From positions 1 through 64,000 of the forward strand of contig BMTG01000003.1 in the NCBI GenBank assembly GCA_014649555.1: a DNA stretch of 64,000 nucleotides, in the 5' to 3' direction. The position numbers and the translations under genes are program-made. Source of the stretch: Streptomyces globisporus (GTDB lineage: Bacteria > Actinomycetota > Actinomycetes > Streptomycetales > Streptomycetaceae). Below, in pieces: positions 1 to 64,000 of this stretch. The notes under the pieces were generated by a model. The model was given only the letters and a program-made list of their open reading frames with translations. It was not told the origin of the DNA and searched no databases. Position 1 is the first letter of the stretch; every line of letters begins with the position of its first letter.

Positions 1-566
1 TGCGCCAGCCGGGTCGCCAGCGTCACGATGGCCTCTTGCACCGCCTCGCCCAGGAGCGATCCGACGCGCGACATCCGCAGCAGGCGGTCGATGATGATGA
101 GGATCGCGAGCTTGCTCCGGGCCCGCGCGAGGAACATCTGCGAGACCGAGGCGCCGCCGGTGAACGCGATCAGTGCGGCCAGGATCGCCAGTTCGGCGAT
201 CAGCATGATGATCTCGGCGATGATCTCCCACTTGGACGCCTGGATGTTCTGCGAGTAGTCCACCTGGCCGTTGGCCAGTTCGTCGAGCTGGAACAGCAGC
301 TGCTGGACGGGGTCGGTGCCGCCCGGTTCGTCGGTGAGCATCCGCACACTCTCGATGTACGGACGCGCCACCTCGGGCGGCAACGCCGCCTCCACCATCT
401 GGATCGTCTCGCGCGAGGCCGCGCGCAGATCCATCAGGCCCCTCTGGAGGGCCAGGTAGAGCTCACGACTTTCCCACGCCAGATTCTCCCTGGCCTGCAG
501 GGGCATCTCACCCAGCAGGATCCAGAGCATCGTCCGGACGTCCGGCGGAAAGTCGATCTCCTCCAC
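1..566 (-). CDS. Polymorphic toxin-type protein, WXG100-like N-terminal region (partial)
   Basis: The C-terminal part lies beyond the left edge, so the toxin domain cannot be seen. The visible ~188 residues start with GTG and run VEEIDFPPDVRTMLW..., then a helical region, then a hydrophobic stretch (EIIMLIAELAILAALIAF) and a Gly/Ser turn. This layout is typical of the alpha-helical WXG100/CpnT-like N-terminal domain of large actinobacterial type VII-exported toxins. The GTG directly follows the TGA of the upstream gene (TGAGTG), so the two are probably translationally coupled. Family assignment is from sequence character, not a database search; a structural ESX-type protein is the alternative. 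Confidence 0.6.
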   Translation of the reverse strand, partial: MEEIDFPPDVRTMLWILLGEMPLQARENLAWESRELYLALQRGLMDLRAASRETIQMVEAALPPEVARPYIESVRMLTDEPGGTDPVQQLLFQLDELANGQVDYSQNIQASKWEIIAEIIMLIAELAILAALIAFTGGASVSQMFLARARSKLAILIIIDRLLRMSRVGSLLGEAVQEAIVTLATRLA

Positions 567-1040
567 TCAGCGTCTCACCTGCCCACCGACGCAGTGAAGT
601 GCCTCGTCCGTCTTCCGACCGTGAGACCGGATCCGATCGACGGCGTCGGTGCGGGTGCTCTCGACGTGCTCCAGATCGGTGAGTGCCGCCGGGACCAGCG
701 TGTGCAGTGCCCCGTACAGCCCCTGGGTGACATCGGCGCACAGGGCCTCTTGTCCGCCCAGCACTTCGGACGCACCTGCCGGGCGAAGTCGTCCGCCCAG
801 CCTGTCCACGCCCTTGGTCAGCGGAGCCCGCACCGTCCGCAGCTCCGCCTCGGCACTCCGGGCGGACACGGCCACGCGCTCTTCGCCCGGCGCCACAGAG
901 GCCGACAGGACCGAGAGTTCAACGGAGCCCGCGCCAACGGCGGGCGTGACAGGGATCGTCACCTCTGCCGTCACAAGGGCGGCGAGAACTGCCGTCGATC
1001 CCGTTCCGGCCAATGCACGCGGGCAGCAAGCTCGTCGCAT
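567..1040 (-). CDS. Hypothetical exported or membrane-anchored small protein
   Basis: About 157 residues from ATG at 1040. The N-terminus is MRRACCPRALAGTG followed by a hydrophobic alanine/valine-rich segment that could be a signal or anchor. The remainder is hydrophilic and ends EALHCVGGQVRR. It abuts the polymorphic-toxin gene without a gap, so the two probably form one operon and this may be a secretion partner. No clear Shine-Dalgarno is seen, and the frame is open up to a possible start at 1100, so the start is uncertain. I do not recognise the family. Confidence 0.45.
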   Translation of the reverse strand: MRRACCPRALAGTGSTAVLAALVTAEVTIPVTPAVGAGSVELSVLSASVAPGEERVAVSARSAEAELRTVRAPLTKGVDRLGGRLRPAGASEVLGGQEALCADVTQGLYGALHTLVPAALTDLEHVESTRTDAVDRIRSHGRKTDEALHCVGGQVRR

Positions 1041-1274
1041 AGTGCACACGCTAGGTACGTCAGATGACGCCGGGGCGACACGCACAGCACGGCGCCGCAA
1101 CCACCAGTGCCGCGGTGGACATCCGCCGTTCCCCCGGGCTTCACCCAGCCCGAGCCGAGCCCTCCCGTACCGCCCCGGGCGTCCGCGAGAACCGGGTCAC
1201 TCTCTGTCACCCTGAGGTGAGACATCCCGCTCTGTCGGGTTAGCCTGAGAGGGACACGACAAGAGAATCACCTC

Positions 1275-1297
1275 TTAGACGGCGTGTCATTTGGCGT
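1275..1297 (+). repeat. Left terminal inverted repeat of the IS5-type element
   Basis: Begins TTAGACGGCGTGTCATTTGG. The reverse complement occurs at 2433-2455 with a single mismatch at position 8. Confidence 0.9.
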
Positions 1298-1315
1298 GCT
1301 GAGTAGTGTTCGGGC

Positions 1316-2118
1316 GTGACGATCGTGGAGCGTCTGGTCCCGGACGGGTTGTGGGAGTTGTTCCACCGAGTGGTGCCAGTGGCGCCTGTGCGACCGAAAG
1401 GTGGTGGACGGCGGCGCTACGGCGACCGGGAGGTACTGGCTGCCGTCCTGTTCGTGGCTACCTCCGGCTGCACCTGGCGGCAGACCCCCGAGGTGTTCGG
1501 TCCGTCGTGGTCGACGGTGTACCGGCGTTTCACGGAGTGGAGCCAGGCCCGGGTGTGGGCCAAGCTCCACCGCCTGGTGCTGGACGAGCCGGGTGCCCGC
1601 GGGGACTTGGACTGGTCGCGGTGCGCGATCGATTCGGTGAACATGCGGGCCCTGAAAAAGGGGACCTGACGGGTCGCAATCCTGTAGATCGGGGCAAGTT
1701 CGGCTCGAAGATCCGCTTGATCACCGACCGGACCGGTCTGCCCCTTTCCGTCGGCATCTCCGGCGCCAGTCTCCACGACAGCCAGGCACTTGAGCCGCTC
1801 GTGCGCGGGATACCGCCGATCCGATCCCGCCGTGGCCCGCGTCGACGACGACCGGCCAAACTCTATGCGGACAAGGCCTACGACAACCGCCACTTGCGGC
1901 AATGGCTCCGTTCCCGGCACATCACACCCCGCATCGCCCGTAAAGGCATCGAGTCCTCCGAGCGGCTCGGGCGCCACCGCTGGACGATCGAGCGAACGAT
2001 GTCCTGGCTTGCAGGATGCCGCCGTCCGCACCGTCGCTACGAGCGCAAGGCCGACCACTTCCTCGCCTTCGCAGGCATCGCCGCTACCCTCATCTGCTAC
2101 CGGCGACTCGCCAGATAG
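1316..2118 (+). CDS. IS5-family transposase, orfA/orfB joined by -1 frameshift
   Basis: The first frame starts with GTG at 1316 (MTIVERLVPDGLWELF) and carries the helix-turn-helix-like DUF4096 part (GCTWRQTPEVFGPSWSTVYRRF); it stops at 1669. The second frame continues GDLTGRNPVDRGKFGSKIRL and carries the DDE domain, including the ADKAYD and RWTIERTMSWL motifs, and ends CYRRLAR. The switch is at CTG AAA AAG GGG (about 1652-1663): slipping back one base gives LKKGDLTGRNP. This is the usual organisation of IS427-group elements, so the shift is likely programmed rather than a mutation. The element may therefore still be active. Confidence 0.85.
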
Positions 2119-2140
2119 CAATACCCTTCGGCACTCCAGG

Positions 2141-2404
2141 TCAGCGCCACTCGGGCGGAATGTTGGCGAGCTGCGTCAGCAGGTCCCAGTCAGCTGAACG
2201 GAACTTCGGGTCGTGCCATTGGGCGCCGCTGGCGACCCAGTATCCACGCAGCTCGCGGACCTGCGACACGTTGTCATCGCCGATGCCGGATTCGTTGTAG
2301 CAGCAGGGGCAGATGACGTACTTCGGTACGCCGTACTCGTTGAACAGCGCTTTGCCATCGTCGTACCCGCAGATCCGGCAGGCGGTCTCTGTCTTGTCGT
2401 CCAT
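2141..2404 (-). CDS. Small CPCC-type zinc-ribbon protein inside the IS element
   Basis: An 87-residue protein with CxxC at residues 9-12 (CRIC) and an ICPCC motif about 20 residues later, followed by an aromatic-rich tail with GYW, GAQW, DW and a C-terminal IPPEWR. Paired cysteines suggest a zinc ribbon similar to Cys-rich CPCC proteins; several small proteins of this kind sit next to toxins as putative immunity proteins. It lies between the transposase and the right inverted repeat, antisense to the transposase, so it is cargo of the IS. The function is unknown and the immunity idea is inference only. Confidence 0.65.
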   Translation of the reverse strand: MDDKTETACRICGYDDGKALFNEYGVPKYVICPCCYNESGIGDDNVSQVRELRGYWVASGAQWHDPKFRSADWDLLTQLANIPPEWR

Positions 2405-2432
2405 GCTGATCTCGGCCAGAGCCTACCGATCG

Positions 2433-2455
2433 ACGCCAAATGACACGACGTCTAA
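2433..2455 (-). repeat. Right terminal inverted repeat of the IS5-type element
   Basis: Reverse complement begins TTAGACGTCGTGTCATTTGG and matches the left end at 22 of 23 positions. It lies 28 bp upstream of the passenger gene start, so IS-borne sequence must supply any promoter for that gene. Confidence 0.9.
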
Positions 2456-2555
2456 GGGGTTCGTCCGCAAGTCGGTCAAGGAGGTCGCGGATCTCCAGCT
2501 GGAGGCGCAGAGCATCGCGGCAGTCCTTCGGGACGGGCACGCTGAGCTGGAGCAC
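2456..2555 (-). pseudogene. 5' fragment of a gene interrupted by the IS element
   Basis: A minus-strand open frame from GTG at 2555 reads MLQLSVPVPKDCRDALRLQL and then EIRDLLDRLADEP before running into the IS right end. The residue pattern looks like real coding sequence, but it is cut after about 33 codons. On the far side of the IS (below 1275) no clear continuation could be rebuilt. I see nothing convincing in 2556-2786. Confidence 0.3.
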
Positions 2556-2786
2556 GTGCAGCGGGCCGCCAGGCCCCGGGCCGGGCCGGGCCGTCAGGCC
2601 CCTGCCCCCATCGTGCTTCGCTGCTCGCCAGAACCGGCAGCCGCCTGGTCAGTCCAGCTCGTCAGTGGAGTAGAGGTTGTCCAGGGAGCTGGCCGACAGA
2701 GAGCTCGTGCCCACCGTGAGGACATAGGTGGGGCTGAGGGGGATGGGCAGACTGGACTTGGCGTCCGCGGCCACGGTCCGACCCCG

Positions 2787-3224
2787 TCAGACCAGGCAAA
2801 ACTCGTTACCTTCCGGGTCTGCCATCACCACGTGATCCGGTCTGCCCTGCAACTCGTCCTCGCGCATCACGCTCGCGCCCGCAGCGGTCAACCGCTCCAC
2901 CGCCACGACCACGCGCGGCCAGCGCACCTCCCACGGGGTCTCACGGCCCCCGCCAACTTGCACGTCGATATGCAGCCGGTTCTTCGCCACCTTCGGCTCC
3001 GGCACCTTCAGGAAGGACAAGGTGGGGCCCACGCCGTCCGGATCTGAGAGGTACGCCCCGTCATCCCACTCGTCCTCCGGAACCTCATGATGCGAGAACC
3101 ACTCCTCCCAGCTCCCGAACCCTGCGGGCGCGGACTTCTCCTCGTAGCCCAACGCCAGCGCCCAGAACGCGGCCAACTTCCCCGGGCACGCGCAGTCGAT
3201 CGTCAAGCTCCACTTGGCCGCCAT
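2787..3224 (-). CDS. VOC-family (glyoxalase/bleomycin-resistance fold) protein
   Basis: 145 residues from ATG at 3224, chosen because GGGAGG lies just upstream and the sequence then starts directly with the first beta strand (MAAKWSLTIDCACPGKLAAFWALALGY). The pattern DPEGNEFCLV at the C-terminus and DPDGVGPTLSFLKVPEPK in the middle is typical of the paired beta-alpha-beta-beta-beta modules of VOC proteins. Such proteins bind metals or small ligands; the substrate here is unknown. The neighbours give no hint, and the gene appears intact. Confidence 0.85.
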   Translation of the reverse strand: MAAKWSLTIDCACPGKLAAFWALALGYEEKSAPAGFGSWEEWFSHHEVPEDEWDDGAYLSDPDGVGPTLSFLKVPEPKVAKNRLHIDVQVGGGRETPWEVRWPRVVVAVERLTAAGASVMREDELQGRPDHVVMADPEGNEFCLV

Positions 3225-3709
3225 GAGCCCTCCCCAGTCGGATGAGCGGACTGTACCGCGCACCTCCGACACCTCCTGCCCGCTACCTCAAGCGTGCGCC
3301 GCGGCTTGACGAACGGCACAAGGAATCAGTGCAACAAGACGTAGAGGGGGTCACTTGACCGGGACGCAGGCCTTCGTGGTCGCCCCCGGAACTCCACGCA
3401 CACCTTCGAGCCACGCCGCTACTTCGGGCCGGTGTGACCGTCCCGGCCCCAGAACGTCTCCAGTGGTGGAAGGCGTCTGGTCTCGGCGGATGGCCGGATT
3501 CATCGCGTCCCAGATCTCGAGTTACTGATCGTTTCACAATGAAGCGCCGTAGTCAGACGTTGGCTGCAGGCTCGGACGTGGCCTCCGCCGCTCTCGGTGA
3601 AAACATGTCCGAGCCTGCCGTCTCGGAAGAGTCGGCCAGGAGCGAGCGCGTCGTGGAGGTGGTGGCCAGAGCACCGCCGCGGTCAACCCCGACCGTCATG
3701 CTGATGCGC
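3225..3709. other. Intergenic stretch without a recognisable gene
   Basis: Open frames exist on both strands, but none has a plausible start with ribosome-binding site or a recognisable product. I see no hairpin or repeat of note. Confidence 0.5.
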
Positions 3710-4090
3710 TCACATGCCGATCGCCAACGCAGCCCCAATCAGGGCGATTCCCAGCCCTCCGTACAAAAGGGCTGCCACCTTGTGTGCGAACAGGGGCATG
3801 GTGTCCGGCAGATACATGCGGGTCGGCTCTCGCGGGTCGAGCTCCACCTTCACGGCCTGGCCGACTGAGATCCGCAATTTCTTCCCGTAGAGCGAGCCTT
3901 TTATTACGCGCCCTTCGTGCACGACCGGCCCCATATGATAGCGCGTCTCATCCGAGGAGAACCGGCCCGGCCCGTACCCGGAACACGGGACCTCCAGAGA
4001 GATCCGCCGCTGCCGACTCCGCACGTCGGACACCGACAGCGCTACCGCCCACACGACAGCCCCGGCTGCCAGAACAAGAACCACGAGCAC
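3710..4090 (-). CDS. DUF3592-like membrane protein
   Basis: 126 residues with one transmembrane helix at each end (residues ~1-20, LVVLVLAAGAVVWAVAL, and ~103-125, LLYGGLGIALIGAALAIG). Between them is an extracytoplasmic domain containing GRVIKGSLYGKKLRISVGQAVKVELDPREPTRMYLP. The two-helix layout with an intervening beta-rich domain, and the VELDPREPTR motif, resembles DUF3592 proteins of actinobacteria. The function is unknown. The gene stands alone next to a decayed IS element. Confidence 0.65.
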   Translation of the reverse strand: MLVVLVLAAGAVVWAVALSVSDVRSRQRRISLEVPCSGYGPGRFSSDETRYHMGPVVHEGRVIKGSLYGKKLRISVGQAVKVELDPREPTRMYLPDTMPLFAHKVAALLYGGLGIALIGAALAIGM

Positions 4091-4245
4091 GTTCGCCCAC
4101 CCCAGTCTCAGAAACGAGCAAGTAGCAAGAAATCGGGCTTCAGATCACGGCGCGCTGCAGAATCCCTGCTGTCCGCTCACACTCATCAAGCGAGTTCGCT
4201 GGTGAACAGACCCGCCGGTCGGGCTTCTTCCGCCACGATCTCGAC

Positions 4246-5120
4246 GTGATCAGAGATCTCGTGCCCGACGATTTGTGGGCCCGCATCGCTCCGATTCTGC
4301 CACCCCCTCCGCAGCGGCGGAATCAACATCCGGGACGACGCCGGACAGACGACCGGACCGCCCTGGCAGGCATCCTCTTCGTCCTGCGCACGGGTGCAGC
4401 CTGGCGTGATGTACCTCGTAAGGAGATAGGTTGCTCGGGGGTCACAGCCTGGCGTCGTCCACGGGACTGGACCGAGGCCGGCGTCTGGCCACGCCTGCAT
4501 GCTGCGATCCTCGCCGAGCTGCGAAAGGCGGTGCTGCGTTCGCTCCGTGGCGTGAGGCCCTTGAGGACTTGGGTGAAGATGTCCTCTTCGAGGCCGCCGC
4601 CGCCGGACTGCTGGAGATGGACGACTGTGCCATCGACGGCTCACACGTCCGCAGTCTGAAAGGGCGAGCTCACACCGGACCATCGCCGATCGACAGGGGC
4701 CGCCCAGGAAGCAAACACCACATCGTCGTCGACCGGAGGGGCACACCTCTCGCAGTGTCACTCACCGGTGGCAACCGACACGATGTCACTCAGCTCATCC
4801 CGCTCATCGATGCCATCCCACGCATTCGTGGACTACGCGGACGGCCGCGCCATCGCCCGCAACGGCTGTACGCCGACCGCGGCTACGACTTCGACAAGTA
4901 CCGGAGACTTCTCCGGCGCCGAGGCATAGCGCCCAAAATCGCCCGCCGCGGTGCCCCTCACGGCTCCGGCTTGGGCAAGACCCGCTGGGTTGTCGAGCGC
5001 ACCTTCGCCTGGCTCCACCAGTTCAAGAGACTCCGGATCCGCTACGAGGTGCGTGCTGATCTCCACCTCGGACTATTACAATTCGCCTGCGGCATCACCT
5101 GTCTTCGGAACCTCCGCTGG
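4246..5120 (+). pseudogene. IS5-family transposase, disrupted by a 74-bp insert and 3' truncated
   Basis: GTG at 4246 opens MIRDLVPDDLWARIAPILPP and continues through the DUF4096-like N-terminus to AELRKA. A 74-bp block (4528-4601) then shifts the frame; downstream the family sequence resumes as GLLEMDDCAIDGSHVRSLKG, SPIDRGRPGSKHHIVVDRRG, LYADRGYDFDKY and RWVVERTFAWLHQFKRLRIRYE, which hold the DDE residues. Removing the insert would join the two halves in frame. The natural stop and right inverted repeat are missing; the frame runs straight into a hydrolase fragment. The element cannot transpose on its own. Confidence 0.85.
4528..4601 (+). repeat. 74-bp inserted block, copy A
   Basis: This block interrupts an otherwise collinear transposase between the AAG and GCC codons. 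It matches 9134-9207 (opposite strand) at 70 of 74 positions, with the similarity stopping exactly at the insertion edges. It reads as APWREALEDLGEDVLFEAAA in both copies. Confidence 0.8.
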
Positions 5121-5492
5121 CAGTACACGCACGGCGTCGCCGAGCCGGAACTCGTGGACCCCGACACCTGGGCCACGGACCACCGCGAGATCTCACGCCC
5201 CGGGCTCGACCGGATCCAGCTCGACCTTTTCCGCGACTACGCCACCAATCCGCCGCTGTATCCCCGGCTGCACGAGTACTTCCGCACCCGCCAGGTCCCG
5301 CTGCTGGCGATCTGGGGAGCAAAGGACGAGATCTTCGGTCCCGACGGAGCCCGGGCGTTCGCGAAGGACCTGGAGAACGCCCAGATCCAGCTGATACCGG
5401 ACGGGGGCCATTTCCTCCTGGAGAGCCACCTCGACACCGTGGCCGACGCGATGCGCACCTTCCTCGGACAGCACCTGTCACCGCGAGCATGA
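5118..5492 (+). pseudogene. C-terminal fragment of an alpha/beta hydrolase, fused in frame to the transposase
   Basis: The frame continues from the transposase as YTHGVAEPELVDPDTWATDH, then RIQLDLFRDY, VPLLAIWGAKDEIFGPDGA and LIPDGGHFLLESH. These are the acid (D in GAKDEIF) and histidine (GGHF) parts of an alpha/beta-hydrolase catalytic triad. The N-terminal ~170 residues, including the nucleophile elbow, are gone. A deletion that removed the right end of the IS together with the 5' part of the hydrolase gene would explain it. No function is expected. Confidence 0.75.
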
Positions 5493-6259
5493 GCGCACGC
5501 ACTCCGTGGAAGGCGGCCGCCGGCCCGTCGCACCGTCGGTCAGATCCCTGACCGATCCCCAAGGGGACGACCCTTGCCGACCGGATCCCGGCGAACCAGG
5601 GAGAGGGCGGGATCGTCTAGCTGAGCAAGCAGGGGAGTGGGTGTCGAGGCGTGCCTGCTGTCCGTCTCCGACGCCGAGATCTTCGTTCGGCGCGGTACCC
5701 ACGGTTGTTCCGCCGTGTCGTGATCGAGGCGCTGGACCCGGCCCCCGCTCAGGCCACCAAGAGCGCGGCAGCCATGGAACGCATCGTGACAGAGGCGAGG
5801 GTGTCATGGGAGCAGGTGCACAACGCGGGTGCGGCATGGCCACGCGGAGCGTCTGCCGCCGGACGGCAACGCGAGGCCACGGCATCCGCGTCGGCATCGA
5901 AGTCCCGGCCCGTCTGCCGGACGGTCGTCCCGCGGCGGGCAACCTGGGCCTGTTCCACGCCGCATGCGACCTGCTCCGAAGAACCGGGGACGCAGCGTGC
6001 CCGGTTCAGCCTTCGCTCGCCCGGGTCGCCACGAGGAGGGATGTCCTGCGCCCTGCAGGCCAGGACATCGCCTTCAGCCAACCGGCTCTCGCAAACTCTC
6101 CCCGGGAGCGGGGCGCCTTCTCGCCCACGCCGAGGTTCGATCGCCAGGGGGTCGACCGCCTCGCCAGAAGCGCCCTAGTCAGGAAGAACGTGCGCCGCTG
6201 GAACAGGCCGCTGTCCGGGCTGGGCGGGTCGAGGCGGGCATCCTGGAACACCGCCGAAC
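5493..6259. other. Decayed stretch without an assignable gene
   Basis: Long open frames are present on both strands, but none shows a convincing start or family motif. A plus-strand piece around 5835-6000 (RVGIEVPARLPDGRPAAGNL) has protein-like composition and may be a remnant. No IS ends or hairpins are evident. Confidence 0.4.
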
Positions 6260-6523
6260 TTACTGGGGCATCTGCCACGGGTGGACGCACGTAACGAGCT
6301 CGGGGTGGTAGAGCGTGCCCGGGCCGCATTGGAAGTCGAAGCGCGTGAACTCGCCACCCTCGAAGCTCACACAGCGGTAGAAACGAGACTGATCGTCCGG
6401 GTTGGGGAAGAAGCCTTCTTCCGTGCAAGCCGGAGGTTCGTCGGCGGCTTGAGCCGGGGCGGAGTATGCGAGGCCGGCAAGGGCGAGCAGCAAGGCGGCC
6501 GCAAAGTGATGCGTACGGGTCAT
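6260..6523 (-). CDS. Secreted peritrophin-A type chitin-binding protein (CBM14-like)
   Basis: 87 residues from ATG at 6523. The first ~27 residues are a classic signal peptide (MTRTHHFAAALLLALAGLAY, cleavage after APAQA). The mature ~58 residues are one small cysteine-containing module: CTEEGFFPNPDDQSRFYRCV, then EFTRFDFQCGPGTLYHPEL and TCVHPW. The CxxxGFFPxPxDxxxFYxC...F.CxxGxxxHxxxxxC pattern is that of chitin-binding type-2 domains, best known from insect peritrophins and animal chitinases. The protein is essentially this domain alone, so it may bind chitin outside the cell. A TTG at 6532 with GGAG upstream is an alternative start. Confidence 0.75.
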   Translation of the reverse strand: MTRTHHFAAALLLALAGLAYSAPAQAADEPPACTEEGFFPNPDDQSRFYRCVSFEGGEFTRFDFQCGPGTLYHPELVTCVHPWQMPQ

Positions 6524-6873
6524 GCCGTGCAAACGATCTCCGCAACCCTGGGTTGCGCCCCGGACGAGTGAGGCGGACTGGAATTGGCAAGCTCGTTCCG
6601 AATCGCATACCGGCCAGAAGGCGAACGAGCTCCAGGTCTATGACCGTCCGCTGTTTGCCAGCCTCGATGCCCTGGGTGCGAGCCCCCTGGGGGCGGCCCG
6701 CATGGGCTGCGGAGGATGATCGTGGGTTTGTCTTCGGACAGGCCTGAGATCTGGCCCTCTCGCTTCGCGTGCAGTTCGGGGGTGCAGGTGAGCAGGCAGG
6801 GGCCGACGGGGAGGGCGGCGGGGCGAACGAATCGGAAGGCATTACTCCGCTTACGTAAGATCGTTTCCTGCCC

Positions 6874-8006
6874 GTGAACACAGAACTGAAGGTCTTCCGT
6901 TTCCGGCGTCTGCTCGGTGCTGCCGTTGCCGTCGCGACCGTCGCCACCACGGGTGCCTTCACCGCTCCGCAAACTCCTGCCGCTGCCTCGCAGACGGTGA
7001 CGTTCGACCAGCCCGGCGAGCAGGCCTGGACAGTGCCTGCCGGGGTCGAGCGGATCACGGTCAGTGTGTGGGGGGCCGGGAGCGGCGGGTCGGGCGGCAC
7101 GGGGAACACCGAGGCGCTGCGGATCATCCTCTACCAGGTCTTCGACCACCTCCCCGCCCCGCCGGTGCTGAACGGCTTTCCCGCCCTGTGGGCGACCGGC
7201 CGGGCCTTCGCCGGCCCCGTCATCGGAGCGATCACCGTGGCCTCCCTGCCGGAGGCGTTCCGCCGGCGGGCCGGCCTGCCCGAGATCGCCGGCGTCGAGA
7301 GCCTCATGCAGGGCGCCTACCTGGCGGCCGGTCTGACCCGGTTCCTCCCCGAGGGCTGGATCCGGGCCGAGAACATCACCGAGCTGCTGTCGCTGTCCCC
7401 GGACAGCGATGACCCCCGCGCGAGGACGGTCGCCGCTCTGCGGGATCAGATGAAGCGGGCCGGCACCCTCATCCGCCTCATCACCCCACTGCCCCCGGAA
7501 CACGAACCGGCGGCCGCGGACAGCAGCGCGCAGCGCAGCACGCACGAGTATTTCGCCGACGTCCTCGACCAGACCGGGGACGGATATGTCACCTGGGCTG
7601 ACCTCGCCGCCATGGCCCGGGAACTGTCCGGCCGCCTGGACCTGGACGAGCCCGAGGAGACCCGGCTCTACAACGCCTACGCCAACTGGTGGCGCGAACT
7701 CCAGGCCGCCCTCGACACCGACGGAGACGGCCGCGTCAGCGCCGCCGAGTACGCAGCCGCCGTCCCCTCTCTGGCCGGTCCCGCACTGATCCGCGTCGCC
7801 GAAGTCCTCTTCGACGCCACCGACAAAGACGGCGACCAGACCATCGACGCGGACGAATACCGGCCCTGTTCCGCACCGCGTTCCACCGCGACACCACCAG
7901 CACCGGGGCGACGTACGGCCGCAGCGCGTTCCTCAACGACTTCCTGTCCTTCATGTCCGGACGTCAGCGCACCACCCCGTACGACCCTCTGCTAGCCGAA
8001 GCCTGA
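6874..8006 (+). pseudogene. Chimeric secreted frame: signal peptide, MpaB-like piece and EF-hand protein with frameshift
   Basis: GTG at 6874 gives a signal peptide (cut near TPAAAS) and the start of a glycine-rich surface protein (TVPAGVERITVSVWGAGSGG). The frame then changes character at about 7105 to EALRIILYQVFDHLPAPPVL, which resembles the C-terminal part of MpaB/DUF2236 oxygenases (uncertain). After ~7530 come calcium-binding EF-hands: DQTGDGYVTWADL, DTDGDGRVSAAEY, DKDGDQTIDADEY. Right after the last loop (7866) a missing base shifts the frame; the proper continuation is ALFRTAFHRDTTSTGATYGR and ends at 8006. It looks like pieces of three genes joined by deletions. Confidence 0.6.
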
Positions 8007-8403
8007 CCGCCTGGGCATCGGCGGGACACCGACCTGAAGCGCGCCGCCCGCCTGTGGGCCAACATCTGCACGCACGGTGGCCGGCGCAGCCCGCGAGATC
8101 GTGGGGCTGAGAACGTATCGGCCAAGGCCGCGCCCCGCACGCCGCCGCCCACCCGAACGGCCGGCCCCAGACCTCCCCTCGGGCCGGTTGTCGGCGTACA
8201 GGTGAACGTAAAGTCCGTACGCCGACAGTTCCCCGAACGAGCGTCACACGACCCATTGAACAGCCCCTAAGCCCCACCGCCCGGTGTGCCACCGCCTGCA
8301 CCTGGACAGTGGTCCTAGCTGGCCCGCCTCCCGCCTCGGATACCGTGTTCCTCGACGGGGTGCCATACGGGATGTGACGCCCCCCACCGGAGGTAGTCAG
8401 CGT
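8007..8403. other. Intergenic stretch
   Basis: No gene is supported. The last ~20 bp carry the ribosome-binding site (GGAGGT) of the gene at 8404. Confidence 0.5.
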
Positions 8404-8796
8404 ATGAGTTCAAAGCGCAGCAAGAATCCAGCCCTGCCCGTACTCGACGACGCATTCCGACTCGCGTCGGTCAAGGACGCCGAAGAGTCCACCCGTGACG
8501 TGGCCGCACGGCTGGCCACCACCGAGCTGCGCCGCGCTTCCCACCCGGGCCGGGTCACCTGGGATCCCACCGACCAGGCCGAGCCCGTGCCGGTCCCGCC
8601 GACCGTGGTCGACGGTGACGGGGACCTGTGGCTGCGGGACCGGGGCACTGGCACCTGGACCATGCCCGAGTTCAACCCCAAGGATTTCCCGGCCCGCTGT
8701 GGCGAGGTTCTGACGTGGAACCAGCTTGCCTGCGAGTTCGGCCCGCTGACCGGACTGGCCGACGACCGCCGCATCGGCAGCGGCCGACGGCGCTGA
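8404..8796 (+). CDS. Hypothetical protein, 130 residues
   Basis: ATG at 8404 is preceded by GGAGGT at a suitable distance. The sequence (MSSKRSKNPALPVLDDAFRL...) is hydrophilic with no signal or membrane segment. A central part, VVDGDGDLWLRDRGTGTWTM, has the aromatic/glycine pattern of a small beta-rich domain seen in many short Streptomyces proteins. I do not recognise the family. The gene is isolated between decayed regions. Confidence 0.65.
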   Translation: MSSKRSKNPALPVLDDAFRLASVKDAEESTRDVAARLATTELRRASHPGRVTWDPTDQAEPVPVPPTVVDGDGDLWLRDRGTGTWTMPEFNPKDFPARCGEVLTWNQLACEFGPLTGLADDRRIGSGRRR

Positions 8797-9007
8797 CCGC
8801 GCGCAGACCTCTGGGACGACCGCGCCCCTGAACGCGTGTTACGCGTAGCTCAAGGCTCCAGCTCACCGCCGAGCTCGACGGTGGCGGCGAGCAGGCGAGT
8901 GTCGTGGAGGCGCGCGAGCGCCGCGAGCAGCGCGGTGCGCGGCCTGATGCCGCCCGATGTCCTCGGTGCGGCCGACGTCGGTGGACCAGCCGGGTAGCGC
9001 TCGGCCT

Positions 9008-9249
9008 TCAGTTGCCGTGGTGAGCGCAGCCCAGCTCACCGATCGACTGCTGCCAGTCAGCCAACCGCCCGAGCAAGCCGCGCACCAGCTCGTCCACGAC
9101 GGCCGCCGCGCCGCCGCCGAAAACCCGCGCTTCGGCGGCGGCCTCGAAGAGGACATCTTCACCCAAGTCCTCGAGGGCCTCACGCCACGGAGCGACTGCA
9201 GCACCGAAAACGGCCAGGGCGCCAACGCCTGGCGTTCTTCTTCAGATCC
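9008..9249 (-). pseudogene. C-terminal gene fragment containing the 74-bp repeat
   Basis: A minus-strand frame reads TPGVGALAVFGAAVAPWREA, LEDLGEDVLFEAAAEARVFG and ends DWQQSIGELGCAHHGN at a TGA (9008-9010). It has no start codon and opens right after a stop at ~9250. Its reading frame spans repeat copy B without interruption, so this is probably the source context of that sequence. Further along the same strand (8860-9000) a second piece ends TALLAALARLHDTRLLAATV, again without a start. The parent family is unknown to me. Confidence 0.4.
9134..9207 (-). repeat. 74-bp repeat, copy B
   Basis: Matches copy A (4528-4601) at 70 of 74 positions in inverted orientation. The flanks are unrelated on both sides. 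Confidence 0.8.
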
Positions 9250-9423
9250 TGGGACTAGTTCTTCGGGGCGGTGAGTGACCCGTCGGAGTCCTTCGCGAAG
9301 CGGACCGCTGCCCCGGTGGCCTCGTACCCCTCGACAGCTGTATCGGACGGCGGAACTACCCGAGCATGCCCGTTGATCATGCTGCCGCACCGAGGAATTC
9401 CAAGATCCCCTACAGAGTCAAGC

Positions 9424-11367
9424 TCAGCCGGTGTGAGCCAAGAGGGCGGCCAGGAGCTGGGTGCGGGAGCGGACGCGGAGTTTCCGGTAGATCCGGCTGA
9501 GCATGCTCTCGACCGTCTTGACGGATATGTACATCTGCTGTGCCGCCTGCTGGTTGGTCGCGCCCCGGCTGACGAGATCCGCCAGGCGCGCCTCGGAGTC
9601 GGTCAGTCCGGCCCTTCCCTCTTCCCGGCTGCGGGAGCGTCCCTGCCCGTCGAGGCGGTCGAGGTGTTCCTGGACGGTGGCGAGCATGGGCTGGGCGCGG
9701 GCCAGGAGGTAAAGATCCCTGGCGTCCTGGAACGCGGTGCGTGCGGCTGCCTGGCGTCGATGGGCGCGCTGGATCCGGCCGCGTGCCAGGTGCGTGCGGG
9801 CTTCTTCGAGCGGCAGCCCGTCTCGTCGGAACACCTCGGCCGCGGCGTGCAGAAGCTCCACAGCACGGTCCGTCTCGCCCGCACGGTCCAGGAGCAGCGC
9901 CCGGGCGCGTGTCCAGCCGGCACCGGTGGCGCTGTCCTGGCGTGCTGTTGCTGGGAACGTCAGGATCATGTTCTGCGCCGACGTGAGCTCTCCTGCTGCG
10001 ACGAGAGCCTCGATCGCGTCGGGCTGCCAGCGGAATACCGACGGGTCTGCGGGCCGGCGGCTGTCCTCGGTTCGGTCGAGCAGTGCGAAGGCCGTGACCG
10101 CTCCGTTGATGTCGCCGGTGTGGAGCCGGACCGCTCCTGCCATCCACAGGTTCCGGTTCCGGTGCAGTACATCGCCCTCTTCGCGTGCGGCGCGTTCCCC
10201 GTAGGCCGCGTAGCGCAGTGCCGCGGCGAACGAGCCGCCCGCGCTCTGGGCCAGGGCAGCTGTGTAGCAGGCCGGGCCGAGAGAGAGGCCGGCGGCGACG
10301 GAGGCGTCCAGTGCTTTGCCGGCCCAGGCGAGGGCCTTGGCACACGCACCGCTGCGGACCTCGACCTCCGCCAGACTGCGCCAGATGTCGACGAGGTCTT
10401 CCTCCTGCCCGTGCTGTTCGGCCACTGCCAGAAGCACGGTCAGGCGGGACCTGGCCTCCGCCAGACGGTCGTCGAAGATCGCGTGGCGGGCGGCCAGGTA
10501 CTGGGGACTGTTGGCGATCCCGTCGGCCTCGGCGGCCACGTCCAGCGCGAGCGCACGGTCCAGGGTGGCTCTGCTGTCCCCCTCGTTCAGGACACGCTCC
10601 ATCCGTGCCCGCATGGTCAGGGAGGCCGCCTCCAGGGCGGGCCGCCCGGCACTGCGGGCGAGTTCCGCCGCTTTCCTGGCCGCCCCCAGTGCCTCGTGCG
10701 GGTCGCTGTTGGAGACGTTCGCCCTGATCGCGGCCCGCAGTTCCACCGCGGCCAGCGACTGCGGGTCGCTGGAGGCAAGCCGGCGGCAACGCTCAAGGAG
10801 ACCGGCGACCCCGGCCAAGGCCTGGCTGTGGGAGTCGACCACAGCCAGCAGCGCGGCCACATGCTCGGCGGGTGCCGGCCGGGACGCGGCGACGGCGTTC
10901 GCTGCCCGCCGTGCGAGATTGCTGTCACCAGCCGCAGCCGCCTCCCTGGCCGCGGTCAGGAAGCGGCTCAGTCTCAGAGCGGGGCGGTTCACCGGCGTCA
11001 GCTCCGCGGCCAGCACGAACAGCTCGGCGGACAGAGCTCGTTCGCCGTCGGCCCGGGCGCGCCCGGCGGCTTCCGCGGTGTCCTCGGCCAGGCACTGGTC
11101 GGTGGCCTCGGGGCGGCTCAGCGCGCGATGCCGGACGGCGTGCACCGGATCCGCCTCGGCGTACGCCAGCGATCGGTGCGCGTCGGTCCGCTCCTGCTGT
11201 CCGGCGCTCCCGACCACACCGTCGGCCAGGGCACGCGGGACCCAGTAGCGGCGGCAGGTCCGCCACCGGCACCAGGGGTCCGAGCCGTAGCCCAGGAGAC
11301 CCGGGCCTGTCCCGCACGCCCATGCGGCGCGGTCTGCCACAGACCCTGTCCCCGCGTACGGACACAC
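9424..11367 (-). CDS. LuxR-family (LAL-type) regulator lacking its ATPase domain
   Basis: About 647 residues. The C-terminus is a LuxR helix-turn-helix (LTDSEARLADLVSRGATNQQ ... VKTVESMLSRIYRKLRVRSR). Before it is a long alpha-helical, TPR-like region (residues ~110-560) as in LAL regulators. Family similarity appears to start only around VPRALADGVVGSAGQQERTD; the Walker A/B ATPase domain that normally precedes it is absent and the first ~40 residues look like random GC-rich translation. Intact LAL proteins have 900-1000 residues. It is either a truncated pseudogene or an ATPase-free regulator; the GTG start is a guess. Confidence 0.7.
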   Translation of the reverse strand: MCPYAGTGSVADRAAWACGTGPGLLGYGSDPWCRWRTCRRYWVPRALADGVVGSAGQQERTDAHRSLAYAEADPVHAVRHRALSRPEATDQCLAEDTAEAAGRARADGERALSAELFVLAAELTPVNRPALRLSRFLTAAREAAAAGDSNLARRAANAVAASRPAPAEHVAALLAVVDSHSQALAGVAGLLERCRRLASSDPQSLAAVELRAAIRANVSNSDPHEALGAARKAAELARSAGRPALEAASLTMRARMERVLNEGDSRATLDRALALDVAAEADGIANSPQYLAARHAIFDDRLAEARSRLTVLLAVAEQHGQEEDLVDIWRSLAEVEVRSGACAKALAWAGKALDASVAAGLSLGPACYTAALAQSAGGSFAAALRYAAYGERAAREEGDVLHRNRNLWMAGAVRLHTGDINGAVTAFALLDRTEDSRRPADPSVFRWQPDAIEALVAAGELTSAQNMILTFPATARQDSATGAGWTRARALLLDRAGETDRAVELLHAAAEVFRRDGLPLEEARTHLARGRIQRAHRRQAAARTAFQDARDLYLLARAQPMLATVQEHLDRLDGQGRSRSREEGRAGLTDSEARLADLVSRGATNQQAAQQMYISVKTVESMLSRIYRKLRVRSRTQLLAALLAHTG

Positions 11368-11506
11368 CCACGGGCCTGATTACCAGGGGGAGACCGGGGA
11401 ACTCCGTCGGGCAGGTCGGGACGGCGACGCTCCCCCGGGGGGGGCGGCCCCGGCCCAGGGCCCCCGGTGCAGACCCGTCGGCGGGGGGCCCGGCCCCCAC
11501 CTCGGA

Positions 11507-12199
11507 TCAGAGCTGCGGAAGGCCGCCCTGCTCACACACCAGCAAGGCGACCTCGCGGAGCTTGACGTTGTTGTCCTGCGAGTAGCGGCGCAGGGTGTTG
11601 AAGGCCTGGTTCTCGGGGATGTTGTGGCGGGCCATGAGAATGCCCATCGCCTGCCCGATCTGGTGGCGGGTGGCCAGGGCCTGTTCCATCTGGGCGTGGG
11701 TGCGGGCAGCGGACAGGGCGACCGCGGCGTGGGAAGCGAGGATCACTCCGGCCCGCTCACTCTCCTCGGTGAAGGCTCCGGGCCGGCGGGAGTAGAAGTT
11801 CAGCGCGCCGAAGTCCTCGTCCTCGGTGTACAGCAGGAAGCCCATCATGCTGCCCACCCCCCACTTCCGGGCCTCGGCCACGAAGTCGGCCCACCGTGGC
11901 TCCGCCTCGGTGAAGTCCGCCATCCTCAACACCCGCTCCCCCGTCGAAGGGTGGGCAGCGTCGAAGCACGGCCCCTGACCCAGCTTGCGCTGGAGCTGGT
12001 CCAGTTCCGCCACCCACGGCTCCGTCGGCGCCAGCGACACGGATTTTGCGCTCAGCACGAGGATCCCCGCCGCGTCGCACCCCGCCACGAGCTCGGCAGC
12101 CGACTCGGTGATGCGCCCCAGCGTGGCGTCCACCGAAGGCTGCTCCAGCAGATCATGCGCCATGTCGCCTATCTGTTCCGCGAACCCCTGCCAGTCCAT
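11507..12199 (-). CDS. GAF and ANTAR domain regulator
   Basis: 230 residues from ATG at 12199 (MDWQGFAEQIGDMAHDLLEQ), preceded by GAGGAG and AAAGG. Residues ~20-160 form a GAF domain (DAAGILVLSAKS, GPCFDAAHPSTGERVLRMAD, GFLLYTEDEDFGALNFYS). Residues ~165-225 form an ANTAR RNA-binding domain (ALATRHQIGQAMGILMARHN, AFNTLRRYSQDNNVKLREVA). ANTAR proteins act by antitermination, binding paired hairpins in nascent RNA. No partner target is visible next to it. Confidence 0.9.
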   Translation of the reverse strand: MDWQGFAEQIGDMAHDLLEQPSVDATLGRITESAAELVAGCDAAGILVLSAKSVSLAPTEPWVAELDQLQRKLGQGPCFDAAHPSTGERVLRMADFTEAEPRWADFVAEARKWGVGSMMGFLLYTEDEDFGALNFYSRRPGAFTEESERAGVILASHAAVALSAARTHAQMEQALATRHQIGQAMGILMARHNIPENQAFNTLRRYSQDNNVKLREVALLVCEQGGLPQL

Positions 12200-12292
12200 G
12201 CCTTTCACTCCTCTGCTCCGGCACTTCTGACAAGGGATATCTTGCCCGGCAACAGATCCTCCTAGCACCTTGCTGGACAAGATCACACGCGT

Positions 12293-12482
12293 CACGGCCG
12301 GGTCAGCACCCTGTCCGGGCGACACACTGCACACGGCTGCGCCCCGTCGGCCAGCTCGCGCGAGCGCGCTCCGCACTGACCGGCACCAGCGACCGGCCCC
12401 CGGCCCAGCAGTCACCCCGGTGGCCCTCCGTGGCGGGGACCCCGATACCGGCCTCCGCCAGGCCCCAGTCGGGTGTACCGGC
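12293..12482 (-). pseudogene. Frameshifted C-terminal copy of the DUF6233 gene
   Basis: This stretch repeats 12978-13167 (offset ~685 bp, same orientation) at high identity. It reads TPDWGLAEAGIGVPATEGHR, GDCWAGGRSLVPVSAERARA and then loses one base relative to the intact copy, shifting the frame. The start and N-terminal half are absent. It is the product of a partial tandem duplication. Confidence 0.7.
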
Positions 12483-12514
12483 GGCGGGATGCGCGGGCGC
12501 GTTCGGGCCGGTCG

Positions 12515-12862
12515 CTACCGGCGGCGCGGAGCGGCGGCCCGCCCTTCCGCATCAGGCCCGAGCTCGCGCTCACGCGTGCGGATCCGGTCGATGCGCTCCC
12601 GGGTCGCGGAGATCGACATTCCCAGGGCCAGCGCGATTTCCCAGTCGGAAGCCCTCGCCCGCATCGCCCGCTGCACGCCGTACCAGCGGGCCTCGTGGTA
12701 GACGGCCGAGCCGGCCCTGATCAGGTCCAGCGCTTCGCGGGCGCTCTCGCCCCCGGGGGGTGTGCCTCCGCCGCGCGCACACGTAGAACCGGCGGGCCGC
12801 GTCATCGAGTGCCCGCTGCCCGAGACACGGGTCATCACGTCTGCGCGCCTACTGCCGGTCAC
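12515..12862 (-). CDS. Small helix-turn-helix protein
   Basis: 115 residues; the conserved-looking part is the second half (SAREALDLIRAGSAVYHEAR ... ASDWEIALALGMSISATRER IDRIR), which reads as a sigma-70 region 4-like helix-turn-helix. The N-terminal ~35 residues look poorly conserved, so the true start may be one of the internal methionines. The gene lies between the two DUF6233 copies in the same orientation. Function unknown. Confidence 0.55.
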   Translation of the reverse strand: MTGSRRADVMTRVSGSGHSMTRPAGSTCARGGGTPPGGESAREALDLIRAGSAVYHEARWYGVQRAMRARASDWEIALALGMSISATRERIDRIRTRERELGPDAEGRAAAPRRR

Positions 12863-12958
12863 CCCTCCACCGTACGACCGCTACCCAACGCCCCGCCCGG
12901 CCAGCAACAGCGGACCACCGCGTCCCGCACGGCACCCACCGCCGCACCGGCGGCGGGA

Positions 12959-13348
12959 TCAGCGAACCCGGGCGGGCCACGGCCGAGTCAGCACCCTGTC
13001 CGGGCGGCACACCACGCACGGCTGCGCACCGTCGGCCAGCTCGGCGCGGGCACGCTCCGCGCTGACCGGCACCAGCGACCGGCCCCGGGCCCAGCAGTCG
13101 CCCCGGTGGATCTCCGTGGTGGGGACTCCGATACCGGCCTCCGCCAGGCCCCAGTCCGGCGTACGGGCACGGCCCGGCCCGGCGGCGGGCGACGCAGGCT
13201 CGGCCGTGGGCAGCGGGGGCTGCTGGGGCTGCGCCTGCTGCTGCCGCTCGACGGCCGCGATCCGCTCACGGATACGCGTCAGGTAGTGGGCCGCCCAGGT
13301 CTCCAGTGTCCGCAGCCGGACCAGGTCAGGGGGCAGGTCGTCGTCCAT
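12959..13348 (-). CDS. DUF6233 family protein
   Basis: 129 residues. The N-terminus (LPPDLVRLRTLETWAAHYLT RIRERIAAVE) is a helical segment, followed by a proline/glutamine linker. The C-terminal half has the family hallmarks: a central PDWGL, then HRGDCWARGRSLVPVSAERA and a CVVCRPD Cys-x-x-Cys end. DUF6233 proteins are frequent in Streptomyces accessory regions and have no known role. It overlaps the start of the upstream LexA-like gene's end region, so it is probably cotranscribed. Confidence 0.75.
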   Translation of the reverse strand: MDDDLPPDLVRLRTLETWAAHYLTRIRERIAAVERQQQAQPQQPPLPTAEPASPAAGPGRARTPDWGLAEAGIGVPTTEIHRGDCWARGRSLVPVSAERARAELADGAQPCVVCRPDRVLTRPWPARVR

Positions 13349-13631
13349 ACCCGTCCGCTCCCGCGCCGGGTCCCCGGCTCCGCAGCCCCGGCCGCCGCGC
13401 GGGCGGCTCCTCGACCAGGACGCACGTACTCCAGTCCCGGCCGGTCCGAACGATCAGCCCCCGCGCTTCGAGCCGGCCGAGCTGATGGGCAACCGAGCTG
13501 GTGCTGGAGAGACCAACCCGGGCCCCGATCTCCCGCACCGTGGGCCCGTGCCCGCGCTCCGCGAGCGACGACCGGATCACCGCCAGGACGGCTTCCTGCC
13601 TGGCGGTGAGAGGGCGGGGCTCCCGCCTCAC
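13326..13631 (-). CDS. LexA N-terminal-like winged-helix protein
   Basis: 101 residues from GTG at 13631, which overlaps the stop of the preceding gene by 4 bp (GTGA). LTARQEAVLAVIRSSLAERG HGPTVREIGARVGLSSTSSVAHQLGRLEARGLI is almost a textbook LexA DNA-binding domain. There is no peptidase domain, and the tail is short and arginine-rich (ARRPGLRSRGPGAGADGYGR). It is likely a DNA-binding accessory protein of this mini-operon; LexA-like half-proteins of this sort are common in actinobacterial mobile regions. Confidence 0.75.
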   Translation of the reverse strand: MRREPRPLTARQEAVLAVIRSSLAERGHGPTVREIGARVGLSSTSSVAHQLGRLEARGLIVRTGRDWSTCVLVEEPPARRPGLRSRGPGAGADGYGRRPAP

Positions 13632-13867
13632 GCCGCATCCGTCCTCCGGTCCCCGGCCGTCATACGGCGCAGCTCCACCCGCGCCGCAGGCGACCACCCG
13701 GCCGGAGTCGACCAGAACGGGTGCCACTCGATCCGGACCGAGAGCAAGAGCAGACGGCGGCGCAGCTCGGTGGCGTGACGCGGGCGGGGTACGGCGAGGG
13801 CGCGGTAGGTGGCGTGCCACTCCTGCTGGGCTGCGATCAGGTCGTCGGGGAAGGGGAAGCGATCCAT
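13628..13867 (-). CDS. Hypothetical protein, 79 residues
   Basis: Starts MDRFPFPDDLIAAQQEWHAT at 13867. It contains RHATELRRRLLLLSVRIEWHPFW, typical of small Streptomyces proteins that precede LexA-like or DUF6233 genes in accessory clusters. It is the first gene of the probable four-gene minus-strand operon 13867-12515. The upstream sequence has an AT-rich patch (CTAATTAGATCGCATG) that could hold the promoter. Function unknown. Confidence 0.65.
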   Translation of the reverse strand: MDRFPFPDDLIAAQQEWHATYRALAVPRPRHATELRRRLLLLSVRIEWHPFWSTPAGWSPAARVELRRMTAGDRRTDAA

Positions 13868-13938
13868 CCACTAATTAGATCGCATGTTCGAATTCTGGGG
13901 CCAGTCGAATCCGACCGGCCCCGGCCGCCGGGGTGTCC

Positions 13939-14011
13939 TGTCACATCGAAGGTTGAGTGTTCTCACTGGACCTTGGTGACCGGCAGGTTCGTCTCACCGA
14001 AGGTTGAGTGC
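13939..14011 (+). repeat. Left multi-repeat end of the cassette
   Basis: Three copies of a TNTCACNNGAAGGTTGAGTG-like unit at 13939, 13961 (degenerate) and 13992. Confidence 0.65.
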
Positions 14012-14120
14012 GAATGCTGCCGAGGTGGCGGGGCGGGAGTGGTGACGGATCTGGGGCGTGGTTCAGGCCACCGTTTCGCTTGCCTCACCGCCGCGTTCGG
14101 ACCGGATCATGGGCGCGGTC

Positions 14121-14828
14121 TCAGATGGTGACTTGTGGCTGCTTCGGGGTGAGGTAGTGGACCGTGGTGGCTCCGGCGTGCGGGACGAGCAGGCCGCCCA
14201 GTTCTTCTGCGGCGGCTTCGAGGAGTTGGCAGTCACGGGTGGCGTTGAGGGTTTCGAGGACGAAGGCGACGTGGGCGGAGTCTTCGGTGACGCGGGTGCG
14301 GTGGGCGTCGCGGTGGTTCCAGTGCCGGGTGAGGACGTCGGTGGTGTCGGTGTAGATGATCTCGCCGGGTTTGGGGTTCTCGACGGTGTCGGGTTCGCCG
14401 AGCGGGGTGAAGGTCTCGGTGCCTTCTGCGTAGCGGATCTCGACGTCGCCGGTGACGTGGTCGAGGTCGAAGGCTCCGGCGGGCAGGCCGTGACGGACGG
14501 AGATGGCGTTGTAGGAGTCGACGGCGGGGTTGATCCGGGGCAGGTTGCCCCTCTTCGTCATGCGGCGGCCCAGGGCGTCGACGCTGGGGCGGATGCGGCG
14601 GGGGTTGGTGCCGAAGGAGCGGTAGGCGGTGTGCCACGCCTCGATGCGCGGGTCGCTCTCGTCGGCGGGGGCCCAGGTGCCGTCGGCGAGATCCTGCTCC
14701 AGGCCTTCCAGGGCGGTGGTGGTGTGGGGCCAGGGCTCGCGGCCGCGCAGACCGGTGGCGGTGACGACGGCGATCAGGGTGTCGGGGAAGGCTTCGGCGA
14801 CGGCGGGGCTGATGCAGAAAGTGGTCAT
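14121..14828 (-). CDS. B3/B4 tRNA-binding domain protein
   Basis: 235 residues, ATG at 14828. The core (HTAYRSFGTNPRRIRPSVDA LGRR, RINPAVDSYNAISVRHGLPA GAFDLD, AHVAFVLETL) matches the B3/4 domain found in phenylalanyl-tRNA synthetase beta subunits and as stand-alone proteins. Stand-alone B3/4 proteins are proposed to edit mischarged tRNA or bind amino acids; the role here is not known. It is downstream of the PaiB-like gene in the same direction (41 bp gap). Confidence 0.85.
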   Translation of the reverse strand: MTTFCISPAVAEAFPDTLIAVVTATGLRGREPWPHTTTALEGLEQDLADGTWAPADESDPRIEAWHTAYRSFGTNPRRIRPSVDALGRRMTKRGNLPRINPAVDSYNAISVRHGLPAGAFDLDHVTGDVEIRYAEGTETFTPLGEPDTVENPKPGEIIYTDTTDVLTRHWNHRDAHRTRVTEDSAHVAFVLETLNATRDCQLLEAAAEELGGLLVPHAGATTVHYLTPKQPQVTI

Positions 14829-14869
14829 GGTGTACGGCTCCGTTCCGGGAGGCGAGCAAAGGGGCGGGG

Positions 14870-15517
14870 TCAGGACTTCCAGGTACCGACGCGGTCCAGG
14901 CGGCGGAGCTGCTGGGCGGCGGTGGGTGCGTCCAGGGCGGTGCCCCGTTCGGTGAGCCGGCGGGCGGTGTCGGTGCGCTGCTCGACGGGCTTGTGGTCGT
15001 CGTACTTGAACTTCGCCCGGACCTCGGTGACATCGAGGCGCAGGCCGCGGATACCAGGCAGCATTCGCCCGTAGGGCGGCTGGTCGGGATCGATGGGGGC
15101 GTGGTCGCCGTCGGGCTGGAAGTGGGCCATCTGGCGGCGCAGCAGCTCGGCCTTGGCCGCCGGGTCGTCGACGATGGTGGCCTGGCAGGTGAACTGGGCG
15201 GCGGCGTAGTAGCTGGTGGGGACGCCGTCAGTGGGCTCGGTGCCGGGCTTGGCGCGCCAGGGTCCGGGGATGAAGGCGTAGTCGCCGGTGACGGTGAAGG
15301 TGACGTTCGGGTCGGTCTCGATCGCCTTCCAGACGGGGTTGGGACGAGCCAGATGCACGAGTAGGGCCGTGTCGTCGACGGCGAAGTGGGTGGGCACGAC
15401 GACCGGGGCATGTCCGGGCGGGCCGTTGACGCCGAGGATGCCGAAGTCGTGTCCGTCGGCGATCCAGGTCTGCCATTCGGCGTCGTCGAGGGCGGCGTCC
15501 CAGGGCTGGATGAACAT
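14870..15517 (-). CDS. FMN-binding negative regulator, PaiB family
   Basis: 215 residues from ATG at 15517 with GGAAGGAG upstream. MFIQPWDAALDDAEWQTWIA, APVVVPTHFAVDDTALLVHL, and the HLARPNPVW and DYAFIPGPW segments match the PaiB split-barrel flavin-binding fold. The C-terminal part (GIRGLRLDVTEVRAKFKYDD HK) is also typical. PaiB-like proteins modulate export or sporulation genes in Bacillus; here it is cotranscribed with an exporter and a B3/4 protein. Confidence 0.85.
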   Translation of the reverse strand: MFIQPWDAALDDAEWQTWIADGHDFGILGVNGPPGHAPVVVPTHFAVDDTALLVHLARPNPVWKAIETDPNVTFTVTGDYAFIPGPWRAKPGTEPTDGVPTSYYAAAQFTCQATIVDDPAAKAELLRRQMAHFQPDGDHAPIDPDQPPYGRMLPGIRGLRLDVTEVRAKFKYDDHKPVEQRTDTARRLTERGTALDAPTAAQQLRRLDRVGTWKS

Positions 15518-15546
15518 GCCGGGCTCCTTCCGTGGAGGGTGGTGAT

Positions 15547-16430
15547 TCAGGTGAGGGCGAGGAGGCTGACGGCGACGGCGGCGGTGCCCAGACCGATCAG
15601 CTGGCCGCGGTAGATGCGTTCGGAAAGGACGCTGCGGGCGAGCAGGACGGTCCCGGCCGGGTACAGGGCGGTGATCACCGCGACGACGGCCAGGTCACCG
15701 CTGCGGGCGGCGAGCAGGAACAGCAGGTTGGCCACCGAGTCCAGCACACCGGCCGCCGCCGAAATCCCGTACGCGGGCTTCTCAGCGCCCAGCCGCCGGA
15801 ACATCAACCCGGCGCGGCGGCCAGGGTGACGGCGGAGGACACCGTACGGCCGACGATCAGCGGTCCCACCCCACTGTCGGACGGCGCCTGGTGCAGGAAA
15901 ACCAGCTGCAGGGCGATCGCGGCCCCGGCACCGAAAGCCAGCAGCAGCGCGGTCCGCGAGGGACGGGCCGCCTTCGCGCCGCGCCCGGCGCTGACCAGCA
16001 CCACGGCCGCGAGCGCCAGCGGCAGGCCGAGCAGCCCGGCCGGCCCCAGATGCTCGCCCTGCACCAGACCGACGCCGACCGGCAGCATCGCCGACACCAG
16101 TGCGGTGATCGGGGACAGCACGTTCATCGGGCCGATTGCGAGGGTCTTGTAGAGCAGGGCGAACGCGGCGGCCGACGCCACGCCGGACGCGGCGCCCCAG
16201 GCGATGGTGGCCGGGGCGAAGGAGGCACCGAGCACGGGCCACAGCAGCAGCTCGAGGGCCAGCGAAGCCGGGGCCGCGATCATCACCGTGCGCAGGACAT
16301 GGGCTTTGCGGGCACCCAGACCGCCGAGGAAATCGGCGCATCCATAGGCCAGAGAACTGCCCAGGGCCAGCAGCAGAGCGAACACAGGTAGTACATCCCC
16401 TACTATCAATGGAACGACTACACCGTACAA
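15547..16430 (-). pseudogene. EamA-family exporter with a frameshift
   Basis: The first part starts at 16430 and reads through hydrophobic helices (LPVFALLLALGSSLAYGCAD, APASLALELLLWPVLGASFA, GPAGLLGLPLALAAVVLVSA) up to VTLAAAPG, where it meets a stop near 15804. The rest continues in another frame: GLMFRRLGAEKPAYGISAAA, VANLLFLLAARSGDLAVVAV and ends AVAVSLLALT at 15547. Together they make a normal ten-helix EamA/DMT transporter. One extra base near 15815 explains the break. It may be a real mutation or a sequencing error. Confidence 0.8.
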
Positions 16431-16505
16431 CGCACCGACCGGGGATCGTCAACCAAACGACCGCACGGTCCAGCGTGCCGACCTGCTGCCGGAGGAGACC
16501 AGCCC

Positions 16506-17096
16506 GTGGCCGAGACCGAAGAAGCGCTGCGGACCCTTGCGCACAACGCTCGCGCGGCCCGCAACCGCGCCGGACTCTCCCTGGACGAACTCGGCCGCCG
16601 GGCCAAGGTCAGCAAGGGGGCCCTCGTCGCCCTGGAGAAAGCGCAGGGCAACCCGAACTTCGCCACCCTGGTCCGACTCGCCGACACCCTCGGCGTCTCG
16701 GTGTCCGCACTCATGGAGGCCCCGGCCCAGAGCCGAGTCCGGGTCGTGTCCGCCGACACGGTCATGCCCCTGTGGGCGGGGGAAAAGGGCAGCGAAGCCC
16801 GGCTTATGCTGACCACCTCGGGACCAACCCCGGTCGAGGTCTGGCGCTGGAAACTGGAGCCCGGCGAGGAATACCCCAGCCACCCCCACCAAGCCGGCGT
16901 CGTGGAAACCCTCAGCGTCACCGCCGGACAGATGATCCTCATCGCCGACGGCGTCGAGCACCCCGTCGAGACCGGACGGACCGCTACGTTCGACGGCGAC
17001 GTCCCCCACACCTACCGCGGTGCGGGCACCGAAACCTGCCATCTGATCATGACCGTCCACATCCCGCCCGGACCCGCTCAAGGACCGTCCGCCTGA
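16506..17096 (+). CDS. XRE-family regulator with cupin domain
   Basis: 196 residues from GTG at 16506. Residues ~8-65 are an XRE helix-turn-helix (NRAGLSLDELGRRAKVSKGA LVALEKAQGNPNFATLVRLA), residues ~100-185 a cupin barrel (WKLEPGEEYPSHPHQAGVVE, FDGDVPHTYRGAG). Such proteins sense a small molecule in the cupin and control neighbouring exporter genes. It is divergent from the EamA-PaiB-B3/4 operon, which is the likely target; the 75 bp between them contains a GTAGTACATCCCCTACTAT near-palindrome that could be the operator. Confidence 0.9.
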   Translation: MAETEEALRTLAHNARAARNRAGLSLDELGRRAKVSKGALVALEKAQGNPNFATLVRLADTLGVSVSALMEAPAQSRVRVVSADTVMPLWAGEKGSEARLMLTTSGPTPVEVWRWKLEPGEEYPSHPHQAGVVETLSVTAGQMILIADGVEHPVETGRTATFDGDVPHTYRGAGTETCHLIMTVHIPPGPAQGPSA

Positions 17097-17180
17097 GCCA
17101 TAATTCCCCCTCCACGGACCGCGGCAGGAGCAAGCGCCACCTCCTGAGCATCAAGGTCCACCGGCGTTGCGTGACCGGCA

Positions 17181-17220
17181 GCACTCAAAGTTCAGTGAGA
17201 TCGGTCAAGGTTCAGTGAGA
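17181..17220 (-). repeat. Right multi-repeat end of the cassette
   Basis: Two inverted copies: 17181-17200 (reverse TCTCACTGAACTTTGAGTGC) and 17203-17220 (reverse TCTCACTGAACCTTGACC). Confidence 0.65.
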
Positions 17221-17295
17221 CGGGACACGGGGATCACTGTCCTGTGTCACTGAAACTTGAGCGCGTGCCATCGAACCTTGATGGACACGCGTTTG

Positions 17296-17313
17296 TGTCA
17301 CCGAAGATTGATC
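17296..17313 (+). repeat. Left 18-bp inverted repeat of the mini-element
   Basis: TGTCACCGAAGATTGATC; the exact reverse complement is at 17677-17694. Confidence 0.85.
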
Positions 17314-17417
17314 GCGCTGGTCAGAGGCCCGTACCGGGGCTGCCTTCTCGAGGGCCTCCGGTGCGGGCCGAGCGGATAGAGATGATCTGCACGCCGCTGA
17401 CCTGGCACGATGCCCGC

Positions 17418-17663
17418 ATGGAAACTGGCTTCCCGTGGGGGTCCGCCCCAACCGTCGATCTCAGCCTGTGGCGTGCCGACGCCATCGTGCTGTTCGACTG
17501 GCTGATGAGCACCGACCTGAACGCCGTACCGATCACGCACCCAGCTCAGAAGCAGGCCCTCGCAGACCTGCTGGCGCGCTTGGAGGAGGTGGACATTACC
17601 GAGTCGACCGAGGAAGAGATTGCCGCGGCCCAGGAAGAGGTGGCCAAGGACATGGGCTGGTAG
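17418..17663 (+). CDS. Small acidic protein, 81 residues, unknown function
   Basis: METGFPWGSAPTVDLSLWRA DAIVLFDWLM is followed by a helical, acidic tail (QALADLLARLEEVDITESTE EEIAAAQEEVAKDMGW). The pattern suggests a folded, helical cytoplasmic protein with a conserved C-terminal AKDMGW. A start at 17381 adds 12 residues (MICTPLTWHDAR). It is the sole gene between two perfect inverted repeats, so it may be cargo. I do not recognise a function. Confidence 0.65.
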   Translation: METGFPWGSAPTVDLSLWRADAIVLFDWLMSTDLNAVPITHPAQKQALADLLARLEEVDITESTEEEIAAAQEEVAKDMGW

Positions 17664-17676
17664 GGGCACCGATAGA

Positions 17677-17694
17677 GATCAATCTTCGGTGACA
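17677..17694 (-). repeat. Right 18-bp inverted repeat of the mini-element
   Basis: GATCAATCTTCGGTGACA, exact reverse complement of 17296-17313. Confidence 0.85.
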
Positions 17695-17700
17695 CGCGCT

Positions 17701-18505
17701 CAAGGGGGCCTTGACCCCGGATCCTGAACACGGGTTATGCGGCTTTTGCCAGCGTAGTTGGTGTGTGGTGGAAAATGTTTTCGAAGGCGATCGGTGATCG
17801 TTGTCCGAGGCGGGAGTGTCTGCGTCGGGTGTTGGAGCGGTGGAGCCATCTGAAGGCGTCGAGTCGGGCTTCGCGCTCGGTTGGCCAGTTCTTTCGTCCT
17901 TGCAGGGTCTCGCGTTTGAACGTCGCGTTGAAGGACTCTGCGAGTGCGTTGTCCGCGCTGGACCCGACCGCGCTCATGCTTTGCCGAACCCCTGCTGACC
18001 TGCAGGCTTCGGCGAAAACCCTGCTCGTGTCCTGAGCTCCGTGGTCGGTGTGCATGATCGATCCGGCGAGGCTGCCGCGGGGGGCAGACCGCTGCGGCCA
18101 GGGCGTCGGTCACCAGGTCCGTGCGCATGTGGTCGGCGATAGCCCAGCCGGCCAGACGGCGTGATGCGAGGTCGATGACGGTGTTCCTCCTCCAGCTCAC
18201 GGACCTTCTTCCGCAAGGCGGCGTTCTCGGCCTCCAACGGCGTCGGCGGCTGAGACGGTTCCTGCGTCCGCCGCCCCCGGGGACGGCTCGCTCCAGCCGC
18301 CCTCACCCAGTTCCGCAGCGTCTCCGGGTTGATCCCCAAGTCGGCGGCGACCGACCTGATCGTCGCTTCCGGCCGCGACTCATACAGCGCGACCGCGTCC
18401 GCCTTGAACTGCGGCGGACAGTTCTTCATGACCACGAGATGTCCGTTCTCAGATCTTCAGGATCCAGTGTCTCGTGTGTCCAACATCCGGGGTCAAGGCC
18501 CCTTG
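17701..18505 (-). mobile_element. Defective IS3-family element
   Basis: Inverted ends are at 17701-17722 and 18485-18505 (CAAGGGGCCTTGACCCCGGA, with one extra G on the left). The interior carries orfA and only the last third of orfB of an IS3-group transposase. At ~805 bp it is several hundred bases shorter than a full IS3 element (1.2-1.5 kb). It is inserted directly beside the mini-element. Confidence 0.85.
17735..18429 (-). pseudogene. IS3-family transposase with internal deletion and frameshift
   Basis: orfA starts at 18429 (MKNCPPQFKADAVALYESRP) with its helix-turn-helix (TIRSVAADLGINPETLRNWV) and leucine-zipper part (LEAENAALRKKVRELEEE). It then jumps into orfB at NTVIDLASRRLAGWAIADHM, so the IS3 HTH_21 region and the first catalytic Asp are deleted. 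A second frame break lies near 18060. The remaining rve part holds HTDHGAQ (second Asp) and NALAESFNATFKRE (Glu). The protein cannot be catalytic. Confidence 0.85.
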
Positions 18506-19424
18506 CACCTCCGATCCCGCCACAACGGGAAGCCCTTTCGAGGTCTAATCAGTGACCAACAGTCACGGACCACAGAAGTTGAGCCAGAACCACTACTGGT
18601 GAATAAGGCCAGCCGTCGTCTCAGCGACTACCTGCGGTTGCGCGGCAAAAAGGCAGAAGCGGCGTGACGCAGGCGGTAGTCGAGGCCGGGGCGCGTCTTC
18701 GCCACGACAGACGGGCAACGCCTCCAGGCCGCCCTACGCGAACGACTACGCAACCTCATGACCGCGCCCCGCTCCGGCGCCGGCCACGAAGTCCACCTCG
18801 CCATCACCTGGATCAACAGCCAACCAGCCCTTTCACGGCCTCCCCGAAGAGGCATCCCGGGCAGATCCAGGAGTCGATCGGGAGTGGTTTCGCACCGGGC
18901 TGACCCGCAGCGGCCGGTCCGTCCGGCCCAGCCGAACCGAGCCAGGGCGAGCCACCCTCATCTGGGACCTGATGCAGGACATCCCTCCAGCCCCTGTCCG
19001 GCTTCCTCCGCGAACGCCTCGGAGGCGAGAGCAGCACCCTGCACACCCCCGAGCGCTGCCCCACCCGCATCGAAGGTTCGACCGCGAAGAGATACACACG
19101 CGCCTCGAAGCCGGCACCGACACCGGCAAAGAGGTCGACGACCCCGACCTCCAGCGCTTCCTCTTCCTTGAAGGACAACCACATCACCCATGCCAAGCCC
19201 GCTCAGCCTGCGCACACCCGCGTACGCACAGGTCTGAGAGACACCGCTCCGCCCAGCCCCGCACACCGAGCACCGAGCACCGAGCACCCCCGAACACCCG
19301 GACACCGCCCAGAAGGACGGAGAAACCCCAGCCCGCAACCACAGCAACAACCCAGAGAAACCAGGCGACGACAGCGGTCCGTGCGTGCCGTTCCGGGCCG
19401 GCTGGGGGTTCCGGTGTTCCTGGG
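18506..19424. other. Decayed stretch with small gene remnants
   Basis: A plus-strand fragment ends VNKASRRLSDYLRLRGKKAE AA at 18667 without a start, and pieces such as RLQAALRERLRNLMTAPRSG (about 18715-18775) and FDREEIHTRLEAGTDTGKEV (about 19078-19135) look like leftovers of coding sequence. No family could be named. Near 19265 there is a short tandem repeat of ACCGAGC (three units). Confidence 0.4.
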
Positions 19425-19931
19425 TCAGGCATGAAGCAGTGAGGCGTGGATGCGGGCGATGGCCCGCAGCACCTCGTCACGGTTCTTTGCCTGCTGCATC
19501 CACGCGGGAAGGCGTGCCACCACGGTCATCTTCCGGCCGTGGTCGTGCCAGGGGATTCCTTCACGCAAGGGTGCCTGCACGAATCGCCTGATCAGGTCCA
19601 GATGTTCCAGGTTGTAGGCCCACACCCAGCCGTGCCGGGTCTCGGTCTGCAACCATAGCCGGACGCCGAAGTACGGGTCTCTGTTCGACCCGTGCGGGTC
19701 TCGGTGCAGGACCAGACCTCCACGGCGTGATTCCTTCGCCGTCCCGCAGTTCCGGCAGACGAGGCGCCTGGGTGTGAAGAGGTTCTGATCGCGCACTCCG
19801 GCCGGGTCTTCCGCGGTCCCGACGTGCGCGGTCCTGTCGCAGTTGGGACAGCGTACGAGAACAGACCCGAGGAAGTCGTATCGTGTGCTGCGCGGGTCCC
19901 GGAACCGATGGTGCGGAGAGATCGGACTCAT
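19425..19931 (-). CDS. Zinc-ribbon protein of unknown function
   Basis: 168 residues from ATG at 19931. Two Cys-x-x-Cys pairs, CPNC (residues ~28-31) and CRNC (~58-61), form a probable zinc ribbon. The C-terminal half is aromatic and amphipathic (YFGVRLWLQTETRHGWVWAY NLEHLDLIRRFV) and ends with a helix. Proteins of this type occur near Streptomyces chromosome ends and on linear plasmids. It is downstream of the tpg gene in the same direction, so a telomere-linked role is possible but unproven. Confidence 0.65.
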   Translation of the reverse strand: MSPISPHHRFRDPRSTRYDFLGSVLVRCPNCDRTAHVGTAEDPAGVRDQNLFTPRRLVCRNCGTAKESRRGGLVLHRDPHGSNRDPYFGVRLWLQTETRHGWVWAYNLEHLDLIRRFVQAPLREGIPWHDHGRKMTVVARLPAWMQQAKNRDEVLRAIARIHASLLHA

Positions 19932-20139
19932 CGGGCCAGTATGCGAGTCAGGTGCCGAAGACTCCCAGGGGTTAAGTCCCGGACTCAGGACTGTTCCCGG
20001 ACCCCTCCAGCGGGCGGTGCCGGGCAGGTGCGGTCCGTGGTCACCCTGACGGTGTGCACACCGCGACCAGCCGGTGGGCCGCCCGGGGCACCGGCTGGCG
20101 GGATGAGGCGGGGGCGGTCCGTCGTCGGGTCGTGCCGGG

Positions 20140-20697
20140 TCAGAGACCGAACTCGACGTGTTCGATGTCCGTGAAACGGACCTGCTCCAGAGATCCGGCG
20201 CGACGCCCGTCGTCCTGGAAATACACATCCCTGAGCCCTTCGGCGGCGATCTCCCGCAGACGCTGCTCGGTGGCCCCCTGCTCCTGGGCGTCGAAGAGAC
20301 GGGCGGCGTAGCGGGGCGGCAAGGCCACGGTCAGGTGCCGGACCCGGCTGTCGTCGGTCGTGCCGATCGGTGCGGTGTAGCCGATCCGGGCACGGGTATC
20401 GATGACGATACCCCCGGTAGTCGCCGCATTCTGCCGGGCCTTGGCCCGGATCTGGGGCTGCCAACGCCTGTTGACCTCGCTCTCCAGGCGGGCTGCGAGG
20501 TCCGGGCGGGGCTTTCTGATCTGGTTCTTCACGTACCGCTCCACAGTGCGCTGGGAGACGCGGAGCATCCGGGCGACCTCTCTGGTGCTCTTGAGCTGTC
20601 TGACCAGGTAGCGCATCTGCGCGGGCCCGCTCCTGGGCGGCGGGCGGGTGAACGCCTTCTGCACCGCGGCGTCCAGGCCGTCACCGAATCCGCTCAT
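20140..20697 (-). CDS. tpg: Telomere-protecting terminal protein Tpg
   Basis: 185 residues, the usual Tpg length (~184). Tpg is covalently attached to the 5' ends of linear Streptomyces replicons and primes end patching. Visible features are the N-terminal GDGLDAAVQKAFTRPPP, a helix-turn-helix (VARMLRVSQRTVERYVKNQI RKPRPDLAARL), the RRWQPQIRAKAR basic segment, and GTTDD, where Thr114 corresponds to the residue reported to be linked to DNA. The end LEQVRFTDIEHVEFGL also fits the family. It lies 6 bp downstream of tap, so they are one operon. It looks intact. Confidence 0.95.
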   Translation of the reverse strand: MSGFGDGLDAAVQKAFTRPPPRSGPAQMRYLVRQLKSTREVARMLRVSQRTVERYVKNQIRKPRPDLAARLESEVNRRWQPQIRAKARQNAATTGGIVIDTRARIGYTAPIGTTDDSRVRHLTVALPPRYAARLFDAQEQGATEQRLREIAAEGLRDVYFQDDGRRAGSLEQVRFTDIEHVEFGL

Positions 20698-20703
20698 CGG
20701 CTG

Positions 20704-22681
20704 CTACTCCCCGTTGTCAGTGTTGGTGACGGTACCGTCCTTGATGTACCGGGCCAGGTTCAGGCCGGGGGCGTTGAACTGTTCGCGAACGCCTTCGCCC
20801 CACAGCACGCTCTGGGTGCCTTCGTGCTTGACCAGGCCGGGGTTGATACCGAGCTTGAAGCCGCCGGGCAGCGGTTTACCGTCCCGGTAGGGCAGGAAAT
20901 CCAGCGGAGAGGGCCCGTCGCAGGCGTAGACGGCGCAGTCCGAGAGGACCGCGACCGGGTACTGGCCGGTGAACGCGGCATGCTTGACGATCTTACGGTG
21001 CATGTTGATCCGGGTACGGGAGATAACCGCGGCACGGATGTCGGGGCGCCAGGTGGGCCGGGCAAGGGCACGCCAGGGCTGCCCGGGTTTCCATCCCTCG
21101 CCGCGGGGGCGTTCACGCAGCTTGCCGATGCCGCCCTTCACGGTCGCCTTGATCGCGGACACCGCGATCGCCAACTGCGGGTCACGGTGACGGTAGCCGT
21201 CCATCGCCACGAGGAACTCCTGCGCCGACAGGTCGGCGTGCACACCGAGGTCGGCCATCGTGGCGAGGTAGGCATCACGCAGCCGTTGATACCAGGCGTC
21301 CAGGTAGCGGCCGTTGTCCCGGCGGACGTACGCCTCGACCGGGTGGACCTGGTAGCCCAGCTCCACCGCGTACGCCACGGTGGGTGTCGCATACCAGGCC
21401 GGGCCCGTCGGGCGCTCGCCCCCGGGCGTGAACGGGCTGGGCAGCAGGCTCGCGTCCAGTTGTGCCCAGGTGTCCTTGGCGACCCTCACGCGGGACAGGT
21501 CGACGTGGGACAGATCGACCAGCCAGGATCCGGGCAGCTTCGCGTCGAACACAGGCCGCTGGACGCGTTCCGGCGCGCCGAGACCGACCGTGAGGCCGTT
21601 CGCGCCGGCGGCGAAGGCCATGTTCACGTCGATGCCCACCAGGTGAGAGTGAAGGCACTCGGCGTCGGTGAGCCGCGTACAGGCCCAGCAGCCGGGCCAG
21701 ATCCGCCGGCGGAAGCTGGGCGGCGTCGGCCCAGTGCCGGGCATCGAGCGCGTCCCACGACGGGATGCACACCTGCACGCAGGACCGCTCCGAGCCCTGC
21801 GCGGGGCGGTAGATCCTTGCCCACGGTCCGAACCCACGCTTCGTCAACTGCCAGCCGGCACGCGTCAGCTGCCTGATGGCCTTGTGGCTCTCCGGAATCC
21901 GGCCGGCCAGACGCTCCTCCCTGGTCAGGGTGACAGGCAGGTTGTAGCGCTCCATCGCGGCCCCGGTCAGGACGAGCAGCGGATCAGCGTCCTTGCCAGA
22001 GCCGGACAGCTTCGGCTGACCGAGCCTCGCCTCGCCCAGCGTCCACTCCACCAGCGCGACAAGCGACTTCGCCGGCACGTCCAGGACCAGGCCGCCGGCA
22101 CCGTACGCCAGCACCTGCCCCTCGACGGCATCGACAACAGCGAGCGGACCATTCTCGAAACGCGGATCAGCCCCGCCGGCCGGGACATCTGCACAGGCGG
22201 TGTTCTTCGCGGCCGGACGGTACGGCACCGGCTCGGTCCCGGTCGACCGACCCGACACAGCAACAGCGGCAGAGACACCGGCAGCGGCAGGGAGGCAGGG
22301 TGTCGTGTTCCCGGGCTCCGCAGCCGGACCCGCGGGCACGGGCGCCGCAGCCGGACCCGCGGCGGACACGGGCTCCGAAGCCGACGGCGCAACAGCAGGC
22401 GCCTGCAAGGCCGCCGTGTCCTCGAGAGGTACCGGAATGTTGGCGGGGTAGAGCTCAGCGAGCTGTTTCAGCATACGGGCATAAGCATCACGCTCAGGCG
22501 GCCGCGGCTCAGTCCTGCCGGCCTCCCAGCCACTGACCGTCGCCCGCCGCACCCGCAGAGCCGCCGCAACCTCATCCAACGTCAGACCATGCCCCTGACG
22601 CAGCCGCTTGCGCTCCGCCGGAGGCGGCAGCGCAGAACGCGACGCGACCAGCGCGTCAACCGCCTCGAACAACTCCGACAT
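20704..22681 (-). pseudogene. tap: Telomere-associated protein Tap, with internal deletion and frameshift
   Basis: Tap binds the telomere 3' overhang and recruits Tpg. ATG at 22681 follows GGGAGG and opens with an XRE helix-turn-helix (RLRQGHGLTLDEVAAALRVR RATVSGWEAGRTEPRPPE), a Pro/Ala-rich linker, then the core up to PPADLARLLGLYA. At about 21675 the frame changes and the protein resumes as TRLTDAECLHSHLVGIDVNM AF through SWLVDLSHVD to LARYIKDGTVTN, ending at 20704. About 70-80 residues of the normal ~740 appear missing at the joint. Unless the break is a sequencing error, Tap is inactive here. Confidence 0.85.
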
Positions 22682-23295
22682 CCCATACCTCCCACCCCGA
22701 CCCTGACCCCGAACAGACCTTCCACGTACCAACCGCGTACGAACGACGCACCAGCAGCGCACAGACAGCGCACCGGCCACGTAAACGAACCACCCACGGG
22801 GCACACACCCGAACCCCGCAGGCCAAGTCACTCCTCGACGTACGTCAACGTACGCTCCCCACCAAGACCGACACCCTCACACCGGGCAGCGGAAGACGCC
22901 CTGGTACCGGTCGTACGCGACACCATGCGGCTGGGCATCATCACCGGGCTGCAGGGCACCCTGGCCGGGCTCGGCCACTCCAAGCTCGTGATGCGGACGG
23001 GGGCGACCGGCACCGCCGCGGCCGTGCTTCTCTCCCTGCCCTCTCGACAACGGCACCGGATCGTTCGACACCGACCGGGTCGGTCCGCACAACAGCTTCT
23101 ACGATTTCGGCGGTGCCTCCTTCATGCCACCAGCGGGTGTGATCACCTCGAGAAAATCATCGGACGAACGGTCGAACCGACCACCATCCTGAAGCACGAC
23201 ATCCTGGCCAATCCCGTCGCCCTGCAACCGGCCCGACGTCACAGTGCCGCGAAACACTCGCCCCTGGCCCGTAACCATGAAGAGTGAGGTTCTCC
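22682..23295. other. Upstream region of tap and unassigned remnants
   Basis: The tap leader carries several CGTAC words, including ACGTACGTCAACGTACG near 22839-22855. Further on, plus-strand pieces such as MRLGIITGLQGTLAGLGHSK (from 22924) and GSFDTDRVGPHNSFYDFGGA (near 23060) read like coding remnants, but I could not name them. No intact gene is present. Confidence 0.4.
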
Positions 23296-24088
23296 ATGCC
23301 GCGCACGGTGACGGCCGACGAGGTCGGTATCGCCTATCAGGTCCGGGGCGAAGGGGCGGCGCCGCTGGTCCTGCTGGCGGAGCAGTCGAACAACCACCGC
23401 TGGTGGGTCGCGGTGCGCGACGACTTCCATGGTGAGCGCAGCACCATCACGTTCGACTACCGCGGCACTGGGGAGAGCGACAAGCCCGACGTGCCCTACA
23501 GCACCGGGCTGTTCGCCCTGGACATGATCGCGGTGCTCGACGCTCTCTCCATCGGCCGGGCCGATGTGTACGGGACGTCCATGGGTGGGCGCGTGACCCA
23601 GCAGCTCGCAGCCCGGCATCCGGACCGGGTGCGCGCCCTGGTACTCGGGTGCACATCTCCCGGCGGTCCGCACGCCGTTGAACGGACGGACGAGGTGCGC
23701 AGGTCGTTGGTGCGGACGGGGCCGGGGGCGGCGCGGCGGGCCTTGCTCGAGTTGATGTACACGCCGGGCCGGCCGGCAGCGAACCCCGGGCCGTACCGGA
23801 CTCTCGGCGACCCCGGAATGCCCGCGCATGCCCAGCGGCGCCACCTGGCGGCCAGCAACCGGCACGACGCATGGCAGATCCCACCGGACATCAGCGCACC
23901 CACCCTCGTCGTGCACGGCACGGACAACTTCCTCAACCCCGCCGCCAACGCCCCTCTCCTCGCGGACCGTATCCCCGGCGCCCGGCTGCACATGATTCCC
24001 GGGGCGCGGCACGCCCCATTTCGAGGAGTACCGCGCCCTCGCCAGTCCGCTCGTCCTGGATTTTCTGACCTCGGTGCCGCAACCGTGA
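23296..24088 (+). pseudogene. Alpha/beta hydrolase with 3' frameshift
   Basis: ATG at 23296 follows GAGG. MPRTVTADEVGIAYQVRGEG opens a standard fold with the oxyanion/early strand (LVLLAEQSNNHRWW), nucleophile elbow GTSMGG (Ser ~97), and acid region VVHGTDNFLNPAAN. At GARHA (24010) one extra C shifts the frame; the correct continuation is FEEYRALASPLVLDFLTSVP QP with a stop at 24086-24088. The catalytic His lies at the break. A real mutation or a homopolymer sequencing error are both possible. Confidence 0.75.
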
Positions 24089-24128
24089 GGACGGGTGTTG
24101 TTGCCCGCTCCGTCTCGGTTCTCCCTGC

Positions 24129-24482
24129 TCATGCTGCTTTCCTGGCAGTTGTGGAGACAGCCGCCGTGTTCGCGGTGACGATCACCGCGATGGCGAGCCA
24201 GGCGAGGGCGTCGAGCCGCTGCCCGAGCACGGCGAGGCCGACCAGGGCGGCGAAGACCGGGTTGACGCTCATGAACACCCCGAAGAAGTGCGCCGGGACG
24301 CGACGCAGCGCCAGCAGGTCGGCAAGGAACGGCACCGCCGAGGAGAGCACCCCGGCCATCAGGGCGCAACCCAGCGCGGCGGGCGTCGGCCGGTGGTGCC
24401 ACAACACCCAGATGCCGACGGGCAGGTAGAGACCAGATACGACGGGGTGGAAGGCGATACCGACGAGCCCCTCGACGTAACC
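24129..24482 (-). pseudogene. C-terminal fragment of an EamA-family transporter
   Basis: VSGLYLPVGIWVLWHHRPTP, AALGCALMAGVLSSAVPFLA and HFFGVFMSVNPVFAALVGLA VLGQ are the last four to five helices of an RhtA-like DMT exporter, ending VSTTARKAA. Everything upstream of about residue 140 of the usual protein is replaced by unrelated sequence. It converges on the broken hydrolase. Confidence 0.7.
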
Positions 24483-24676
24483 CCCTCGCCCGACAGTGCC
24501 TACCGCACGCTCACAGACGTCCTCGGCCGCCCGGGCCGCTCCTACGCGCAGTGGGCCCGCGACCACGCCTCCGACTTCACCCGGACCGCCGGCCGAACCG
24601 CCGGACCCGGGCACGACTGAACCTCGCGCTCCACCCGGGGCCGCCCCCCTGTCACCACCCGGCCAGGCCCGAAGCC

Positions 24677-25141
24677 TCAGTCGGGCTGCGCCTCCAGGTG
24701 AACGACGACGCGGCTCGAAATCCTGGTGAGCGTGTCCAGCTCGTCCTGCGTCAGGGCATCGATGAACAGCCGGCGGACGTGCTCGACGTGAAGGGGCGCT
24801 GCGCCCTCGATCGCCTCATATCCGGCCGGGGTGGCGACGACGAAGAAACCTCGTCCGTCGTCGGGGCAGTCCTCCTTGGTCACCAGGCCGCGCTTCGCCA
24901 TCCGCCCCACCTGGTGGGACATGCGGCTCTTCTCCCACTCCACCAACTTCGTGAGATCCATGAAGCGCATCCGCCCGCCGGCCCCGGTGAGCTTCACCAG
25001 CACGAGGAAGTCGGCCGCGGACATGCTGGAGTCGGCCTGGACGTAGTGGGAAAGACGCCCGATGAGCTTCTCCTGCATGCGGATGAAACCGTCCCAGGCG
25101 GCCTGCTCCTTCGGGGTCAGCCAGCGCGGTGTTGCGTTCAT
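24677..25141 (-). CDS. MarR-family transcriptional regulator
   Basis: 154 residues. The central winged helix is clear: MSAADFLVLVKLTGAGGRMR FMDLTKLVEWEKSRMSHQVG RMAKRGLVTKEDCPDDGRGF FVVATPAGYEAIEGA. Residues ~105-130 are the wing with the DDGRG turn. The first helix and last helix form the dimer interface. It lies at the border of the stress/redox block whose promoters share GTTGAT...ATCAAC palindromes, the kind of site MarR proteins bind, so it is one candidate for their regulator; its own leader shows no copy of the motif. Confidence 0.9.
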   Translation of the reverse strand: MNATPRWLTPKEQAAWDGFIRMQEKLIGRLSHYVQADSSMSAADFLVLVKLTGAGGRMRFMDLTKLVEWEKSRMSHQVGRMAKRGLVTKEDCPDDGRGFFVVATPAGYEAIEGAAPLHVEHVRRLFIDALTQDELDTLTRISSRVVVHLEAQPD

Positions 25142-25204
25142 GGACCGAGCGTATCGAGGGCATCGACACGTCCTCCATACCGCTGACGCGGCCGGTGCCG
25201 GCGA

Positions 25205-26494
25205 TTACCCAGAACATGCCGGTCCGCTCGCCCCGTCCAGGCTGTCCACCACGGTCACCCGTCCGCCATCGCCCGGATCGGGGTCGGGCATGATCGATTC
25301 CGGGTCGACCAGGTAGACCTCGTGACCGTCGAGCGTCAGCCGGCGCACGATTTCCAGAAGCATGCGCCGGGCCACGTCATCGATCGAATGGACCCGTGTG
25401 AGGTCCAGAGCGATCCTGGTTTCCGGGTACGAGGTGTCCACGGCTTCCCGGATGACTCTCTCGGCTCCGGCGAAGCCGATGCCGCCCTGCAGTTCAAGAA
25501 CCCGGAGGGCTTCCGGTCCGCTGCCGACGACGTGGTTCGTTCGCAAAGCCGCACGCGCGGTGGCGGGGACCTCCATCACATGCAGGCCCATGTCCGAAGA
25601 GAACCGCTCGAACAGTGACACCCCGCGAACACTGTTTCCGTGGTTGTCCAGTCGCGGCGAGAACGTGGCCATGCCGACGTGTCCGGGGAGCGCGCCGATC
25701 AGGCCTCCCGCAACCCCGCTCTTCGCGGGGATGCCGACCTGGGTGCCCCAGTCGCCGGCCGCGTCATACATTCCGCAGCTGAACATGACGCTGAGCACCT
25801 GGCGCACCACCGGTTCCGGCACCACCTGCTCGCCCGAGAGAGGGTTCACCCCGCGGTTCGCCAACGTCGCGGCCATCATGGCCAGATCGCGTGTGCTGAC
25901 GAGAACGGAACACTGGCGGGTATAGCCGTCGACGACGGCCCGCGCGTCCTCGACGAGGATGTCGTGGCTGCGGAGCATGTGCGCGATGGCAAGGTTCCGG
26001 TGGGCGTGTGCCATCTCCGACGCGTACACGGCGTCATCCGTTCTCAGTCGACGTCCCGCGAAGGCCGAAAGGCCGTCGACCACGCGTTCCACCCGCTCGG
26101 TCGCGTTCAGACCCGCCGGGCCGGCCAGGGAGTGAACGGTGATCGCGCCGGCGTTGATCATCGGATTGCGGGGCCTGCCGGTGTCGCTTTCGAGAGAGAT
26201 CTCGTTGAACGCCTCGCCCGACGGCTCGACACCGACCTTGGCGAGCACAGGGGCGAACCCGCGGTCCGCCAGCGCCAGCGCGTATGCGAACGGCTTGGAG
26301 ATCGACTGAATCGTGAACTCGGTGTCGACGTCACCGGCCCCGTACACCTCTCCGTCGACCATGGCGAAGGCTGCGCCGAGGCGCTCCGGGTCCGCTGCCG
26401 CGAGCTCGGGTATGTATCCCGCCAGCTCCCCGGACGCGTCCGGCCGCACAGCGTCCAGCACCTCGGTCAGATAGTCGGGAATGATGGAGCGCAT
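25205..26494 (-). CDS. glsA: Glutaminase with C-terminal STAS domain
   Basis: 429 residues from ATG at 26494, preceded by GGAGGA. Glutaminase A hydrolyses glutamine to glutamate and ammonia. Residues ~1-310 hold the beta-lactamase-like fold: FTIQSISKPFAYALAL (Ser64-x-x-Lys67), NPMINAGAI, YTRQCSVLVSTRDLAMMAAT LANRG and GIPAKSGVAGGLIGALPG. Residues ~330-405 (LELQGGIGFAGAERVIREAV, IALDLTRVHSIDDVARRMLL, YLVDPES) are a STAS domain. Such fusions occur in actinobacteria, and the extra domain may sense a ligand or partner. Confidence 0.92.
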   Translation of the reverse strand: MRSIIPDYLTEVLDAVRPDASGELAGYIPELAAADPERLGAAFAMVDGEVYGAGDVDTEFTIQSISKPFAYALALADRGFAPVLAKVGVEPSGEAFNEISLESDTGRPRNPMINAGAITVHSLAGPAGLNATERVERVVDGLSAFAGRRLRTDDAVYASEMAHAHRNLAIAHMLRSHDILVEDARAVVDGYTRQCSVLVSTRDLAMMAATLANRGVNPLSGEQVVPEPVVRQVLSVMFSCGMYDAAGDWGTQVGIPAKSGVAGGLIGALPGHVGMATFSPRLDNHGNSVRGVSLFERFSSDMGLHVMEVPATARAALRTNHVVGSGPEALRVLELQGGIGFAGAERVIREAVDTSYPETRIALDLTRVHSIDDVARRMLLEIVRRLTLDGHEVYLVDPESIMPDPDPGDGGRVTVVDSLDGASGPACSG

Positions 26495-26573
26495 TCGTCC
26501 TCCTCCATGGAAACGGCAACCTCTTCCGCCACGAACTCCTTGCCGTGCAGGCATCGATTCTCCTGGGCAGACA

Positions 26574-27233
26574 TCACGGCTGGATCAGAGCGTTGCGATC
26601 CGGCTCAGGCACGTCTGCCAGCAAACGCAGCTGCGCGGCGTCCACGTTGGCGCCGAAAGCGGGTGTTCCGGGCTCGAGCCGGATACCCGCCGCGAGGTCG
26701 CCGATGATCAGTGGATCGAACCCGAAAGCGTCGACCAGTGCGGTCACGGTGGCGAGATCGCCGGGCAGGTGGCCGGCGATCGCGATCGCCTTGCGCCCGG
26801 GGGCGCCTGCCGCACGGGCCCCGTCCTCGAGGTCGTGGTAGCCCATGTGGTTGAAGGCCTTCACGACCCGGGCGCCTTTCAGGAACCCCTGCACGGCCTC
26901 GCTCGAGGAGGTCTCCGTCGGGAGGATCGTGTCGCGCGGACCGTCGACCTCCCACCAGTGGTTCATCGCGTCGACGACCAGCTTCCCCGCCAGTTCGGGG
27001 ACGGGGAGGTCTCGGTGTCTGCCGAGCGGAAGGGCGAGGATCACCACGTCGGCGGCCTCCGCGGCATGGGCCGGCCATACGGCCGTAGCTCCCGGGGTGA
27101 GGACCTTGGTGGTCAGCACGATCCTGGCGGGGTCACCCGACCCGGATATCAGGACGCGGTATCCGGCAGCGCCTGCCCGACGGGCCAGTACGGTGCCGAT
27201 CTTCCCGGCCCCCAGGATCCCGATGGTGGTCAT
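26574..27233 (-). CDS. NADP/F420-type reductase (NAD(P)-binding domain)
   Basis: 219 residues. The N-terminus [20 protein letters not shown] is a perfect Rossmann dinucleotide fold (GxGxxG). [29 protein letters not shown] and [15 protein letters not shown] match F420-dependent NADP oxidoreductase-like proteins, which shuttle electrons between F420 or NADPH partners. Its start overlaps the stop of the LLM flavoenzyme gene by 4 bp (ATGA), so the two are coexpressed and may form an electron-transfer pair. The exact cofactor is not certain. Confidence 0.85.
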
Positions 27234-28300
27234 CGCGTCGCTCCGGCCGTGGCCGCGGGCTGTCCGGCCAGAAGCTCTCGGACCCGGGGGATGACCTGGG
27301 TGCCGTACAGCTCGACCGCCCGAAGCCGGGCCGATGCCGAAACGGTGCCGGCGGAGGAGTAGATCAGGTCGAACCGGCCCGCATCCAGCACCCGGACGGC
27401 GTGAGCGATCTTGGACGCGACCGTCTCGGGCGAACCGACGTACAGCGACCCGTGGTCCACCTCGGCGTCGAACTCCTCACGGCGGAGCGGCGGCCAGCCG
27501 CGCAGCGCCCCGATCCGGTCACGCGTCTCCTTGTATCCGGGGTAGAAGAGTTCCTTGGCCTCCTCGTCACTGGAGGCGATGAAGCCGGGCGAGTGCAGCC
27601 CGACCGGCTGTGCCGTCGTACCGAACTCCTCGCTCGCCCGCCGGTACAGATCCACGTAGGGAGCGAACCGGTCGGGAGCGCCGCCGATGATGGCGAGCAT
27701 GAGCCGGAATCCGTACCGAGCCGTGCGGATCACGGACTGCGGTGTCCCGCCGACACCGACCCAGGTGCTGAGACGTCCCGATTCGGTCTTCGGGTACACG
27801 TCCGCGGCGTGCAGAGCGGCGCGTGTGGTGCCTTCCCAGGTGACCGGCGTCTCGTCCAGCAGCCGATGGAAGAGGTCGATCTTCTCCTCGAACAACACCT
27901 CGTAGTCCTTCAGGTCGTACCCGAACAGGGGGAACGACTCGGTGAACGAGCCGCGTCCGAGGATCACCTCGGCCCGGCCGCCGGACAGCGCGTCGACCGT
28001 GGCGAACCGCTGAAACACCCGTACCGGGTCGTCCGAGGACAACACCGTCACGCCCGACGCGAGCCGGATGCGCTTCGTGACGGTCGCGATACCGGCGAGT
28101 ACGGTCTCGGGGCTGGAGATGGCGAACTCGGGCAGATGGTGCTCGCCCAGCGCGACCACGTCGATGCCGACCTCATCGGCGAGGACCGCTTCGGCCACCG
28201 CGGCGCGGATCGCCTCCGCATGCGAGACGATCGAGCCCTGATCGTCGCGGGGCAGGTCGCCGAAGCTGTCGATTCCGAACTCGACGTCCGAAGCATCCAT
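27230..28300 (-). CDS. LLM-class flavin-dependent oxidoreductase
   Basis: 356 residues from ATG at 28300. The bacterial-luciferase TIM barrel is evident: [40 protein letters not shown]-type segment (residues ~38-55), [41 protein letters not shown], and [20 protein letters not shown]. These enzymes use FMN or F420 for monooxygenation or reduction. The upstream region has a GTTGACACGTCAAC operator shared with other promoters. It is the first gene of a two-gene operon with the F420-type reductase. Confidence 0.92.
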
Positions 28301-28434
28301 CGTGGGCCTTCTTTCAACGTTGCGTGGGCTCGGCGCGAGATCGCCCGCCTCTGCGAGGGGACGCCGGGCCCTGCGGACCGGAGGCGTCCGAACGATCACG
28401 GCTCCCTCACCCCCTCCCCCACCCCTCCAATTAA

Positions 28435-28448
28435 GTTGACACGTCAAC
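28435..28448. promoter_or_regulatory. MarR-type operator, LLM/NTF2 divergent promoter
   Basis: GTTGACACGTCAAC is an inverted repeat with 6-bp arms. A further half-like copy, TTTATGTGTCAAC, lies at 28464-28476. It overlaps the -35 of a plus-strand promoter. Same motif family as 31945, 34446, 35055 and 41346. Confidence 0.65.
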
Positions 28449-28464
28449 TCTGTCATTTTATTGT
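28436..28464 (+). promoter_or_regulatory. Promoter for the NTF2-like gene
   Basis: TTGACA (28436-28441), 17-bp spacer, TATTGT (28459-28464). The operator covers the -35 element, so repression is the likely mode. Confidence 0.5.
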
Positions 28465-28553
28465 TTATGTGTCAACAAAGATCTGGGGCTGCGGCCGGTC
28501 ACCGTCGACAGCGCCCTCTGCAGCTCTTTCCGCACCATCCAGGAAGCGTGGTC

Positions 28554-28934
28554 ATGACGGACAACGATCAGGCCCGGCGCAACATCGACATCGTCACCAC
28601 CGCGATGCGAGAACTCTTCGTGGAGAAGGACCTCACCGCGCTGGACCGGTACTGGGCCGAACCGTATGTGCAGCACAGCCCTCAGCTGCCCGACGGCCTC
28701 GACACACTCCGCGCCGCAGTGCCGGGACTGGAGGGGTTCTCCTGGGAGCCGCAGCGCGTGGCGGCCCAGGGCGACCTCGTGTTCACGCACAGCCTCGTCC
28801 ACGGCTGGGGGCCCGGTCCCACGGTGATCGTCGACATCTTCCGACTGGCGAACGACCGCATCGTCGAGCACTGGGACGTCGTGCAGGACCTCGTCCGTCC
28901 CGAAGCGACCGCCAGCGGCAACAGCATGGTCTGA
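28554..28934 (+). CDS. NTF2-like/SnoaL-like protein
   Basis: 126 residues from ATG at 28554, preceded by AGGAAG. NIDIVTTAMRELFVEKDLTA LDRYWAEPYVQHSPQLPDGL opens the cone-shaped NTF2 fold. PTVIVDIFRLANDRIVEHWD VVQ is the final strand pair characteristic of SnoaL-like proteins that act on or bind small hydrophobic substrates. It is divergent from the LLM flavoenzyme and shares its operator. The substrate is unknown. Confidence 0.88.
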   Translation: MTDNDQARRNIDIVTTAMRELFVEKDLTALDRYWAEPYVQHSPQLPDGLDTLRAAVPGLEGFSWEPQRVAAQGDLVFTHSLVHGWGPGPTVIVDIFRLANDRIVEHWDVVQDLVRPEATASGNSMV

Positions 28935-29054
28935 CCTAGTCCACCGGGGGTCGAAGCGGGCGGTCCTCGCCGGTGACGGCGTCGGGCGCAGTCCCCCGCG
29001 CCACGTAACGGCTCCCGGCTGCCGGTGTCACCCGGGCCGTCCGGCCTTCGCCGC

Positions 29055-29279
29055 TCACACGCTCTCCCCCGGAGGCACCGCCGCCGACGGGCCGGAGGCG
29101 TCCCGCTCGCCGGGTTCCACCTCCGGGGAGCCCTCCATGAGGGCCAGGCGTTCGTTCAGGCCGGCGACGAGGGCCATGTCGTCCCTCATCGACAGCATGG
29201 CGACCATCGCGGACAGGACGGACTGCCCGTCGTCGATGAGCGGCTGCGGGTCCGGCTCGAACCCGTCCTCGCCGCTCAT
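29055..29279 (-). CDS. Hypothetical protein, 74 residues
   Basis: ATG at 29279 is preceded by GAGGTG. MSGEDGFEPDPQPLIDDGQS VLSAMVAMLSMRDDMALVAG LNERLALMEG is helical; the tail is Pro/Ser/Glu-rich and probably disordered. No family is recognised. It is a plausible small cytoplasmic protein. Confidence 0.5.
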   Translation of the reverse strand: MSGEDGFEPDPQPLIDDGQSVLSAMVAMLSMRDDMALVAGLNERLALMEGSPEVEPGERDASGPSAAVPPGESV

Positions 29280-29659
29280 GCGGTCACCTCACTTGGGCTT
29301 CCTCTGCCCGCGCCGCCTGATGATGCCCGGCGAGCGGCTTGTCGGCCCAACTTCCGTTCGTACGGCGTCGATGCCCATGGCCGAGGCGTACGAGGGCCAG
29401 TTGCGGTCACGTCCTGCGCGCCCTGTCCGTCCCGGGCAGGGCGCGCAGTTGGCCGCGGACGACAGGGAGGTGGGCGCTGCGAACGGCCCCGTACCCACCG
29501 GCGGGAATTCTCCCCGGCTCCCCGGCCTTCATCGCGTTCTGCGTCATGAGTTCAGGATCGCGCCGCCCATGCCCTTGCGGCAGGGGGAGTTGTCACGGCC
29601 TCCGGTGACCGCTGTCATCGCCACGCATGACAAATGTCAGAGGAAGAGCTTGCGACGGG
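29280..29659. other. Intergenic stretch
   Basis: No gene is supported. I see no clear hairpin or repeat. Confidence 0.5.
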
Positions 29660-30616
29660 CTACTTGGGCGACCAGCGGGGCGTAGAGGTTCCGTCCCACC
29701 GCATGGGGTCGTCCTCCAGCGCGGCGCGGTCCCACTTTCCGAGCACCGCGGCGGCCTCGTAGGTGGTGTGCAGGAACTCGGCGAGCGCGCGATCGGGGTC
29801 GGGCGCGGAGCGGACGGCTTCGTAGGGCAGCAGGAACTGCTTGAACTCGGAGCTGAAGTGGGCGCCTTCCGGACCGACCGGGTGATCGGCGAACCCTTCG
29901 GGCTCGGGGTAGGCGTACGCGTAGAAGGCTCCTTCCTCGCCTCCCCCGGGCCAGAATCCGCAGCTGGAAAGCTCCCGGGAGTAGCCCTCGACCATGACCC
30001 AGTCGCCGCAGTTGGGTGCGCCGCCGGGGTGCGGAGGAGCCTGTCGCCCGGAGAAGCGGGTACAGGCGAGATCCATCGCTCCCCAGAAGAAGTGCACGGG
30101 GCTGACTTTGCCCACGAAGTGCGACCGGAACTCCCCCATGACCCGGTTCGCCTGCAGCAGCTGTCGCCAGAACAGGGTTGCCGCCTCACCGTCGTAGGAA
30201 GCGTGATCGTGATCCTCGGCGAACGGAATCGCGGGCTCGACCTCGTTGGGGTGGGGATGGATCGGTGCCTCGATCCCGAGTTCGTCGAGCGTGCGCAGGA
30301 CCTGGGCGTAGAACTCGGCCACCGCCATGGGCCGGAGCGGGAAGCCGCGCACGCCGCCGTCGCTGCTGCGGACTTCGAGCCGGTGGCCGACGAAGTCGAA
30401 TTCGATCTCGAACGCCCCGGAGCGGTAAGGGATGGTCGATGTCGTCAGTCCGCGGGGGCTGACGTACAGCGTCACCTGCCACCAGTGGTTGACGAGTGGT
30501 GCGTGGGCCATGCGGATCTTGCCCACGATCTGGGTCCACATGTGCAGTGTGTCGCGGGTCTCGGTCCAGTCGGAGACTCTCAGGCTCGGCCAGTTCGTGG
30601 CAGTTGGTGCGGTCAT
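29660..30616 (-). CDS. DUF5996 family protein
   Basis: 318 residues. The hallmarks NWPSLRVSDWTETRDTLHMW TQIVGKIRMA, NHWWQVTLYVSPRGLTTSTI PY, FDFVGHRLEVRSSDG and the motif HASYDGEAATLFWRQLLQAN RV are characteristic of this actinobacterial family. Its function is not established. It lies 35 bp downstream of the flavodoxin-fold reductase gene, in the same direction, so the two may be cotranscribed. Confidence 0.9.
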   Translation of the reverse strand: MTAPTATNWPSLRVSDWTETRDTLHMWTQIVGKIRMAHAPLVNHWWQVTLYVSPRGLTTSTIPYRSGAFEIEFDFVGHRLEVRSSDGGVRGFPLRPMAVAEFYAQVLRTLDELGIEAPIHPHPNEVEPAIPFAEDHDHASYDGEAATLFWRQLLQANRVMGEFRSHFVGKVSPVHFFWGAMDLACTRFSGRQAPPHPGGAPNCGDWVMVEGYSRELSSCGFWPGGGEEGAFYAYAYPEPEGFADHPVGPEGAHFSSEFKQFLLPYEAVRSAPDPDRALAEFLHTTYEAAAVLGKWDRAALEDDPMRWDGTSTPRWSPK

Positions 30617-30651
30617 CGCATCTCACATCCTCGGTAGCGCCTTCAAGCGGG

Positions 30652-31377
30652 TCAGCGGTGTTCGGGATTGGCGTTGTCGGGGCGGCAGCCGGCGTCCCAG
30701 GCCGAGCGCTGGTTGCCGTAGGCGGGAATTCCGCCGGTGTCGCGGATCATCGACGCGAGGTGGAGGAGGTTGTACGTCATGAACGAGATGTTCCGATTGG
30801 CGAAGTCGTTCTCCGGCCCGCCTGATCCCTCGTCGAGGTAGGAAGGGCCCGGACCGACCTCACCGAGCCAGCCGGCGTCGGCCTGGGGCGGGACGGCGAA
30901 GCCGATGTGCTGCAGGCTGTAGAGGACGCTCATGGCGCAGTGCTTGAGGCCGTCCTCGTTGCCTGTGATCAGGCAGCCGCCGACACGTCCGTAGTAGGCG
31001 TACTGACCCTGCTCGTTGAGCACACCGGAGTAGCCGTAGAGCCGTTCGATGACGCGCCGGGTCACCGAACTGTTGTCTCCGAGCCAGATCGATCCGCCGA
31101 TGACGAGGATGTCGGCGGCCAGGATCCTTCGAAGGAGCGCGGGCCACTCGTCGGTGTCCCAGCCGTGTTCGGTCATGTCCGGGCGGACACCGGTGGCGAT
31201 GTCGTGGTCGACGGCGCGGATCTGGTCCACGCTGACTCCGTTCGCCTCCATGATGGCCACGCTGCGGTCGATCACACCCTGGGTGTGACTGAGCTCGGGA
31301 GATCGCTTCAGGGTGCAGTTGATGTACATCGCACTCAGCCCGCTGAAGTCGGGCTTGTCGATCACGGGAGCATTCAT
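30652..31377 (-). CDS. Flavodoxin-fold NAD(P)H-dependent reductase
   Basis: 241 residues. SAMYINCTLKRSPELSHTQG is the N-terminal strand and FMN phosphate loop, ADILVIGGSIWLGDNSSVTR RVIERLYG the second FMN loop, and GRVGGCLITGNEDGLKHCAM SVLYSLQHIGF the third. The C-terminus has FANRNISFMTYNLLHLASMI RDTGGIPAYG. These features place it among NADPH-dependent FMN reductases and quinone reductases. A GTTGAT-type operator lies further upstream at 31945; a short frame (31675-31866) is in between. Confidence 0.88.
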   Translation of the reverse strand: MNAPVIDKPDFSGLSAMYINCTLKRSPELSHTQGVIDRSVAIMEANGVSVDQIRAVDHDIATGVRPDMTEHGWDTDEWPALLRRILAADILVIGGSIWLGDNSSVTRRVIERLYGYSGVLNEQGQYAYYGRVGGCLITGNEDGLKHCAMSVLYSLQHIGFAVPPQADAGWLGEVGPGPSYLDEGSGGPENDFANRNISFMTYNLLHLASMIRDTGGIPAYGNQRSAWDAGCRPDNANPEHR

Positions 31378-31674
31378 CGCGGTGGTCCTTCCGGGTGTTC
31401 GGTGCTGTCGGCCGTGAAAGCCCGACCTCTTCGTTCCGGCGCGGCAGGTCGTCGACAGATGGTGCGCGAGTACGGGCCCACTGCGCTTTCAGGGTTTCGG
31501 AACTGGAAAAGACAAGCCTCCCGGAAGGCGGGCGTGGAGACGACAAGGCGATGTGTCGCGGCGTGTTCCTTAATCGACTTCCTGAATCGACCGGCGTCGT
31601 GGCCGGAGATTCCCTGGAACCGGGCCCGCAAAACCCTGGGCGCACCTCGTTCACTCTTCACATCGAACCTGCTC

Positions 31675-31866
31675 CTACTCGATAGCTGCGGGAAATGCTG
31701 CCTTCCCTGCGCAAGCGATGGGATATTCGGCGCCGAAGGGTCGTCTTGACGGCCACGACGAGGCGCCGGCCTCCCGAGCGTTGATGAACGTACGGCGATC
31801 GGGATCGAGCATGCCTCCCTCGCGCGTCGGCAGTGCGCCGACGCCGGCCGTGACTTCCCTGCTCAT
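31675..31866 (-). CDS. Short frame downstream of an operator, possible gene remnant
   Basis: 63 residues from ATG at 31866, which has GAGGGA upstream: MSREVTAGVGALPTREGGML DPDRRTFINAREAGASSWPS. The position behind the 31945 operator suggests it is the first reading frame of a transcript that also reaches the FMN-type reductase at 31377. The protein resembles no family I know and its tail looks random, so it may be the truncated N-terminus of a lost gene. Confidence 0.3.
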   Translation of the reverse strand: MSREVTAGVGALPTREGGMLDPDRRTFINAREAGASSWPSRRPFGAEYPIACAGKAAFPAAIE

Positions 31867-31944
31867 GGGAGATCCCTCATCGCGGTTGTCAGTGCTCCAC
31901 GGTCCGGCGGGGCCTGCGCATGTCGCCGTACACTAGCACCAGAA

Positions 31945-31958
31945 CTTGATGTGTCAAC
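31945..31958. promoter_or_regulatory. MarR-type operator upstream of the FMN-reductase unit
   Basis: CTTGATGTGTCAAC matches the shared motif (arms TTGA/TCAA). It lies 79 bp before the short frame at 31866. Confidence 0.55.
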
Positions 31959-33307
<1,349 letters not shown>

Positions 33308-33351
33308 GACCTGTCCGGCCGTTTCCGTCGTCGCCCGTAGGCCGGCCGCTT

Positions 33352-33433
33352 CGGGATGCGCCGCGACGAGCCTCTCGCGTCGCGCATCCCGATCGGCGTC
33401 GGCGGTCCGCGGGACCTCGGCTCCCGCGGACCG
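33352..33433. terminator. Two adjacent hairpins between convergent genes
   Basis: Hairpin 1: CGGGATGCG (33352-33360) with CGCATCCCG (33383-33391). Hairpin 2: CGGTCCGCGGG (33403-33413) with CCCGCGGACCG (33423-33433), a perfect 11-bp stem with a 9-nt loop. They sit between the hydrolase and pirin stops and probably end both transcripts. No U-tract, as is usual in Streptomyces. Confidence 0.7.
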
Positions 33434-33437
33434 CGGC

Positions 33438-34424
33438 TCAGGAGCTGCGGGGATTGCGGCGCGGCGCGAGCGTGGCGTTGGGCAGCTCGGGAGCGGGCAG
33501 CCGTTCTCCGGCGTACCCCTCCACCGCACCGAAGCGTTCGGACTGCTCCTCCCAGTCCCGGCGGGCCCTCACGATGTCGTCGTGGCTGCGGCCGATGAAG
33601 TTCCACCACATGACGATCTCCTCCTCGAAAGGCGGTCCGCCCAGCAGAACGGCTCGGGCCCGAGCGGGAGATGTGTTGCGGAGGATCAACGAACGGATGC
33701 CCGGACGGAGGAATCCGAGCTGGGCGGGGCTCAACGCCGTCCCGTTCAGTTCGATGTCCCCCTCGTCCACCAGCAGGCCGTGCTCGAACGCGGCGTCGAC
33801 GCCCAGGGTGAGGGACGCGCCGGGCTCGAGAATCAGCTCCGCGCCGAGCAGGGGTGTGAAGGTGCGCACCGGCGAGACCGCTTGCAGCAAGGAGCCGAGG
33901 AAGACCCTGATCTCGGCGCCGTCCTTGCGGATCGGCGATGGCACGTATCGCTGGAAGTCCCGTTCCGCATCGCGGTGTTCGTTCGGCAGCGCCACCCACA
34001 GCTGCACGCCGTGCAGGACGGTTGTGCGGACGGTGGAGACCTCGGAATGGCAGATGCCGCGACCTCCCGTCATCAGATTGAGCTCGCCGGGGCGCACGTA
34101 GGCGTGGCTGCCGAGACTGTCCCGATGCTCCACCTCGCCGTCGAACAGCCAGGTGACGGTCTGCAGGCCGGTGTGGGGATGCGGCGGCAGATCCATCCCG
34201 CCGCGCCGGGCGACGTCGTCGGGTCCGTAGTGATCGACGAAGCACCAGGCGCCGACGAAACTTCGGGCCCGCTGGGGAAGGGTGCGGCGCACGCTCATGG
34301 AGCGCGGGCCGCCCAGGGGGACATCCCGCGGCGTCAGGATCTCGACCTCGTGGAGGGCCTGTTCGGTCGCCTCCGGCCCTCGCGTGCAGTTCGTGCTGAC
34401 GGGATCACGTTCGACGTTGCTCAT
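33438..34424 (-). CDS. Pirin family protein
   Basis: 328 residues. The first cupin carries the pirin metal-site pattern: FVDHYGPDDVARRGGMDLPP HPHTGLQTVTWLFDGEVEHR DSLGS, then GELNLMTGGRGICHSEVS (His, His, His, Glu). The C-terminal part FEEEIVMWWNFIGRSHDDIV RARRDWE is also typical. Pirins act as redox-sensing regulators or as quercetinases. The GTTGATACTTCAAC operator is 22 bp upstream of its start and is shared with the divergent AhpD-like gene. Confidence 0.93.
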   Translation of the reverse strand: MSNVERDPVSTNCTRGPEATEQALHEVEILTPRDVPLGGPRSMSVRRTLPQRARSFVGAWCFVDHYGPDDVARRGGMDLPPHPHTGLQTVTWLFDGEVEHRDSLGSHAYVRPGELNLMTGGRGICHSEVSTVRTTVLHGVQLWVALPNEHRDAERDFQRYVPSPIRKDGAEIRVFLGSLLQAVSPVRTFTPLLGAELILEPGASLTLGVDAAFEHGLLVDEGDIELNGTALSPAQLGFLRPGIRSLILRNTSPARARAVLLGGPPFEEEIVMWWNFIGRSHDDIVRARRDWEEQSERFGAVEGYAGERLPAPELPNATLAPRRNPRSS

Positions 34425-34445
34425 GCTGAACTCTCCAGATGTATG

Positions 34446-34459
34446 GTTGATACTTCAAC
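34446..34459. promoter_or_regulatory. MarR-type operator, pirin/AhpD divergent promoter
   Basis: GTTGATACTTCAAC, an inverted repeat centred 22-34 bp before the pirin start and 27 bp before the AhpD-like start. Confidence 0.65.
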
Positions 34460-34485
34460 TTTATTTCGATCGCAGGGAGCCTTCA

Positions 34486-34962
34486 GTGACCATCACCTCG
34501 GCATCGAGCCGCGACAAAAAGGTATTCATCGACAAGTTCGACCCTGAAGCCTTCCGCGCTCTCGCACGGACCGCACAGGCCGCCGGGGCGGCGGCCGCCC
34601 GCGCCGGTCTGCCGGTCACACTGGTGGAACTGGTCAATCTCCGCGTCTCCCAGATCAACGGGTGCGCCTACTGCCTGCGCGCCCACACACGCGCGGCGCT
34701 CGAAGCCGGGGAGAGCCCGCAGCGCCTCGGGCTGCTGGCGGCCTGGCGCGAGACGGACGTCTTCACCCCCGCGGAACGCGCCGCACTGGCCCTGGCGGAG
34801 GCGACGACCAGCCTGACCGGATCCGCGCGGGGCGGGGCGGCCGCCGCGGCACGCGCCGATCTCACCGACGAGCAGATCTCGGCCGTGCTCTGGGTCGCCA
34901 TCAGCATCAACGCGTTCAACCGTGTGTCGATCATGAGCGGGCACCCGGTGAAGGAGGCCTGA
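34486..34962 (+). CDS. Carboxymuconolactone decarboxylase/AhpD-like protein
   Basis: 158 residues from GTG at 34486, with AGGGA upstream. The core VELVNLRVSQINGCAYCLRA HTRAALEAGE contains the CxxC-x-x-x-H site of AhpD-type alkylhydroperoxidases, in which the cysteine pair reduces peroxide. FTPAERAALALAEATTSLTG is the usual next helix, and DEQISAVLWVAISINAFNRV is the last. It is divergent from pirin and shares the operator with it. Confidence 0.92.
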   Translation: MTITSASSRDKKVFIDKFDPEAFRALARTAQAAGAAAARAGLPVTLVELVNLRVSQINGCAYCLRAHTRAALEAGESPQRLGLLAAWRETDVFTPAERAALALAEATTSLTGSARGGAAAAARADLTDEQISAVLWVAISINAFNRVSIMSGHPVKEA

Positions 34963-35054
34963 CACCGGCGCGGCCTGCGACGGCTTCCACGGCCGGGCCG
35001 ATCCGGCCCGGGCGGCACCTCCTCTCCGGCACGACGACACCCGGCCACCATAAA

Positions 35055-35068
35055 GTGGATGTGTCAAC
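35055..35068. promoter_or_regulatory. MarR-type operator upstream of the TPP enzyme
   Basis: GTGGATGTGTCAAC, a one-mismatch version of the shared palindrome, 60 bp before the start of the gene at 35129. Confidence 0.55.
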
Positions 35069-35128
35069 TATATTAGCTGCCGATCGTCACACGAGACGGG
35101 TGTGCAGCCCGAGGGGAGAAGTCCGGCG

Positions 35129-36868
35129 ATGCGAAATCAGACCGTGGCCCAGCAGATGGTGGACGTCCTGCGCCAGGCGGGAGTCGAGCGGATCTACGGC
35201 GTGGTGGGCGACAGCCTCAATTCGGTGGTCGACGCGGTGCGCCGCACGGACGGCATCGAGTGGGTACACGTACAAAACGAGGAGGCGGCCGCGTTCGCCG
35301 CGGCGGCGGAGGCGCAGCTGACCGGCAGGCTCGCGGTGTGTGCCGGAAGCTGCGGCCCCGGGAACACGCACCTGATCCAGGGGCTGTACGACGCGCACCG
35401 TTCGGGCGCGCCCGTCCTCGCCATCGCCTCGCACATCCCGTCCCACCAGATCGGCACCGGCTTCTTCCAGGAGACCCACCCGGAAAGGCTGTTCACCGAT
35501 TGCAGCGACTACTGCGAGATGATCAGCACCCCCGGGCAGATGCCCCGGGTTCTGCGGATCGCCATGCAGCGCGCTCTGGGGAACAGCGGGGTGTCGGTCC
35601 TGGTGATACCCGGCGACGTCGCACACGACAAGGCCGTCAATCCGACGGGAGCCGGCCACCTGGTCACCGAACGCGGCCGGGTCGTCGCCCCGGCCTCACA
35701 GGTGCGGGAGCTTGCCGACAAGATCAACACGGCACGGAAGGTGATGCTCTTCTGCGGTGCGGGGGTACGGGACGCCCACGCCGAGGTCATGGCGCTCGCC
35801 GAGAGCGCCGCCGCACCCGTCGGGCACAGCCTGCGGGGCAAGGAGTGGATCCAGTTCGACAACCCCTTCGACATCGGCATGAGCGGCCTGCTCGGCTACG
35901 GCGCCTGCTTCGACGCGATGCACGAGGCCGACCTGGTCGTCCTCCTCGGTACCGACTTCCCGTACAACGACTTCCTGCCGCAGGCACGAAGCGTGCAGAT
36001 CGACCACGACGCCGGCCGCCTCGGCCGTCGCACCGTTCTGGAGCTCGGGGTCCACGGCGACGTACGGGAGACGTTGCGGGCCGTGCTCCCGTTGGTCGAG
36101 GCGAAGAAGGACCGCGCCTTTCTGCACCGGATGCTGCGCAGACACGCCCGCTCGCTGGAGGCGGTCGTCTCCCCCTACACCCACGACGTCGAGCGGCACA
36201 CGCCCATCCACCCCGAGTACGCGGCATCGGTGCTGGACGAGTTCGCCGCCGACGACGCGGTGTTCACCGTGGACACCGGCATGTCCAATGTGTGGGCCGC
36301 GCGTTATCTGACCCCCAACGGCCGGCGCCGGGTGATCGGTTCGTTCGTGCACGGCACGATGGCCAATGCTCTGCCGCACGCCATCGGCGCCCAGTTCGCC
36401 GCCCCCGGCCGCCAGGTGATCTCCATGTCGGGCGACGGTGGACTGGGCATGCTGATGGGCGAACTGCTCACCGTGAAGCTGCACGACCTGCCGGTGAAGA
36501 CGATCGTCTTCAACAACTCCTCGCTCGGCATGGTCAAGCTGGAGATGCTCGTCGAAGGGCTGCCCGAGCACGAGACCGACCACGAGCCGGTGGACTTCGC
36601 GGCCGTCGCCCGCAGCGTGGGCATCGAGTCGGTCCGCATCGAGCAACCCGGAGACGTCGCCGAAGGGCTGAAGCGGGCGCTCGCCCATGACGGACCGTTC
36701 TTGGTCGACCTGGTCACCGACCCCAACGCTCTCTCCATACCGCCGCACATCTCGGCCGCCCAGATCAAGGGATTCGCCTTCGCCGCGGGCCGGACGGTGC
36801 TCGACGGAGGCGTCGGCAGGATGCTCGACCTGGCCCGGGCGAATCTGCGCAACATCCCCCGCCCCTGA
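35129..36868 (+). CDS. poxB: Pyruvate oxidase-type thiamine-pyrophosphate enzyme
   Basis: 579 residues from ATG at 35129, preceded by GAGGGGAGAAG. The N-terminal Pyr domain has GVERIYGVVGDSLNSVVDAV, WVHVQNEEAAAFAAAAEAQL TG (catalytic Glu) and GSCGPGNTHLIQGLYDAHRS. The central domain binds FAD in pyruvate oxidases. The PP domain has GDGGLGMLMGELLTVKLHDL and FNNSSLGMVKLEM, the GDG...NN magnesium/TPP motif. Similar enzymes oxidise pyruvate to acetate and CO2 at the membrane. The promoter carries the shared MarR-type motif. Confidence 0.88.
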   Translation: MRNQTVAQQMVDVLRQAGVERIYGVVGDSLNSVVDAVRRTDGIEWVHVQNEEAAAFAAAAEAQLTGRLAVCAGSCGPGNTHLIQGLYDAHRSGAPVLAIASHIPSHQIGTGFFQETHPERLFTDCSDYCEMISTPGQMPRVLRIAMQRALGNSGVSVLVIPGDVAHDKAVNPTGAGHLVTERGRVVAPASQVRELADKINTARKVMLFCGAGVRDAHAEVMALAESAAAPVGHSLRGKEWIQFDNPFDIGMSGLLGYGACFDAMHEADLVVLLGTDFPYNDFLPQARSVQIDHDAGRLGRRTVLELGVHGDVRETLRAVLPLVEAKKDRAFLHRMLRRHARSLEAVVSPYTHDVERHTPIHPEYAASVLDEFAADDAVFTVDTGMSNVWAARYLTPNGRRRVIGSFVHGTMANALPHAIGAQFAAPGRQVISMSGDGGLGMLMGELLTVKLHDLPVKTIVFNNSSLGMVKLEMLVEGLPEHETDHEPVDFAAVARSVGIESVRIEQPGDVAEGLKRALAHDGPFLVDLVTDPNALSIPPHISAAQIKGFAFAAGRTVLDGGVGRMLDLARANLRNIPRP

Positions 36869-36950
36869 ACGGGCATCAGCGGATCCGGCCCGCACGATCC
36901 GCATCAGGAAGCGTTTCGTCGATGGAAGTGAAACTGCGAGGGCTCGACTC

Positions 36951-37560
36951 ATGACCGCCACTCCCCTGCGCTGGTCCGACACGGCACACGAGGTGCTGTC
37001 GGGCGACCTGAACGTCGCTGTCGCCTACGGCACCCCGGCCGGTGGCGCCGTCGTCGTCAGCGTTTCCCCGCTCGGTCTCACCGACCGAGCGGGGGGCCGG
37101 ATCGGTTTCACGACCTCGCTCGGCTTCCCCAGGAAGCTGGAGCGGATCCTGCGCGATCCCCGTGTCGCGCTCGCCTACCACACCAGGGTGACGCCGTGGT
37201 GGACATGCGCCCTTCGCCCCAGCGGCTGGACGACGTCCTCAACGCGTCCGATCGCTTCTTCGGCCCGGGAAAGAGCGGCAGGGCCTGGGACTGGCTGCTG
37301 CACGAGTACCGACGAGCGCGGGTGTACGTCGATGTCGACGTCCGGAGGATGGCCACCTGGCCCGACCTGGCCACCTACGGGCCGCAAGAGGTCACCGGGC
37401 CCTCCGTACCGGCTGCTCGCCTACCGGGGAGCGGACGGGTACCCCGTCGTGGTGCCCGTCGAGATCGTCGGGCGTGACCACACCGGGTTCCGGCTGCTGT
37501 CACCTCCGGGTCTGCTTCCGCCCGGCGGGACGCGCGCGGGCCTGCTCGCGCACTCCTTCC
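36951..37560 (+). pseudogene. Pyridoxamine 5'-phosphate oxidase-like gene, frameshifted and 3' truncated
   Basis: ATG at 36951 reads MTATPLRWSDTAHEVLSGDL NVAVAYGTPAGGAVVVSVSP and FPRKLERILRDPRVALAYHT R, a split-barrel flavin-binding domain. Near 37190 the frame is lost and continues as QRLDDVLNASDRFFGPGKSG RAWDW. Near 37400 it changes again to YRLLAYRGADGYPVVVPVEI V. The C-terminus runs into the TetR gene. At least two indels and a fusion make it nonfunctional. Confidence 0.75.
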
Positions 37561-38163
37561 GCCCGCAGAACGTCGGATCGGGCGACCGACGGGCGACAGA
37601 CACGGAACGCCGAGCGCACACGGCGTGCGGTGCTCGATGCGGCCGTCCAGGTGATCCTGGACAAGGGCGCCGCCGTGACGCTGGCTCAGGTGGCCGCCGC
37701 CGCCGGAGTGTCGAGAAGCGGTCTGATCCACCACTTCGGCAGCAGGGACCAGCTGGTGGTCGCTCTGGTGGAGGACACGAACGAACGCTTCCGGGAGACG
37801 GTCCGCAGCCACCTCGACCTGTCCGAGAACTACCCGGGAAAGATGCTCCGCGCATACGTCCGCGCGCTCTGTGCGGGCAGCGCAGAGGCGGCGTCGGCCC
37901 GCGACTTCACATCGGCACCGATATGGGGCGGTCTCTACACGATCCCTGCGGTCGTTCCGGTCATGGAGGAGAACGCCGCATGGTGGGACGAGCAGCTGGC
38001 CCTCGACGGGATCAGCCCCGAACGCATCATGATCGTGCGCAGGGCTGCCGAGGGGATCGCCATGGCCGCCCTCTACGGAGAGCAGGACGGGGGGCGCATC
38101 TCGACCGCGCGCGATCTTCTGCTGGAGCTGGCCACCGAGGGCACCTTCCGCACCCCTCTCTGA
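37474..38163 (+). CDS. TetR-family transcriptional regulator, start uncertain
   Basis: The family-like part begins around RNAERTRRAVLDAAVQVILD and contains the helix-turn-helix VTLAQVAAAAGVSRSGLIHH FGSRDQLVVALVED, followed by an all-helical ligand domain. The only in-frame GTG (37474) lies inside the remnant of the PPOX gene, so the first ~35 residues are not native. The natural start was probably removed by the deletion that joined the two genes. An internal GTG in the HTH region would be too late to give a full domain. Confidence 0.75.
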   Translation: MTTPGSGCCHLRVCFRPAGRARACSRTPSARRTSDRATDGRQTRNAERTRRAVLDAAVQVILDKGAAVTLAQVAAAAGVSRSGLIHHFGSRDQLVVALVEDTNERFRETVRSHLDLSENYPGKMLRAYVRALCAGSAEAASARDFTSAPIWGGLYTIPAVVPVMEENAAWWDEQLALDGISPERIMIVRRAAEGIAMAALYGEQDGGRISTARDLLLELATEGTFRTPL

Positions 38164-38178
38164 ACTTCCGAGCCGCGC

Positions 38179-38213
38179 GGCTCGGGCCCAGGAGATTCTC
38201 CCGGGCCCGAGCC
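38179..38213. terminator. Intrinsic-type hairpin between convergent genes
   Basis: GGCTCGGGCCC (38179-38189) pairs with GGGCCCGAGCC (38203-38213), a perfect 11-bp stem with a 13-nt loop, after the TetR stop and before the quinone-reductase stop. Confidence 0.75.
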
Positions 38214-38289
38214 TTCATGAGGGATCCGGAGAGGAATACGGCCGCGTTGAACGCGCACCGCCGTCATCTGCCGTTGGCGTCATCCGTCG

Positions 38290-39195
38290 TCAGAGAGTGA
38301 CGACGAGCTTCCCCTGGACGTGACCGCCCTCGGCTTCCCGGTGCGCGTCCGCAATCCTGTCCAGCGGGTACGTCGCCTGTACGTACGGGGTGTACGCGCC
38401 CTTGCCGCCCAGCGCGGCCCCCTCCGCGAGTACAGTCGCGTCGTTCTCGGCGTAGACGTGCCGTACTCCGAGCTCCGCCGAGCGGGCCGCGTCGGCAACC
38501 GTCACGACGCGGTCCCCGTCGCCGACGAGGGCAACCAGGTCGGCGAGCGATCCGGATGCCGCCAGATCGAGCGCCGCGTCCGCTCCCCCGGGGGCGAGCT
38601 CGCGGACCCGGTCGGCCAGTCCGTCACCGTAGGCGGTGGGCACGGCCCCCAGCGTCCGCAGGTAGGCGTGCTTGGCCGGGCTCGACGTGCCGATGACGGT
38701 GGCACCACGTGCCGCCGCCATCGCGACGGCGGCCCCGCCGACGCCGCCGGCGGCTCCCTCGATCAGCAGAGTGCGGCCAGAAAGGTCGCCGAGTGCGTCG
38801 AGCGCCCGGCCCGCGGTGGCGACCGCGAGACCGGCTCCGGCAGCCTGTTCCAGGGTCCACGCCTCGGGCACCGCGGACCAGGCGGTCAGCACGGCGTACT
38901 CCGCGGCGGCTCCGAAGATGCCGCCCAGACCGAATACCTTGTCACCGACCGTAACGCCCGAGACGCCGTCGCCGACCTCGTCCACCACTCCGGCGGCATC
39001 CCGGCCGGGGATCGCCGGGAACTCGACGGGAAAGTACGCGCGGACCTCCCCCGAGCGCAGCTTCCAGTCGATGGGGTTGACGCCGGCCGCAGCCACCCGG
39101 ATGCGTATCTCACCGGGCCCGGCGTGCGGTTCCGGGACATCGTCGACGACGATCACGTCGGCGGGGCCGTAGTCGTGGTAGCGGGCAGCACGCAT
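38290..39195 (-). CDS. NADP-dependent quinone oxidoreductase (zinc-independent MDR)
   Basis: 301 residues. MRAARYHDYGPADVIVVDDV and GVNPIDWKLRSGEVRAYFPV EFPAIPGRDAAGVVDEVGDG form the GroES-like domain; LIEGAAGGVGGAAVAMAAAR GATVIGTSSPAKHAYLRTLG is the Rossmann fold with the AAxGGVG cofactor loop. It lacks catalytic-zinc ligands, as in quinone oxidoreductases. It is divergent from a MarR gene, with CGGAAATT.ACTTAC repeats between them. Confidence 0.92.
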   Translation of the reverse strand: MRAARYHDYGPADVIVVDDVPEPHAGPGEIRIRVAAAGVNPIDWKLRSGEVRAYFPVEFPAIPGRDAAGVVDEVGDGVSGVTVGDKVFGLGGIFGAAAEYAVLTAWSAVPEAWTLEQAAGAGLAVATAGRALDALGDLSGRTLLIEGAAGGVGGAAVAMAAARGATVIGTSSPAKHAYLRTLGAVPTAYGDGLADRVRELAPGGADAALDLAASGSLADLVALVGDGDRVVTVADAARSAELGVRHVYAENDATVLAEGAALGGKGAYTPYVQATYPLDRIADAHREAEGGHVQGKLVVTL

Positions 39196-39211
39196 GGAGT
39201 CACTCCTCGAT

Positions 39212-39243
39212 CGGAAATTTACTTACTGCGGAAATTAACTTAC
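39212..39243. promoter_or_regulatory. Direct-repeat operator between the quinone reductase and MarR genes
   Basis: CGGAAATTTACTTAC (39212-39226) is followed 17 bp on by CGGAAATTAACTTAC (39229-39243). The two copies differ at one base. The spacing is near two helical turns. The site is just upstream of the quinone reductase start (39195), so the MarR protein at 39316 probably represses it. Confidence 0.6.
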
Positions 39244-39315
39244 AGCGATTCCCTTTCCGCAGCAAATAACGGTGAGTTGCTTTCCGCCGCAAGGTTTGCT
39301 GCTAGGATCACGCAC

Positions 39316-39768
39316 ATGGCAGCAGACGGCGAACTCCTCCCGGCCGAGTCGGACACCTGGGACTCGACACTGTCGGTGCTGCTCTGGCTTCCGGCAGCGC
39401 TTGAAGCGCGCCTCAAGCGTGACGGCCTCTGCCACCACGAGTTCCTGATCCTGTGGTGCCTGACGGAGCACCGGGAGCGCACGCACACGATGAGCTCGCT
39501 CGCCGAGCTGTCCCGGGTCACCCCGTCACACCTTTCCCGCCTCGCGTCACGGCTGGAGAAGCAGGGCTGGCTCACGCGCGAGCGGGATCCTTCCGACGCC
39601 CGCGTCACCATCGCCTCCGTGACCGAGGCGGGATCGGCGAAGTACGCCGAGACGGCACCCGGCTACCACGCGACCCTGCGCGAGCACCTCTTCGACCGGC
39701 TGACCGAGGAGCAGGTCGCGCAGCTCGGCGGCATCACGGCGACGGTCGCCCGGTCCCTGGCCCGATAA
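39316..39768 (+). CDS. MarR-family transcriptional regulator
   Basis: 150 residues, ATG at 39316. LCHHEFLILWCLTEHRERTH TMSSLAELSRVTPSHLSRLA SRLEKQGWLTRERDPSDARV TIASVTEAG is a standard winged helix with the DPSDAR wing tip. It is divergent from the quinone oxidoreductase and probably senses its substrate, as in other MarR/QorR-type pairs; the 15-bp direct repeats in between are the likely operator. Confidence 0.9.
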   Translation: MAADGELLPAESDTWDSTLSVLLWLPAALEARLKRDGLCHHEFLILWCLTEHRERTHTMSSLAELSRVTPSHLSRLASRLEKQGWLTRERDPSDARVTIASVTEAGSAKYAETAPGYHATLREHLFDRLTEEQVAQLGGITATVARSLAR

Positions 39769-39841
39769 GGGCGACGAGTCACACCGTCACGTCCTAGCGG
39801 ACGACCCGGACACCCGCCCGCTCCGGACGTCCTTCTGGCTC

Positions 39842-40471
39842 ATGCCTCAGGCGATCCTCGCCGCCGGCGCCGCGTTCGTCGGGTCGGCCCTGGTCAAGCG
39901 CTATCCGCCTGCCCATGTCATCACCGGCGGGCTTCTGACGACGGCCACCGGGTTCGGGCTGACCGTCTTCCTGGCTCCGGCATCGCCGCCTCTTCTCGTC
40001 GCGACCATGCTGGGGCTGGTCTCGCTCGGCGCGGGCATGGCCCTGGCCTTGAGCAACGACATCATCATGAGTTCCGTGCGGCCCGAACGCGCGGGACAGG
40101 CCGCCGCGACATCCGAGACCGCCTACGAGGTGGGCACGACGCTCGGTACCGCGGTACTGGGCGGGTTGCTCGTCTCCTGGTACACCAGGGCCTCCTCCAC
40201 CGGAGCCGGCGCGCTCGGCCTGCCGGCGGACCTGCTCGACCGGGCGTCCTCGACGCTGGCCGAAGCCCTGATCGTGGCCGGGGAGGTCTGCGGTGGCATG
40301 GGGAGCCTCCTCCTCGCAGCCGCGAAGGAGGCGTTCACCGAGGCGGCCACGGTGACCGACATCGCCGGCGCCGGGGTGATGGTCGTCGCCGCGATCTGGG
40401 CGCTGGTGACCCTGCGAGGCGTGTCCGCGAACCTGGATCTCGCCGAGGAGCACGAGCGTCAGCTCCACTGA
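39842..40471 (+). pseudogene. C-terminal part of an MFS (EmrB/QacA-type) transporter
   Basis: The frame reads FWLMPQAILAAGAAFVGSAL, HVITGGLLTTATGFGLTVFL and DIIMSSVRPERAGQAAATSE TAYEVGTTLGTAVLGGLLVS W, which is the second half of a 14-helix drug exporter. The GQAAATSETAYEVGTTLG motif is the family's motif in TM11. The first ~300 residues are missing, and the sequence between 39769 and 39842 has a stop. No ribosome-binding site precedes the first ATG. Confidence 0.75.
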
Positions 40472-40490
40472 TTCCGGTGGAGGGGGGTGG

Positions 40491-40517
40491 GGCACCGGTC
40501 CGCCGAGGACCGGTGCC
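40491..40517. terminator. Hairpin between convergent genes
   Basis: GGCACCGGTCC (40491-40501) pairs with GGACCGGTGCC (40507-40517); perfect 11-bp stem with a 5-nt loop, between the MFS remnant and the GNAT gene. Confidence 0.8.
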
Positions 40518-40611
40518 ATCCCCGCCTGCCGCAGGGCGTTGAGCGATCGGCGATCAGGGCTCGCGTGACGGAACACGCCTGCTCAGGCGTCCGGCGGCGA
40601 CCCCTCGGGTG

Positions 40612-40917
40612 TCACAGCCCGAACCGCGCGTGCTGCGCCTCCGGCACCAGGTCGGTGTACTCCGGGTGCTTGCCGAGCCAGCCGCGGATGAAGGGGCAGA
40701 AGGGAAGCACCTGGAGCTCCTGCTTCCTGGCCTCGTCGAGAACCGAACGGGCCAGCGTTCCCCCGAGGCCCCTGCCCCCGAACCGGGGGTCGATCTCCGT
40801 ATGAAGGAAAGCGATCTCGTCCCGGAATCGGTGGTACTCGACGAAACCCGCCAGCTCACCGCCGTCGAAGATCTCGAAACGCGACTCATCAGTGTTGTCC
40901 GCAACGCGAGTTGCCAT
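40612..40917 (-). CDS. Small GNAT-family N-acetyltransferase (YjdJ-like)
   Basis: 101 residues from ATG at 40917. FVEYHRFRDEIAFLHTEIDP is strand 4 of the short GNAT fold and RFGGRGLGGTLARSVLDEAR the acetyl-CoA loop (R-x-x-G-x-G). It ends LGKHPEYTDL, a hallmark of the YjdJ/Gtf2-type group of ~100-residue GNATs. It is followed upstream by a paralogue at 40961; the two are likely one operon. Substrate unknown. Confidence 0.88.
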   Translation of the reverse strand: MATRVADNTDESRFEIFDGGELAGFVEYHRFRDEIAFLHTEIDPRFGGRGLGGTLARSVLDEARKQELQVLPFCPFIRGWLGKHPEYTDLVPEAQHARFGL

Positions 40918-40960
40918 GGTTCCCATCCGTGTAGTCGACCCGTCGGTCATGTCAGTCATG

Positions 40961-41269
40961 TCAGTCGCTGACCTTGCTGCGGGACTGGTACAGCAGGTCC
41001 TGGTAGTCGGGGTGCCGGGCGATCCAGCCCGCGAAGAAGGGGCAGGTGGCCAGCACCCGGAGGTTCGCCGCGCGCGCGTCGTCGAGGGCGGCCCGGGCCA
41101 GTGCGGATCCGACCCCCCTGCCCTCGTAGGCCGGTTCGACCTCGGTGTGCACGAACGCGACGAGCTCCGCCGTACGGATGTACTGCGCGATGCCCGCAGG
41201 CTTGGACTCACCGTCGACGTACGCCTCATAGCGGTTCGCCCCGGGCACGTCGCTCACTTCGACCGCCAT
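40961..41269 (-). CDS. Small GNAT-family N-acetyltransferase, paralogue
   Basis: 102 residues. IAQYIRTAELVAFVHTEVEP AYEGRGVGSALARAALDDAR AANLRVLATCPFFAGWIARH PDYQDL shows the same YjdJ-type fold. It is first in the two-gene GNAT operon, and a perfect GTTGATGCATCAAC palindrome lies 77 bp upstream. The two copies are a recent-looking duplication, though they are not identical. Confidence 0.88.
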   Translation of the reverse strand: MAVEVSDVPGANRYEAYVDGESKPAGIAQYIRTAELVAFVHTEVEPAYEGRGVGSALARAALDDARAANLRVLATCPFFAGWIARHPDYQDLLYQSRSKVSD

Positions 41270-41345
41270 GTTTCCTCCTTGAATGCCTGCTCACGACCGG
41301 CTCGACGGCTATCCGCCGACCGTCACCTCACCTTAACCTCGGAAG

Positions 41346-41359
41346 GTTGATGCATCAAC
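41346..41359. promoter_or_regulatory. MarR-type operator upstream of the GNAT pair
   Basis: GTTGATGCATCAAC is a perfect 14-bp palindrome and the best match to the shared motif. Confidence 0.7.
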
Positions 41360-41494
41360 ATAAGGGCGGTCCCGGGCTGTCGCTCTTGCGACATGTCCCA
41401 CCTGCGTCACGGGATTCGCATGACACCCCTTCGACCATCGGCACATTCCGGCCCGGCACGCACTTACGTCGATCAAGAGGAAAGGCTGCACCTG

Positions 41495-43322
41495 ATGAGA
41501 CGGTTGCGCCTGCTGGCGGCCACATCAGCTGGTCTCGCACTGGCCGCCGCGCCGTGCCGCCCCTGCCCGTGAGCGCGGAAGCACCCGAGGCACGGCCGCC
41601 GCACCCCCTGCGTCCGGCGGCGCGGCGACGGTGAGGCTGATCACGGGCGACCGCGTGACGCTCACCCGCGGTCCGGACGGCCGCCAGGCGGCGTCGGTGA
41701 CACCGGGCCCCGGGAGGAAGGGGCGCTTCTTCCGGACCCTGGAGCAGGACGGCCGCGTCACGGTCCTGCCGTCCGACGCCGATCAGCTGGTGGCGGCCGG
41801 GCGTCTGGACCGCGGCCTCTTCGACGTAACAGCGCTCCTCGCGCAGCAGTACGACGCGGCACACACCGACGCCCTCCCGCTGATCGTGGAGGAGACCGAC
41901 GGGATGACGGCCTCGTCGCTGAACGAACTGACGGGTCTGGCCGAGAACGCGTCCGTGCGCAGGCTCGACAGCATCGACGCACACGCGCTGCGCGTCGGCG
42001 ACGCCGACCTCGGCCGGTTCTGGAAGGCGTTGGTCTCCGCCGACGGACAGCGTACGAAGGCAGCCGACGCACCGCGCGTGTGGCTGGACGGCCGGGTGAG
42101 CGCGGCCCTCGATCGCAGCACAGCCCAGATCGGCGCCCCGGACATGTGGTCGGCGGGTATCGCGGCGACGGGGTCAAGGTGGCCGTACTGGACACCGGAG
42201 CCGACCAGAGCCATCCCGATCTGGCCGGGCGGGTGACGGCGGCCGAGGACTTCTCAGGCAGTGGCTCCACCGCAGACAAGTTCGGGCACGGCACTCACGT
42301 GGCGTCCGTCGTCGGCGGCAGTGGCGTCGGCTCCGGGTCCGGCAGCACCCGCCGGGGCGTGGCGCCCGGTGCGTGGCTGCTGGTCGGCAAGGTGCTCGGT
42401 GACGACGGTTTCGGCAGTTCGTCGCAGGTGATCGCGGGCATGGAATGGGCGGTGGAGCAGGGCGCCGACGTCGTCAACATGAGCCTCGGCTCGTCGGGCG
42501 CCAGCGACGGCACCGACCCGATGAGCCTGGCCCTGAACGACCTCAGCCGGCGTTCCGGCGCCCTGTTCGTGGTGGCCGCGGGCAACGACGGTGAGCAGGG
42601 CACGCGGACGGTCGGCTCCCCCGGCGCCGCGGACGCCGCCCTGACGTTCGGCGCGGTGCACCGGAACGACTCGCTCGCCCCGTTCTCCAGCCGCGGTCCG
42701 CGCCCGGGTGACGAGGCCGTGAATCCGGATGTGACGGCTCCCGGCGTCGGGATCGTGGCCGCACGCGCGGCCGGCACGGCCATGGGTAGCCCGGTGGACC
42801 AGCACTACGTCGCCGCCTCCGGTACCTCCATGGCGACTCCCCATGTGGCGCGGGCAGCCGCGCTGTTGGCGCAGCGGCATCCGGAGTGGACGGCCGCCCG
42901 GCTCAAGGACGCGCTGATCAGCTCCGCGGTGACCGTGGACGGCCAGAAGGTGACGGAGCAGGATGGCAGACGGATCGACGCGCGCGCCGCCGTGCTCGGT
43001 GCCGTGAGCGCGACCGGAACCCTGGCCCTGGGGCCGTTCACATCGGAGGCCACCAACCCGAGGGCTCCCGGGTCCTCTACACCAACTCCTCCGACAAGGA
43101 CAGGGCGTCTAACAGGTCAACACCAGCTGGATCGATGCGGCGGGCGACGGCCAGGAGCTGCGCCACACGGTGATCCCGGAGGTGAAGGTCACCAGGGACA
43201 TGACCGTCACCCTGGACGCCCGGGACACCGTACCGGTCGAGATCCGCACACCCCGGCCCGCCGAACAGCGCGGCATCCTGAGCTACCAGACGTACCGGGA
43301 GAGATCGGGGGCCGGGGGCTGA
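41495..43322 (+). pseudogene. Subtilisin-like (S8) secreted protease, several frameshifts
   Basis: ATG at 41495 with AGAGGAAAGG upstream begins a signal peptide (MRRLRLLAATSAGLALAAAP). The frame is broken near 41560, resumes as VRLITGDRVTLTRGPDGRQA (41631 on), breaks again near 42155, and continues with the catalytic domain: VKVAVLDTGADQSHPDLAGR (Asp), KFGHGTHVASVVGG (His) and GTSMATPHVARAAALLAQRH (Ser). Near 43070 it breaks once more; the pieces VNTSWIDAAGDGQELRHTVI and TYRERSGAGG end at 43320. The usual C-terminal half of these ~1,000-residue proteins is missing. Not functional. Confidence 0.85.
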
Positions 43323-43466
43323 CGCAGGGAACGATGTTCTTCGACAGCGCCACTGGCGCGCGGCGTCCGCGACCCGTATGCAGCTCGCCCGGCACGCGGC
43401 GCGCCATGGATGGCTGTAGACCGACAGCACACCCGGCCCTGCTCGCGCCCTCGGGGCGCAGCCGCG

Positions 43467-44939
43467 TCAGTCGTCGGGGAGCCAGCCGCGCCCGCGCAGC
43501 GCCACGACGAACCGGCCGTAACTCTCCTCCAGAGCCGGGCGTTCGGCCGGCACCGGCTCCACGAGGGCGCCGCTGTGCACCATGGCGGCGGCGCTCGCCG
43601 CGAGGTCCTCGTGGAGCGTGCCGGTCGCGGCGAGCAGTGCCGCGCCGAACGCCGTCTCCGCACGCTCGACGACCCGGACCGGACGGTCCAGGACGGTGGC
43701 CCGGATCGCCGTCCACACGGCGCTGCGACTTCCCCCGCCGGCCGCGTGCAGGGGGCCGAGCACCGGGATGCCCAGTCGCTCGACCCGTTCCAGGGCCAGG
43801 CGTTCGAGGAAGGCGACTCCTTCCAGTGCGGCGCGGTGGGAGTCCGCCTCGTCGCGGGGGCCGCACAGTTCGAAGCCGCGCGCCTCGCCGGAGACGAAGG
43901 GGAAGCGTTCACCGTCGCGGCACAGCGGGTAGCGCACGTACGACGCCGGGCCCCCGGCCGCAGCGGCGGCGTCCAGCGCGGGCAGGCGGGCCGGGGCGAT
44001 GTCGGCCAGGCACTCTCCTCCCGTGTTGGACGCGCCTCCGGGGAGCCACCAGCCGTCGGGGTGGCGATGGCTGTAGAACGCGCCGGTCGCATCGCGCACC
44101 AGGTGCTCGGACACTCCCTTGAGGACGTACGTCGTGCCGATGACGCCCACGAACCGGCCCGGTTCGACCGCGCCGGTGGCGATCTGGCCCGCGCAGCCGT
44201 CCGTCATCCCGAGGCGTACGGAGCACCCTTCGGGCAGGCCCGTGGCCTCGGCCGCCTCCGGGCCGACGGTCCCGGCCTCGGTGCCGGGGGCGCCTACGGA
44301 CGGGAGCAGCCCGGGCGGGAAGCCGAGGGCGTCGAAGACCTCGTGCGCCCACTCCCCGGCACGGGCGTCGTAGCCGGACTTCAGGGCGTGGCTCCAGTCC
44401 GTGGCCACGGGGCGGCCCGTCAGTTCGCGGCCGATGAACTCGGGGGTGTGCAGGACGTGGTGCAGAGCGGAGCCGTACGTTCGCAGGCACCACACGGCTC
44501 GGCCGAGCGCGGCGGTGGGGCCCACCGAGAGGCCGAGCGTGTCCCACCGGGCGCTGCCCGCCCGCTGGGCCTCGGCGTTCAGGTCGGCGGCACGCCGGTC
44601 GTCGTACATCAGGGCGGGGCCGAGCGGTTCGCCGTCCTTTCCGGTGGGGACGATGGTGCCGGATGTGGCGGACACGGCCACCGCGATCACCTCCCGTCCG
44701 CCCCGGGGCAGCGCGCCCGTGGTGCGGCGCAGGGCCGACCGTACGGCGGGCCACCACGACCGGGCGTCCTGCTCGCTCGTTCCCGTGGCGGTCCGTACGG
44801 GCGGCGGGAGATCGGCCTGCGCCTCGGCGAGTACGCGTCCCTGTCCGTCCACGCACAGCACCCGGACGGACGCGGTCGCCACGTCGATGCCGATCACGGC
44901 CGGAGAGGGCGGAGTGGGGCGACGGGATTCACCGCTCAT
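43467..44939 (-). CDS. FGGY-family carbohydrate kinase (first)
   Basis: 490 residues. VIGIDVATASVRVLCVDGQG is the N-terminal phosphate-1 motif and VSATSGTIVPTGKDGEPLGP ALMYDDRRA the substrate region. GVIGTTYVLKG is the phosphate-2 and GPLHAAGGGSRSAVWTAIRA TVLDRPV the adenosine motif of FGGY kinases, which phosphorylate pentoses, pentitols or ketoses. The substrate cannot be read from sequence. It overlaps the DeoR gene by 4 bp and lies in a divergent DeoR locus with a second FGGY kinase. Confidence 0.92.
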   Translation of the reverse strand: MSGESRRPTPPSPAVIGIDVATASVRVLCVDGQGRVLAEAQADLPPPVRTATGTSEQDARSWWPAVRSALRRTTGALPRGGREVIAVAVSATSGTIVPTGKDGEPLGPALMYDDRRAADLNAEAQRAGSARWDTLGLSVGPTAALGRAVWCLRTYGSALHHVLHTPEFIGRELTGRPVATDWSHALKSGYDARAGEWAHEVFDALGFPPGLLPSVGAPGTEAGTVGPEAAEATGLPEGCSVRLGMTDGCAGQIATGAVEPGRFVGVIGTTYVLKGVSEHLVRDATGAFYSHRHPDGWWLPGGASNTGGECLADIAPARLPALDAAAAAGGPASYVRYPLCRDGERFPFVSGEARGFELCGPRDEADSHRAALEGVAFLERLALERVERLGIPVLGPLHAAGGGSRSAVWTAIRATVLDRPVRVVERAETAFGAALLAATGTLHEDLAASAAAMVHSGALVEPVPAERPALEESYGRFVVALRGRGWLPDD

Positions 44940-45706
44940 ACGGCCGCCACCGTGACCCGGGTCCGCTCGCGGAGTTTGCCCAGCAGGTCGGCGTCCGCAC
45001 CGTCGTCCACGACGAGATGGTCCAGGTCACCGACAGGGCCCACCCGGTGCAACGCGGTGCGGGCGAGTTTGGTGTGGTCCATGAGCATCACCTTCGTCGC
45101 CGCCGACGTGAGCATCGCCCGTTTGACCAGCACCACGTCCTGCTCCTGGTGGTAGGCCGTCCTGGCATCGAGGGCCGACGTGGAGACCGCGACGAGGTCC
45201 ACGGAGAGCGCCTCCACCGCCTCGACGCAGGGCATGCCGAGGAAGGAGTCATGGGTGCGTGAGTACTCGCCGCCCAGGGCGATCAGGCGGATGCCCTCGC
45301 ATCCGGCGAAGACGTCCAGCACCCGGCGGGCGTTGGTGACCACGGTGAGCGGGGCGAGGTCGACCAGCAGGCCCGCCATGACCAGCACCGTGGTGGAGTC
45401 GTCGAGCATCACCGACATGCCGGGCTCCACCAGCGCGGCGGCGGCCCGCGCGACGGCCTTCTTCTCCGCCGTGTTGACGCCGAGCCGGTAGTCGAGGCTC
45501 GATTCGAACACCGTGGAGGGCAGGGCGGACGCGCCGCCGCGGAAGCGTCGCAGCACCCCTTGCCGCGCCAGGTCGTCGAGGTCCCGGTGGACGGTCATCA
45601 GGCTCACGCCCGTGAGCTGGGCGAGGGCGGCGCCCGTGGCCGTGCCCTGCTCCACCACATGGTCGGCGATGAGCCGTCGGCGCTCTTCGGCGGATCTCTT
45701 GGTCAT
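44936..45706 (-). CDS. DeoR-family sugar-responsive regulator
   Basis: 256 residues from ATG at 45706. The N-terminal DeoR helix-turn-helix is RSAEERRRLIADHVVEQGTA TGAALAQLTGVSLMTVHRDL DDLARQGVLRRFRGGA, and the C-terminal part (VMLDDSTTVLVMAGLLVDLA, VVTNARRVLDVFAG, IALGGEYSRTHDSFLG) is a sugar-phosphate-isomerase-like sensor. It lies 5 bp after the histidine phosphatase gene and overlaps the kinase gene, so it belongs to the minus-strand operon. The TGTTAAATTTAACA palindrome at 46461 is its probable operator. Confidence 0.93.
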   Translation of the reverse strand: MTKRSAEERRRLIADHVVEQGTATGAALAQLTGVSLMTVHRDLDDLARQGVLRRFRGGASALPSTVFESSLDYRLGVNTAEKKAVARAAAALVEPGMSVMLDDSTTVLVMAGLLVDLAPLTVVTNARRVLDVFAGCEGIRLIALGGEYSRTHDSFLGMPCVEAVEALSVDLVAVSTSALDARTAYHQEQDVVLVKRAMLTSAATKVMLMDHTKLARTALHRVGPVGDLDHLVVDDGADADLLGKLRERTRVTVAAV

Positions 45707-45711
45707 GGGCG

Positions 45712-46362
45712 TCAGTCTCCCGCAGGGCTCGGACCGGGCGCGGGGGCGGGTGGCGGGGCTGTGGGTACGTTCAGCGAGCGCAGCGCCGTCTCCGGGCCGC
45801 GGATCTCGATCTCCGTGACGGCCCCGTTGTCCAGCCGCGGGAAGATACGCCGGTAGCGCCCGAGCGGCAGCCCGAGAAGTTCGCACAAAGCGATGCGCAG
45901 CAGGGTGTTGTGGGCGACGACGAGCACCCGGTCCCCCTGGTGGCGGTCTGCGAGGTCGCGCAGGGACGCGGTCGCCCGCTCCGCCGCCCGGGCGACGGGT
46001 TCGGAGCCGGGAAAGGCGCCGGAGTCGGCGTCCTCGCGGAACCTCCGTACGGCTTCGGGGTCCTCATCGGCCATCTCCTGGATCGTCCGGCCCTCGCCCC
46101 ATCCGAAGTCCACCTCCTTCAGCCCCTCCTGGACCTCCACCGCCAGGCCCAGCACCTCGGCCGCGGGACTTGCCGTCAGGCGGGCGCGGCTGAGCGGGGA
46201 ACAGGCGACCGCGTCCACGCCGGCGCGCACGGCCCAGGCTCCGAGGTCGGTCGCCTGGGCCACCCCTCGGGGTGTCAGGGCAACGTCGGTGACGCCGGCA
46301 TACCGGTTCTCCGCGTGCCACTCGGTCTCGCCGTGCCGTACGAGCAGAAGACGAGTGGTCAT
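45712..46362 (-). CDS. Histidine phosphatase (phosphoglycerate mutase-like)
   Basis: 216 residues, ATG at 46362. LLLVRHGETEWHAENRYAGV carries the RHG catalytic histidine, DFGWGEGRTIQEMADEDPEA the acid region, and VLVVAHNTLLRIALCELLGL the second histidine. In sugar loci these enzymes often dephosphorylate a sugar phosphate. It is the first gene of the three-gene minus-strand operon with DeoR and FGGY kinase. The C-terminal ~15 residues are Pro/Ala-rich and probably unstructured. Confidence 0.9.
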   Translation of the reverse strand: MTTRLLLVRHGETEWHAENRYAGVTDVALTPRGVAQATDLGAWAVRAGVDAVACSPLSRARLTASPAAEVLGLAVEVQEGLKEVDFGWGEGRTIQEMADEDPEAVRRFREDADSGAFPGSEPVARAAERATASLRDLADRHQGDRVLVVAHNTLLRIALCELLGLPLGRYRRIFPRLDNGAVTEIEIRGPETALRSLNVPTAPPPAPAPGPSPAGD

Positions 46363-46460
46363 GGAGACCGCCCTTTCCGGGTCGGGGCCGAGTCGCGGCG
46401 AGGTGGACCGAGTTGCCGTTGCCCGTGTCGGCCGGGTGCATTGCCGGTTCACGTGGGCGC

Positions 46461-46474
46461 TGTTAAATTTAACA
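46461..46474. promoter_or_regulatory. Palindromic operator, probable DeoR site
   Basis: TGTTAAATTTAACA is a perfect 14-bp palindrome in a GC-rich divergent region between the phosphatase (46362, minus) and 2-hydroxyacid dehydrogenase (46601, plus). A TGTTAATTTGAC half-like copy recurs at 49254-49265. Confidence 0.65.
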
Positions 46475-46600
46475 GACATTCCACAACCCGGGACCGGAGC
46501 CCGGGGCCGGGCTTCCGCGACTCGGATCAGGCTCGGACCACGGCTCCGACCTGCTCGGCACCCACCCCAGCGGCTCTCCTCGCAGAAGGAATCCGACGTC

Positions 46601-47656
46601 ATGCGCATCCTCGCCGCAGGCGACCACTTCGTCCGTCCCGCGTTGATGCGCGAGGCGGTGAGTCAGGAGCTGTCCCACGCGGGCGGGGAGCTCCCGGAGT
46701 TCACGGAGCTGACTCTCCCCTGGCCCCATGAGCCCTTCGGTCCGGTCGCGGAGGTCCGTGAGGCCAGCGGTACGGAGGACGAGCTCGTGGAGGCGTTGGA
46801 CGGGGCGGCCATCTGTGTGACGCAGATGGCCCCGTTCACCGAGCGGGTGTTCGCCGCGTCACCCGGGTTGCGGCTCGTCGCCGTCTCCCGGGGCGGGCCG
46901 GTCAATGTGGACCTGGGCGCCGCTACCCGGCACGGGGTCAGGGTCAGTTTCGCCCCCGGCCGCAACGCCCCCGCCGCCGCGGAGTTCGCGGTGGGGTTGA
47001 CGCTCGCCGCGATGCGGCGCGTCGCCGCAGCCGACGCGGAGCTGAAGCGGGGCGTCTGGCGGGGGGATCTCTACGCGTACGAGGAGGTCGGCGGCGAGCT
47101 CGGCGGGGCCACGGTCGGGCTCGTGGGCTACGGGGCCATCGGCCGTATCGTCGCGCGGGTGATGCGCGCCTTCGGGGCCCATGTGCTCGCGGCCGACCCG
47201 TACGCCGACCCGGAGGCGGTCGCGGCGGACGGTGTCGAACTCGTCGAGCTGGACGACCTTCTGGGCCGGAGTGCGGTGGTGAGCCTGCATGCCCGCCTGA
47301 CGGAGGAGACCCACCATCTGCTCGACGCCCGCCGCCTCGGGCTGCTGCCGCCCGGTGCGGTCCTGGTCAACTCGGCCCGCGGCGGGCTGCTCGACCACGC
47401 GCCGCTGCCGGAGCTGCTGCGCAGCGGGGCTCTGGGGGCGCTCGCCCTCGATGTGTACGACGTCGAGCCGATCCCCGCCGACTGGGCCCTGCGTGACGTA
47501 CCGAATGTGATCACCACACCTCATCTCGCGGGCGCGACGAGGCAGACGGCACACCGTGCGGCGGCCATCACCGCCGCCGAGGTCGGCCGCTTCGTGCGGG
47601 GGGAGAAGTTGCGGCATCTCGCGAACGGGGACGTCCTCGTGGACGGCGGGTCCTGA
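46601..47656 (+). CDS. D-isomer 2-hydroxyacid dehydrogenase family protein
   Basis: 351 residues from ATG at 46601. The NAD-binding domain has TVGLVGYGAIGRIVARVMRA FGAHVLAADPYADP (GxGxxG...D). The catalytic set is visible as VNSARGGLLDHAPLPELLRS (Arg), ALDVYDVEPIPADW (Glu) and ITTPHLAGATRQTAHRAA (His). It reduces or oxidises a 2-hydroxy or 2-keto acid (or a sugar-derived analogue) with NAD(P)H. It leads the plus-strand half of the DeoR locus and is followed by an FGGY kinase 58 bp later. Confidence 0.92.
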   Translation: MRILAAGDHFVRPALMREAVSQELSHAGGELPEFTELTLPWPHEPFGPVAEVREASGTEDELVEALDGAAICVTQMAPFTERVFAASPGLRLVAVSRGGPVNVDLGAATRHGVRVSFAPGRNAPAAAEFAVGLTLAAMRRVAAADAELKRGVWRGDLYAYEEVGGELGGATVGLVGYGAIGRIVARVMRAFGAHVLAADPYADPEAVAADGVELVELDDLLGRSAVVSLHARLTEETHHLLDARRLGLLPPGAVLVNSARGGLLDHAPLPELLRSGALGALALDVYDVEPIPADWALRDVPNVITTPHLAGATRQTAHRAAAITAAEVGRFVRGEKLRHLANGDVLVDGGS

Positions 47657-47714
47657 CAGCCGTCCTCACCGTCGGCGCCCCGCAATCCATCGGCTCGCAC
47701 AGGAGGTAGCAGGG

Positions 47715-49196
47715 TTGAGGACCATCATCGGCGTGGACATCGGTACGTCGGTCACCAAGGCCGTGGCGTTCGACGAGGAGGGCGGAGCCCTGGCCTCGGC
47801 GAGTCGGCGCTCGCATCTGGAGATGCTGCCGGGCGGTCGCGTCGAGCAGGATCTCGACGACGTCGTGTCCGGTGTCGGCGCTGTTGTGCGGGAGGTCGCC
47901 GCGCAGCTCGGCCGGCTGCCGGACGCCGTGGCACTCACCGGTCAGGGGGACGGGTTGTGGCTGCGGGACTCCGACGGCCGCCCGGTGCGGCCCGCCATCT
48001 CCTGGATGGATGCGCGGGCCTCGGACCTGGTGACCCGCTGGCTGACGGACGGCACGATCAGCACGGCGTACGCGCACACCGGCTCGGGGATGTTCCCGGG
48101 GTGCCACGGCCCGCTGCTGAACTGGCTCCAGGAGCACGAGCCCCGCTCGCTGGACCGGGCGGCCGTCGCGGGGTACTGCGTCGACGCGGTCGCCCAGCGT
48201 CTCACCGGCCGGGTGTGCCTCGACGCCTCCGACGCGACGCTGCCGTTCCTCGACCCCCGTACCCGCCGCTACGCGCCCGAGGCCCTGGCGGCGTGCGGGG
48301 TGGCGGAGCGTGCGGGGCTGCTGCCCACTCCGGCCGCCCCGGGCACGGTCCTCGCGCTCCACGGCCACGGCGCCGGACTCCTCGGTCTGCCCGAGGGGCT
48401 GCCGGTCGTGGCGGGGCCGTACGACCTGCCGGCCTGTGCGATCGGCAGCGGGGTGCGTGAGGTGGGGGACGGGGTCGTCATTCTCGGCACGACCCTCGCG
48501 AGCCAGGTGCTGACGGATCGGGTCGATCTCGATCCGCTCGCCGAGCCTGCCGGCATGTGGCTGTGCACGCCGGATCCGGACCGGTGGCTGCGCGCCATGC
48601 CGGCGATGGTGGGGACGGCGGCGCTGGAATGGGTGCTCGCCCTCGTCGGCGCGACCACGGCCGATGTGGATGCCCTGCTCGCCGACAGCCCGCCCGGCGC
48701 TCGGGGCGTCCGCGCCTTCCCCTTCCTGTCCGAAGCGGGTGAACGGGCCCCCTTCGTCGAGCCGTCGGCGCAGGGCAGACTGGACGGGCTCAGCCTGGCG
48801 ACCGGCCGGGCGGACGCCGTCCGGGCCGTCTGCGAGGCCATCGGCTACGCGGCCCGGCACTGCCTGGAGGCGGCGGGGCTGAGCGGCACCCTCGCCCTGT
48901 GCGGCGGCGGCACCCGGTCGCTGACGTGGGCCCGGCTGATCGCCGACGTCCTCGGCAGGCCCGTCCGCATCCCGCTGGAGGAGCAGGTGGGCGCGCTCGG
49001 CGTGGTGTCCGTCGCCAGGGCGTCACTGTCCCCGGGGTACGAGGCGCCGCCGGGACGCCATCAGGTGGTCGACCCTCGCGAGGACGTACGGGCGCTGTAC
49101 GAGGACGGATACGCGCGGTACCGGGCGGAGTTGGCGGCGGCCCGGACCGTGTGGGGAGCTCATGCACGGCCGTCCGGACACCCCGGGCACGTCTGA
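47715..49196 (+). CDS. FGGY-family carbohydrate kinase (second)
   Basis: 493 residues from TTG at 47715, chosen because AGGAGGT precedes it and the first strand (RTIIGVDIGTSVTKAVAFDE) follows immediately. DAVALTGQGDGLWLRDSDGR PVRPAISWMDARASDLVTRW is the substrate region, and GVREVGDGVVILGTTLASQV and LALCGGGTRSLTWARLIADV LGRPVRI are the ATPase motifs. The DIGTS and GGGTRS patterns are those of xylulokinase-like enzymes. Having two FGGY kinases in one locus suggests two sugars or two isomers, or one phosphorylating a side product. Confidence 0.92.
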   Translation: MRTIIGVDIGTSVTKAVAFDEEGGALASASRRSHLEMLPGGRVEQDLDDVVSGVGAVVREVAAQLGRLPDAVALTGQGDGLWLRDSDGRPVRPAISWMDARASDLVTRWLTDGTISTAYAHTGSGMFPGCHGPLLNWLQEHEPRSLDRAAVAGYCVDAVAQRLTGRVCLDASDATLPFLDPRTRRYAPEALAACGVAERAGLLPTPAAPGTVLALHGHGAGLLGLPEGLPVVAGPYDLPACAIGSGVREVGDGVVILGTTLASQVLTDRVDLDPLAEPAGMWLCTPDPDRWLRAMPAMVGTAALEWVLALVGATTADVDALLADSPPGARGVRAFPFLSEAGERAPFVEPSAQGRLDGLSLATGRADAVRAVCEAIGYAARHCLEAAGLSGTLALCGGGTRSLTWARLIADVLGRPVRIPLEEQVGALGVVSVARASLSPGYEAPPGRHQVVDPREDVRALYEDGYARYRAELAAARTVWGAHARPSGHPGHV

Positions 49197-49231
49197 TCAC
49201 CCCCACCCGTCTGTTATTTATGACATGCCCA

Positions 49232-49260
49232 TTGACACTCATAACACGCACGATGTTAAT
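49232..49260 (+). promoter_or_regulatory. Promoter of the ABC transporter operon
   Basis: TTGACA (49232-49237), 16-bp spacer, TGTTAA (49254-49259). The -10 overlaps TGTTAATTTGAC, a partial copy of the 46461 palindrome, so the same DeoR protein may act here. GAAGGAGG follows but is ~35 bp from the start at 49304. Confidence 0.55.
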
Positions 49261-49303
49261 TTGACGCGAAGGAGGCTCTCCGCCTGAAGACCGGGAGATT
49301 CCA

Positions 49304-50383
49304 GTGAAGCAACGCTCTGTCAGATCGTTTGCCGCGGCTCTGTCGGTGATGACGGTGATCGTCTCCGTCGCCGGCTGTTCGACGAAGGCGCCCAACGGCT
49401 CGGAGGGCACGTCGTCGAAGGACGCGAAGATCGCGTTCCTGATGCCCGATATCGCCTCCACCCGCTACGAGTTGTACGACGCTCCGCTCTTCAAGGCCAA
49501 GATGAAGGATCTGTGCGGCGGTTGCGAGGTGCTCTACCAGAACGCGGGCGGCGACGCCGCGAAGCAACAGCAGCAGGCCGACTCCGCTCTCGCGCAGGGC
49601 GCCGACGTCATCGTGATCGACCCGGTGGACTCCGCCGCCGCGGCCAGCACCGTCCGTACGGCACAGGGGCGAGGCGTGCCCGTCATCGCGTACGACCGGC
49701 CGATCCCGGCGGTCAGGGCGGACTACTACGTCTCCTTCGACAACGAGAAGATCGGCGCCATGATCGGCACGTCGTTGGTGGACCACCTCAAGGCCACCTC
49801 GGCCGAGGGCGGCCTCCTCCAGGTCAACGGATCGCCGACCGACGCGGCGGCGGGCCTGATCAAGAAGGGTATCCACAGCGCGGTCGACTCCAGCGGGTTC
49901 ACGCTCCTGGCCGAGTACGACACACCTGCCTGGGAGCCGGGGAAGGCGCAGAGCTGGGTCAGCGGCCAGATAGCCAAATTCCCGGGAAAGATCGCCGGAG
50001 TGGTGGCCGCCAACGACGGCACGGGTGGCGGTTCCATCGCCGCGTTCAAGGCAGCCGGAGCGGCCGTACCGCCCGTGACCGGGAACGACGCCGAACTCGC
50101 CGCCGCCCAGCGGATCATCAAGGGCGATCAGTACAACACCATCTCCAAGCCCATCAAGACCGTCGCGGAAGCCGCGGCCGTCGCCGCGTTCTCCTTCGCC
50201 CAGGGCAAGAAGCCCAAGGGCGACACCACACTCTTCGACACCCCCTCGGAACTCTTCACCCCCACCGTGGTCACCCGCGAGAACATCGCGGAGGTTCTGG
50301 TGGGCGACGGAAAGCCGCTGAAGACCGCGGAGGTGTGCACGGCGACGTACGCGGCAGCCTGTGCCGAGGTGGGCCTCACGTAG
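49304..50383 (+). CDS. Sugar ABC transporter substrate-binding lipoprotein (ribose/xylose type)
   Basis: 359 residues. The N-terminus is a lipoprotein signal (MKQRSVRSFAAALSVMTVIV, lipobox VAGC at ~25). KIAFLMPDIASTRYELYDAP LFKAKMKDLCGGCEVLYQNA GGD opens the type-I periplasmic-binding fold, and VIVIDPVDSAAAASTVRTAQ GRGVPVIAYDRPI is the next beta/alpha unit. GVVAANDGTGGGSIAAFKAA binds the sugar. It is the XylF/RbsB-like component of the importer that follows. Confidence 0.93.
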   Translation: MKQRSVRSFAAALSVMTVIVSVAGCSTKAPNGSEGTSSKDAKIAFLMPDIASTRYELYDAPLFKAKMKDLCGGCEVLYQNAGGDAAKQQQQADSALAQGADVIVIDPVDSAAAASTVRTAQGRGVPVIAYDRPIPAVRADYYVSFDNEKIGAMIGTSLVDHLKATSAEGGLLQVNGSPTDAAAGLIKKGIHSAVDSSGFTLLAEYDTPAWEPGKAQSWVSGQIAKFPGKIAGVVAANDGTGGGSIAAFKAAGAAVPPVTGNDAELAAAQRIIKGDQYNTISKPIKTVAEAAAVAAFSFAQGKKPKGDTTLFDTPSELFTPTVVTRENIAEVLVGDGKPLKTAEVCTATYAAACAEVGLT

Positions 50384-50461
50384 GAGCGGGCCCCTTCTCC
50401 CCTTCTCTGTCTGCCCTTCTTCCCTACTGCCCGTCTGCGCGCCTGCCTCGGAAGGCCGGTC

Positions 50462-51403
50462 ATGACCGCTGAGTCCTTGCCCTCCCCTCACGAGCCGTCA
50501 GGAGGCCCGCTGCTCTCGCTCCGTGGGATCAGCAAGTCCTTCGGCGCCGTCGCCGCCCTCACCGATGTCGACCTCGACGTCTCGGCGGGTCAGGTCGTCG
50601 CCCTGGTGGGCGACAACGGCGCGGGGAAGTCCACCCTGGTGAAGGTCCTCTCCGGGGTGCACCAGCCGGACGCCGGAACCGTCGGTTTCGACCACGGGAC
50701 CGTTTCCATCCCCTCCCCCGCCACGGCGCAGCGGCTCGGCATCGCGACCGTGTTCCAGGACCTCGCCCTGTGCGAAAACCTGAACGTGGTCGAAAACCTC
50801 TTCCTCGGACGGGAGTTGCGCGGGCTGCGCCTGGACGAGGTGGCCATGGAGGTCCGGTCCCTGGCTCTTCTCGGGGAGCTGTCGGCGAAGATTCCCTCGG
50901 TACGTGCCCCGGTCGCGGCCCTGTCCGGCGGCCAGCGGCAGACGGTGGCCATCGCGCGGACCCTGCTGGGCGACCCCAAGGTGATCATCCTCGACGAGCC
51001 GACGGCCGCGCTGGGGGTGGCGCAGACGGCGGAGGTGCTCAACCTGATCGAGCGGCTGAGGGAGCGCGGCCTGGGCGTCATCATGGTCAGCCACAACATG
51101 GCCGACGTGCGGGCCGTCGCCGACACCGTGGCCGTCCTGCGGCTCGGCCGGAACAACGGCGTCTTCGACGCGGCCGAGGCGACGGCGGCGGACCTGGTGG
51201 CCGCCATCACCGGGGCCACGGACAACGTGGTCAGCCGCCGCGCCGGACGGGAGCGGGCGAGGGACGACCGGGCCGGCCGGGGTACGGACGGCCGGCACGC
51301 GGGCGGCCGGGCCGCGGACGATCTGGTCTTCGGCGACCGGGCCATGAACGAGCGAGCAGCGGACAGCGGAACGGAATCGGCGCACCAGGGGGACGCATCA
51401 TGA
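50462..51403 (+). CDS. Sugar ABC transporter ATP-binding protein
   Basis: 313 residues with a single ATPase domain: Walker A GDNGAGKST (residues 50-58), signature LSGGQ (155-159), Walker B VIILDEPTAALG (~175-186) and switch His in VIMVSHNMADVRAVAD. Family members often have two domains (XylG/RbsA); a one-domain form such as FrcA also exists and must work as a homodimer. The C-terminal ~50 residues are arginine/glycine-rich and charged, probably a linker. It overlaps the permease gene by 4 bp. Confidence 0.92.
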   Translation: MTAESLPSPHEPSGGPLLSLRGISKSFGAVAALTDVDLDVSAGQVVALVGDNGAGKSTLVKVLSGVHQPDAGTVGFDHGTVSIPSPATAQRLGIATVFQDLALCENLNVVENLFLGRELRGLRLDEVAMEVRSLALLGELSAKIPSVRAPVAALSGGQRQTVAIARTLLGDPKVIILDEPTAALGVAQTAEVLNLIERLRERGLGVIMVSHNMADVRAVADTVAVLRLGRNNGVFDAAEATAADLVAAITGATDNVVSRRAGRERARDDRAGRGTDGRHAGGRAADDLVFGDRAMNERAADSGTESAHQGDAS

Positions 51404-52656
51404 CGGAGCCGGCCGCTGTCACGAGCCCGGAACTCTCCCGCGCCGGGGCCGACAAGTCGGCAACCTGGTCCGGCTGGGCGCGGAGTCGCCGACGGGCGGT
51501 GACGGACCGGCTGCGCGGCGGCGACCTCGGCCTCCTGCCCGTCCTCGCCGGGCTCGTCGTGATCTGGGTCGTCATGCAGATCCTCAACCCGATCTTCCTG
51601 TCGAGCGCGAACCTCACGAACCTCGCCCTCGAAAGCGTGCCGGTCGGCATCATCGCCCTGGGTGTCGTCTGCGTCCTCCTCGTCGGCCAGATCGATCTGT
51701 CGGTCGGCTCGATCAGCGGATTCAGCGCCGCCGTCCTTGCGGTTCTCTTCGTGGACCGCGGGCTGCCGGCCTGGCTCGCCGTCACCGCTTCGCTGGTCCT
51801 CGCGGCACTGATCGGCTGGTTCTACGCCCAGGTCCACAACCGGATCGGCGTCCCGAGCTTCGTCATCACGCTCGGCGGCCTCCTCGGCTTCCTGGGCGTG
51901 CAGCTGTGGATCCTCGGGCCCAAGGGCTCGATCAACCTGCCCTTCGACTCCGGTCTGGTGGCCTTCGCCCAGCTCCAGTTCCTGCCGCCCTGGCTGGCGT
52001 ACACGCTGGTCGTCGTGGGCGCGGCGGCCCTGTACGCGACCGGTGCCGCCCGCGCCGCGGAGCGCCGTCGGGCGGGTCTGGCCGCGGCGTCCCGGCGTCT
52101 GCTCGCCGGACGGAGCCTGGCGCTGCTGGCCGGTCTCGGCGCTGCGGTCTGGTATCTCAACCGGGACCGGGGGGTGGGCTGGATGTTCGTGTTCTTCCTG
52201 GCTCTGGTGCTGGTGCTGCACTACGTCCTGTCCCGCACCTCGTTCGGCAAGTCGATGTACGCGGTCGGCGGCAACATGGAGGCGGCCCGGCGTGCGGGCG
52301 TCGACGTCAAAGCCGTCCTCACCACAGCGTTCGTGCTGTGCACGACGCTCGCCTGCGTCGGCGGGATACTCTCCGCCTCGCGCCTCGCGGCGGCCAACCA
52401 GAGCAGCGGCGGCGGTGACGTCAACCTCAACGCCATCGCCGCGGCCGTCATCGGCGGCACGAGCCTGTTCGGCGGCCGGGGCACGGCGTTCGCCGCGCTG
52501 CTCGGCGTCCTCGTGATCCAGTCGATCTCCAGCGGACTCACTCTGCTGAATCTCGACTCCGCCTACCGCTTCATGGTCACCGGCGGGGTACTGCTCCTTG
52601 CGGTGTCGCTGGACGCGGTCGCCCGGCGTTCGCGGGTCTCCCACGGCAGGGCCTGA
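51400..52656 (+). CDS. Sugar ABC transporter permease (XylH/RbsC type)
   Basis: 418 residues; the start is at ATG 51400, overlapping the ATPase stop. LGLLPVLAGLVVIWVVMQIL, NLALESVPVGIIALGVVCVL LVGQIDLSVGSISGFSAAVL and GIPSFVITLGGLLGFLG-like helices follow (VPSFVITLGGLLGFLGVQLW). SKSMYAVGGNMEAARRAG-type loop (TSFGKSMYAVGGNMEAARRA GV) is the coupling element and DVNLNAIAAAVIGGTSLFGG the final helices. Around residue 200-260 it carries an extra arginine-rich cytoplasmic loop, as in the XylH subgroup. Confidence 0.93.
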   Translation: MTEPAAVTSPELSRAGADKSATWSGWARSRRRAVTDRLRGGDLGLLPVLAGLVVIWVVMQILNPIFLSSANLTNLALESVPVGIIALGVVCVLLVGQIDLSVGSISGFSAAVLAVLFVDRGLPAWLAVTASLVLAALIGWFYAQVHNRIGVPSFVITLGGLLGFLGVQLWILGPKGSINLPFDSGLVAFAQLQFLPPWLAYTLVVVGAAALYATGAARAAERRRAGLAAASRRLLAGRSLALLAGLGAAVWYLNRDRGVGWMFVFFLALVLVLHYVLSRTSFGKSMYAVGGNMEAARRAGVDVKAVLTTAFVLCTTLACVGGILSASRLAAANQSSGGGDVNLNAIAAAVIGGTSLFGGRGTAFAALLGVLVIQSISSGLTLLNLDSAYRFMVTGGVLLLAVSLDAVARRSRVSHGRA

Positions 52657-52714
52657 GACACCGTTCGTATCCGGCAGCATCCGCACACCTCAGGATCACG
52701 ATCTCGGAGGAACC

Positions 52715-53896
52715 ATGCGAAGCCGAGCACGCGCTCACGTCGCCACCCTGTTCCTGTCCGCCGTCGTCGCGTGGGCCCTCCTGGCGACGGGCGGGGGCGC
52801 GGCCCATGCCCGTACGCCGTCCCCGCCTTCGTCCTCCCCAGGCGGCCTGCCCGCCTCCGTGGACGGCGGGGCCTGGGCGTCCGGGCATCTCCAGGGCACG
52901 GCCATCGACCGCCGCCGGGGCCACATGTACTTCTCCTTCACCAACCTGCTGGTCAAGACGGACCTGGCGGGCAGACCGATCGGCTCGGTCACCGGCCTCA
53001 CCGGGCATCTGGGCGATCTGGACTTCAACAGCGCGGACGGCCGGGTCTACGGCTCCTTGGAGTACAAGGCCGCCCAGGCGTTCTACGTGGCGATCTTCGA
53101 CGGGTCCCGGATCACGCGGATGAACATGGACGCACGGACCACCGATGTGCTCTCCACCGTCCATCTCCGGGAGGTCGTGCGGGACTACACGGCCGACATG
53201 AACGGCGACGGGGTCTTCGACGGCGACACCGGCAACACCCCGGACCACCGCTACGGCTGCAGCGGCATCGACGGCGTCGCCTTCGGTCCGGATCTGAACG
53301 GCAGGGGCGGTGGGCGGCTCACGGTCGCGTACGGGGTGTACTCCAACACCGCCCGCACCGACAACGACCACCAGGTGCTGCTCCAGTACGACGTACGCGA
53401 CTGGCGGAAGTACGAGCGGCCGCTCAGCGAGGACGCGCTGCACACCAGCGGCCCCGCCTCCCCCGGCGGCAAGTTCTTCGCCTACACCGGCAACACCACC
53501 TACGGGGTCCAGAACCTGGAGTACGACGGGGACAGCGGCAACTGGCTGATGGCGGTGTACAAGGGCAGGAAGGCGGCCTTCCCCAACTACGGGCTCTACG
53601 TTCTGGACGGCTCGAAGCCTGCCCGCCGGGGCGAGGTGAAGGGCCAGCCGAGCCCCGAGTCCGGCCGGATCGTCTTCCTCCTCCGCCGCGGGCTGCACCA
53701 CGAGCCGTCCGGTGTGTACGGCTACGAGTCGGGTGGCCAGTACGGTCTGGTCTCGCTCGACGACGGCCGCTATTACGTGGCCGAGGCCGGCACGGTCGAA
53801 TCCGGGGGGATCACGTCGCAGACCGGCCGCGCGGTGCTGCACCGCTGGACGGGGGCGGTGCCGAACCCGTTCGCGGTGCGGGGGCCCGGCGGCTGA
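52715..53896 (+). CDS. Secreted protein of unknown function, possibly beta-propeller
   Basis: 393 residues from ATG at 52715 with GGAGGAA upstream. The signal peptide (RAHVATLFLSAVVAWALLAT, cut near AHA) is clear. The mature protein has repeats of the form GTAIDRRRGHMYFSFTNLLV, GDLDFNSADGRVYGSLEYK and GDSGNWLMAVYKGRKAAFPN Y, and a SGQ/DGRYYVAE ending, which suggests a six- or seven-bladed propeller. TADMNGDGVFDGDTGNT is a calcium-type loop. It follows the importer operon by 58 bp and may act on the imported sugar's source. Confidence 0.75.
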   Translation: MRSRARAHVATLFLSAVVAWALLATGGGAAHARTPSPPSSSPGGLPASVDGGAWASGHLQGTAIDRRRGHMYFSFTNLLVKTDLAGRPIGSVTGLTGHLGDLDFNSADGRVYGSLEYKAAQAFYVAIFDGSRITRMNMDARTTDVLSTVHLREVVRDYTADMNGDGVFDGDTGNTPDHRYGCSGIDGVAFGPDLNGRGGGRLTVAYGVYSNTARTDNDHQVLLQYDVRDWRKYERPLSEDALHTSGPASPGGKFFAYTGNTTYGVQNLEYDGDSGNWLMAVYKGRKAAFPNYGLYVLDGSKPARRGEVKGQPSPESGRIVFLLRRGLHHEPSGVYGYESGGQYGLVSLDDGRYYVAEAGTVESGGITSQTGRAVLHRWTGAVPNPFAVRGPGG

Positions 53897-54040
53897 GCAT
53901 GTCCCGGCACGTTCCGCAGCGCGGGTGACGTCGGCAGGCCCACACAGCCGCAACGCGGTGACCCACGTCACATGCGCGTCCTGTCAGCAATCGACGCGCT
54001 GTCCCGTTCAAGGGGTACGCGAACGAGACAGGAGCCCGCC

Positions 54041-55240
54041 ATGACGCTCATGAAGCACCGCATCGTCGTACTCGGCGCCGGGTACGCCGGGGCCTTCGCC
54101 GCCGGGAATCTGGCCCGTCGGCTCTCCCCCGCCGACACCGAGATCACCGTCGTCAACGCCTCACCCGACTTCGTCGAGCGGATGCGCCTCCACCAGGTGG
54201 CGGCCGGGCAGGACATCGCGCGCCGCAAGCTCGCCGACGTGTTCGCGGGCACCGGGATTCGGCTGCGCCTGGCCCGGGTGACCGGTCTCGACCCCGAGCG
54301 CAGGACGGTCGCCGTGACCGGCGAGGACGGGCCCGGGCACCTGTCCTACGACACTCTGCTCTACGCACTCGGCAGCTCCGCCGCCCACCACGGTGTCCCC
54401 GGCGTGGCCGAGTACGGCTTCGACGTGACCGGTCTGGGCTCGGCGCTGCGGCTGCGCGAACGCCTGGACGACCTCGGCGATGGCGGGTCCGTCCTGGTGG
54501 TCGGCGAGGGGCTGACCGGCATCGAGACCGCGACCGAGCTGGCCGAGTCGCGGCCCGGTCTCTCGGTCGCGCTCGCCGCCCGTGGTGAGCTGGGCGCCTG
54601 GCTCTCCCCCAAGGCCCGCCGTCATCTGCGGGAAGCGTTCGACCGGCTCGGCGTCACCGTGCACGAACACACCGACGTCGCAGCGGTCGAACCCGGCCGG
54701 GCAATCACCGCCGACGGTACGGTCCTTCCGGCCGAGGTCACCGTGTGGTCGGCCGGGTTCGCCGTGCACCCGATCGCGGCCGCCGCCGGCCTGGAGGTCG
54801 CCGCCACCGGGCAGATCGTCGTCGACGAGTCCATGCGTTCGGTCTCGCACCCGGACGTCTATGCCGCCGGCGACTGCGCCTACGCGATCGGGGAGAACGG
54901 CCGGCCCCTGCCGATGTCCTGCGCCTCGGCCGGGCTCACCAATATGCAGGCGACCGGCGCGATCATCGCGCGCCTGACCGGCGACGAGGTTCCGGCCACC
55001 GGGCTGAAGTACGTCGGCAACCACATCAGCCTCGGCCGCCGGGACGCCATCTTCCAGATGGTGGGCGAGGACGTCCGGTCGAAGCCCTGGTACCTGGGCG
55101 GCCGGAAGGCCGCGCGGCTCAAGTCGGGGATTCTCAAGGGCGCCGAATGGGGTATCGCCCACCCGACCTTCGGCCTGCCGAAGCGCCGGCGGCGGCTGGA
55201 CCCGGCGTCCGGCCGGGCCGGTGTGCGGATCGCCGCCTAG
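54041..55240 (+). CDS. NAD(P)/FAD-dependent oxidoreductase (NDH-2-like)
   Basis: 399 residues, ATG at 54041. HRIVVLGAGYAGAFAAGNLA binds FAD (GxGxxG), GGSVLVVGEGLTGIETATEL AESRPGLSVALAARGE binds NAD(P)H, and SVSHPDVYAAGDCAYAIGEN is the FAD-closing GD motif. Type-II NADH dehydrogenases and related flavoproteins have this layout. The gene ends 10 bp before an ECF41 sigma factor gene, and oxidoreductases are the usual partners of ECF41 sigmas, so it is a probable target or partner. Confidence 0.93.
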   Translation: MTLMKHRIVVLGAGYAGAFAAGNLARRLSPADTEITVVNASPDFVERMRLHQVAAGQDIARRKLADVFAGTGIRLRLARVTGLDPERRTVAVTGEDGPGHLSYDTLLYALGSSAAHHGVPGVAEYGFDVTGLGSALRLRERLDDLGDGGSVLVVGEGLTGIETATELAESRPGLSVALAARGELGAWLSPKARRHLREAFDRLGVTVHEHTDVAAVEPGRAITADGTVLPAEVTVWSAGFAVHPIAAAAGLEVAATGQIVVDESMRSVSHPDVYAAGDCAYAIGENGRPLPMSCASAGLTNMQATGAIIARLTGDEVPATGLKYVGNHISLGRRDAIFQMVGEDVRSKPWYLGGRKAARLKSGILKGAEWGIAHPTFGLPKRRRRLDPASGRAGVRIAA

Positions 55241-55250
55241 GGTGTTCCGC

Positions 55251-56192
55251 ATGGACAGCGCAACCGTCGCGACGTTCGAGGCCGGCCGGGGGAGGCTGGC
55301 CTCGCTCGCGTACCGTCTGCTCGGGTCGGCGGCCGACGCGGAGGACGCCGTGCAGGACACCTTCCTGCGCTGGCAGGCGGCGGACCGCGAACGGATCGAG
55401 GTGCCCGAGGCGTGGCTGACGAAGGTCGCCACCAACATCTGCCTCGACCGGCTCCGCTCGGCGCAGGCGCGTCACGAGCGGACGGCCGGCGCGTGGCTGC
55501 CCGAACCGCTCCTCGACGGCGACCCGATGCTCGGCCCCGCCGACACGTTCGAGCAGCGGGAGTCGGTGTCCCTGGCCGTGCTGACCCTCGTCGAGCGCCT
55601 CTCGCCGAACGAGCGGGCCGTGTACGTCCTGCGGGAGGCCTTCGCGTACAGCCACGCCGAGATCGCCGAGATCCTCGACATCACGGAGGCGGCGAGCCAG
55701 CAGCACGCCCACCGCGCGCGGACCCGGCTCGCGGACGAACGCCGTCACAGCGGCGGCGCGACCGACCCCGCGGCGGCGCGCCGGGTGGTCGAGGAGTTCC
55801 TCGCGGCCGCCACGTCGGGGCGGACGGACCGGCTGGTGGCGCTGCTCACCGACGACGTGACGGCGGTCTCGGACGGCGCGGGACTGGCCAGGCGGCTGCT
55901 GCGGTACCGGACACCGGAGCGGGTCGCCTCCTTCGTACGGGCCGGGTTCAAGTCCACCCCGGCGAAACGCCGGCTGGCCGTTGGCCCGACGGCGATGTAC
56001 ATCGCGCGGGTCAACGGCTCCCCGGCCGTCATCGCCGTGGTCGGGGACCGGGTCGTGGGGGCCGTGGCGTTCGACGTCGGCGACGGAAAGGTCGCGGGCC
56101 TGTACGGCATCGCCGCCGCACATCGGCTGACGCGCCTGGACGAGGCCTGGCGGCGGCACGATGCGGGGGTTCCGGTGATCGACGCCTGGTGA
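55251..56192 (+). CDS. sigJ: ECF41-type sigma factor (SigJ family)
   Basis: 313 residues. Region 2 is FEAGRGRLASLAYRLLGSAA DAEDAVQDTFLRWQAADRER, region 4 is LTLVERLSPNERAVYVLREA FAYSHAEIAEILDITEAAS. Instead of an anti-sigma factor, ECF41 proteins have a C-terminal SnoaL-like domain (residues ~175-313) that controls activity. The common DGGGK loop reads SDGAGLARR here, and NGSPAVIAVVGDRVVGAVAF is the later part. It is coexpressed with the flavoprotein upstream. Confidence 0.92.
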   Translation: MDSATVATFEAGRGRLASLAYRLLGSAADAEDAVQDTFLRWQAADRERIEVPEAWLTKVATNICLDRLRSAQARHERTAGAWLPEPLLDGDPMLGPADTFEQRESVSLAVLTLVERLSPNERAVYVLREAFAYSHAEIAEILDITEAASQQHAHRARTRLADERRHSGGATDPAAARRVVEEFLAAATSGRTDRLVALLTDDVTAVSDGAGLARRLLRYRTPERVASFVRAGFKSTPAKRRLAVGPTAMYIARVNGSPAVIAVVGDRVVGAVAFDVGDGKVAGLYGIAAAHRLTRLDEAWRRHDAGVPVIDAW

Positions 56193-56225
56193 CCGGCCGT
56201 CGGATCACCGGGCGGGCCGGCGGGA

Positions 56226-56258
56226 GCCCGCCCCGCTTCGGGGAAGTGCGGGGCGGGC
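56226..56258. terminator. Strong hairpin after the sigma factor gene
   Basis: GCCCGCCCCGC (56226-56236) pairs with GCGGGGCGGGC (56248-56258), 11-bp stem with an 11-nt loop. It separates the convergent sigma factor and spherulin-like gene. Confidence 0.8.
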
Positions 56259-56271
56259 GGTCCGACGGCCC

Positions 56272-56953
56272 TCAGGGGGCGGCGGCCAGGGACAGTTGGG
56301 TGTTCCAGTAGGAGGCCGGCGGCAGGGTGTCCCACGGGTTGCCTTCGGCGATCGTGTCCGGCGTGATGTAGACGTGTCCGGCATTGCGCTGCTTGCTGAG
56401 GGACACCGCTGTGCGCAGCGTGCTCTCGTCGGGTGACGCGTGGACCATGTGCCAGATCCTGTCCGCGGGTACGCGCGCCTCCCAGCTCTGCGGGCGATGG
56501 GAGCGGTAGGAGGCGTCATTGCCCTCGAAGGTGACGAGGGTGTCGGCGGCGGCGGTGTAGCGCTCCTCCACGCCGGTTCCGGGGTTGTCGACGACCGTCG
56601 ACGCGGCACCGTGGCGTTGCTCGACGTAGGAGCGCAGCTCGATGTAGCGGTACGTCCACGTTGCCCGCTCCGCACCGGGACATGGCCTCGTCGAAGAAGA
56701 CGCCTCCGAGACCGGCGCTTCCGTAGAGGCGGTACCAGGTGTCGATGTCGCTCTTGATCTGGCGCATCCACTCGGCGGGGTCGGTCGAGCCGCTCCGGGT
56801 CGTGATGCCGGTCGTGCCGAAGTAGCCGGTGGCCACATAGCCGATGACGGTGATGCCGGCGGCCCGGGCCCGCTGGATCGCCTGGGTGTACTGCGTGTCG
56901 CCGGTACCGGGGCCGTTGCACGTGTCATTGCATGGGACAGCGCATCCGATCAT
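56272..56953 (-). pseudogene. Spherulation-specific family 4-like gene, frameshifted
   Basis: From 56953 the frame reads NGPGTGDTQYTQAIQRARAA GITVIGYVATGYFG and DIDTWYRLYGSAGLGGVFFD EAMSRCGAG, the front of a TIM-barrel-like Spherulin-4 protein. The frame changes near 56670 and continues as TYRYIELRSYVEQRHGAAST VVDNPGTGVEERYTAAADTL and ends LPPASYWNTQLSLAAAP at 56272. The signal peptide is also missing (the true start would lie upstream of 56953). A mutation or sequencing error is possible. Confidence 0.65.
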
Positions 56954-57095
56954 GCGTTTACGCCAGGGAAAGCGCGTCTTCTACGGCGGGATGTGGCTGA
57001 TTCCACCCCAGGAACAGGGGGCCCAGTTTCGCGGGACGCGCCAAGGCTGCGCGAATCTGCGTGTTTCAGTGATCGAATGAAAAGATTCTTGCTCG

Positions 57096-58199
57096 GTGCC
57101 GTTGCACGGCCACCGCAACGGTTCCAGGTTGACCGCGCCGGAGCCCGCGCCCCGGCCCCCTCACCCCGTCACACCCGAACCGGAGCCGCCCCATGCGATC
57201 CCGCAGCCCTGGAAATCCTTACGCCTGGCAGCCGCGCTGGCCGCGGTCTCGGCGGCCGCCGTGCCGTTGGCGCCCTCCGCCTCGGCGGGCTCAGCCGCGG
57301 CCGAGCCCGCCGGACACCTGTCGCGGACGGTGAAGCCCGCGGCGTCCATCGTGTACGACCCCGGCATGAAGTGGCGCTGCTACAGCGTCTCCGACGAGAC
57401 CGCGGGGAGCAATTACGGCAACGACTCCCGGGACTGCGGAAAGATCGTTCACCCGAACCGGGTGAACGCCGACTGCACCTGGTTCGGTTACACCTCCCCT
57501 CGGGGCGTGGAGTGCCCCGCATGGCGATTCGTCACCTACAACTGGGGGCAGCACAGTCTGCGCGCCTATCCCGGCTACTACCACCAGGTTCAGGGAGATT
57601 CCGGCGCCCCTCTGAAACTGGTGCTGCAGAACAACTCCCGGGGCCCGAGAGATACGGCCGGTCAGACGCAGAACTGCGAACTGAAGGAGGTCGCCGTCTC
57701 CCATGAGTACGTGGGGAGCTCGTTCAAGCGGAAGGCCGACGGCAGCACCTACAACTTCGCCGACGGCCAGGTGAAGGTCGCCTATGACGCGCTCGTCGAG
57801 CAGACCGGCGGCTTCGCCTGTGAGGAGAAGCGTGCCCTGCTCACCACGGACTTCATCTACCGGACAGCACGAGGGATCAACGTCATCTCCGTCGTCCACT
57901 TCGACCCGGGCCCCTTCTCCCGGCCGAACGACGACGGCGTGCTGTGGTCCAACAACTGCCGCAAGGCCGAGGGGACGGCCGACGGCTGCCGGATGACGGT
58001 GCACGGCGAGCAACTCACCTCCGGTGAGCGGCGGCATCTGGAGGTCGACTTCTCCGGCATCGCGAGGAAGTACCGGGGCCATCTCAACGACGAAGCGGTT
58101 CCGAGCGCGTCGCAGATCGAGGCCGTGCAGGTGGTGAACAGCGCCAAGGGCGCCGACCTGAGGGCAGAGGTCTCCGGACTGGACGTCACCCTGGGGTAG
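57096..58199 (+). CDS. Secreted protein with unknown function
   Basis: The mature part (SIVYDPGMKWRCYSVSDETA GSNYGNDSRDCGKIVHPNRV ... VTYNWGQHSLRAYPGYYHQV) is soluble, with several cysteines (CYSV, RDCGK, NADCTW, VECPAW, QNCELK, FACEEK, NNCRK, DGCRM) likely to form disulphides. A signal sequence RLAAALAAVSAAAVPLAPSA SAG lies at residues ~43-65, behind a Pro-rich extension that is unlike a real N-terminus, so the start at 57096 may be wrong. A different frame from ATG 57077 (MKRFLLGAVA) would be a better signal start; one missing base could explain it. Confidence 0.6.
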   Translation: MPLHGHRNGSRLTAPEPAPRPPHPVTPEPEPPHAIPQPWKSLRLAAALAAVSAAAVPLAPSASAGSAAAEPAGHLSRTVKPAASIVYDPGMKWRCYSVSDETAGSNYGNDSRDCGKIVHPNRVNADCTWFGYTSPRGVECPAWRFVTYNWGQHSLRAYPGYYHQVQGDSGAPLKLVLQNNSRGPRDTAGQTQNCELKEVAVSHEYVGSSFKRKADGSTYNFADGQVKVAYDALVEQTGGFACEEKRALLTTDFIYRTARGINVISVVHFDPGPFSRPNDDGVLWSNNCRKAEGTADGCRMTVHGEQLTSGERRHLEVDFSGIARKYRGHLNDEAVPSASQIEAVQVVNSAKGADLRAEVSGLDVTLG

Positions 58200-58420
58200 C
58201 GCACCGCGTACGGCACGAACGCCACAGCGATCAGGACGGCGCCGTGCGGGCGCCCGCGTGTACCGGACAGCCCGCCCGCAGCGACCGTGTTCATCGGCGG
58301 TGCCAAGAGCGCCGTCGATGAACCCCTCCTCCCCCTGTCCGGAATGCCGGAGTTTCCACCCTGTGCAACCGGGGGTTGACCGAAGCGGAATGTGTCCTTA
58401 GGTTTCTCGCAACCCGCAGG

Positions 58421-58432
58421 TATATCGATTAA
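58421..58432. promoter_or_regulatory. Possible LacI-type operator
   Basis: TATATCGATTAA is a partial palindrome centred on CG (ATCGAT), the usual form for LacI-family operators. It is 38 bp before the GTG of the binding-protein gene (58470). Only weak support. Confidence 0.3.
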
Positions 58433-58469
58433 CCAACGTCGTCACCCTCCCGGTTGGAGACATCTCGCT

Positions 58470-59759
58470 GTGCGCTCACCCCTGAGCCGGCGCGGCTTCC
58501 TCGCTGCAGGTTCCGGCCTTGCCGCCGCCGCACTCCCCGCCCTGTCCGGCTGTTCCCCGTTCGCCTCGGCCGATTCCGACCCGGGCACCTTGACCGTCCA
58601 TACCCAGCTCGGTACGACCGCGCCGGGCTCCCCGACGTACAAGGCCGTGGTCGAGCAGTTCCACACGGAGCACCCCGGGCTCCGGGTCAAGAACCTCGTG
58701 AACGGCGATGACCTCCCCCAGGTGTACGAGACCTCCCGGCTGGCCCGTAAGGAGCCGGACGTCGTCATGGTCAACCTGTACGACAAGACGCTGGCCTGGA
58801 CCGAGGTCGGCGCGACCGTCGACGTGCGGGGGTATCTCGACGACTGGGGGCTGCGCGAGCGGGTGCTGCCCGCCGCGCTCACGGAGTGGACCGACGGCGA
58901 GGGGCGGCTCCGCGCCTTTCCGTACTTCGCCACCAACTGGCCCGTCGCGTACAACACCGCCCTGCTGGAGCGGGCCGGAGTCGGCGCCGTTCCCACGACC
59001 GGTGACCAGCTCATCGGCGCCGCCCGGAAGTTGCGGGCCAAGGGCATCGCCCCCGTCACCGTCGGCGGCAACGACTGGACCGGGCAGAAGCTGCTGGCCC
59101 AGATCATCCAGACCTTCCTCTCCCCCGACGAGGCCAGGAAGGTCTACGCGAGCGGAGACTTCAGCGGGAGCCGGGGCGTACGGGAGGGCATCGACTACTT
59201 CGTGGAGCTGCGGGACGCCGGTGTCTTCGCCGACAAGGCGCAGGGGCTGACCTCGGACATCATGACCACGCAGTACAACACCGAGGCCGCGGCGATCCAG
59301 TCGGCGATGTCCTCGGCGCTGGCGAAGGTTCCGGCGAGGACCGCGGGACACACCGCGGTCGGCGGCTGGCCGCTGGCCCCGGGGGCGGCCCACGACAAGC
59401 CGACCATCCTGCGTTCGTACACCCTCATCGGCTTCTGGATCAGCCCGAACGGGGTCAGGAAGATCGCGTCGGTCGAGAAGTTCCTGCGCTTCATGTACCG
59501 GCCCGAGGTCGTCTCGCGCTTCATCACCGAGAGCGGGCGGGACATGGCCCTGGTGACGGACACGGTGAGCAAGGACTTTCCGCTCGTCGCGGAGGCACAG
59601 CGGCTCGGGGACCGGGTCGGGCAGGTGCTGCTGCCGGATCTCCACGTCCCGCCGACGGCCACCCAGCCGCTGATCACCGCGACCAGCACCGCCTTCACGC
59701 GGGGGACGAGCGCAGCGGCTGTGCGCTCCACCCTCGAATCCGCCTACCGCACGGGCTGA
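58470..59759 (+). CDS. Sugar ABC transporter substrate-binding protein (family 1, Tat lipoprotein)
   Basis: 429 residues from GTG at 58470, chosen because GGAG is at -10 and the twin-arginine signal follows (SPLSRRGFLAAGSGLAAAAL, lipobox LSGC). The mature domain has the extracellular solute-binding fold: TLTVHTQLGTTAPGSPTYKA VVEQFHTEHPGLRVKNLV, EPDVVMVNLYDKTLAWTEVG, and LRAFPYFATNWPVAYNTALL ERAGV. This is the MalE-like component of the importer encoded by the next two genes. Confidence 0.93.
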   Translation: MRSPLSRRGFLAAGSGLAAAALPALSGCSPFASADSDPGTLTVHTQLGTTAPGSPTYKAVVEQFHTEHPGLRVKNLVNGDDLPQVYETSRLARKEPDVVMVNLYDKTLAWTEVGATVDVRGYLDDWGLRERVLPAALTEWTDGEGRLRAFPYFATNWPVAYNTALLERAGVGAVPTTGDQLIGAARKLRAKGIAPVTVGGNDWTGQKLLAQIIQTFLSPDEARKVYASGDFSGSRGVREGIDYFVELRDAGVFADKAQGLTSDIMTTQYNTEAAAIQSAMSSALAKVPARTAGHTAVGGWPLAPGAAHDKPTILRSYTLIGFWISPNGVRKIASVEKFLRFMYRPEVVSRFITESGRDMALVTDTVSKDFPLVAEAQRLGDRVGQVLLPDLHVPPTATQPLITATSTAFTRGTSAAAVRSTLESAYRTG

Positions 59760-59791
59760 TCCCGCGCGCCCGAGCCCTTAGCGAGTCCCCC

Positions 59792-60727
59792 ATGACCTTG
59801 CTCTCGTCCGCCCCGGGCAGCGCCTCGATGGCCCGGAAGACCCCGTCCGCTCCCGCCGCTCCTCCACGCCGCAAGCAGGGCGGGGTCATCCTGGCCGTGC
59901 CGGCGCTGGTCTGGTACCTCGTCTTCATGGTCGGCCCCCTTGTCGCCATTTTCGTGATCGCCGCACTGCACTGGCCGGGCATGCTGCAGCCGGTGTCGTT
60001 CGCCGGGCTGCAGAACGTCCGCACCGTTCTGGACGATCCGGTCTTCATGGACGCGGTGACCAACACCGCCGTCCAGCTCGTCGTGGCCCTGCCTCTGATG
60101 ATCGTCGGCGCGTACATGCTGGGGTACTACGTCGCACAGCAGCCGCCGGGGCACCGGGTCCTGCGCTACCTCCTGTTCATTCCGGGCCTCATCTCCACCC
60201 CGGCCAAGGCGATGGTGTTCTACGCGGTCCTCTCTCCGGACGGCCTGTTCAACGGAGCGCTGGACAAGCTGGGGATGGGATCGCTGGCCGACGCCTGGCT
60301 GGCCTCGCCGTCGACCGCGCTGGCCTGTCTGATCGTGCTCGACGTGTGGAGCGGCATCGGTTTCACCGCCGTGCTGTTCGCCGCGCGACTGGGCAGCGTG
60401 CCGGACGAGATCGGGGAGGCGGCGCAGCTCGACGGGGCCGGGCACTGGCGGGCCATGTGGCGCATCCACTTCCCCGTGATCCGGGACTTCGTGGGTGTGG
60501 TGACGATGCTCCAGTTCCTGTGGACCCTGTTCGGTTCGGCGCAGAACGTGCTGCTGCTCACCCAGGGCGGTCCGGGCTCCTCGTCCACGACCCTGTCCTT
60601 CCTCGTGTACCAGAAGGCGTTCATCGCGGCCGACCTCGGCTACAGCCAGACGGTGGGTGTCTTCCTGTTCCTGGTCGGTCTGGCCGGGCTGCTGACCATC
60701 CGTCGCGTCTTCCGCCAGAACTACTGA
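59792..60727 (+). CDS. Sugar ABC transporter permease (MalF type)
   Basis: 311 residues. Six transmembrane helices; the conserved EAA loop reads EIGEAAQLDGAGHWRAMWRI HFPVIRDFVGVVTM, and WTLFGSAQNVLLLTQGGPGS SSTTLSFLVYQKAFI is the downstream hallmark. The N-terminal ~28 residues are cytoplasmic and proline-rich. It is the first permease of the importer, 32 bp after the binding protein. Confidence 0.93.
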   Translation: MTLLSSAPGSASMARKTPSAPAAPPRRKQGGVILAVPALVWYLVFMVGPLVAIFVIAALHWPGMLQPVSFAGLQNVRTVLDDPVFMDAVTNTAVQLVVALPLMIVGAYMLGYYVAQQPPGHRVLRYLLFIPGLISTPAKAMVFYAVLSPDGLFNGALDKLGMGSLADAWLASPSTALACLIVLDVWSGIGFTAVLFAARLGSVPDEIGEAAQLDGAGHWRAMWRIHFPVIRDFVGVVTMLQFLWTLFGSAQNVLLLTQGGPGSSSTTLSFLVYQKAFIAADLGYSQTVGVFLFLVGLAGLLTIRRVFRQNY

Positions 60728-60740
60728 TCGGAGCGGTTCC

Positions 60741-61568
60741 ATGAAGTTCGGAAGGTCCTGGCTGCCCGCCCATGTCCTGGCCTGGCTGTACGCGGCGCTA
60801 CTCGTCGTGCCCCTCTACTATCTGCTGGTCTCGGCGTTCAAGACGAACGACCAGATCTTCGGCAGCCCGTTCGCGCTGCCGACCTCGCTGTCCGCCCACA
60901 ACTTCACCGAGGCGTTCTCGTCCGCCGACCTCGGCCCGGCCGTCGTCAACTCGGTGCTGGTGACCGCGCTGGCGCTTGCGCTCACCCTGGCCCTGGCCAT
61001 TCCGGCGGCGTTCGCCATCGCCCGTACGGAGGGGCGGCTGGGTGCGTTCGTGGAGCGGGTGTTCTCGCTCGGCTTCCTGGTTCCGACCTTCGCCGCGCTG
61101 TTCCCGACGTTCCTGCTGGCCGCCGCGACCGGGCTGTTCCACACCCGGGCCTTCATGGTGCTGTTCCTGCCCGCGACGGCGATGCCGCTGTCGGTGGTGA
61201 TCCTGGTGCAGTTCATGCGGACGATCCCGCGCGAGATGGAGGAGGCCGCCCGGATCGACGGCGCGTCCACCTTCGGCGTGCTGCGGCATGTGTACACCCC
61301 GATGTGCATGCCGGGGATCGCCACGATCCTGCTGCTGAACTTCCTGACCTTCTGGAACGAGTACCTCTACTCGCTCGTCATCATCGGGCCGGACCCGGAG
61401 CAGCGCACCGTGCAGGTGGCGCTGCCCACCCTCAAGTCCCTGACCGGCACGGACTACGGCATCCTGACCGCCGGTACGGTGCTGACGCTGGTCCCGGTCT
61501 GGGCGGTGTACACCGTGCTGCAGAAGCGCATGCAACAGGCACTCGTCAGCGGGGCGGTGAAGATGTGA
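60741..61568 (+). CDS. Sugar ABC transporter permease (MalG type)
   Basis: 275 residues, six helices. EEAARIDGASTFGVLRHVYT PMCMPGIATILLLNFLTFWN EYLYSLVII is the EAA loop plus FTxxWNEY signature of MalG-type permeases. It overlaps the LacI gene start by 4 bp. No ATPase gene is present in the locus, so the importer probably borrows the shared MsiK-type ATPase of Streptomyces (inference). Confidence 0.93.
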   Translation: MKFGRSWLPAHVLAWLYAALLVVPLYYLLVSAFKTNDQIFGSPFALPTSLSAHNFTEAFSSADLGPAVVNSVLVTALALALTLALAIPAAFAIARTEGRLGAFVERVFSLGFLVPTFAALFPTFLLAAATGLFHTRAFMVLFLPATAMPLSVVILVQFMRTIPREMEEAARIDGASTFGVLRHVYTPMCMPGIATILLLNFLTFWNEYLYSLVIIGPDPEQRTVQVALPTLKSLTGTDYGILTAGTVLTLVPVWAVYTVLQKRMQQALVSGAVKM

Positions 61569-62659
61569 AGGTACGTCGTGAGGACCGGCCGGGGGAAAAC
61601 GCTCCCGGCCCGGTCGAAGAGGGATCAGCCGGCCCGGGACGGCCGACCATCAAGGCGGTGGCGGCCGCAGCGGGAGTCTCCACCGCCACGGTGTCCCAGG
61701 CGGTCAACGGAACGGGGCGGATCTCGGAGGCGACCCGGCGCCGGGTCCTGACGGCGGCGGCCGAGCTGGGCTGGTCGCCCAGTGCGTCGGCGACCGCCCT
61801 GCGCCGGGCGCGGACCCGGACGATCGCCCTGGTCGTGCGCCGTCCGACGGACGTGCTCGGGGTCGACCCGCACTTCAGCGAGCTGATCACCGGTCTGGAG
61901 GGTGAGCTGGCCCCCCGCGGTTACGGTCTGCTGCTGCATCTGGTCCCGGGGCTGGCCGAGGAGAGCGCGCTGTACGAACGGCTCGTCGCCGAGGGCAGGA
62001 TCGACGGTGCGGTGCTCACCGAGGCCCGGTCGGACGACCCGCGCCCCGGTCTGCTCCAACGACTCGGTCTGCCCGCCGTACTGCTGGGCTCGCCGGAACG
62101 CGGAGGCCCGGTGCCCGGTGTGGGCCTCGGGCAGCAGGGCGCGGGCGTCCGTGAGGCCGTCGCGCATCTGCTGGCACTGGGCCACCGGCGTATCGCGTAC
62201 GTCGCGGGTCCGGCCGAGCTGGTGCACACCGGTGCCCGGCGGACGGCGTTCGAACAGGCGCTGGCCGAGGCGGGGCTGCGGCCCGCCGCCGTCCGGCACA
62301 CCGACTTCACCGAGGAGGCCGCCGTCGCGGTGACCGAGGAGCTCCTCGCGCTGCCGGAGCGGCCCACCGCCCTGGTCTTCCCCAATGACTCCATGGCCGT
62401 CTGCGGGATGGGCGCGGCTCAGCGTGCCGGCCTGAGGGTGCCCGCGGACGTGTCGGTGGTGGGGTACGACAATCTCCCCCTGGGGCGCTGGCTGCACCCC
62501 CGGCTGAGCAGCGTGGACCAGCAGGTGCAGCGGGTCGGCGCGGCCGCCGCGCTGACGCTGCTCGCCCGCTGCGGCGAGGACGTGCCCACGGCTCTTCTGG
62601 AGGGGCGGCCGCGCCTGGTCGTCCGGGAGTCGACCGGCCCCGCGCCTGCCGCTCCCTGA
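61565..62659 (+). CDS. LacI-family transcriptional regulator
   Basis: 364 residues from GTG at 61565. The helix-turn-helix and hinge (TIKAVAAAAGVSTATVSQAV NGTGRISEATRRRVLTAAAE LGWSPSASATALR) are clear, and the effector domain has a RTIALVVRRPTD start and NDSMAVCGMGAAQRAGLRVP ADVSVVGYDN. A ~28-residue charged extension precedes the HTH. It overlaps the MalG-type gene, so regulator, importer and hydrolase are one operon. Confidence 0.93.
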   Translation: MKVRREDRPGENAPGPVEEGSAGPGRPTIKAVAAAAGVSTATVSQAVNGTGRISEATRRRVLTAAAELGWSPSASATALRRARTRTIALVVRRPTDVLGVDPHFSELITGLEGELAPRGYGLLLHLVPGLAEESALYERLVAEGRIDGAVLTEARSDDPRPGLLQRLGLPAVLLGSPERGGPVPGVGLGQQGAGVREAVAHLLALGHRRIAYVAGPAELVHTGARRTAFEQALAEAGLRPAAVRHTDFTEEAAVAVTEELLALPERPTALVFPNDSMAVCGMGAAQRAGLRVPADVSVVGYDNLPLGRWLHPRLSSVDQQVQRVGAAAALTLLARCGEDVPTALLEGRPRLVVRESTGPAPAAP

Positions 62660-62787
62660 ATCCATGGACCGTTCACCTCGCACCCCGCGCGGACCGCCGG
62701 GACCGCCCGTACCCCTTCCTGGCCGGCCCGCCTCGCCCCGACGGCGGCCGACCGATCCCGTACACCGAAGAACGCCGGAGAAGGACC

Positions 62788-64000
62788 ATGCGACGCCACA
62801 GCGCCCACCTCACCCATGACCATTCCGTGCTGCCCTGGCTCGGTGCCAACTTCTGGTCCCGCACAGGGGGTCCCCTGATGTGGCGGAACTACGAGCCGAA
62901 GACGGTGCGCGAGGAACTGGCCGTCCTGCGGGAGCACGGGCTGACGATGACCCGGTCGTTCTTCTACTGGCCGGACTTCCACCCGGAGCCCGGACGGATC
63001 GACGAAAAGCTGTGCGACCGGTTCCGGGACTTCCTCGACGCCCACACGGAGGCGGGGATGGGGACCGTGCCGACGTTCATCGTCGGCCATATGTCCGGCG
63101 AGAACTGGGACCCGGTCTGGCGCGGGGGGCGTGATCTGTACGAGGACGTGTGGCTCGTCGGGCGGCAGGCGTGGTTCGTCTCCCAGATGACCCGTCGGTT
63201 CAAGGACCACCCCGCGGTGACGGGCTGGCTGATCACCAACGAGATGCCGGGCTACGGGCGTATCTACCAAGTGGACCCGCCCTCCAGTGAGGTGGTGACC
63301 GCCTGGGCGCAGTTCATGTGCGACGCGGTGCGCGCGGCGGGCGGGGCACAGCCCGTCTCGCTGGGCGACGGGGCGTGGGGCATCGAGGTGACGGGCCGCG
63401 ACAACGGCTTCTCGCTGCGGGACACGGCGGAGTACGTGGACTTCGTGGGGCCGCACGTCTACCGCTCGGACACGGACCGGCCGCGCCAGCACTACCGGGC
63501 CGCGTTCGAGTGCGAACTCGCGGCGGTGACCGGGCAGCCGGTCGTGCTGGAGGAGTTCGGGCTCTCCACCGACACGGTCTCGGCGGCGAACGCGGGGATC
63601 TTCTACCGGCAGACGCTGCACAATTCGCTGCTCGGCGGGGCCACGGGCTGGATCGCTTGGAACAACACGGACTACGACGGCCTCTGGGACCAGTCCCCGT
63701 ACGACCACCACCCCTTCGAGATGCATTTCGGCATCACCGACCACGCGGGGCGCCCGAAGGAGCCTCTGCGCGAACTGGCCTCCTTCGCCGAGGTGCTGAA
63801 GCGGGTGGACTTCGCCCGGTGCCGCCGTACCGACGCCGACGCCGCGCTGGTGGTGCCCGCGTTCCTGGAGCGCGGCTACCCCTATAGCCGGCCCGCCGAC
63901 CGGCCGCTGATCTTCACCTCCCTCCATCAGGGGTACGTGGCGGCGCGCGGCGCGGATCTGCCCGTGGCATTCGCCCGGGAGGCCGACGGTCTGCCGGACG
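62788..64000 (+). CDS. Glycoside hydrolase, clan A (GH5/GH2-like), partial
   Basis: ATG at 62788 follows GGAGAAGGACC. The frame runs off the right edge; 404 residues are seen. WLGANFWSRTGGPLMWRNYE, EELAVLREHGLTMTRSFFYW and FKDHPAVTGWLITNEMPGYG (acid/base Glu152, in the NE pair) and GQPVVLEEFGLSTD (nucleophile Glu256) are the conserved strands of a clan-A TIM barrel. It has no signal peptide, so it is probably intracellular and acts on imported oligosaccharides. It is 129 bp downstream of the LacI gene. Confidence 0.85.
   Translation, partial: MRRHSAHLTHDHSVLPWLGANFWSRTGGPLMWRNYEPKTVREELAVLREHGLTMTRSFFYWPDFHPEPGRIDEKLCDRFRDFLDAHTEAGMGTVPTFIVGHMSGENWDPVWRGGRDLYEDVWLVGRQAWFVSQMTRRFKDHPAVTGWLITNEMPGYGRIYQVDPPSSEVVTAWAQFMCDAVRAAGGAQPVSLGDGAWGIEVTGRDNGFSLRDTAEYVDFVGPHVYRSDTDRPRQHYRAAFECELAAVTGQPVVLEEFGLSTDTVSAANAGIFYRQTLHNSLLGGATGWIAWNNTDYDGLWDQSPYDHHPFEMHFGITDHAGRPKEPLRELASFAEVLKRVDFARCRRTDADAALVVPAFLERGYPYSRPADRPLIFTSLHQGYVAARGADLPVAFAREADGLPD

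Follow-up and report, generated by a model that had tools for sequence, protein, structure and literature searches.

A RosR-like MarR protein and a shared palindrome point to a probable redox- or aromatic-responsive regulon in Streptomyces globisporus

Do palindromes that recur in several promoters within 13 kb of Streptomyces globisporus DNA mark one regulon and, if so, which repressor reads them and what signal does it sense? An earlier note on this stretch (64 kb in all, here called the window) had listed five such palindromes and proposed an unrecognised MarR-type regulon responding to an oxidant or quinone. All five are present at the positions quoted, two matching GTTGATNNNTCAAC exactly and three with one mismatch; a sixth, starting 28 bp from the first and forming a tandem pair with it, had been missed. 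The six strong predicted operators share the form GTTGA-N4-TCAAC (Table 1); the pattern GTTGAT-N3-TCAAC was dropped for its lower symmetry.

Table 1. Predicted operators and neighbouring genes in the 64-kb window; functions, operons and operator assignments are predictions.
Feature	Positions	Strand	Remarks
Operator GTTGACACGTCAAC	28435..28448	.	First of tandem pair, LLM/SnoaL intergenic region; 23.2 bits
Operator GTTTATGTGTCAAC	28463..28476	.	Second of tandem pair; 21.8 bits
Operator CTTGATGTGTCAAC	31945..31958	.	Upstream of FMN reductase-DUF5996 genes; 22.3 bits
Operator GTTGATACTTCAAC	34446..34459	.	Between divergent pirin and AhpD-like genes; 26.4 bits, the window maximum
Operator GTGGATGTGTCAAC	35055..35068	.	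Upstream of pyruvate oxidase; 23.9 bits
Operator GTTGATGCATCAAC	41346..41359	.	Upstream of two GNAT genes; 24.4 bits
MarR-family regulator, 154 aa, likely cognate repressor	24677..25141	-	Pfam MarR_2; relatives with operator upstream
Glutaminase with STAS domain	25205..26554	-	Same operon as LLM and MarR (same strand, short gaps)
NADP/F420-type oxidoreductase	26574..27233	-	PF03807; TIGR01915 below its cut-off only; gene overlaps LLM gene by 4 bp
LLM class monooxygenase, Atu2307/SP_0267 family	27230..28300	-	First gene of operon; TIGR03858 491 bits, cut-off 462; ATG 28300
SnoaL/NTF2-like protein	28554..28934	+	Divergent to LLM; PF12680
DUF5996 protein	29660..30616	-	3′ of FMN reductase; PF19459
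NADPH-dependent FMN reductase-like	30652..31377	-	PF03358
Short frame MSREVTAGVGALP..., probable isochorismatase remnant	31660..31866	-	Profile E 0.005, 4.6 bits
Pirin	33438..34424	-	PF02678, PF05726
AhpD-like, carboxymuconolactone decarboxylase family	34486..34962	+	PF02627, TIGR00778
Pyruvate oxidase/dehydrogenase (TPP enzyme)	35129..36868	+	NF005114 1022 bits, cut-off 893
GNAT acetyltransferase (Acetyltransf_CG)	40961..41269	-	PF14542
Second GNAT, same family	40636..40917	-	Downstream of first

The sites had been said to lie within ∼60-140 bp of gene starts. This holds for the operators at 28435 (134 bp to the LLM and 105 bp to the SnoaL ATG), 35055 (60 bp to pyruvate oxidase) and 41346 (76 bp to GNAT), but not for that at 34446, where the pirin start is 21 bp and the AhpD-like start 26 bp away (starts as placed here), or for that at 31945, whose distance to the intact FMN reductase gene is 567 bp. 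Between this last operator and the FMN reductase-DUF5996 genes, ∼78 bp from the operator, lies the start of an apparently decayed isochorismatase gene, of which the short frame is probably a remnant and which operator 31945 would formerly have served. The remnant's scores are weak, and tblastn gave better chance matches elsewhere in the window; the same 14-mer precedes an intact isochorismatase gene in locus L092, and the operator region is retained in L028 and L029.

Half-sites as short as GTTGA and TCAAC might recur through chance or base composition, and about 40 one-mismatch sites are indeed scattered over the genome. However, a weight matrix trained on the upstream regions of homologous MarR genes in other genomes gave the six operators 21.8-26.4 bits, leaving a gap of ∼15 bits to the next best score in the window (6.6); the best score in 100 random 64-kb sequences was 18.6 bits. 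The training sites had been chosen at ≤ 1 mismatch to the core, so that only the inner four and the outer bases escaped that choice, and the test unbiased by this selection is the palindrome count upstream of MarR relatives given below. (An earlier expectation-maximisation matrix had drifted, with 327 expected sites and shifted copies, and was replaced.) When two mismatches were allowed, the window contained 15 strand-matches compared with 5.2 ± 2.9 in shuffled sequences, none of 100 shuffles reaching 15. The genome-wide scan that the earlier note had called for (8.25 Mb, ≤ 1 mismatch) returned 50 sites, with nine for the reversed-pattern control; seven of the 50 fall inside the 13 kb, where an even spread would place ∼0.08, as do three of the four exact sites. 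Random density inside genes, which the note had named as grounds for refutation, was not what we found: in 82 sources (80 relatives, the window and the paralogue locus described below, with coding status from our own rough gene calls) 79 exact sites were non-coding and 11 coding, though 1.21 of 1.58 Mb is coding, and one-mismatch sites were divided 172 to 9. The way the sites cluster, their position between genes and the gap in matrix scores all contradict a chance or compositional origin, the probability of which we consider negligible.

Not counted as operators were a near-match at 32111, taken as chance at only 4.7 bits, and two sequences with fair core scores, one within an open frame (C7:373247) and one between gene 3′ ends (C2:64772). 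A promoter scan gave two promoter-like sites where 1.1 were expected, one of which overlaps an operator. Elsewhere in the genome, a second pirin gene (C2:65047, 53%) has a weak site, GTGGAATGTTCAAC, 58 bp upstream, outside the 24 best core scores.

Two MarR proteins, encoded at 24677 and 39316, had been proposed as candidates for the common repressor. The former scored 37.2 bits against PF12802 (cut-off 27) and is encoded by the last gene of the predicted operon behind the tandem operators. A site with at most one mismatch lies no more than 300 bp upstream of the MarR gene in 68 of the 78 loci of its relatives, and GTTGA-N4 is the commonest palindrome in the 250 bp upstream of 24677-type MarR genes (34 of 78 loci; the next reaches 14). 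Likewise, a paralogue elsewhere in the genome (C1:1284316, 83% identical) has a tandem site in its promoter, divergent with an isochorismatase gene, and the two proteins are indistinguishable by site. In the 23 distant relatives (< 60% identity), an upstream site with ≤ 1 mismatch is present in 15 and absent in eight, and GTTGA-N4 is not among the ten commonest exact upstream palindromes of this set, many members of which have the asymmetric GATGA-N4-TCAAC. Computationally, these data support both a common MarR-type repressor and the candidacy of MarR 24677, and the site copies very probably bind this repressor encoded in the same cluster. The gene at 39316 is also located within the cluster, between operators 35055 and 41346, but its product is only 28% identical to MarR 24677 and has neither Cys92 nor Trp69; sites with ≤ 2 mismatches are absent from its vicinity, and clustering of an overlapping frame gave no homologue cluster in the loci of the 80 relatives. 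That this second protein regulates the sites is very improbable.

The site also recurs before the same gene families in other loci. It was found upstream of isochorismatase (44/46 loci), LLM (14/17), pirin (12/19), GNAT (26/49), AhpD-like (7/15), pyruvate oxidase (3/6) and DUF5996 (4/11) genes, whereas genes of other families had it in 30 of 1254 cases; these counts rest on our own gene calls and on loci not thinned for relatedness. SnoaL, FMN reductase and α/β-hydrolase homologues each appeared in fewer than three loci of the site-upstream list. Tandem pairs of 28-29 bp precede LLM genes in five loci (L068, L074, L077, L090 and L097), and L092 has a pair of 27 bp. At other loci of a genus sample, only 4/29 pirin and 3/12 LLM homologues have the site upstream; for GNAT homologues the figure is 5/23, and 5/8 at ≥ 75% identity. 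Of 101 genomes of the genus, 16 have a 24677-type MarR, and 12 of these contain the strict motif, compared with 19 of the 85 that lack this MarR (Fisher p 8.8e-5); because of these 19, other proteins may use the motif as well.

The nearest PDB chains to MarR 24677 are SCO3205 (3zpl) of Streptomyces coelicolor, the best match (E 2.8e-27, 39% identity), and AbsC (SCO5405, 3zmd; 38.5% identity). Six residues that match DNA-contact residues named for SCO3205 (PMC3737563), namely Arg59, Ser72, Arg73, Ser75, His76 and Arg80, do not vary among the 81 close and 23 distant relatives of MarR 24677; Arg72 of SCO3205 is replaced by Lys71, and Trp69, present in MarR 24677, is absent from SCO3205. As described for SCO3205, its autoregulatory divergent promoter has two sites, the bound site TTGAACTCTCAA has a half-site spacing identical to that in the window, and the consensus TTnAAnnnTCAA overlaps the window palindrome (PMC3737563). 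Since the same genome encodes proteins 80% identical to SCO3205 (L022) and 84% identical to AbsC (L023), we rejected MarR 24677 as the orthologue of either. The six sites could then belong to one of these two orthologues, with 24677 being minor or redundant. However, no GTTGA-N4-TCAAC with ≤ 1 mismatch was found in the 300 bp upstream of L022 or L023 (L022 has the looser TTGAAACTTCAA), and the motif follows the 24677 group across genomes, which makes such an assignment quite unlikely.

MarR 24677 also resembles RosR (Cg1324) of Corynebacterium glutamicum, with which it shares the W-x-x-SRxSH helix including Trp69, Cys92 and His118 (38% identity over 137 aa), and the RosR consensus TTGTTGAYRYRTCAACWA presumably equals the motif in this window. 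RosR has three cysteines (64, 92 and 151), of which the Cys64-Cys92 pair is needed for its H2O2 response; because MarR 24677 has only Cys92, we call it RosR-like rather than RosR. RosR itself is autoregulated and is described as H2O2-sensitive (PMC5401885), and the published rosRb site differs from GTTGA-N4-TCAAC by two mismatches (PMC7764795). RosR-type loci have a second nearby site with one mismatch (L224 and L225) or a further site with two (L226), the site-bearing neighbour in L225 being YceI, in contrast to the LLM/pirin/GNAT set of the window. The tree fork that would join RosR with the 24677 group apart from SCO3205 and AbsC scored 93/90, was not starred and had long branches flagged; in two of 65 tree rows, among the more distant ones, Trp69 is kept and the Cys92 pattern is absent. 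RosR is 36% identical to the SCO3205 orthologue, little less than to MarR 24677, and we therefore keep the relationship short of orthology.

Collectively, it seems likely that MarR 24677 and its paralogue repress the six-operator regulon, with a redox or aromatic signal the most likely one. The repressor would bind an 18-bp palindrome, T-n-GTTGA-YRYR-TCAAC-n-A, at operators that the paralogue probably shares. It would repress its own operon (LLM flavoenzyme, F420/NADP oxidoreductase, glutaminase and marR) and, in addition, the divergent SnoaL gene, FMN reductase-DUF5996, the pirin/AhpD-like pair, pyruvate oxidase and the two GNAT genes. Because the operators sit in promoter regions, the simplest mode would be a block of RNA polymerase, the signal later freeing the protein from DNA.

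Judged from conserved residues, this signal would most likely be an oxidant or a reactive aromatic compound, either modifying the lone Cys92 or filling a Trp16/His118 pocket, all three residues being invariant in the same 104 relatives. The RosR relationship, the invariant cysteine and the gene content make oxidant or quinone sensing plausible, and an aromatic ligand fits equally. With the same repressor and sites, a phenolic or carboxylate ligand, e.g. a plant or self-made aromatic, may replace the oxidant as signal and the regulon may serve aromatic detoxification. Pirin, FMN reductase and isochorismatase-like genes are compatible with aromatic chemistry. Moreover, Trp16 and His118, invariant in 104/104 relatives, are equivalents of the pair that binds salicylate in AbsC, a protein that has Cys92 in common with MarR 24677 and has been tied to zinc-dependent antibiotic control (PMC3737563). 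On the other hand, Cys92 is just as invariant, and RosR, also with Cys92, is the H2O2-sensitive protein mentioned above (PMC5401885); we regard a purely aromatic signal as quite possible, if not quite probable. A bolder proposal, speculative and rather doubtful as a whole, is an emergency regulon widespread in actinobacteria, whose single repressor would read two signals (Cys92 oxidation and an aromatic ligand at Trp16/His118), its operators moving with an F420/FMN-linked electrophile clearance cluster of LLM and its own F420/NADP reductase, pirin, AhpD-like, isochorismatase-like, FMN reductase and GNAT-ferredoxin functions. The MhqR regulon is a small detoxification set. MhqR of Staphylococcus aureus and Bacillus, described as a quinone-sensing MarR (PMC12893000), is likened to the window's regulator by description only.

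The regulon looks real but of a known kind, because its site and recognition helix match those of RosR and also resemble SCO3205/AbsC. Of the earlier claim that it was unrecognised, one part falls away, since both the type of operator and the family of the regulator are already familiar (RosR; SCO3205/AbsC, PMC3737563), and one part stands: no description of it came up when we searched the literature for the motif and for a Streptomyces regulon of the MarR/pirin/isochorismatase kind. The 2013 study of SCO3205 reported putative targets without a clear physiological theme and noted that its orthologues were all uncharacterised at that time (PMC3737563). Enzymes of redox and aromatic type, recurring as a compact set with a related regulator, offer this group of MarR proteins a testable theme; the proposed regulon predicts genes that rise jointly, with one cysteine and one pocket as testable sensors. 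If this role is true, it would tie an undercharacterised MarR group to electrophile or oxidant defence in antibiotic-producing bacteria.

The operator GTTGA-N4-TCAAC is clustered in the window, tied to one group of MarR regulators, and recurs in front of the same enzyme families. All five palindromes from which the earlier note had proposed a MarR-type regulon are present in the window sequence where it placed them, and the genome-wide scan it called for located seven of the 50 matches in the 8.25 Mb genome (at most one mismatch) within 28435–41359. As a control, the reversed pattern matched only nine times in the entire genome. For scoring, a weight matrix was derived from 91 distinct sites 5′ of homologous MarR genes at 78 loci of other genomes; these came from 80 fetched loci, with a MarR 66–93% identical to that at 24677 (L073 and L077, whose sequence begins at the MarR gene, were omitted). 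After the six operators, the best remaining place in the window reached 6.6 bits, and 100 third-order Markov sequences gave at most 18.6 bits.

Operators and neighbouring features of the window, with scores on the relatives' matrix
Position	Feature	Bits	Remarks
24677–25141 (−)	MarR gene
28435	operator	23.2
28463	operator	21.8
31660–31866	possible isochorismatase remnant		behind a kept operator; gaps differ in two relatives
31945	operator	22.3
32111–32124	motif-like GTTGCTAGTTCAAC	4.7	near-matches at comparable positions in relatives' loci L028 (5032) and L029 (4045)
34446	operator	26.4
35055	operator	23.9
37474–38163	TetR-family regulator		inside cluster; homologue absent from the 80 relatives' loci in our clustering
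38290–39195	alcohol dehydrogenase-type gene		opposite strand to, and adjoining, the second MarR
39316–39768	second MarR		unrelated group; 38% identity to SCO3205
41346	operator	24.4
42080–44119	680-aa frame, subtilase domain (PF00082)		adjoins GNAT end of cluster

Operators 28435 and 28463 stand in tandem 5′ of a minus-strand run of LLM flavoenzyme, F420/NADP oxidoreductase, glutaminase and, last, the MarR gene, all overlapping or separated by ≤ 63 bp. Two further sites elsewhere in the genome (C1:1284191 and C1:1284222), spaced by 31 bp, have an isochorismatase gene on one side and, on the other, a MarR paralogue with 83% identity to 24677. When every gapped 5-base palindrome within 250 bp 5′ of the MarR gene was counted at the 78 loci, unthinned for relatedness, GTTGA-N4 was commonest (34 loci), followed by the overlapping TTGAC-N2 (14 loci). 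With one mismatch allowed within 300 bp, 68 of these 78 unthinned loci carry a site. Of the 16 genomes with a 24677-type MarR (E up to 1e-45) in a set of 101 from the genus, 12 contain the strict motif GTTGAYNNRTCAAC; the 85 lacking such a MarR include 19 that do (Fisher p 8.8e-5, uncorrected for descent).

In the window, the paralogue locus and the 80 loci of relatives, genes were called with an approximate rule based on frame composition and then clustered with BLAST; a site counted if it lay no more than 300 bp 5′ of a gene start or 60 bp into the gene. Sites preceded MarR (67 of 77 loci), isochorismatase (44/46), GNAT (26/49), LLM (14/17), pirin (12/19), AhpD-like (7/15), MoaF-like (6/7), DUF5996 (4/11), Fer4_19 ferredoxin (4/19), pyruvate oxidase (3/6) and a MerR (3/4); SnoaL, FMN reductase and hydrolase homologues had one in fewer than three of these loci each. 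The pooled contrast, 199 of 360 genes in chosen families versus 30 of 1254 others, is inflated because the families were partly picked by their sites. Much of the gene set is packed within ∼16 kb in L068, L090 and L092. At L068, L070, L090 and L092, a GNAT of the window's family is closely followed by the single-cluster Fer4_19 ferredoxin, which our clustering did not find in the window; in L100 the site lies 5′ of the ferredoxin gene alone. Among homologues fetched irrespective of MarR, sites were less frequent (LLM, 3 of 12; pirin, 4 of 29; GNAT, 5 of 23, and five of the eight at ≥ 75% identity). The site therefore tracks the regulator and close kin, not the enzyme family as such.

No intact gene was found closely downstream of operator 31945 in the window. 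Alignment showed that the operator and an accompanying TTGACA, 16 bases, TAGTGT are kept in L028 and L029, and that the three diverge, through large gaps, in the stretch between operator and FMN reductase. The stretch behind the operator opens with MSREVTAGVGALP, resembling an isochorismatase N-terminus, and gave a weak isochorismatase profile match in six frames (4.6 bits, E 0.005); in L092 an identical 14-mer precedes an intact isochorismatase. We interpret operator 31945 as having survived the loss of its own gene; FMN reductase–DUF5996 may be what it serves at present. A promoter scan of 17 kb listed two promoter-like sites versus 1.1 expected, one coinciding with 28435 and none at 31945.

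The PDB chains closest to the window MarR are SCO3205 (3zpl) and AbsC (3zmd) of Streptomyces coelicolor, and the genome from which the window comes encodes separate orthologues of both (80% and 84% respectively). An operator bound by SCO3205, TTGAACTCTCAA, has the half-site spacing of the window palindrome, and the DNA contacts of SCO3205 have been described (PMC3737563). The residues that correspond to its contacts Arg60, Ser73, Arg74, Ser76, His77 and Arg81 do not vary among the relatives compared, 81 of them close and 23 distant. Corynebacterium glutamicum RosR has been reported to be a MarR whose DNA binding is reduced with H2O2 (PMC5401885). Searching 242 genomes of one genus with the published rosRb site (PMC7764795) yielded three RosR-type loci. 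At these loci a MarR with the N-terminus MTTPRW has its start overlapped by the site, in keeping with the T2I change of that report. RosR-type and window proteins have in common a Trp-x-x-Ser-Arg-x-Ser-His helix, Cys92 and His118, at 38% identity. In a tree, RosR falls beside the window group and apart from SCO3205/AbsC, at a fork (93/90) that is not firm and with long branches flagged. At L225, a RosR-type locus, a YceI gene (691–1509) with an upstream site diverges from the adjacent rosR; the YceI-like sco5533 is likewise a reported SCO3205 target (PMC3737563).

Regulator family and operator type are already known. The Streptomyces gene set, the recurring cluster and the tandem 28-bp arrangement 5′ of the LLM operon had no description in the literature searched, which reached few subscription journals. 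The 24677-type MarR would bind these operators and repress, and an oxidant, electrophile or aromatic would release it. Of 81 close relatives, 75 have no cysteine other than Cys92, and we therefore guess at a one-cysteine switch, e.g. a mycothiol mixed disulfide. A ligand as signal would be equally possible, because Trp16 and His118 are the counterpart of AbsC's salicylate pair (PMC3737563).
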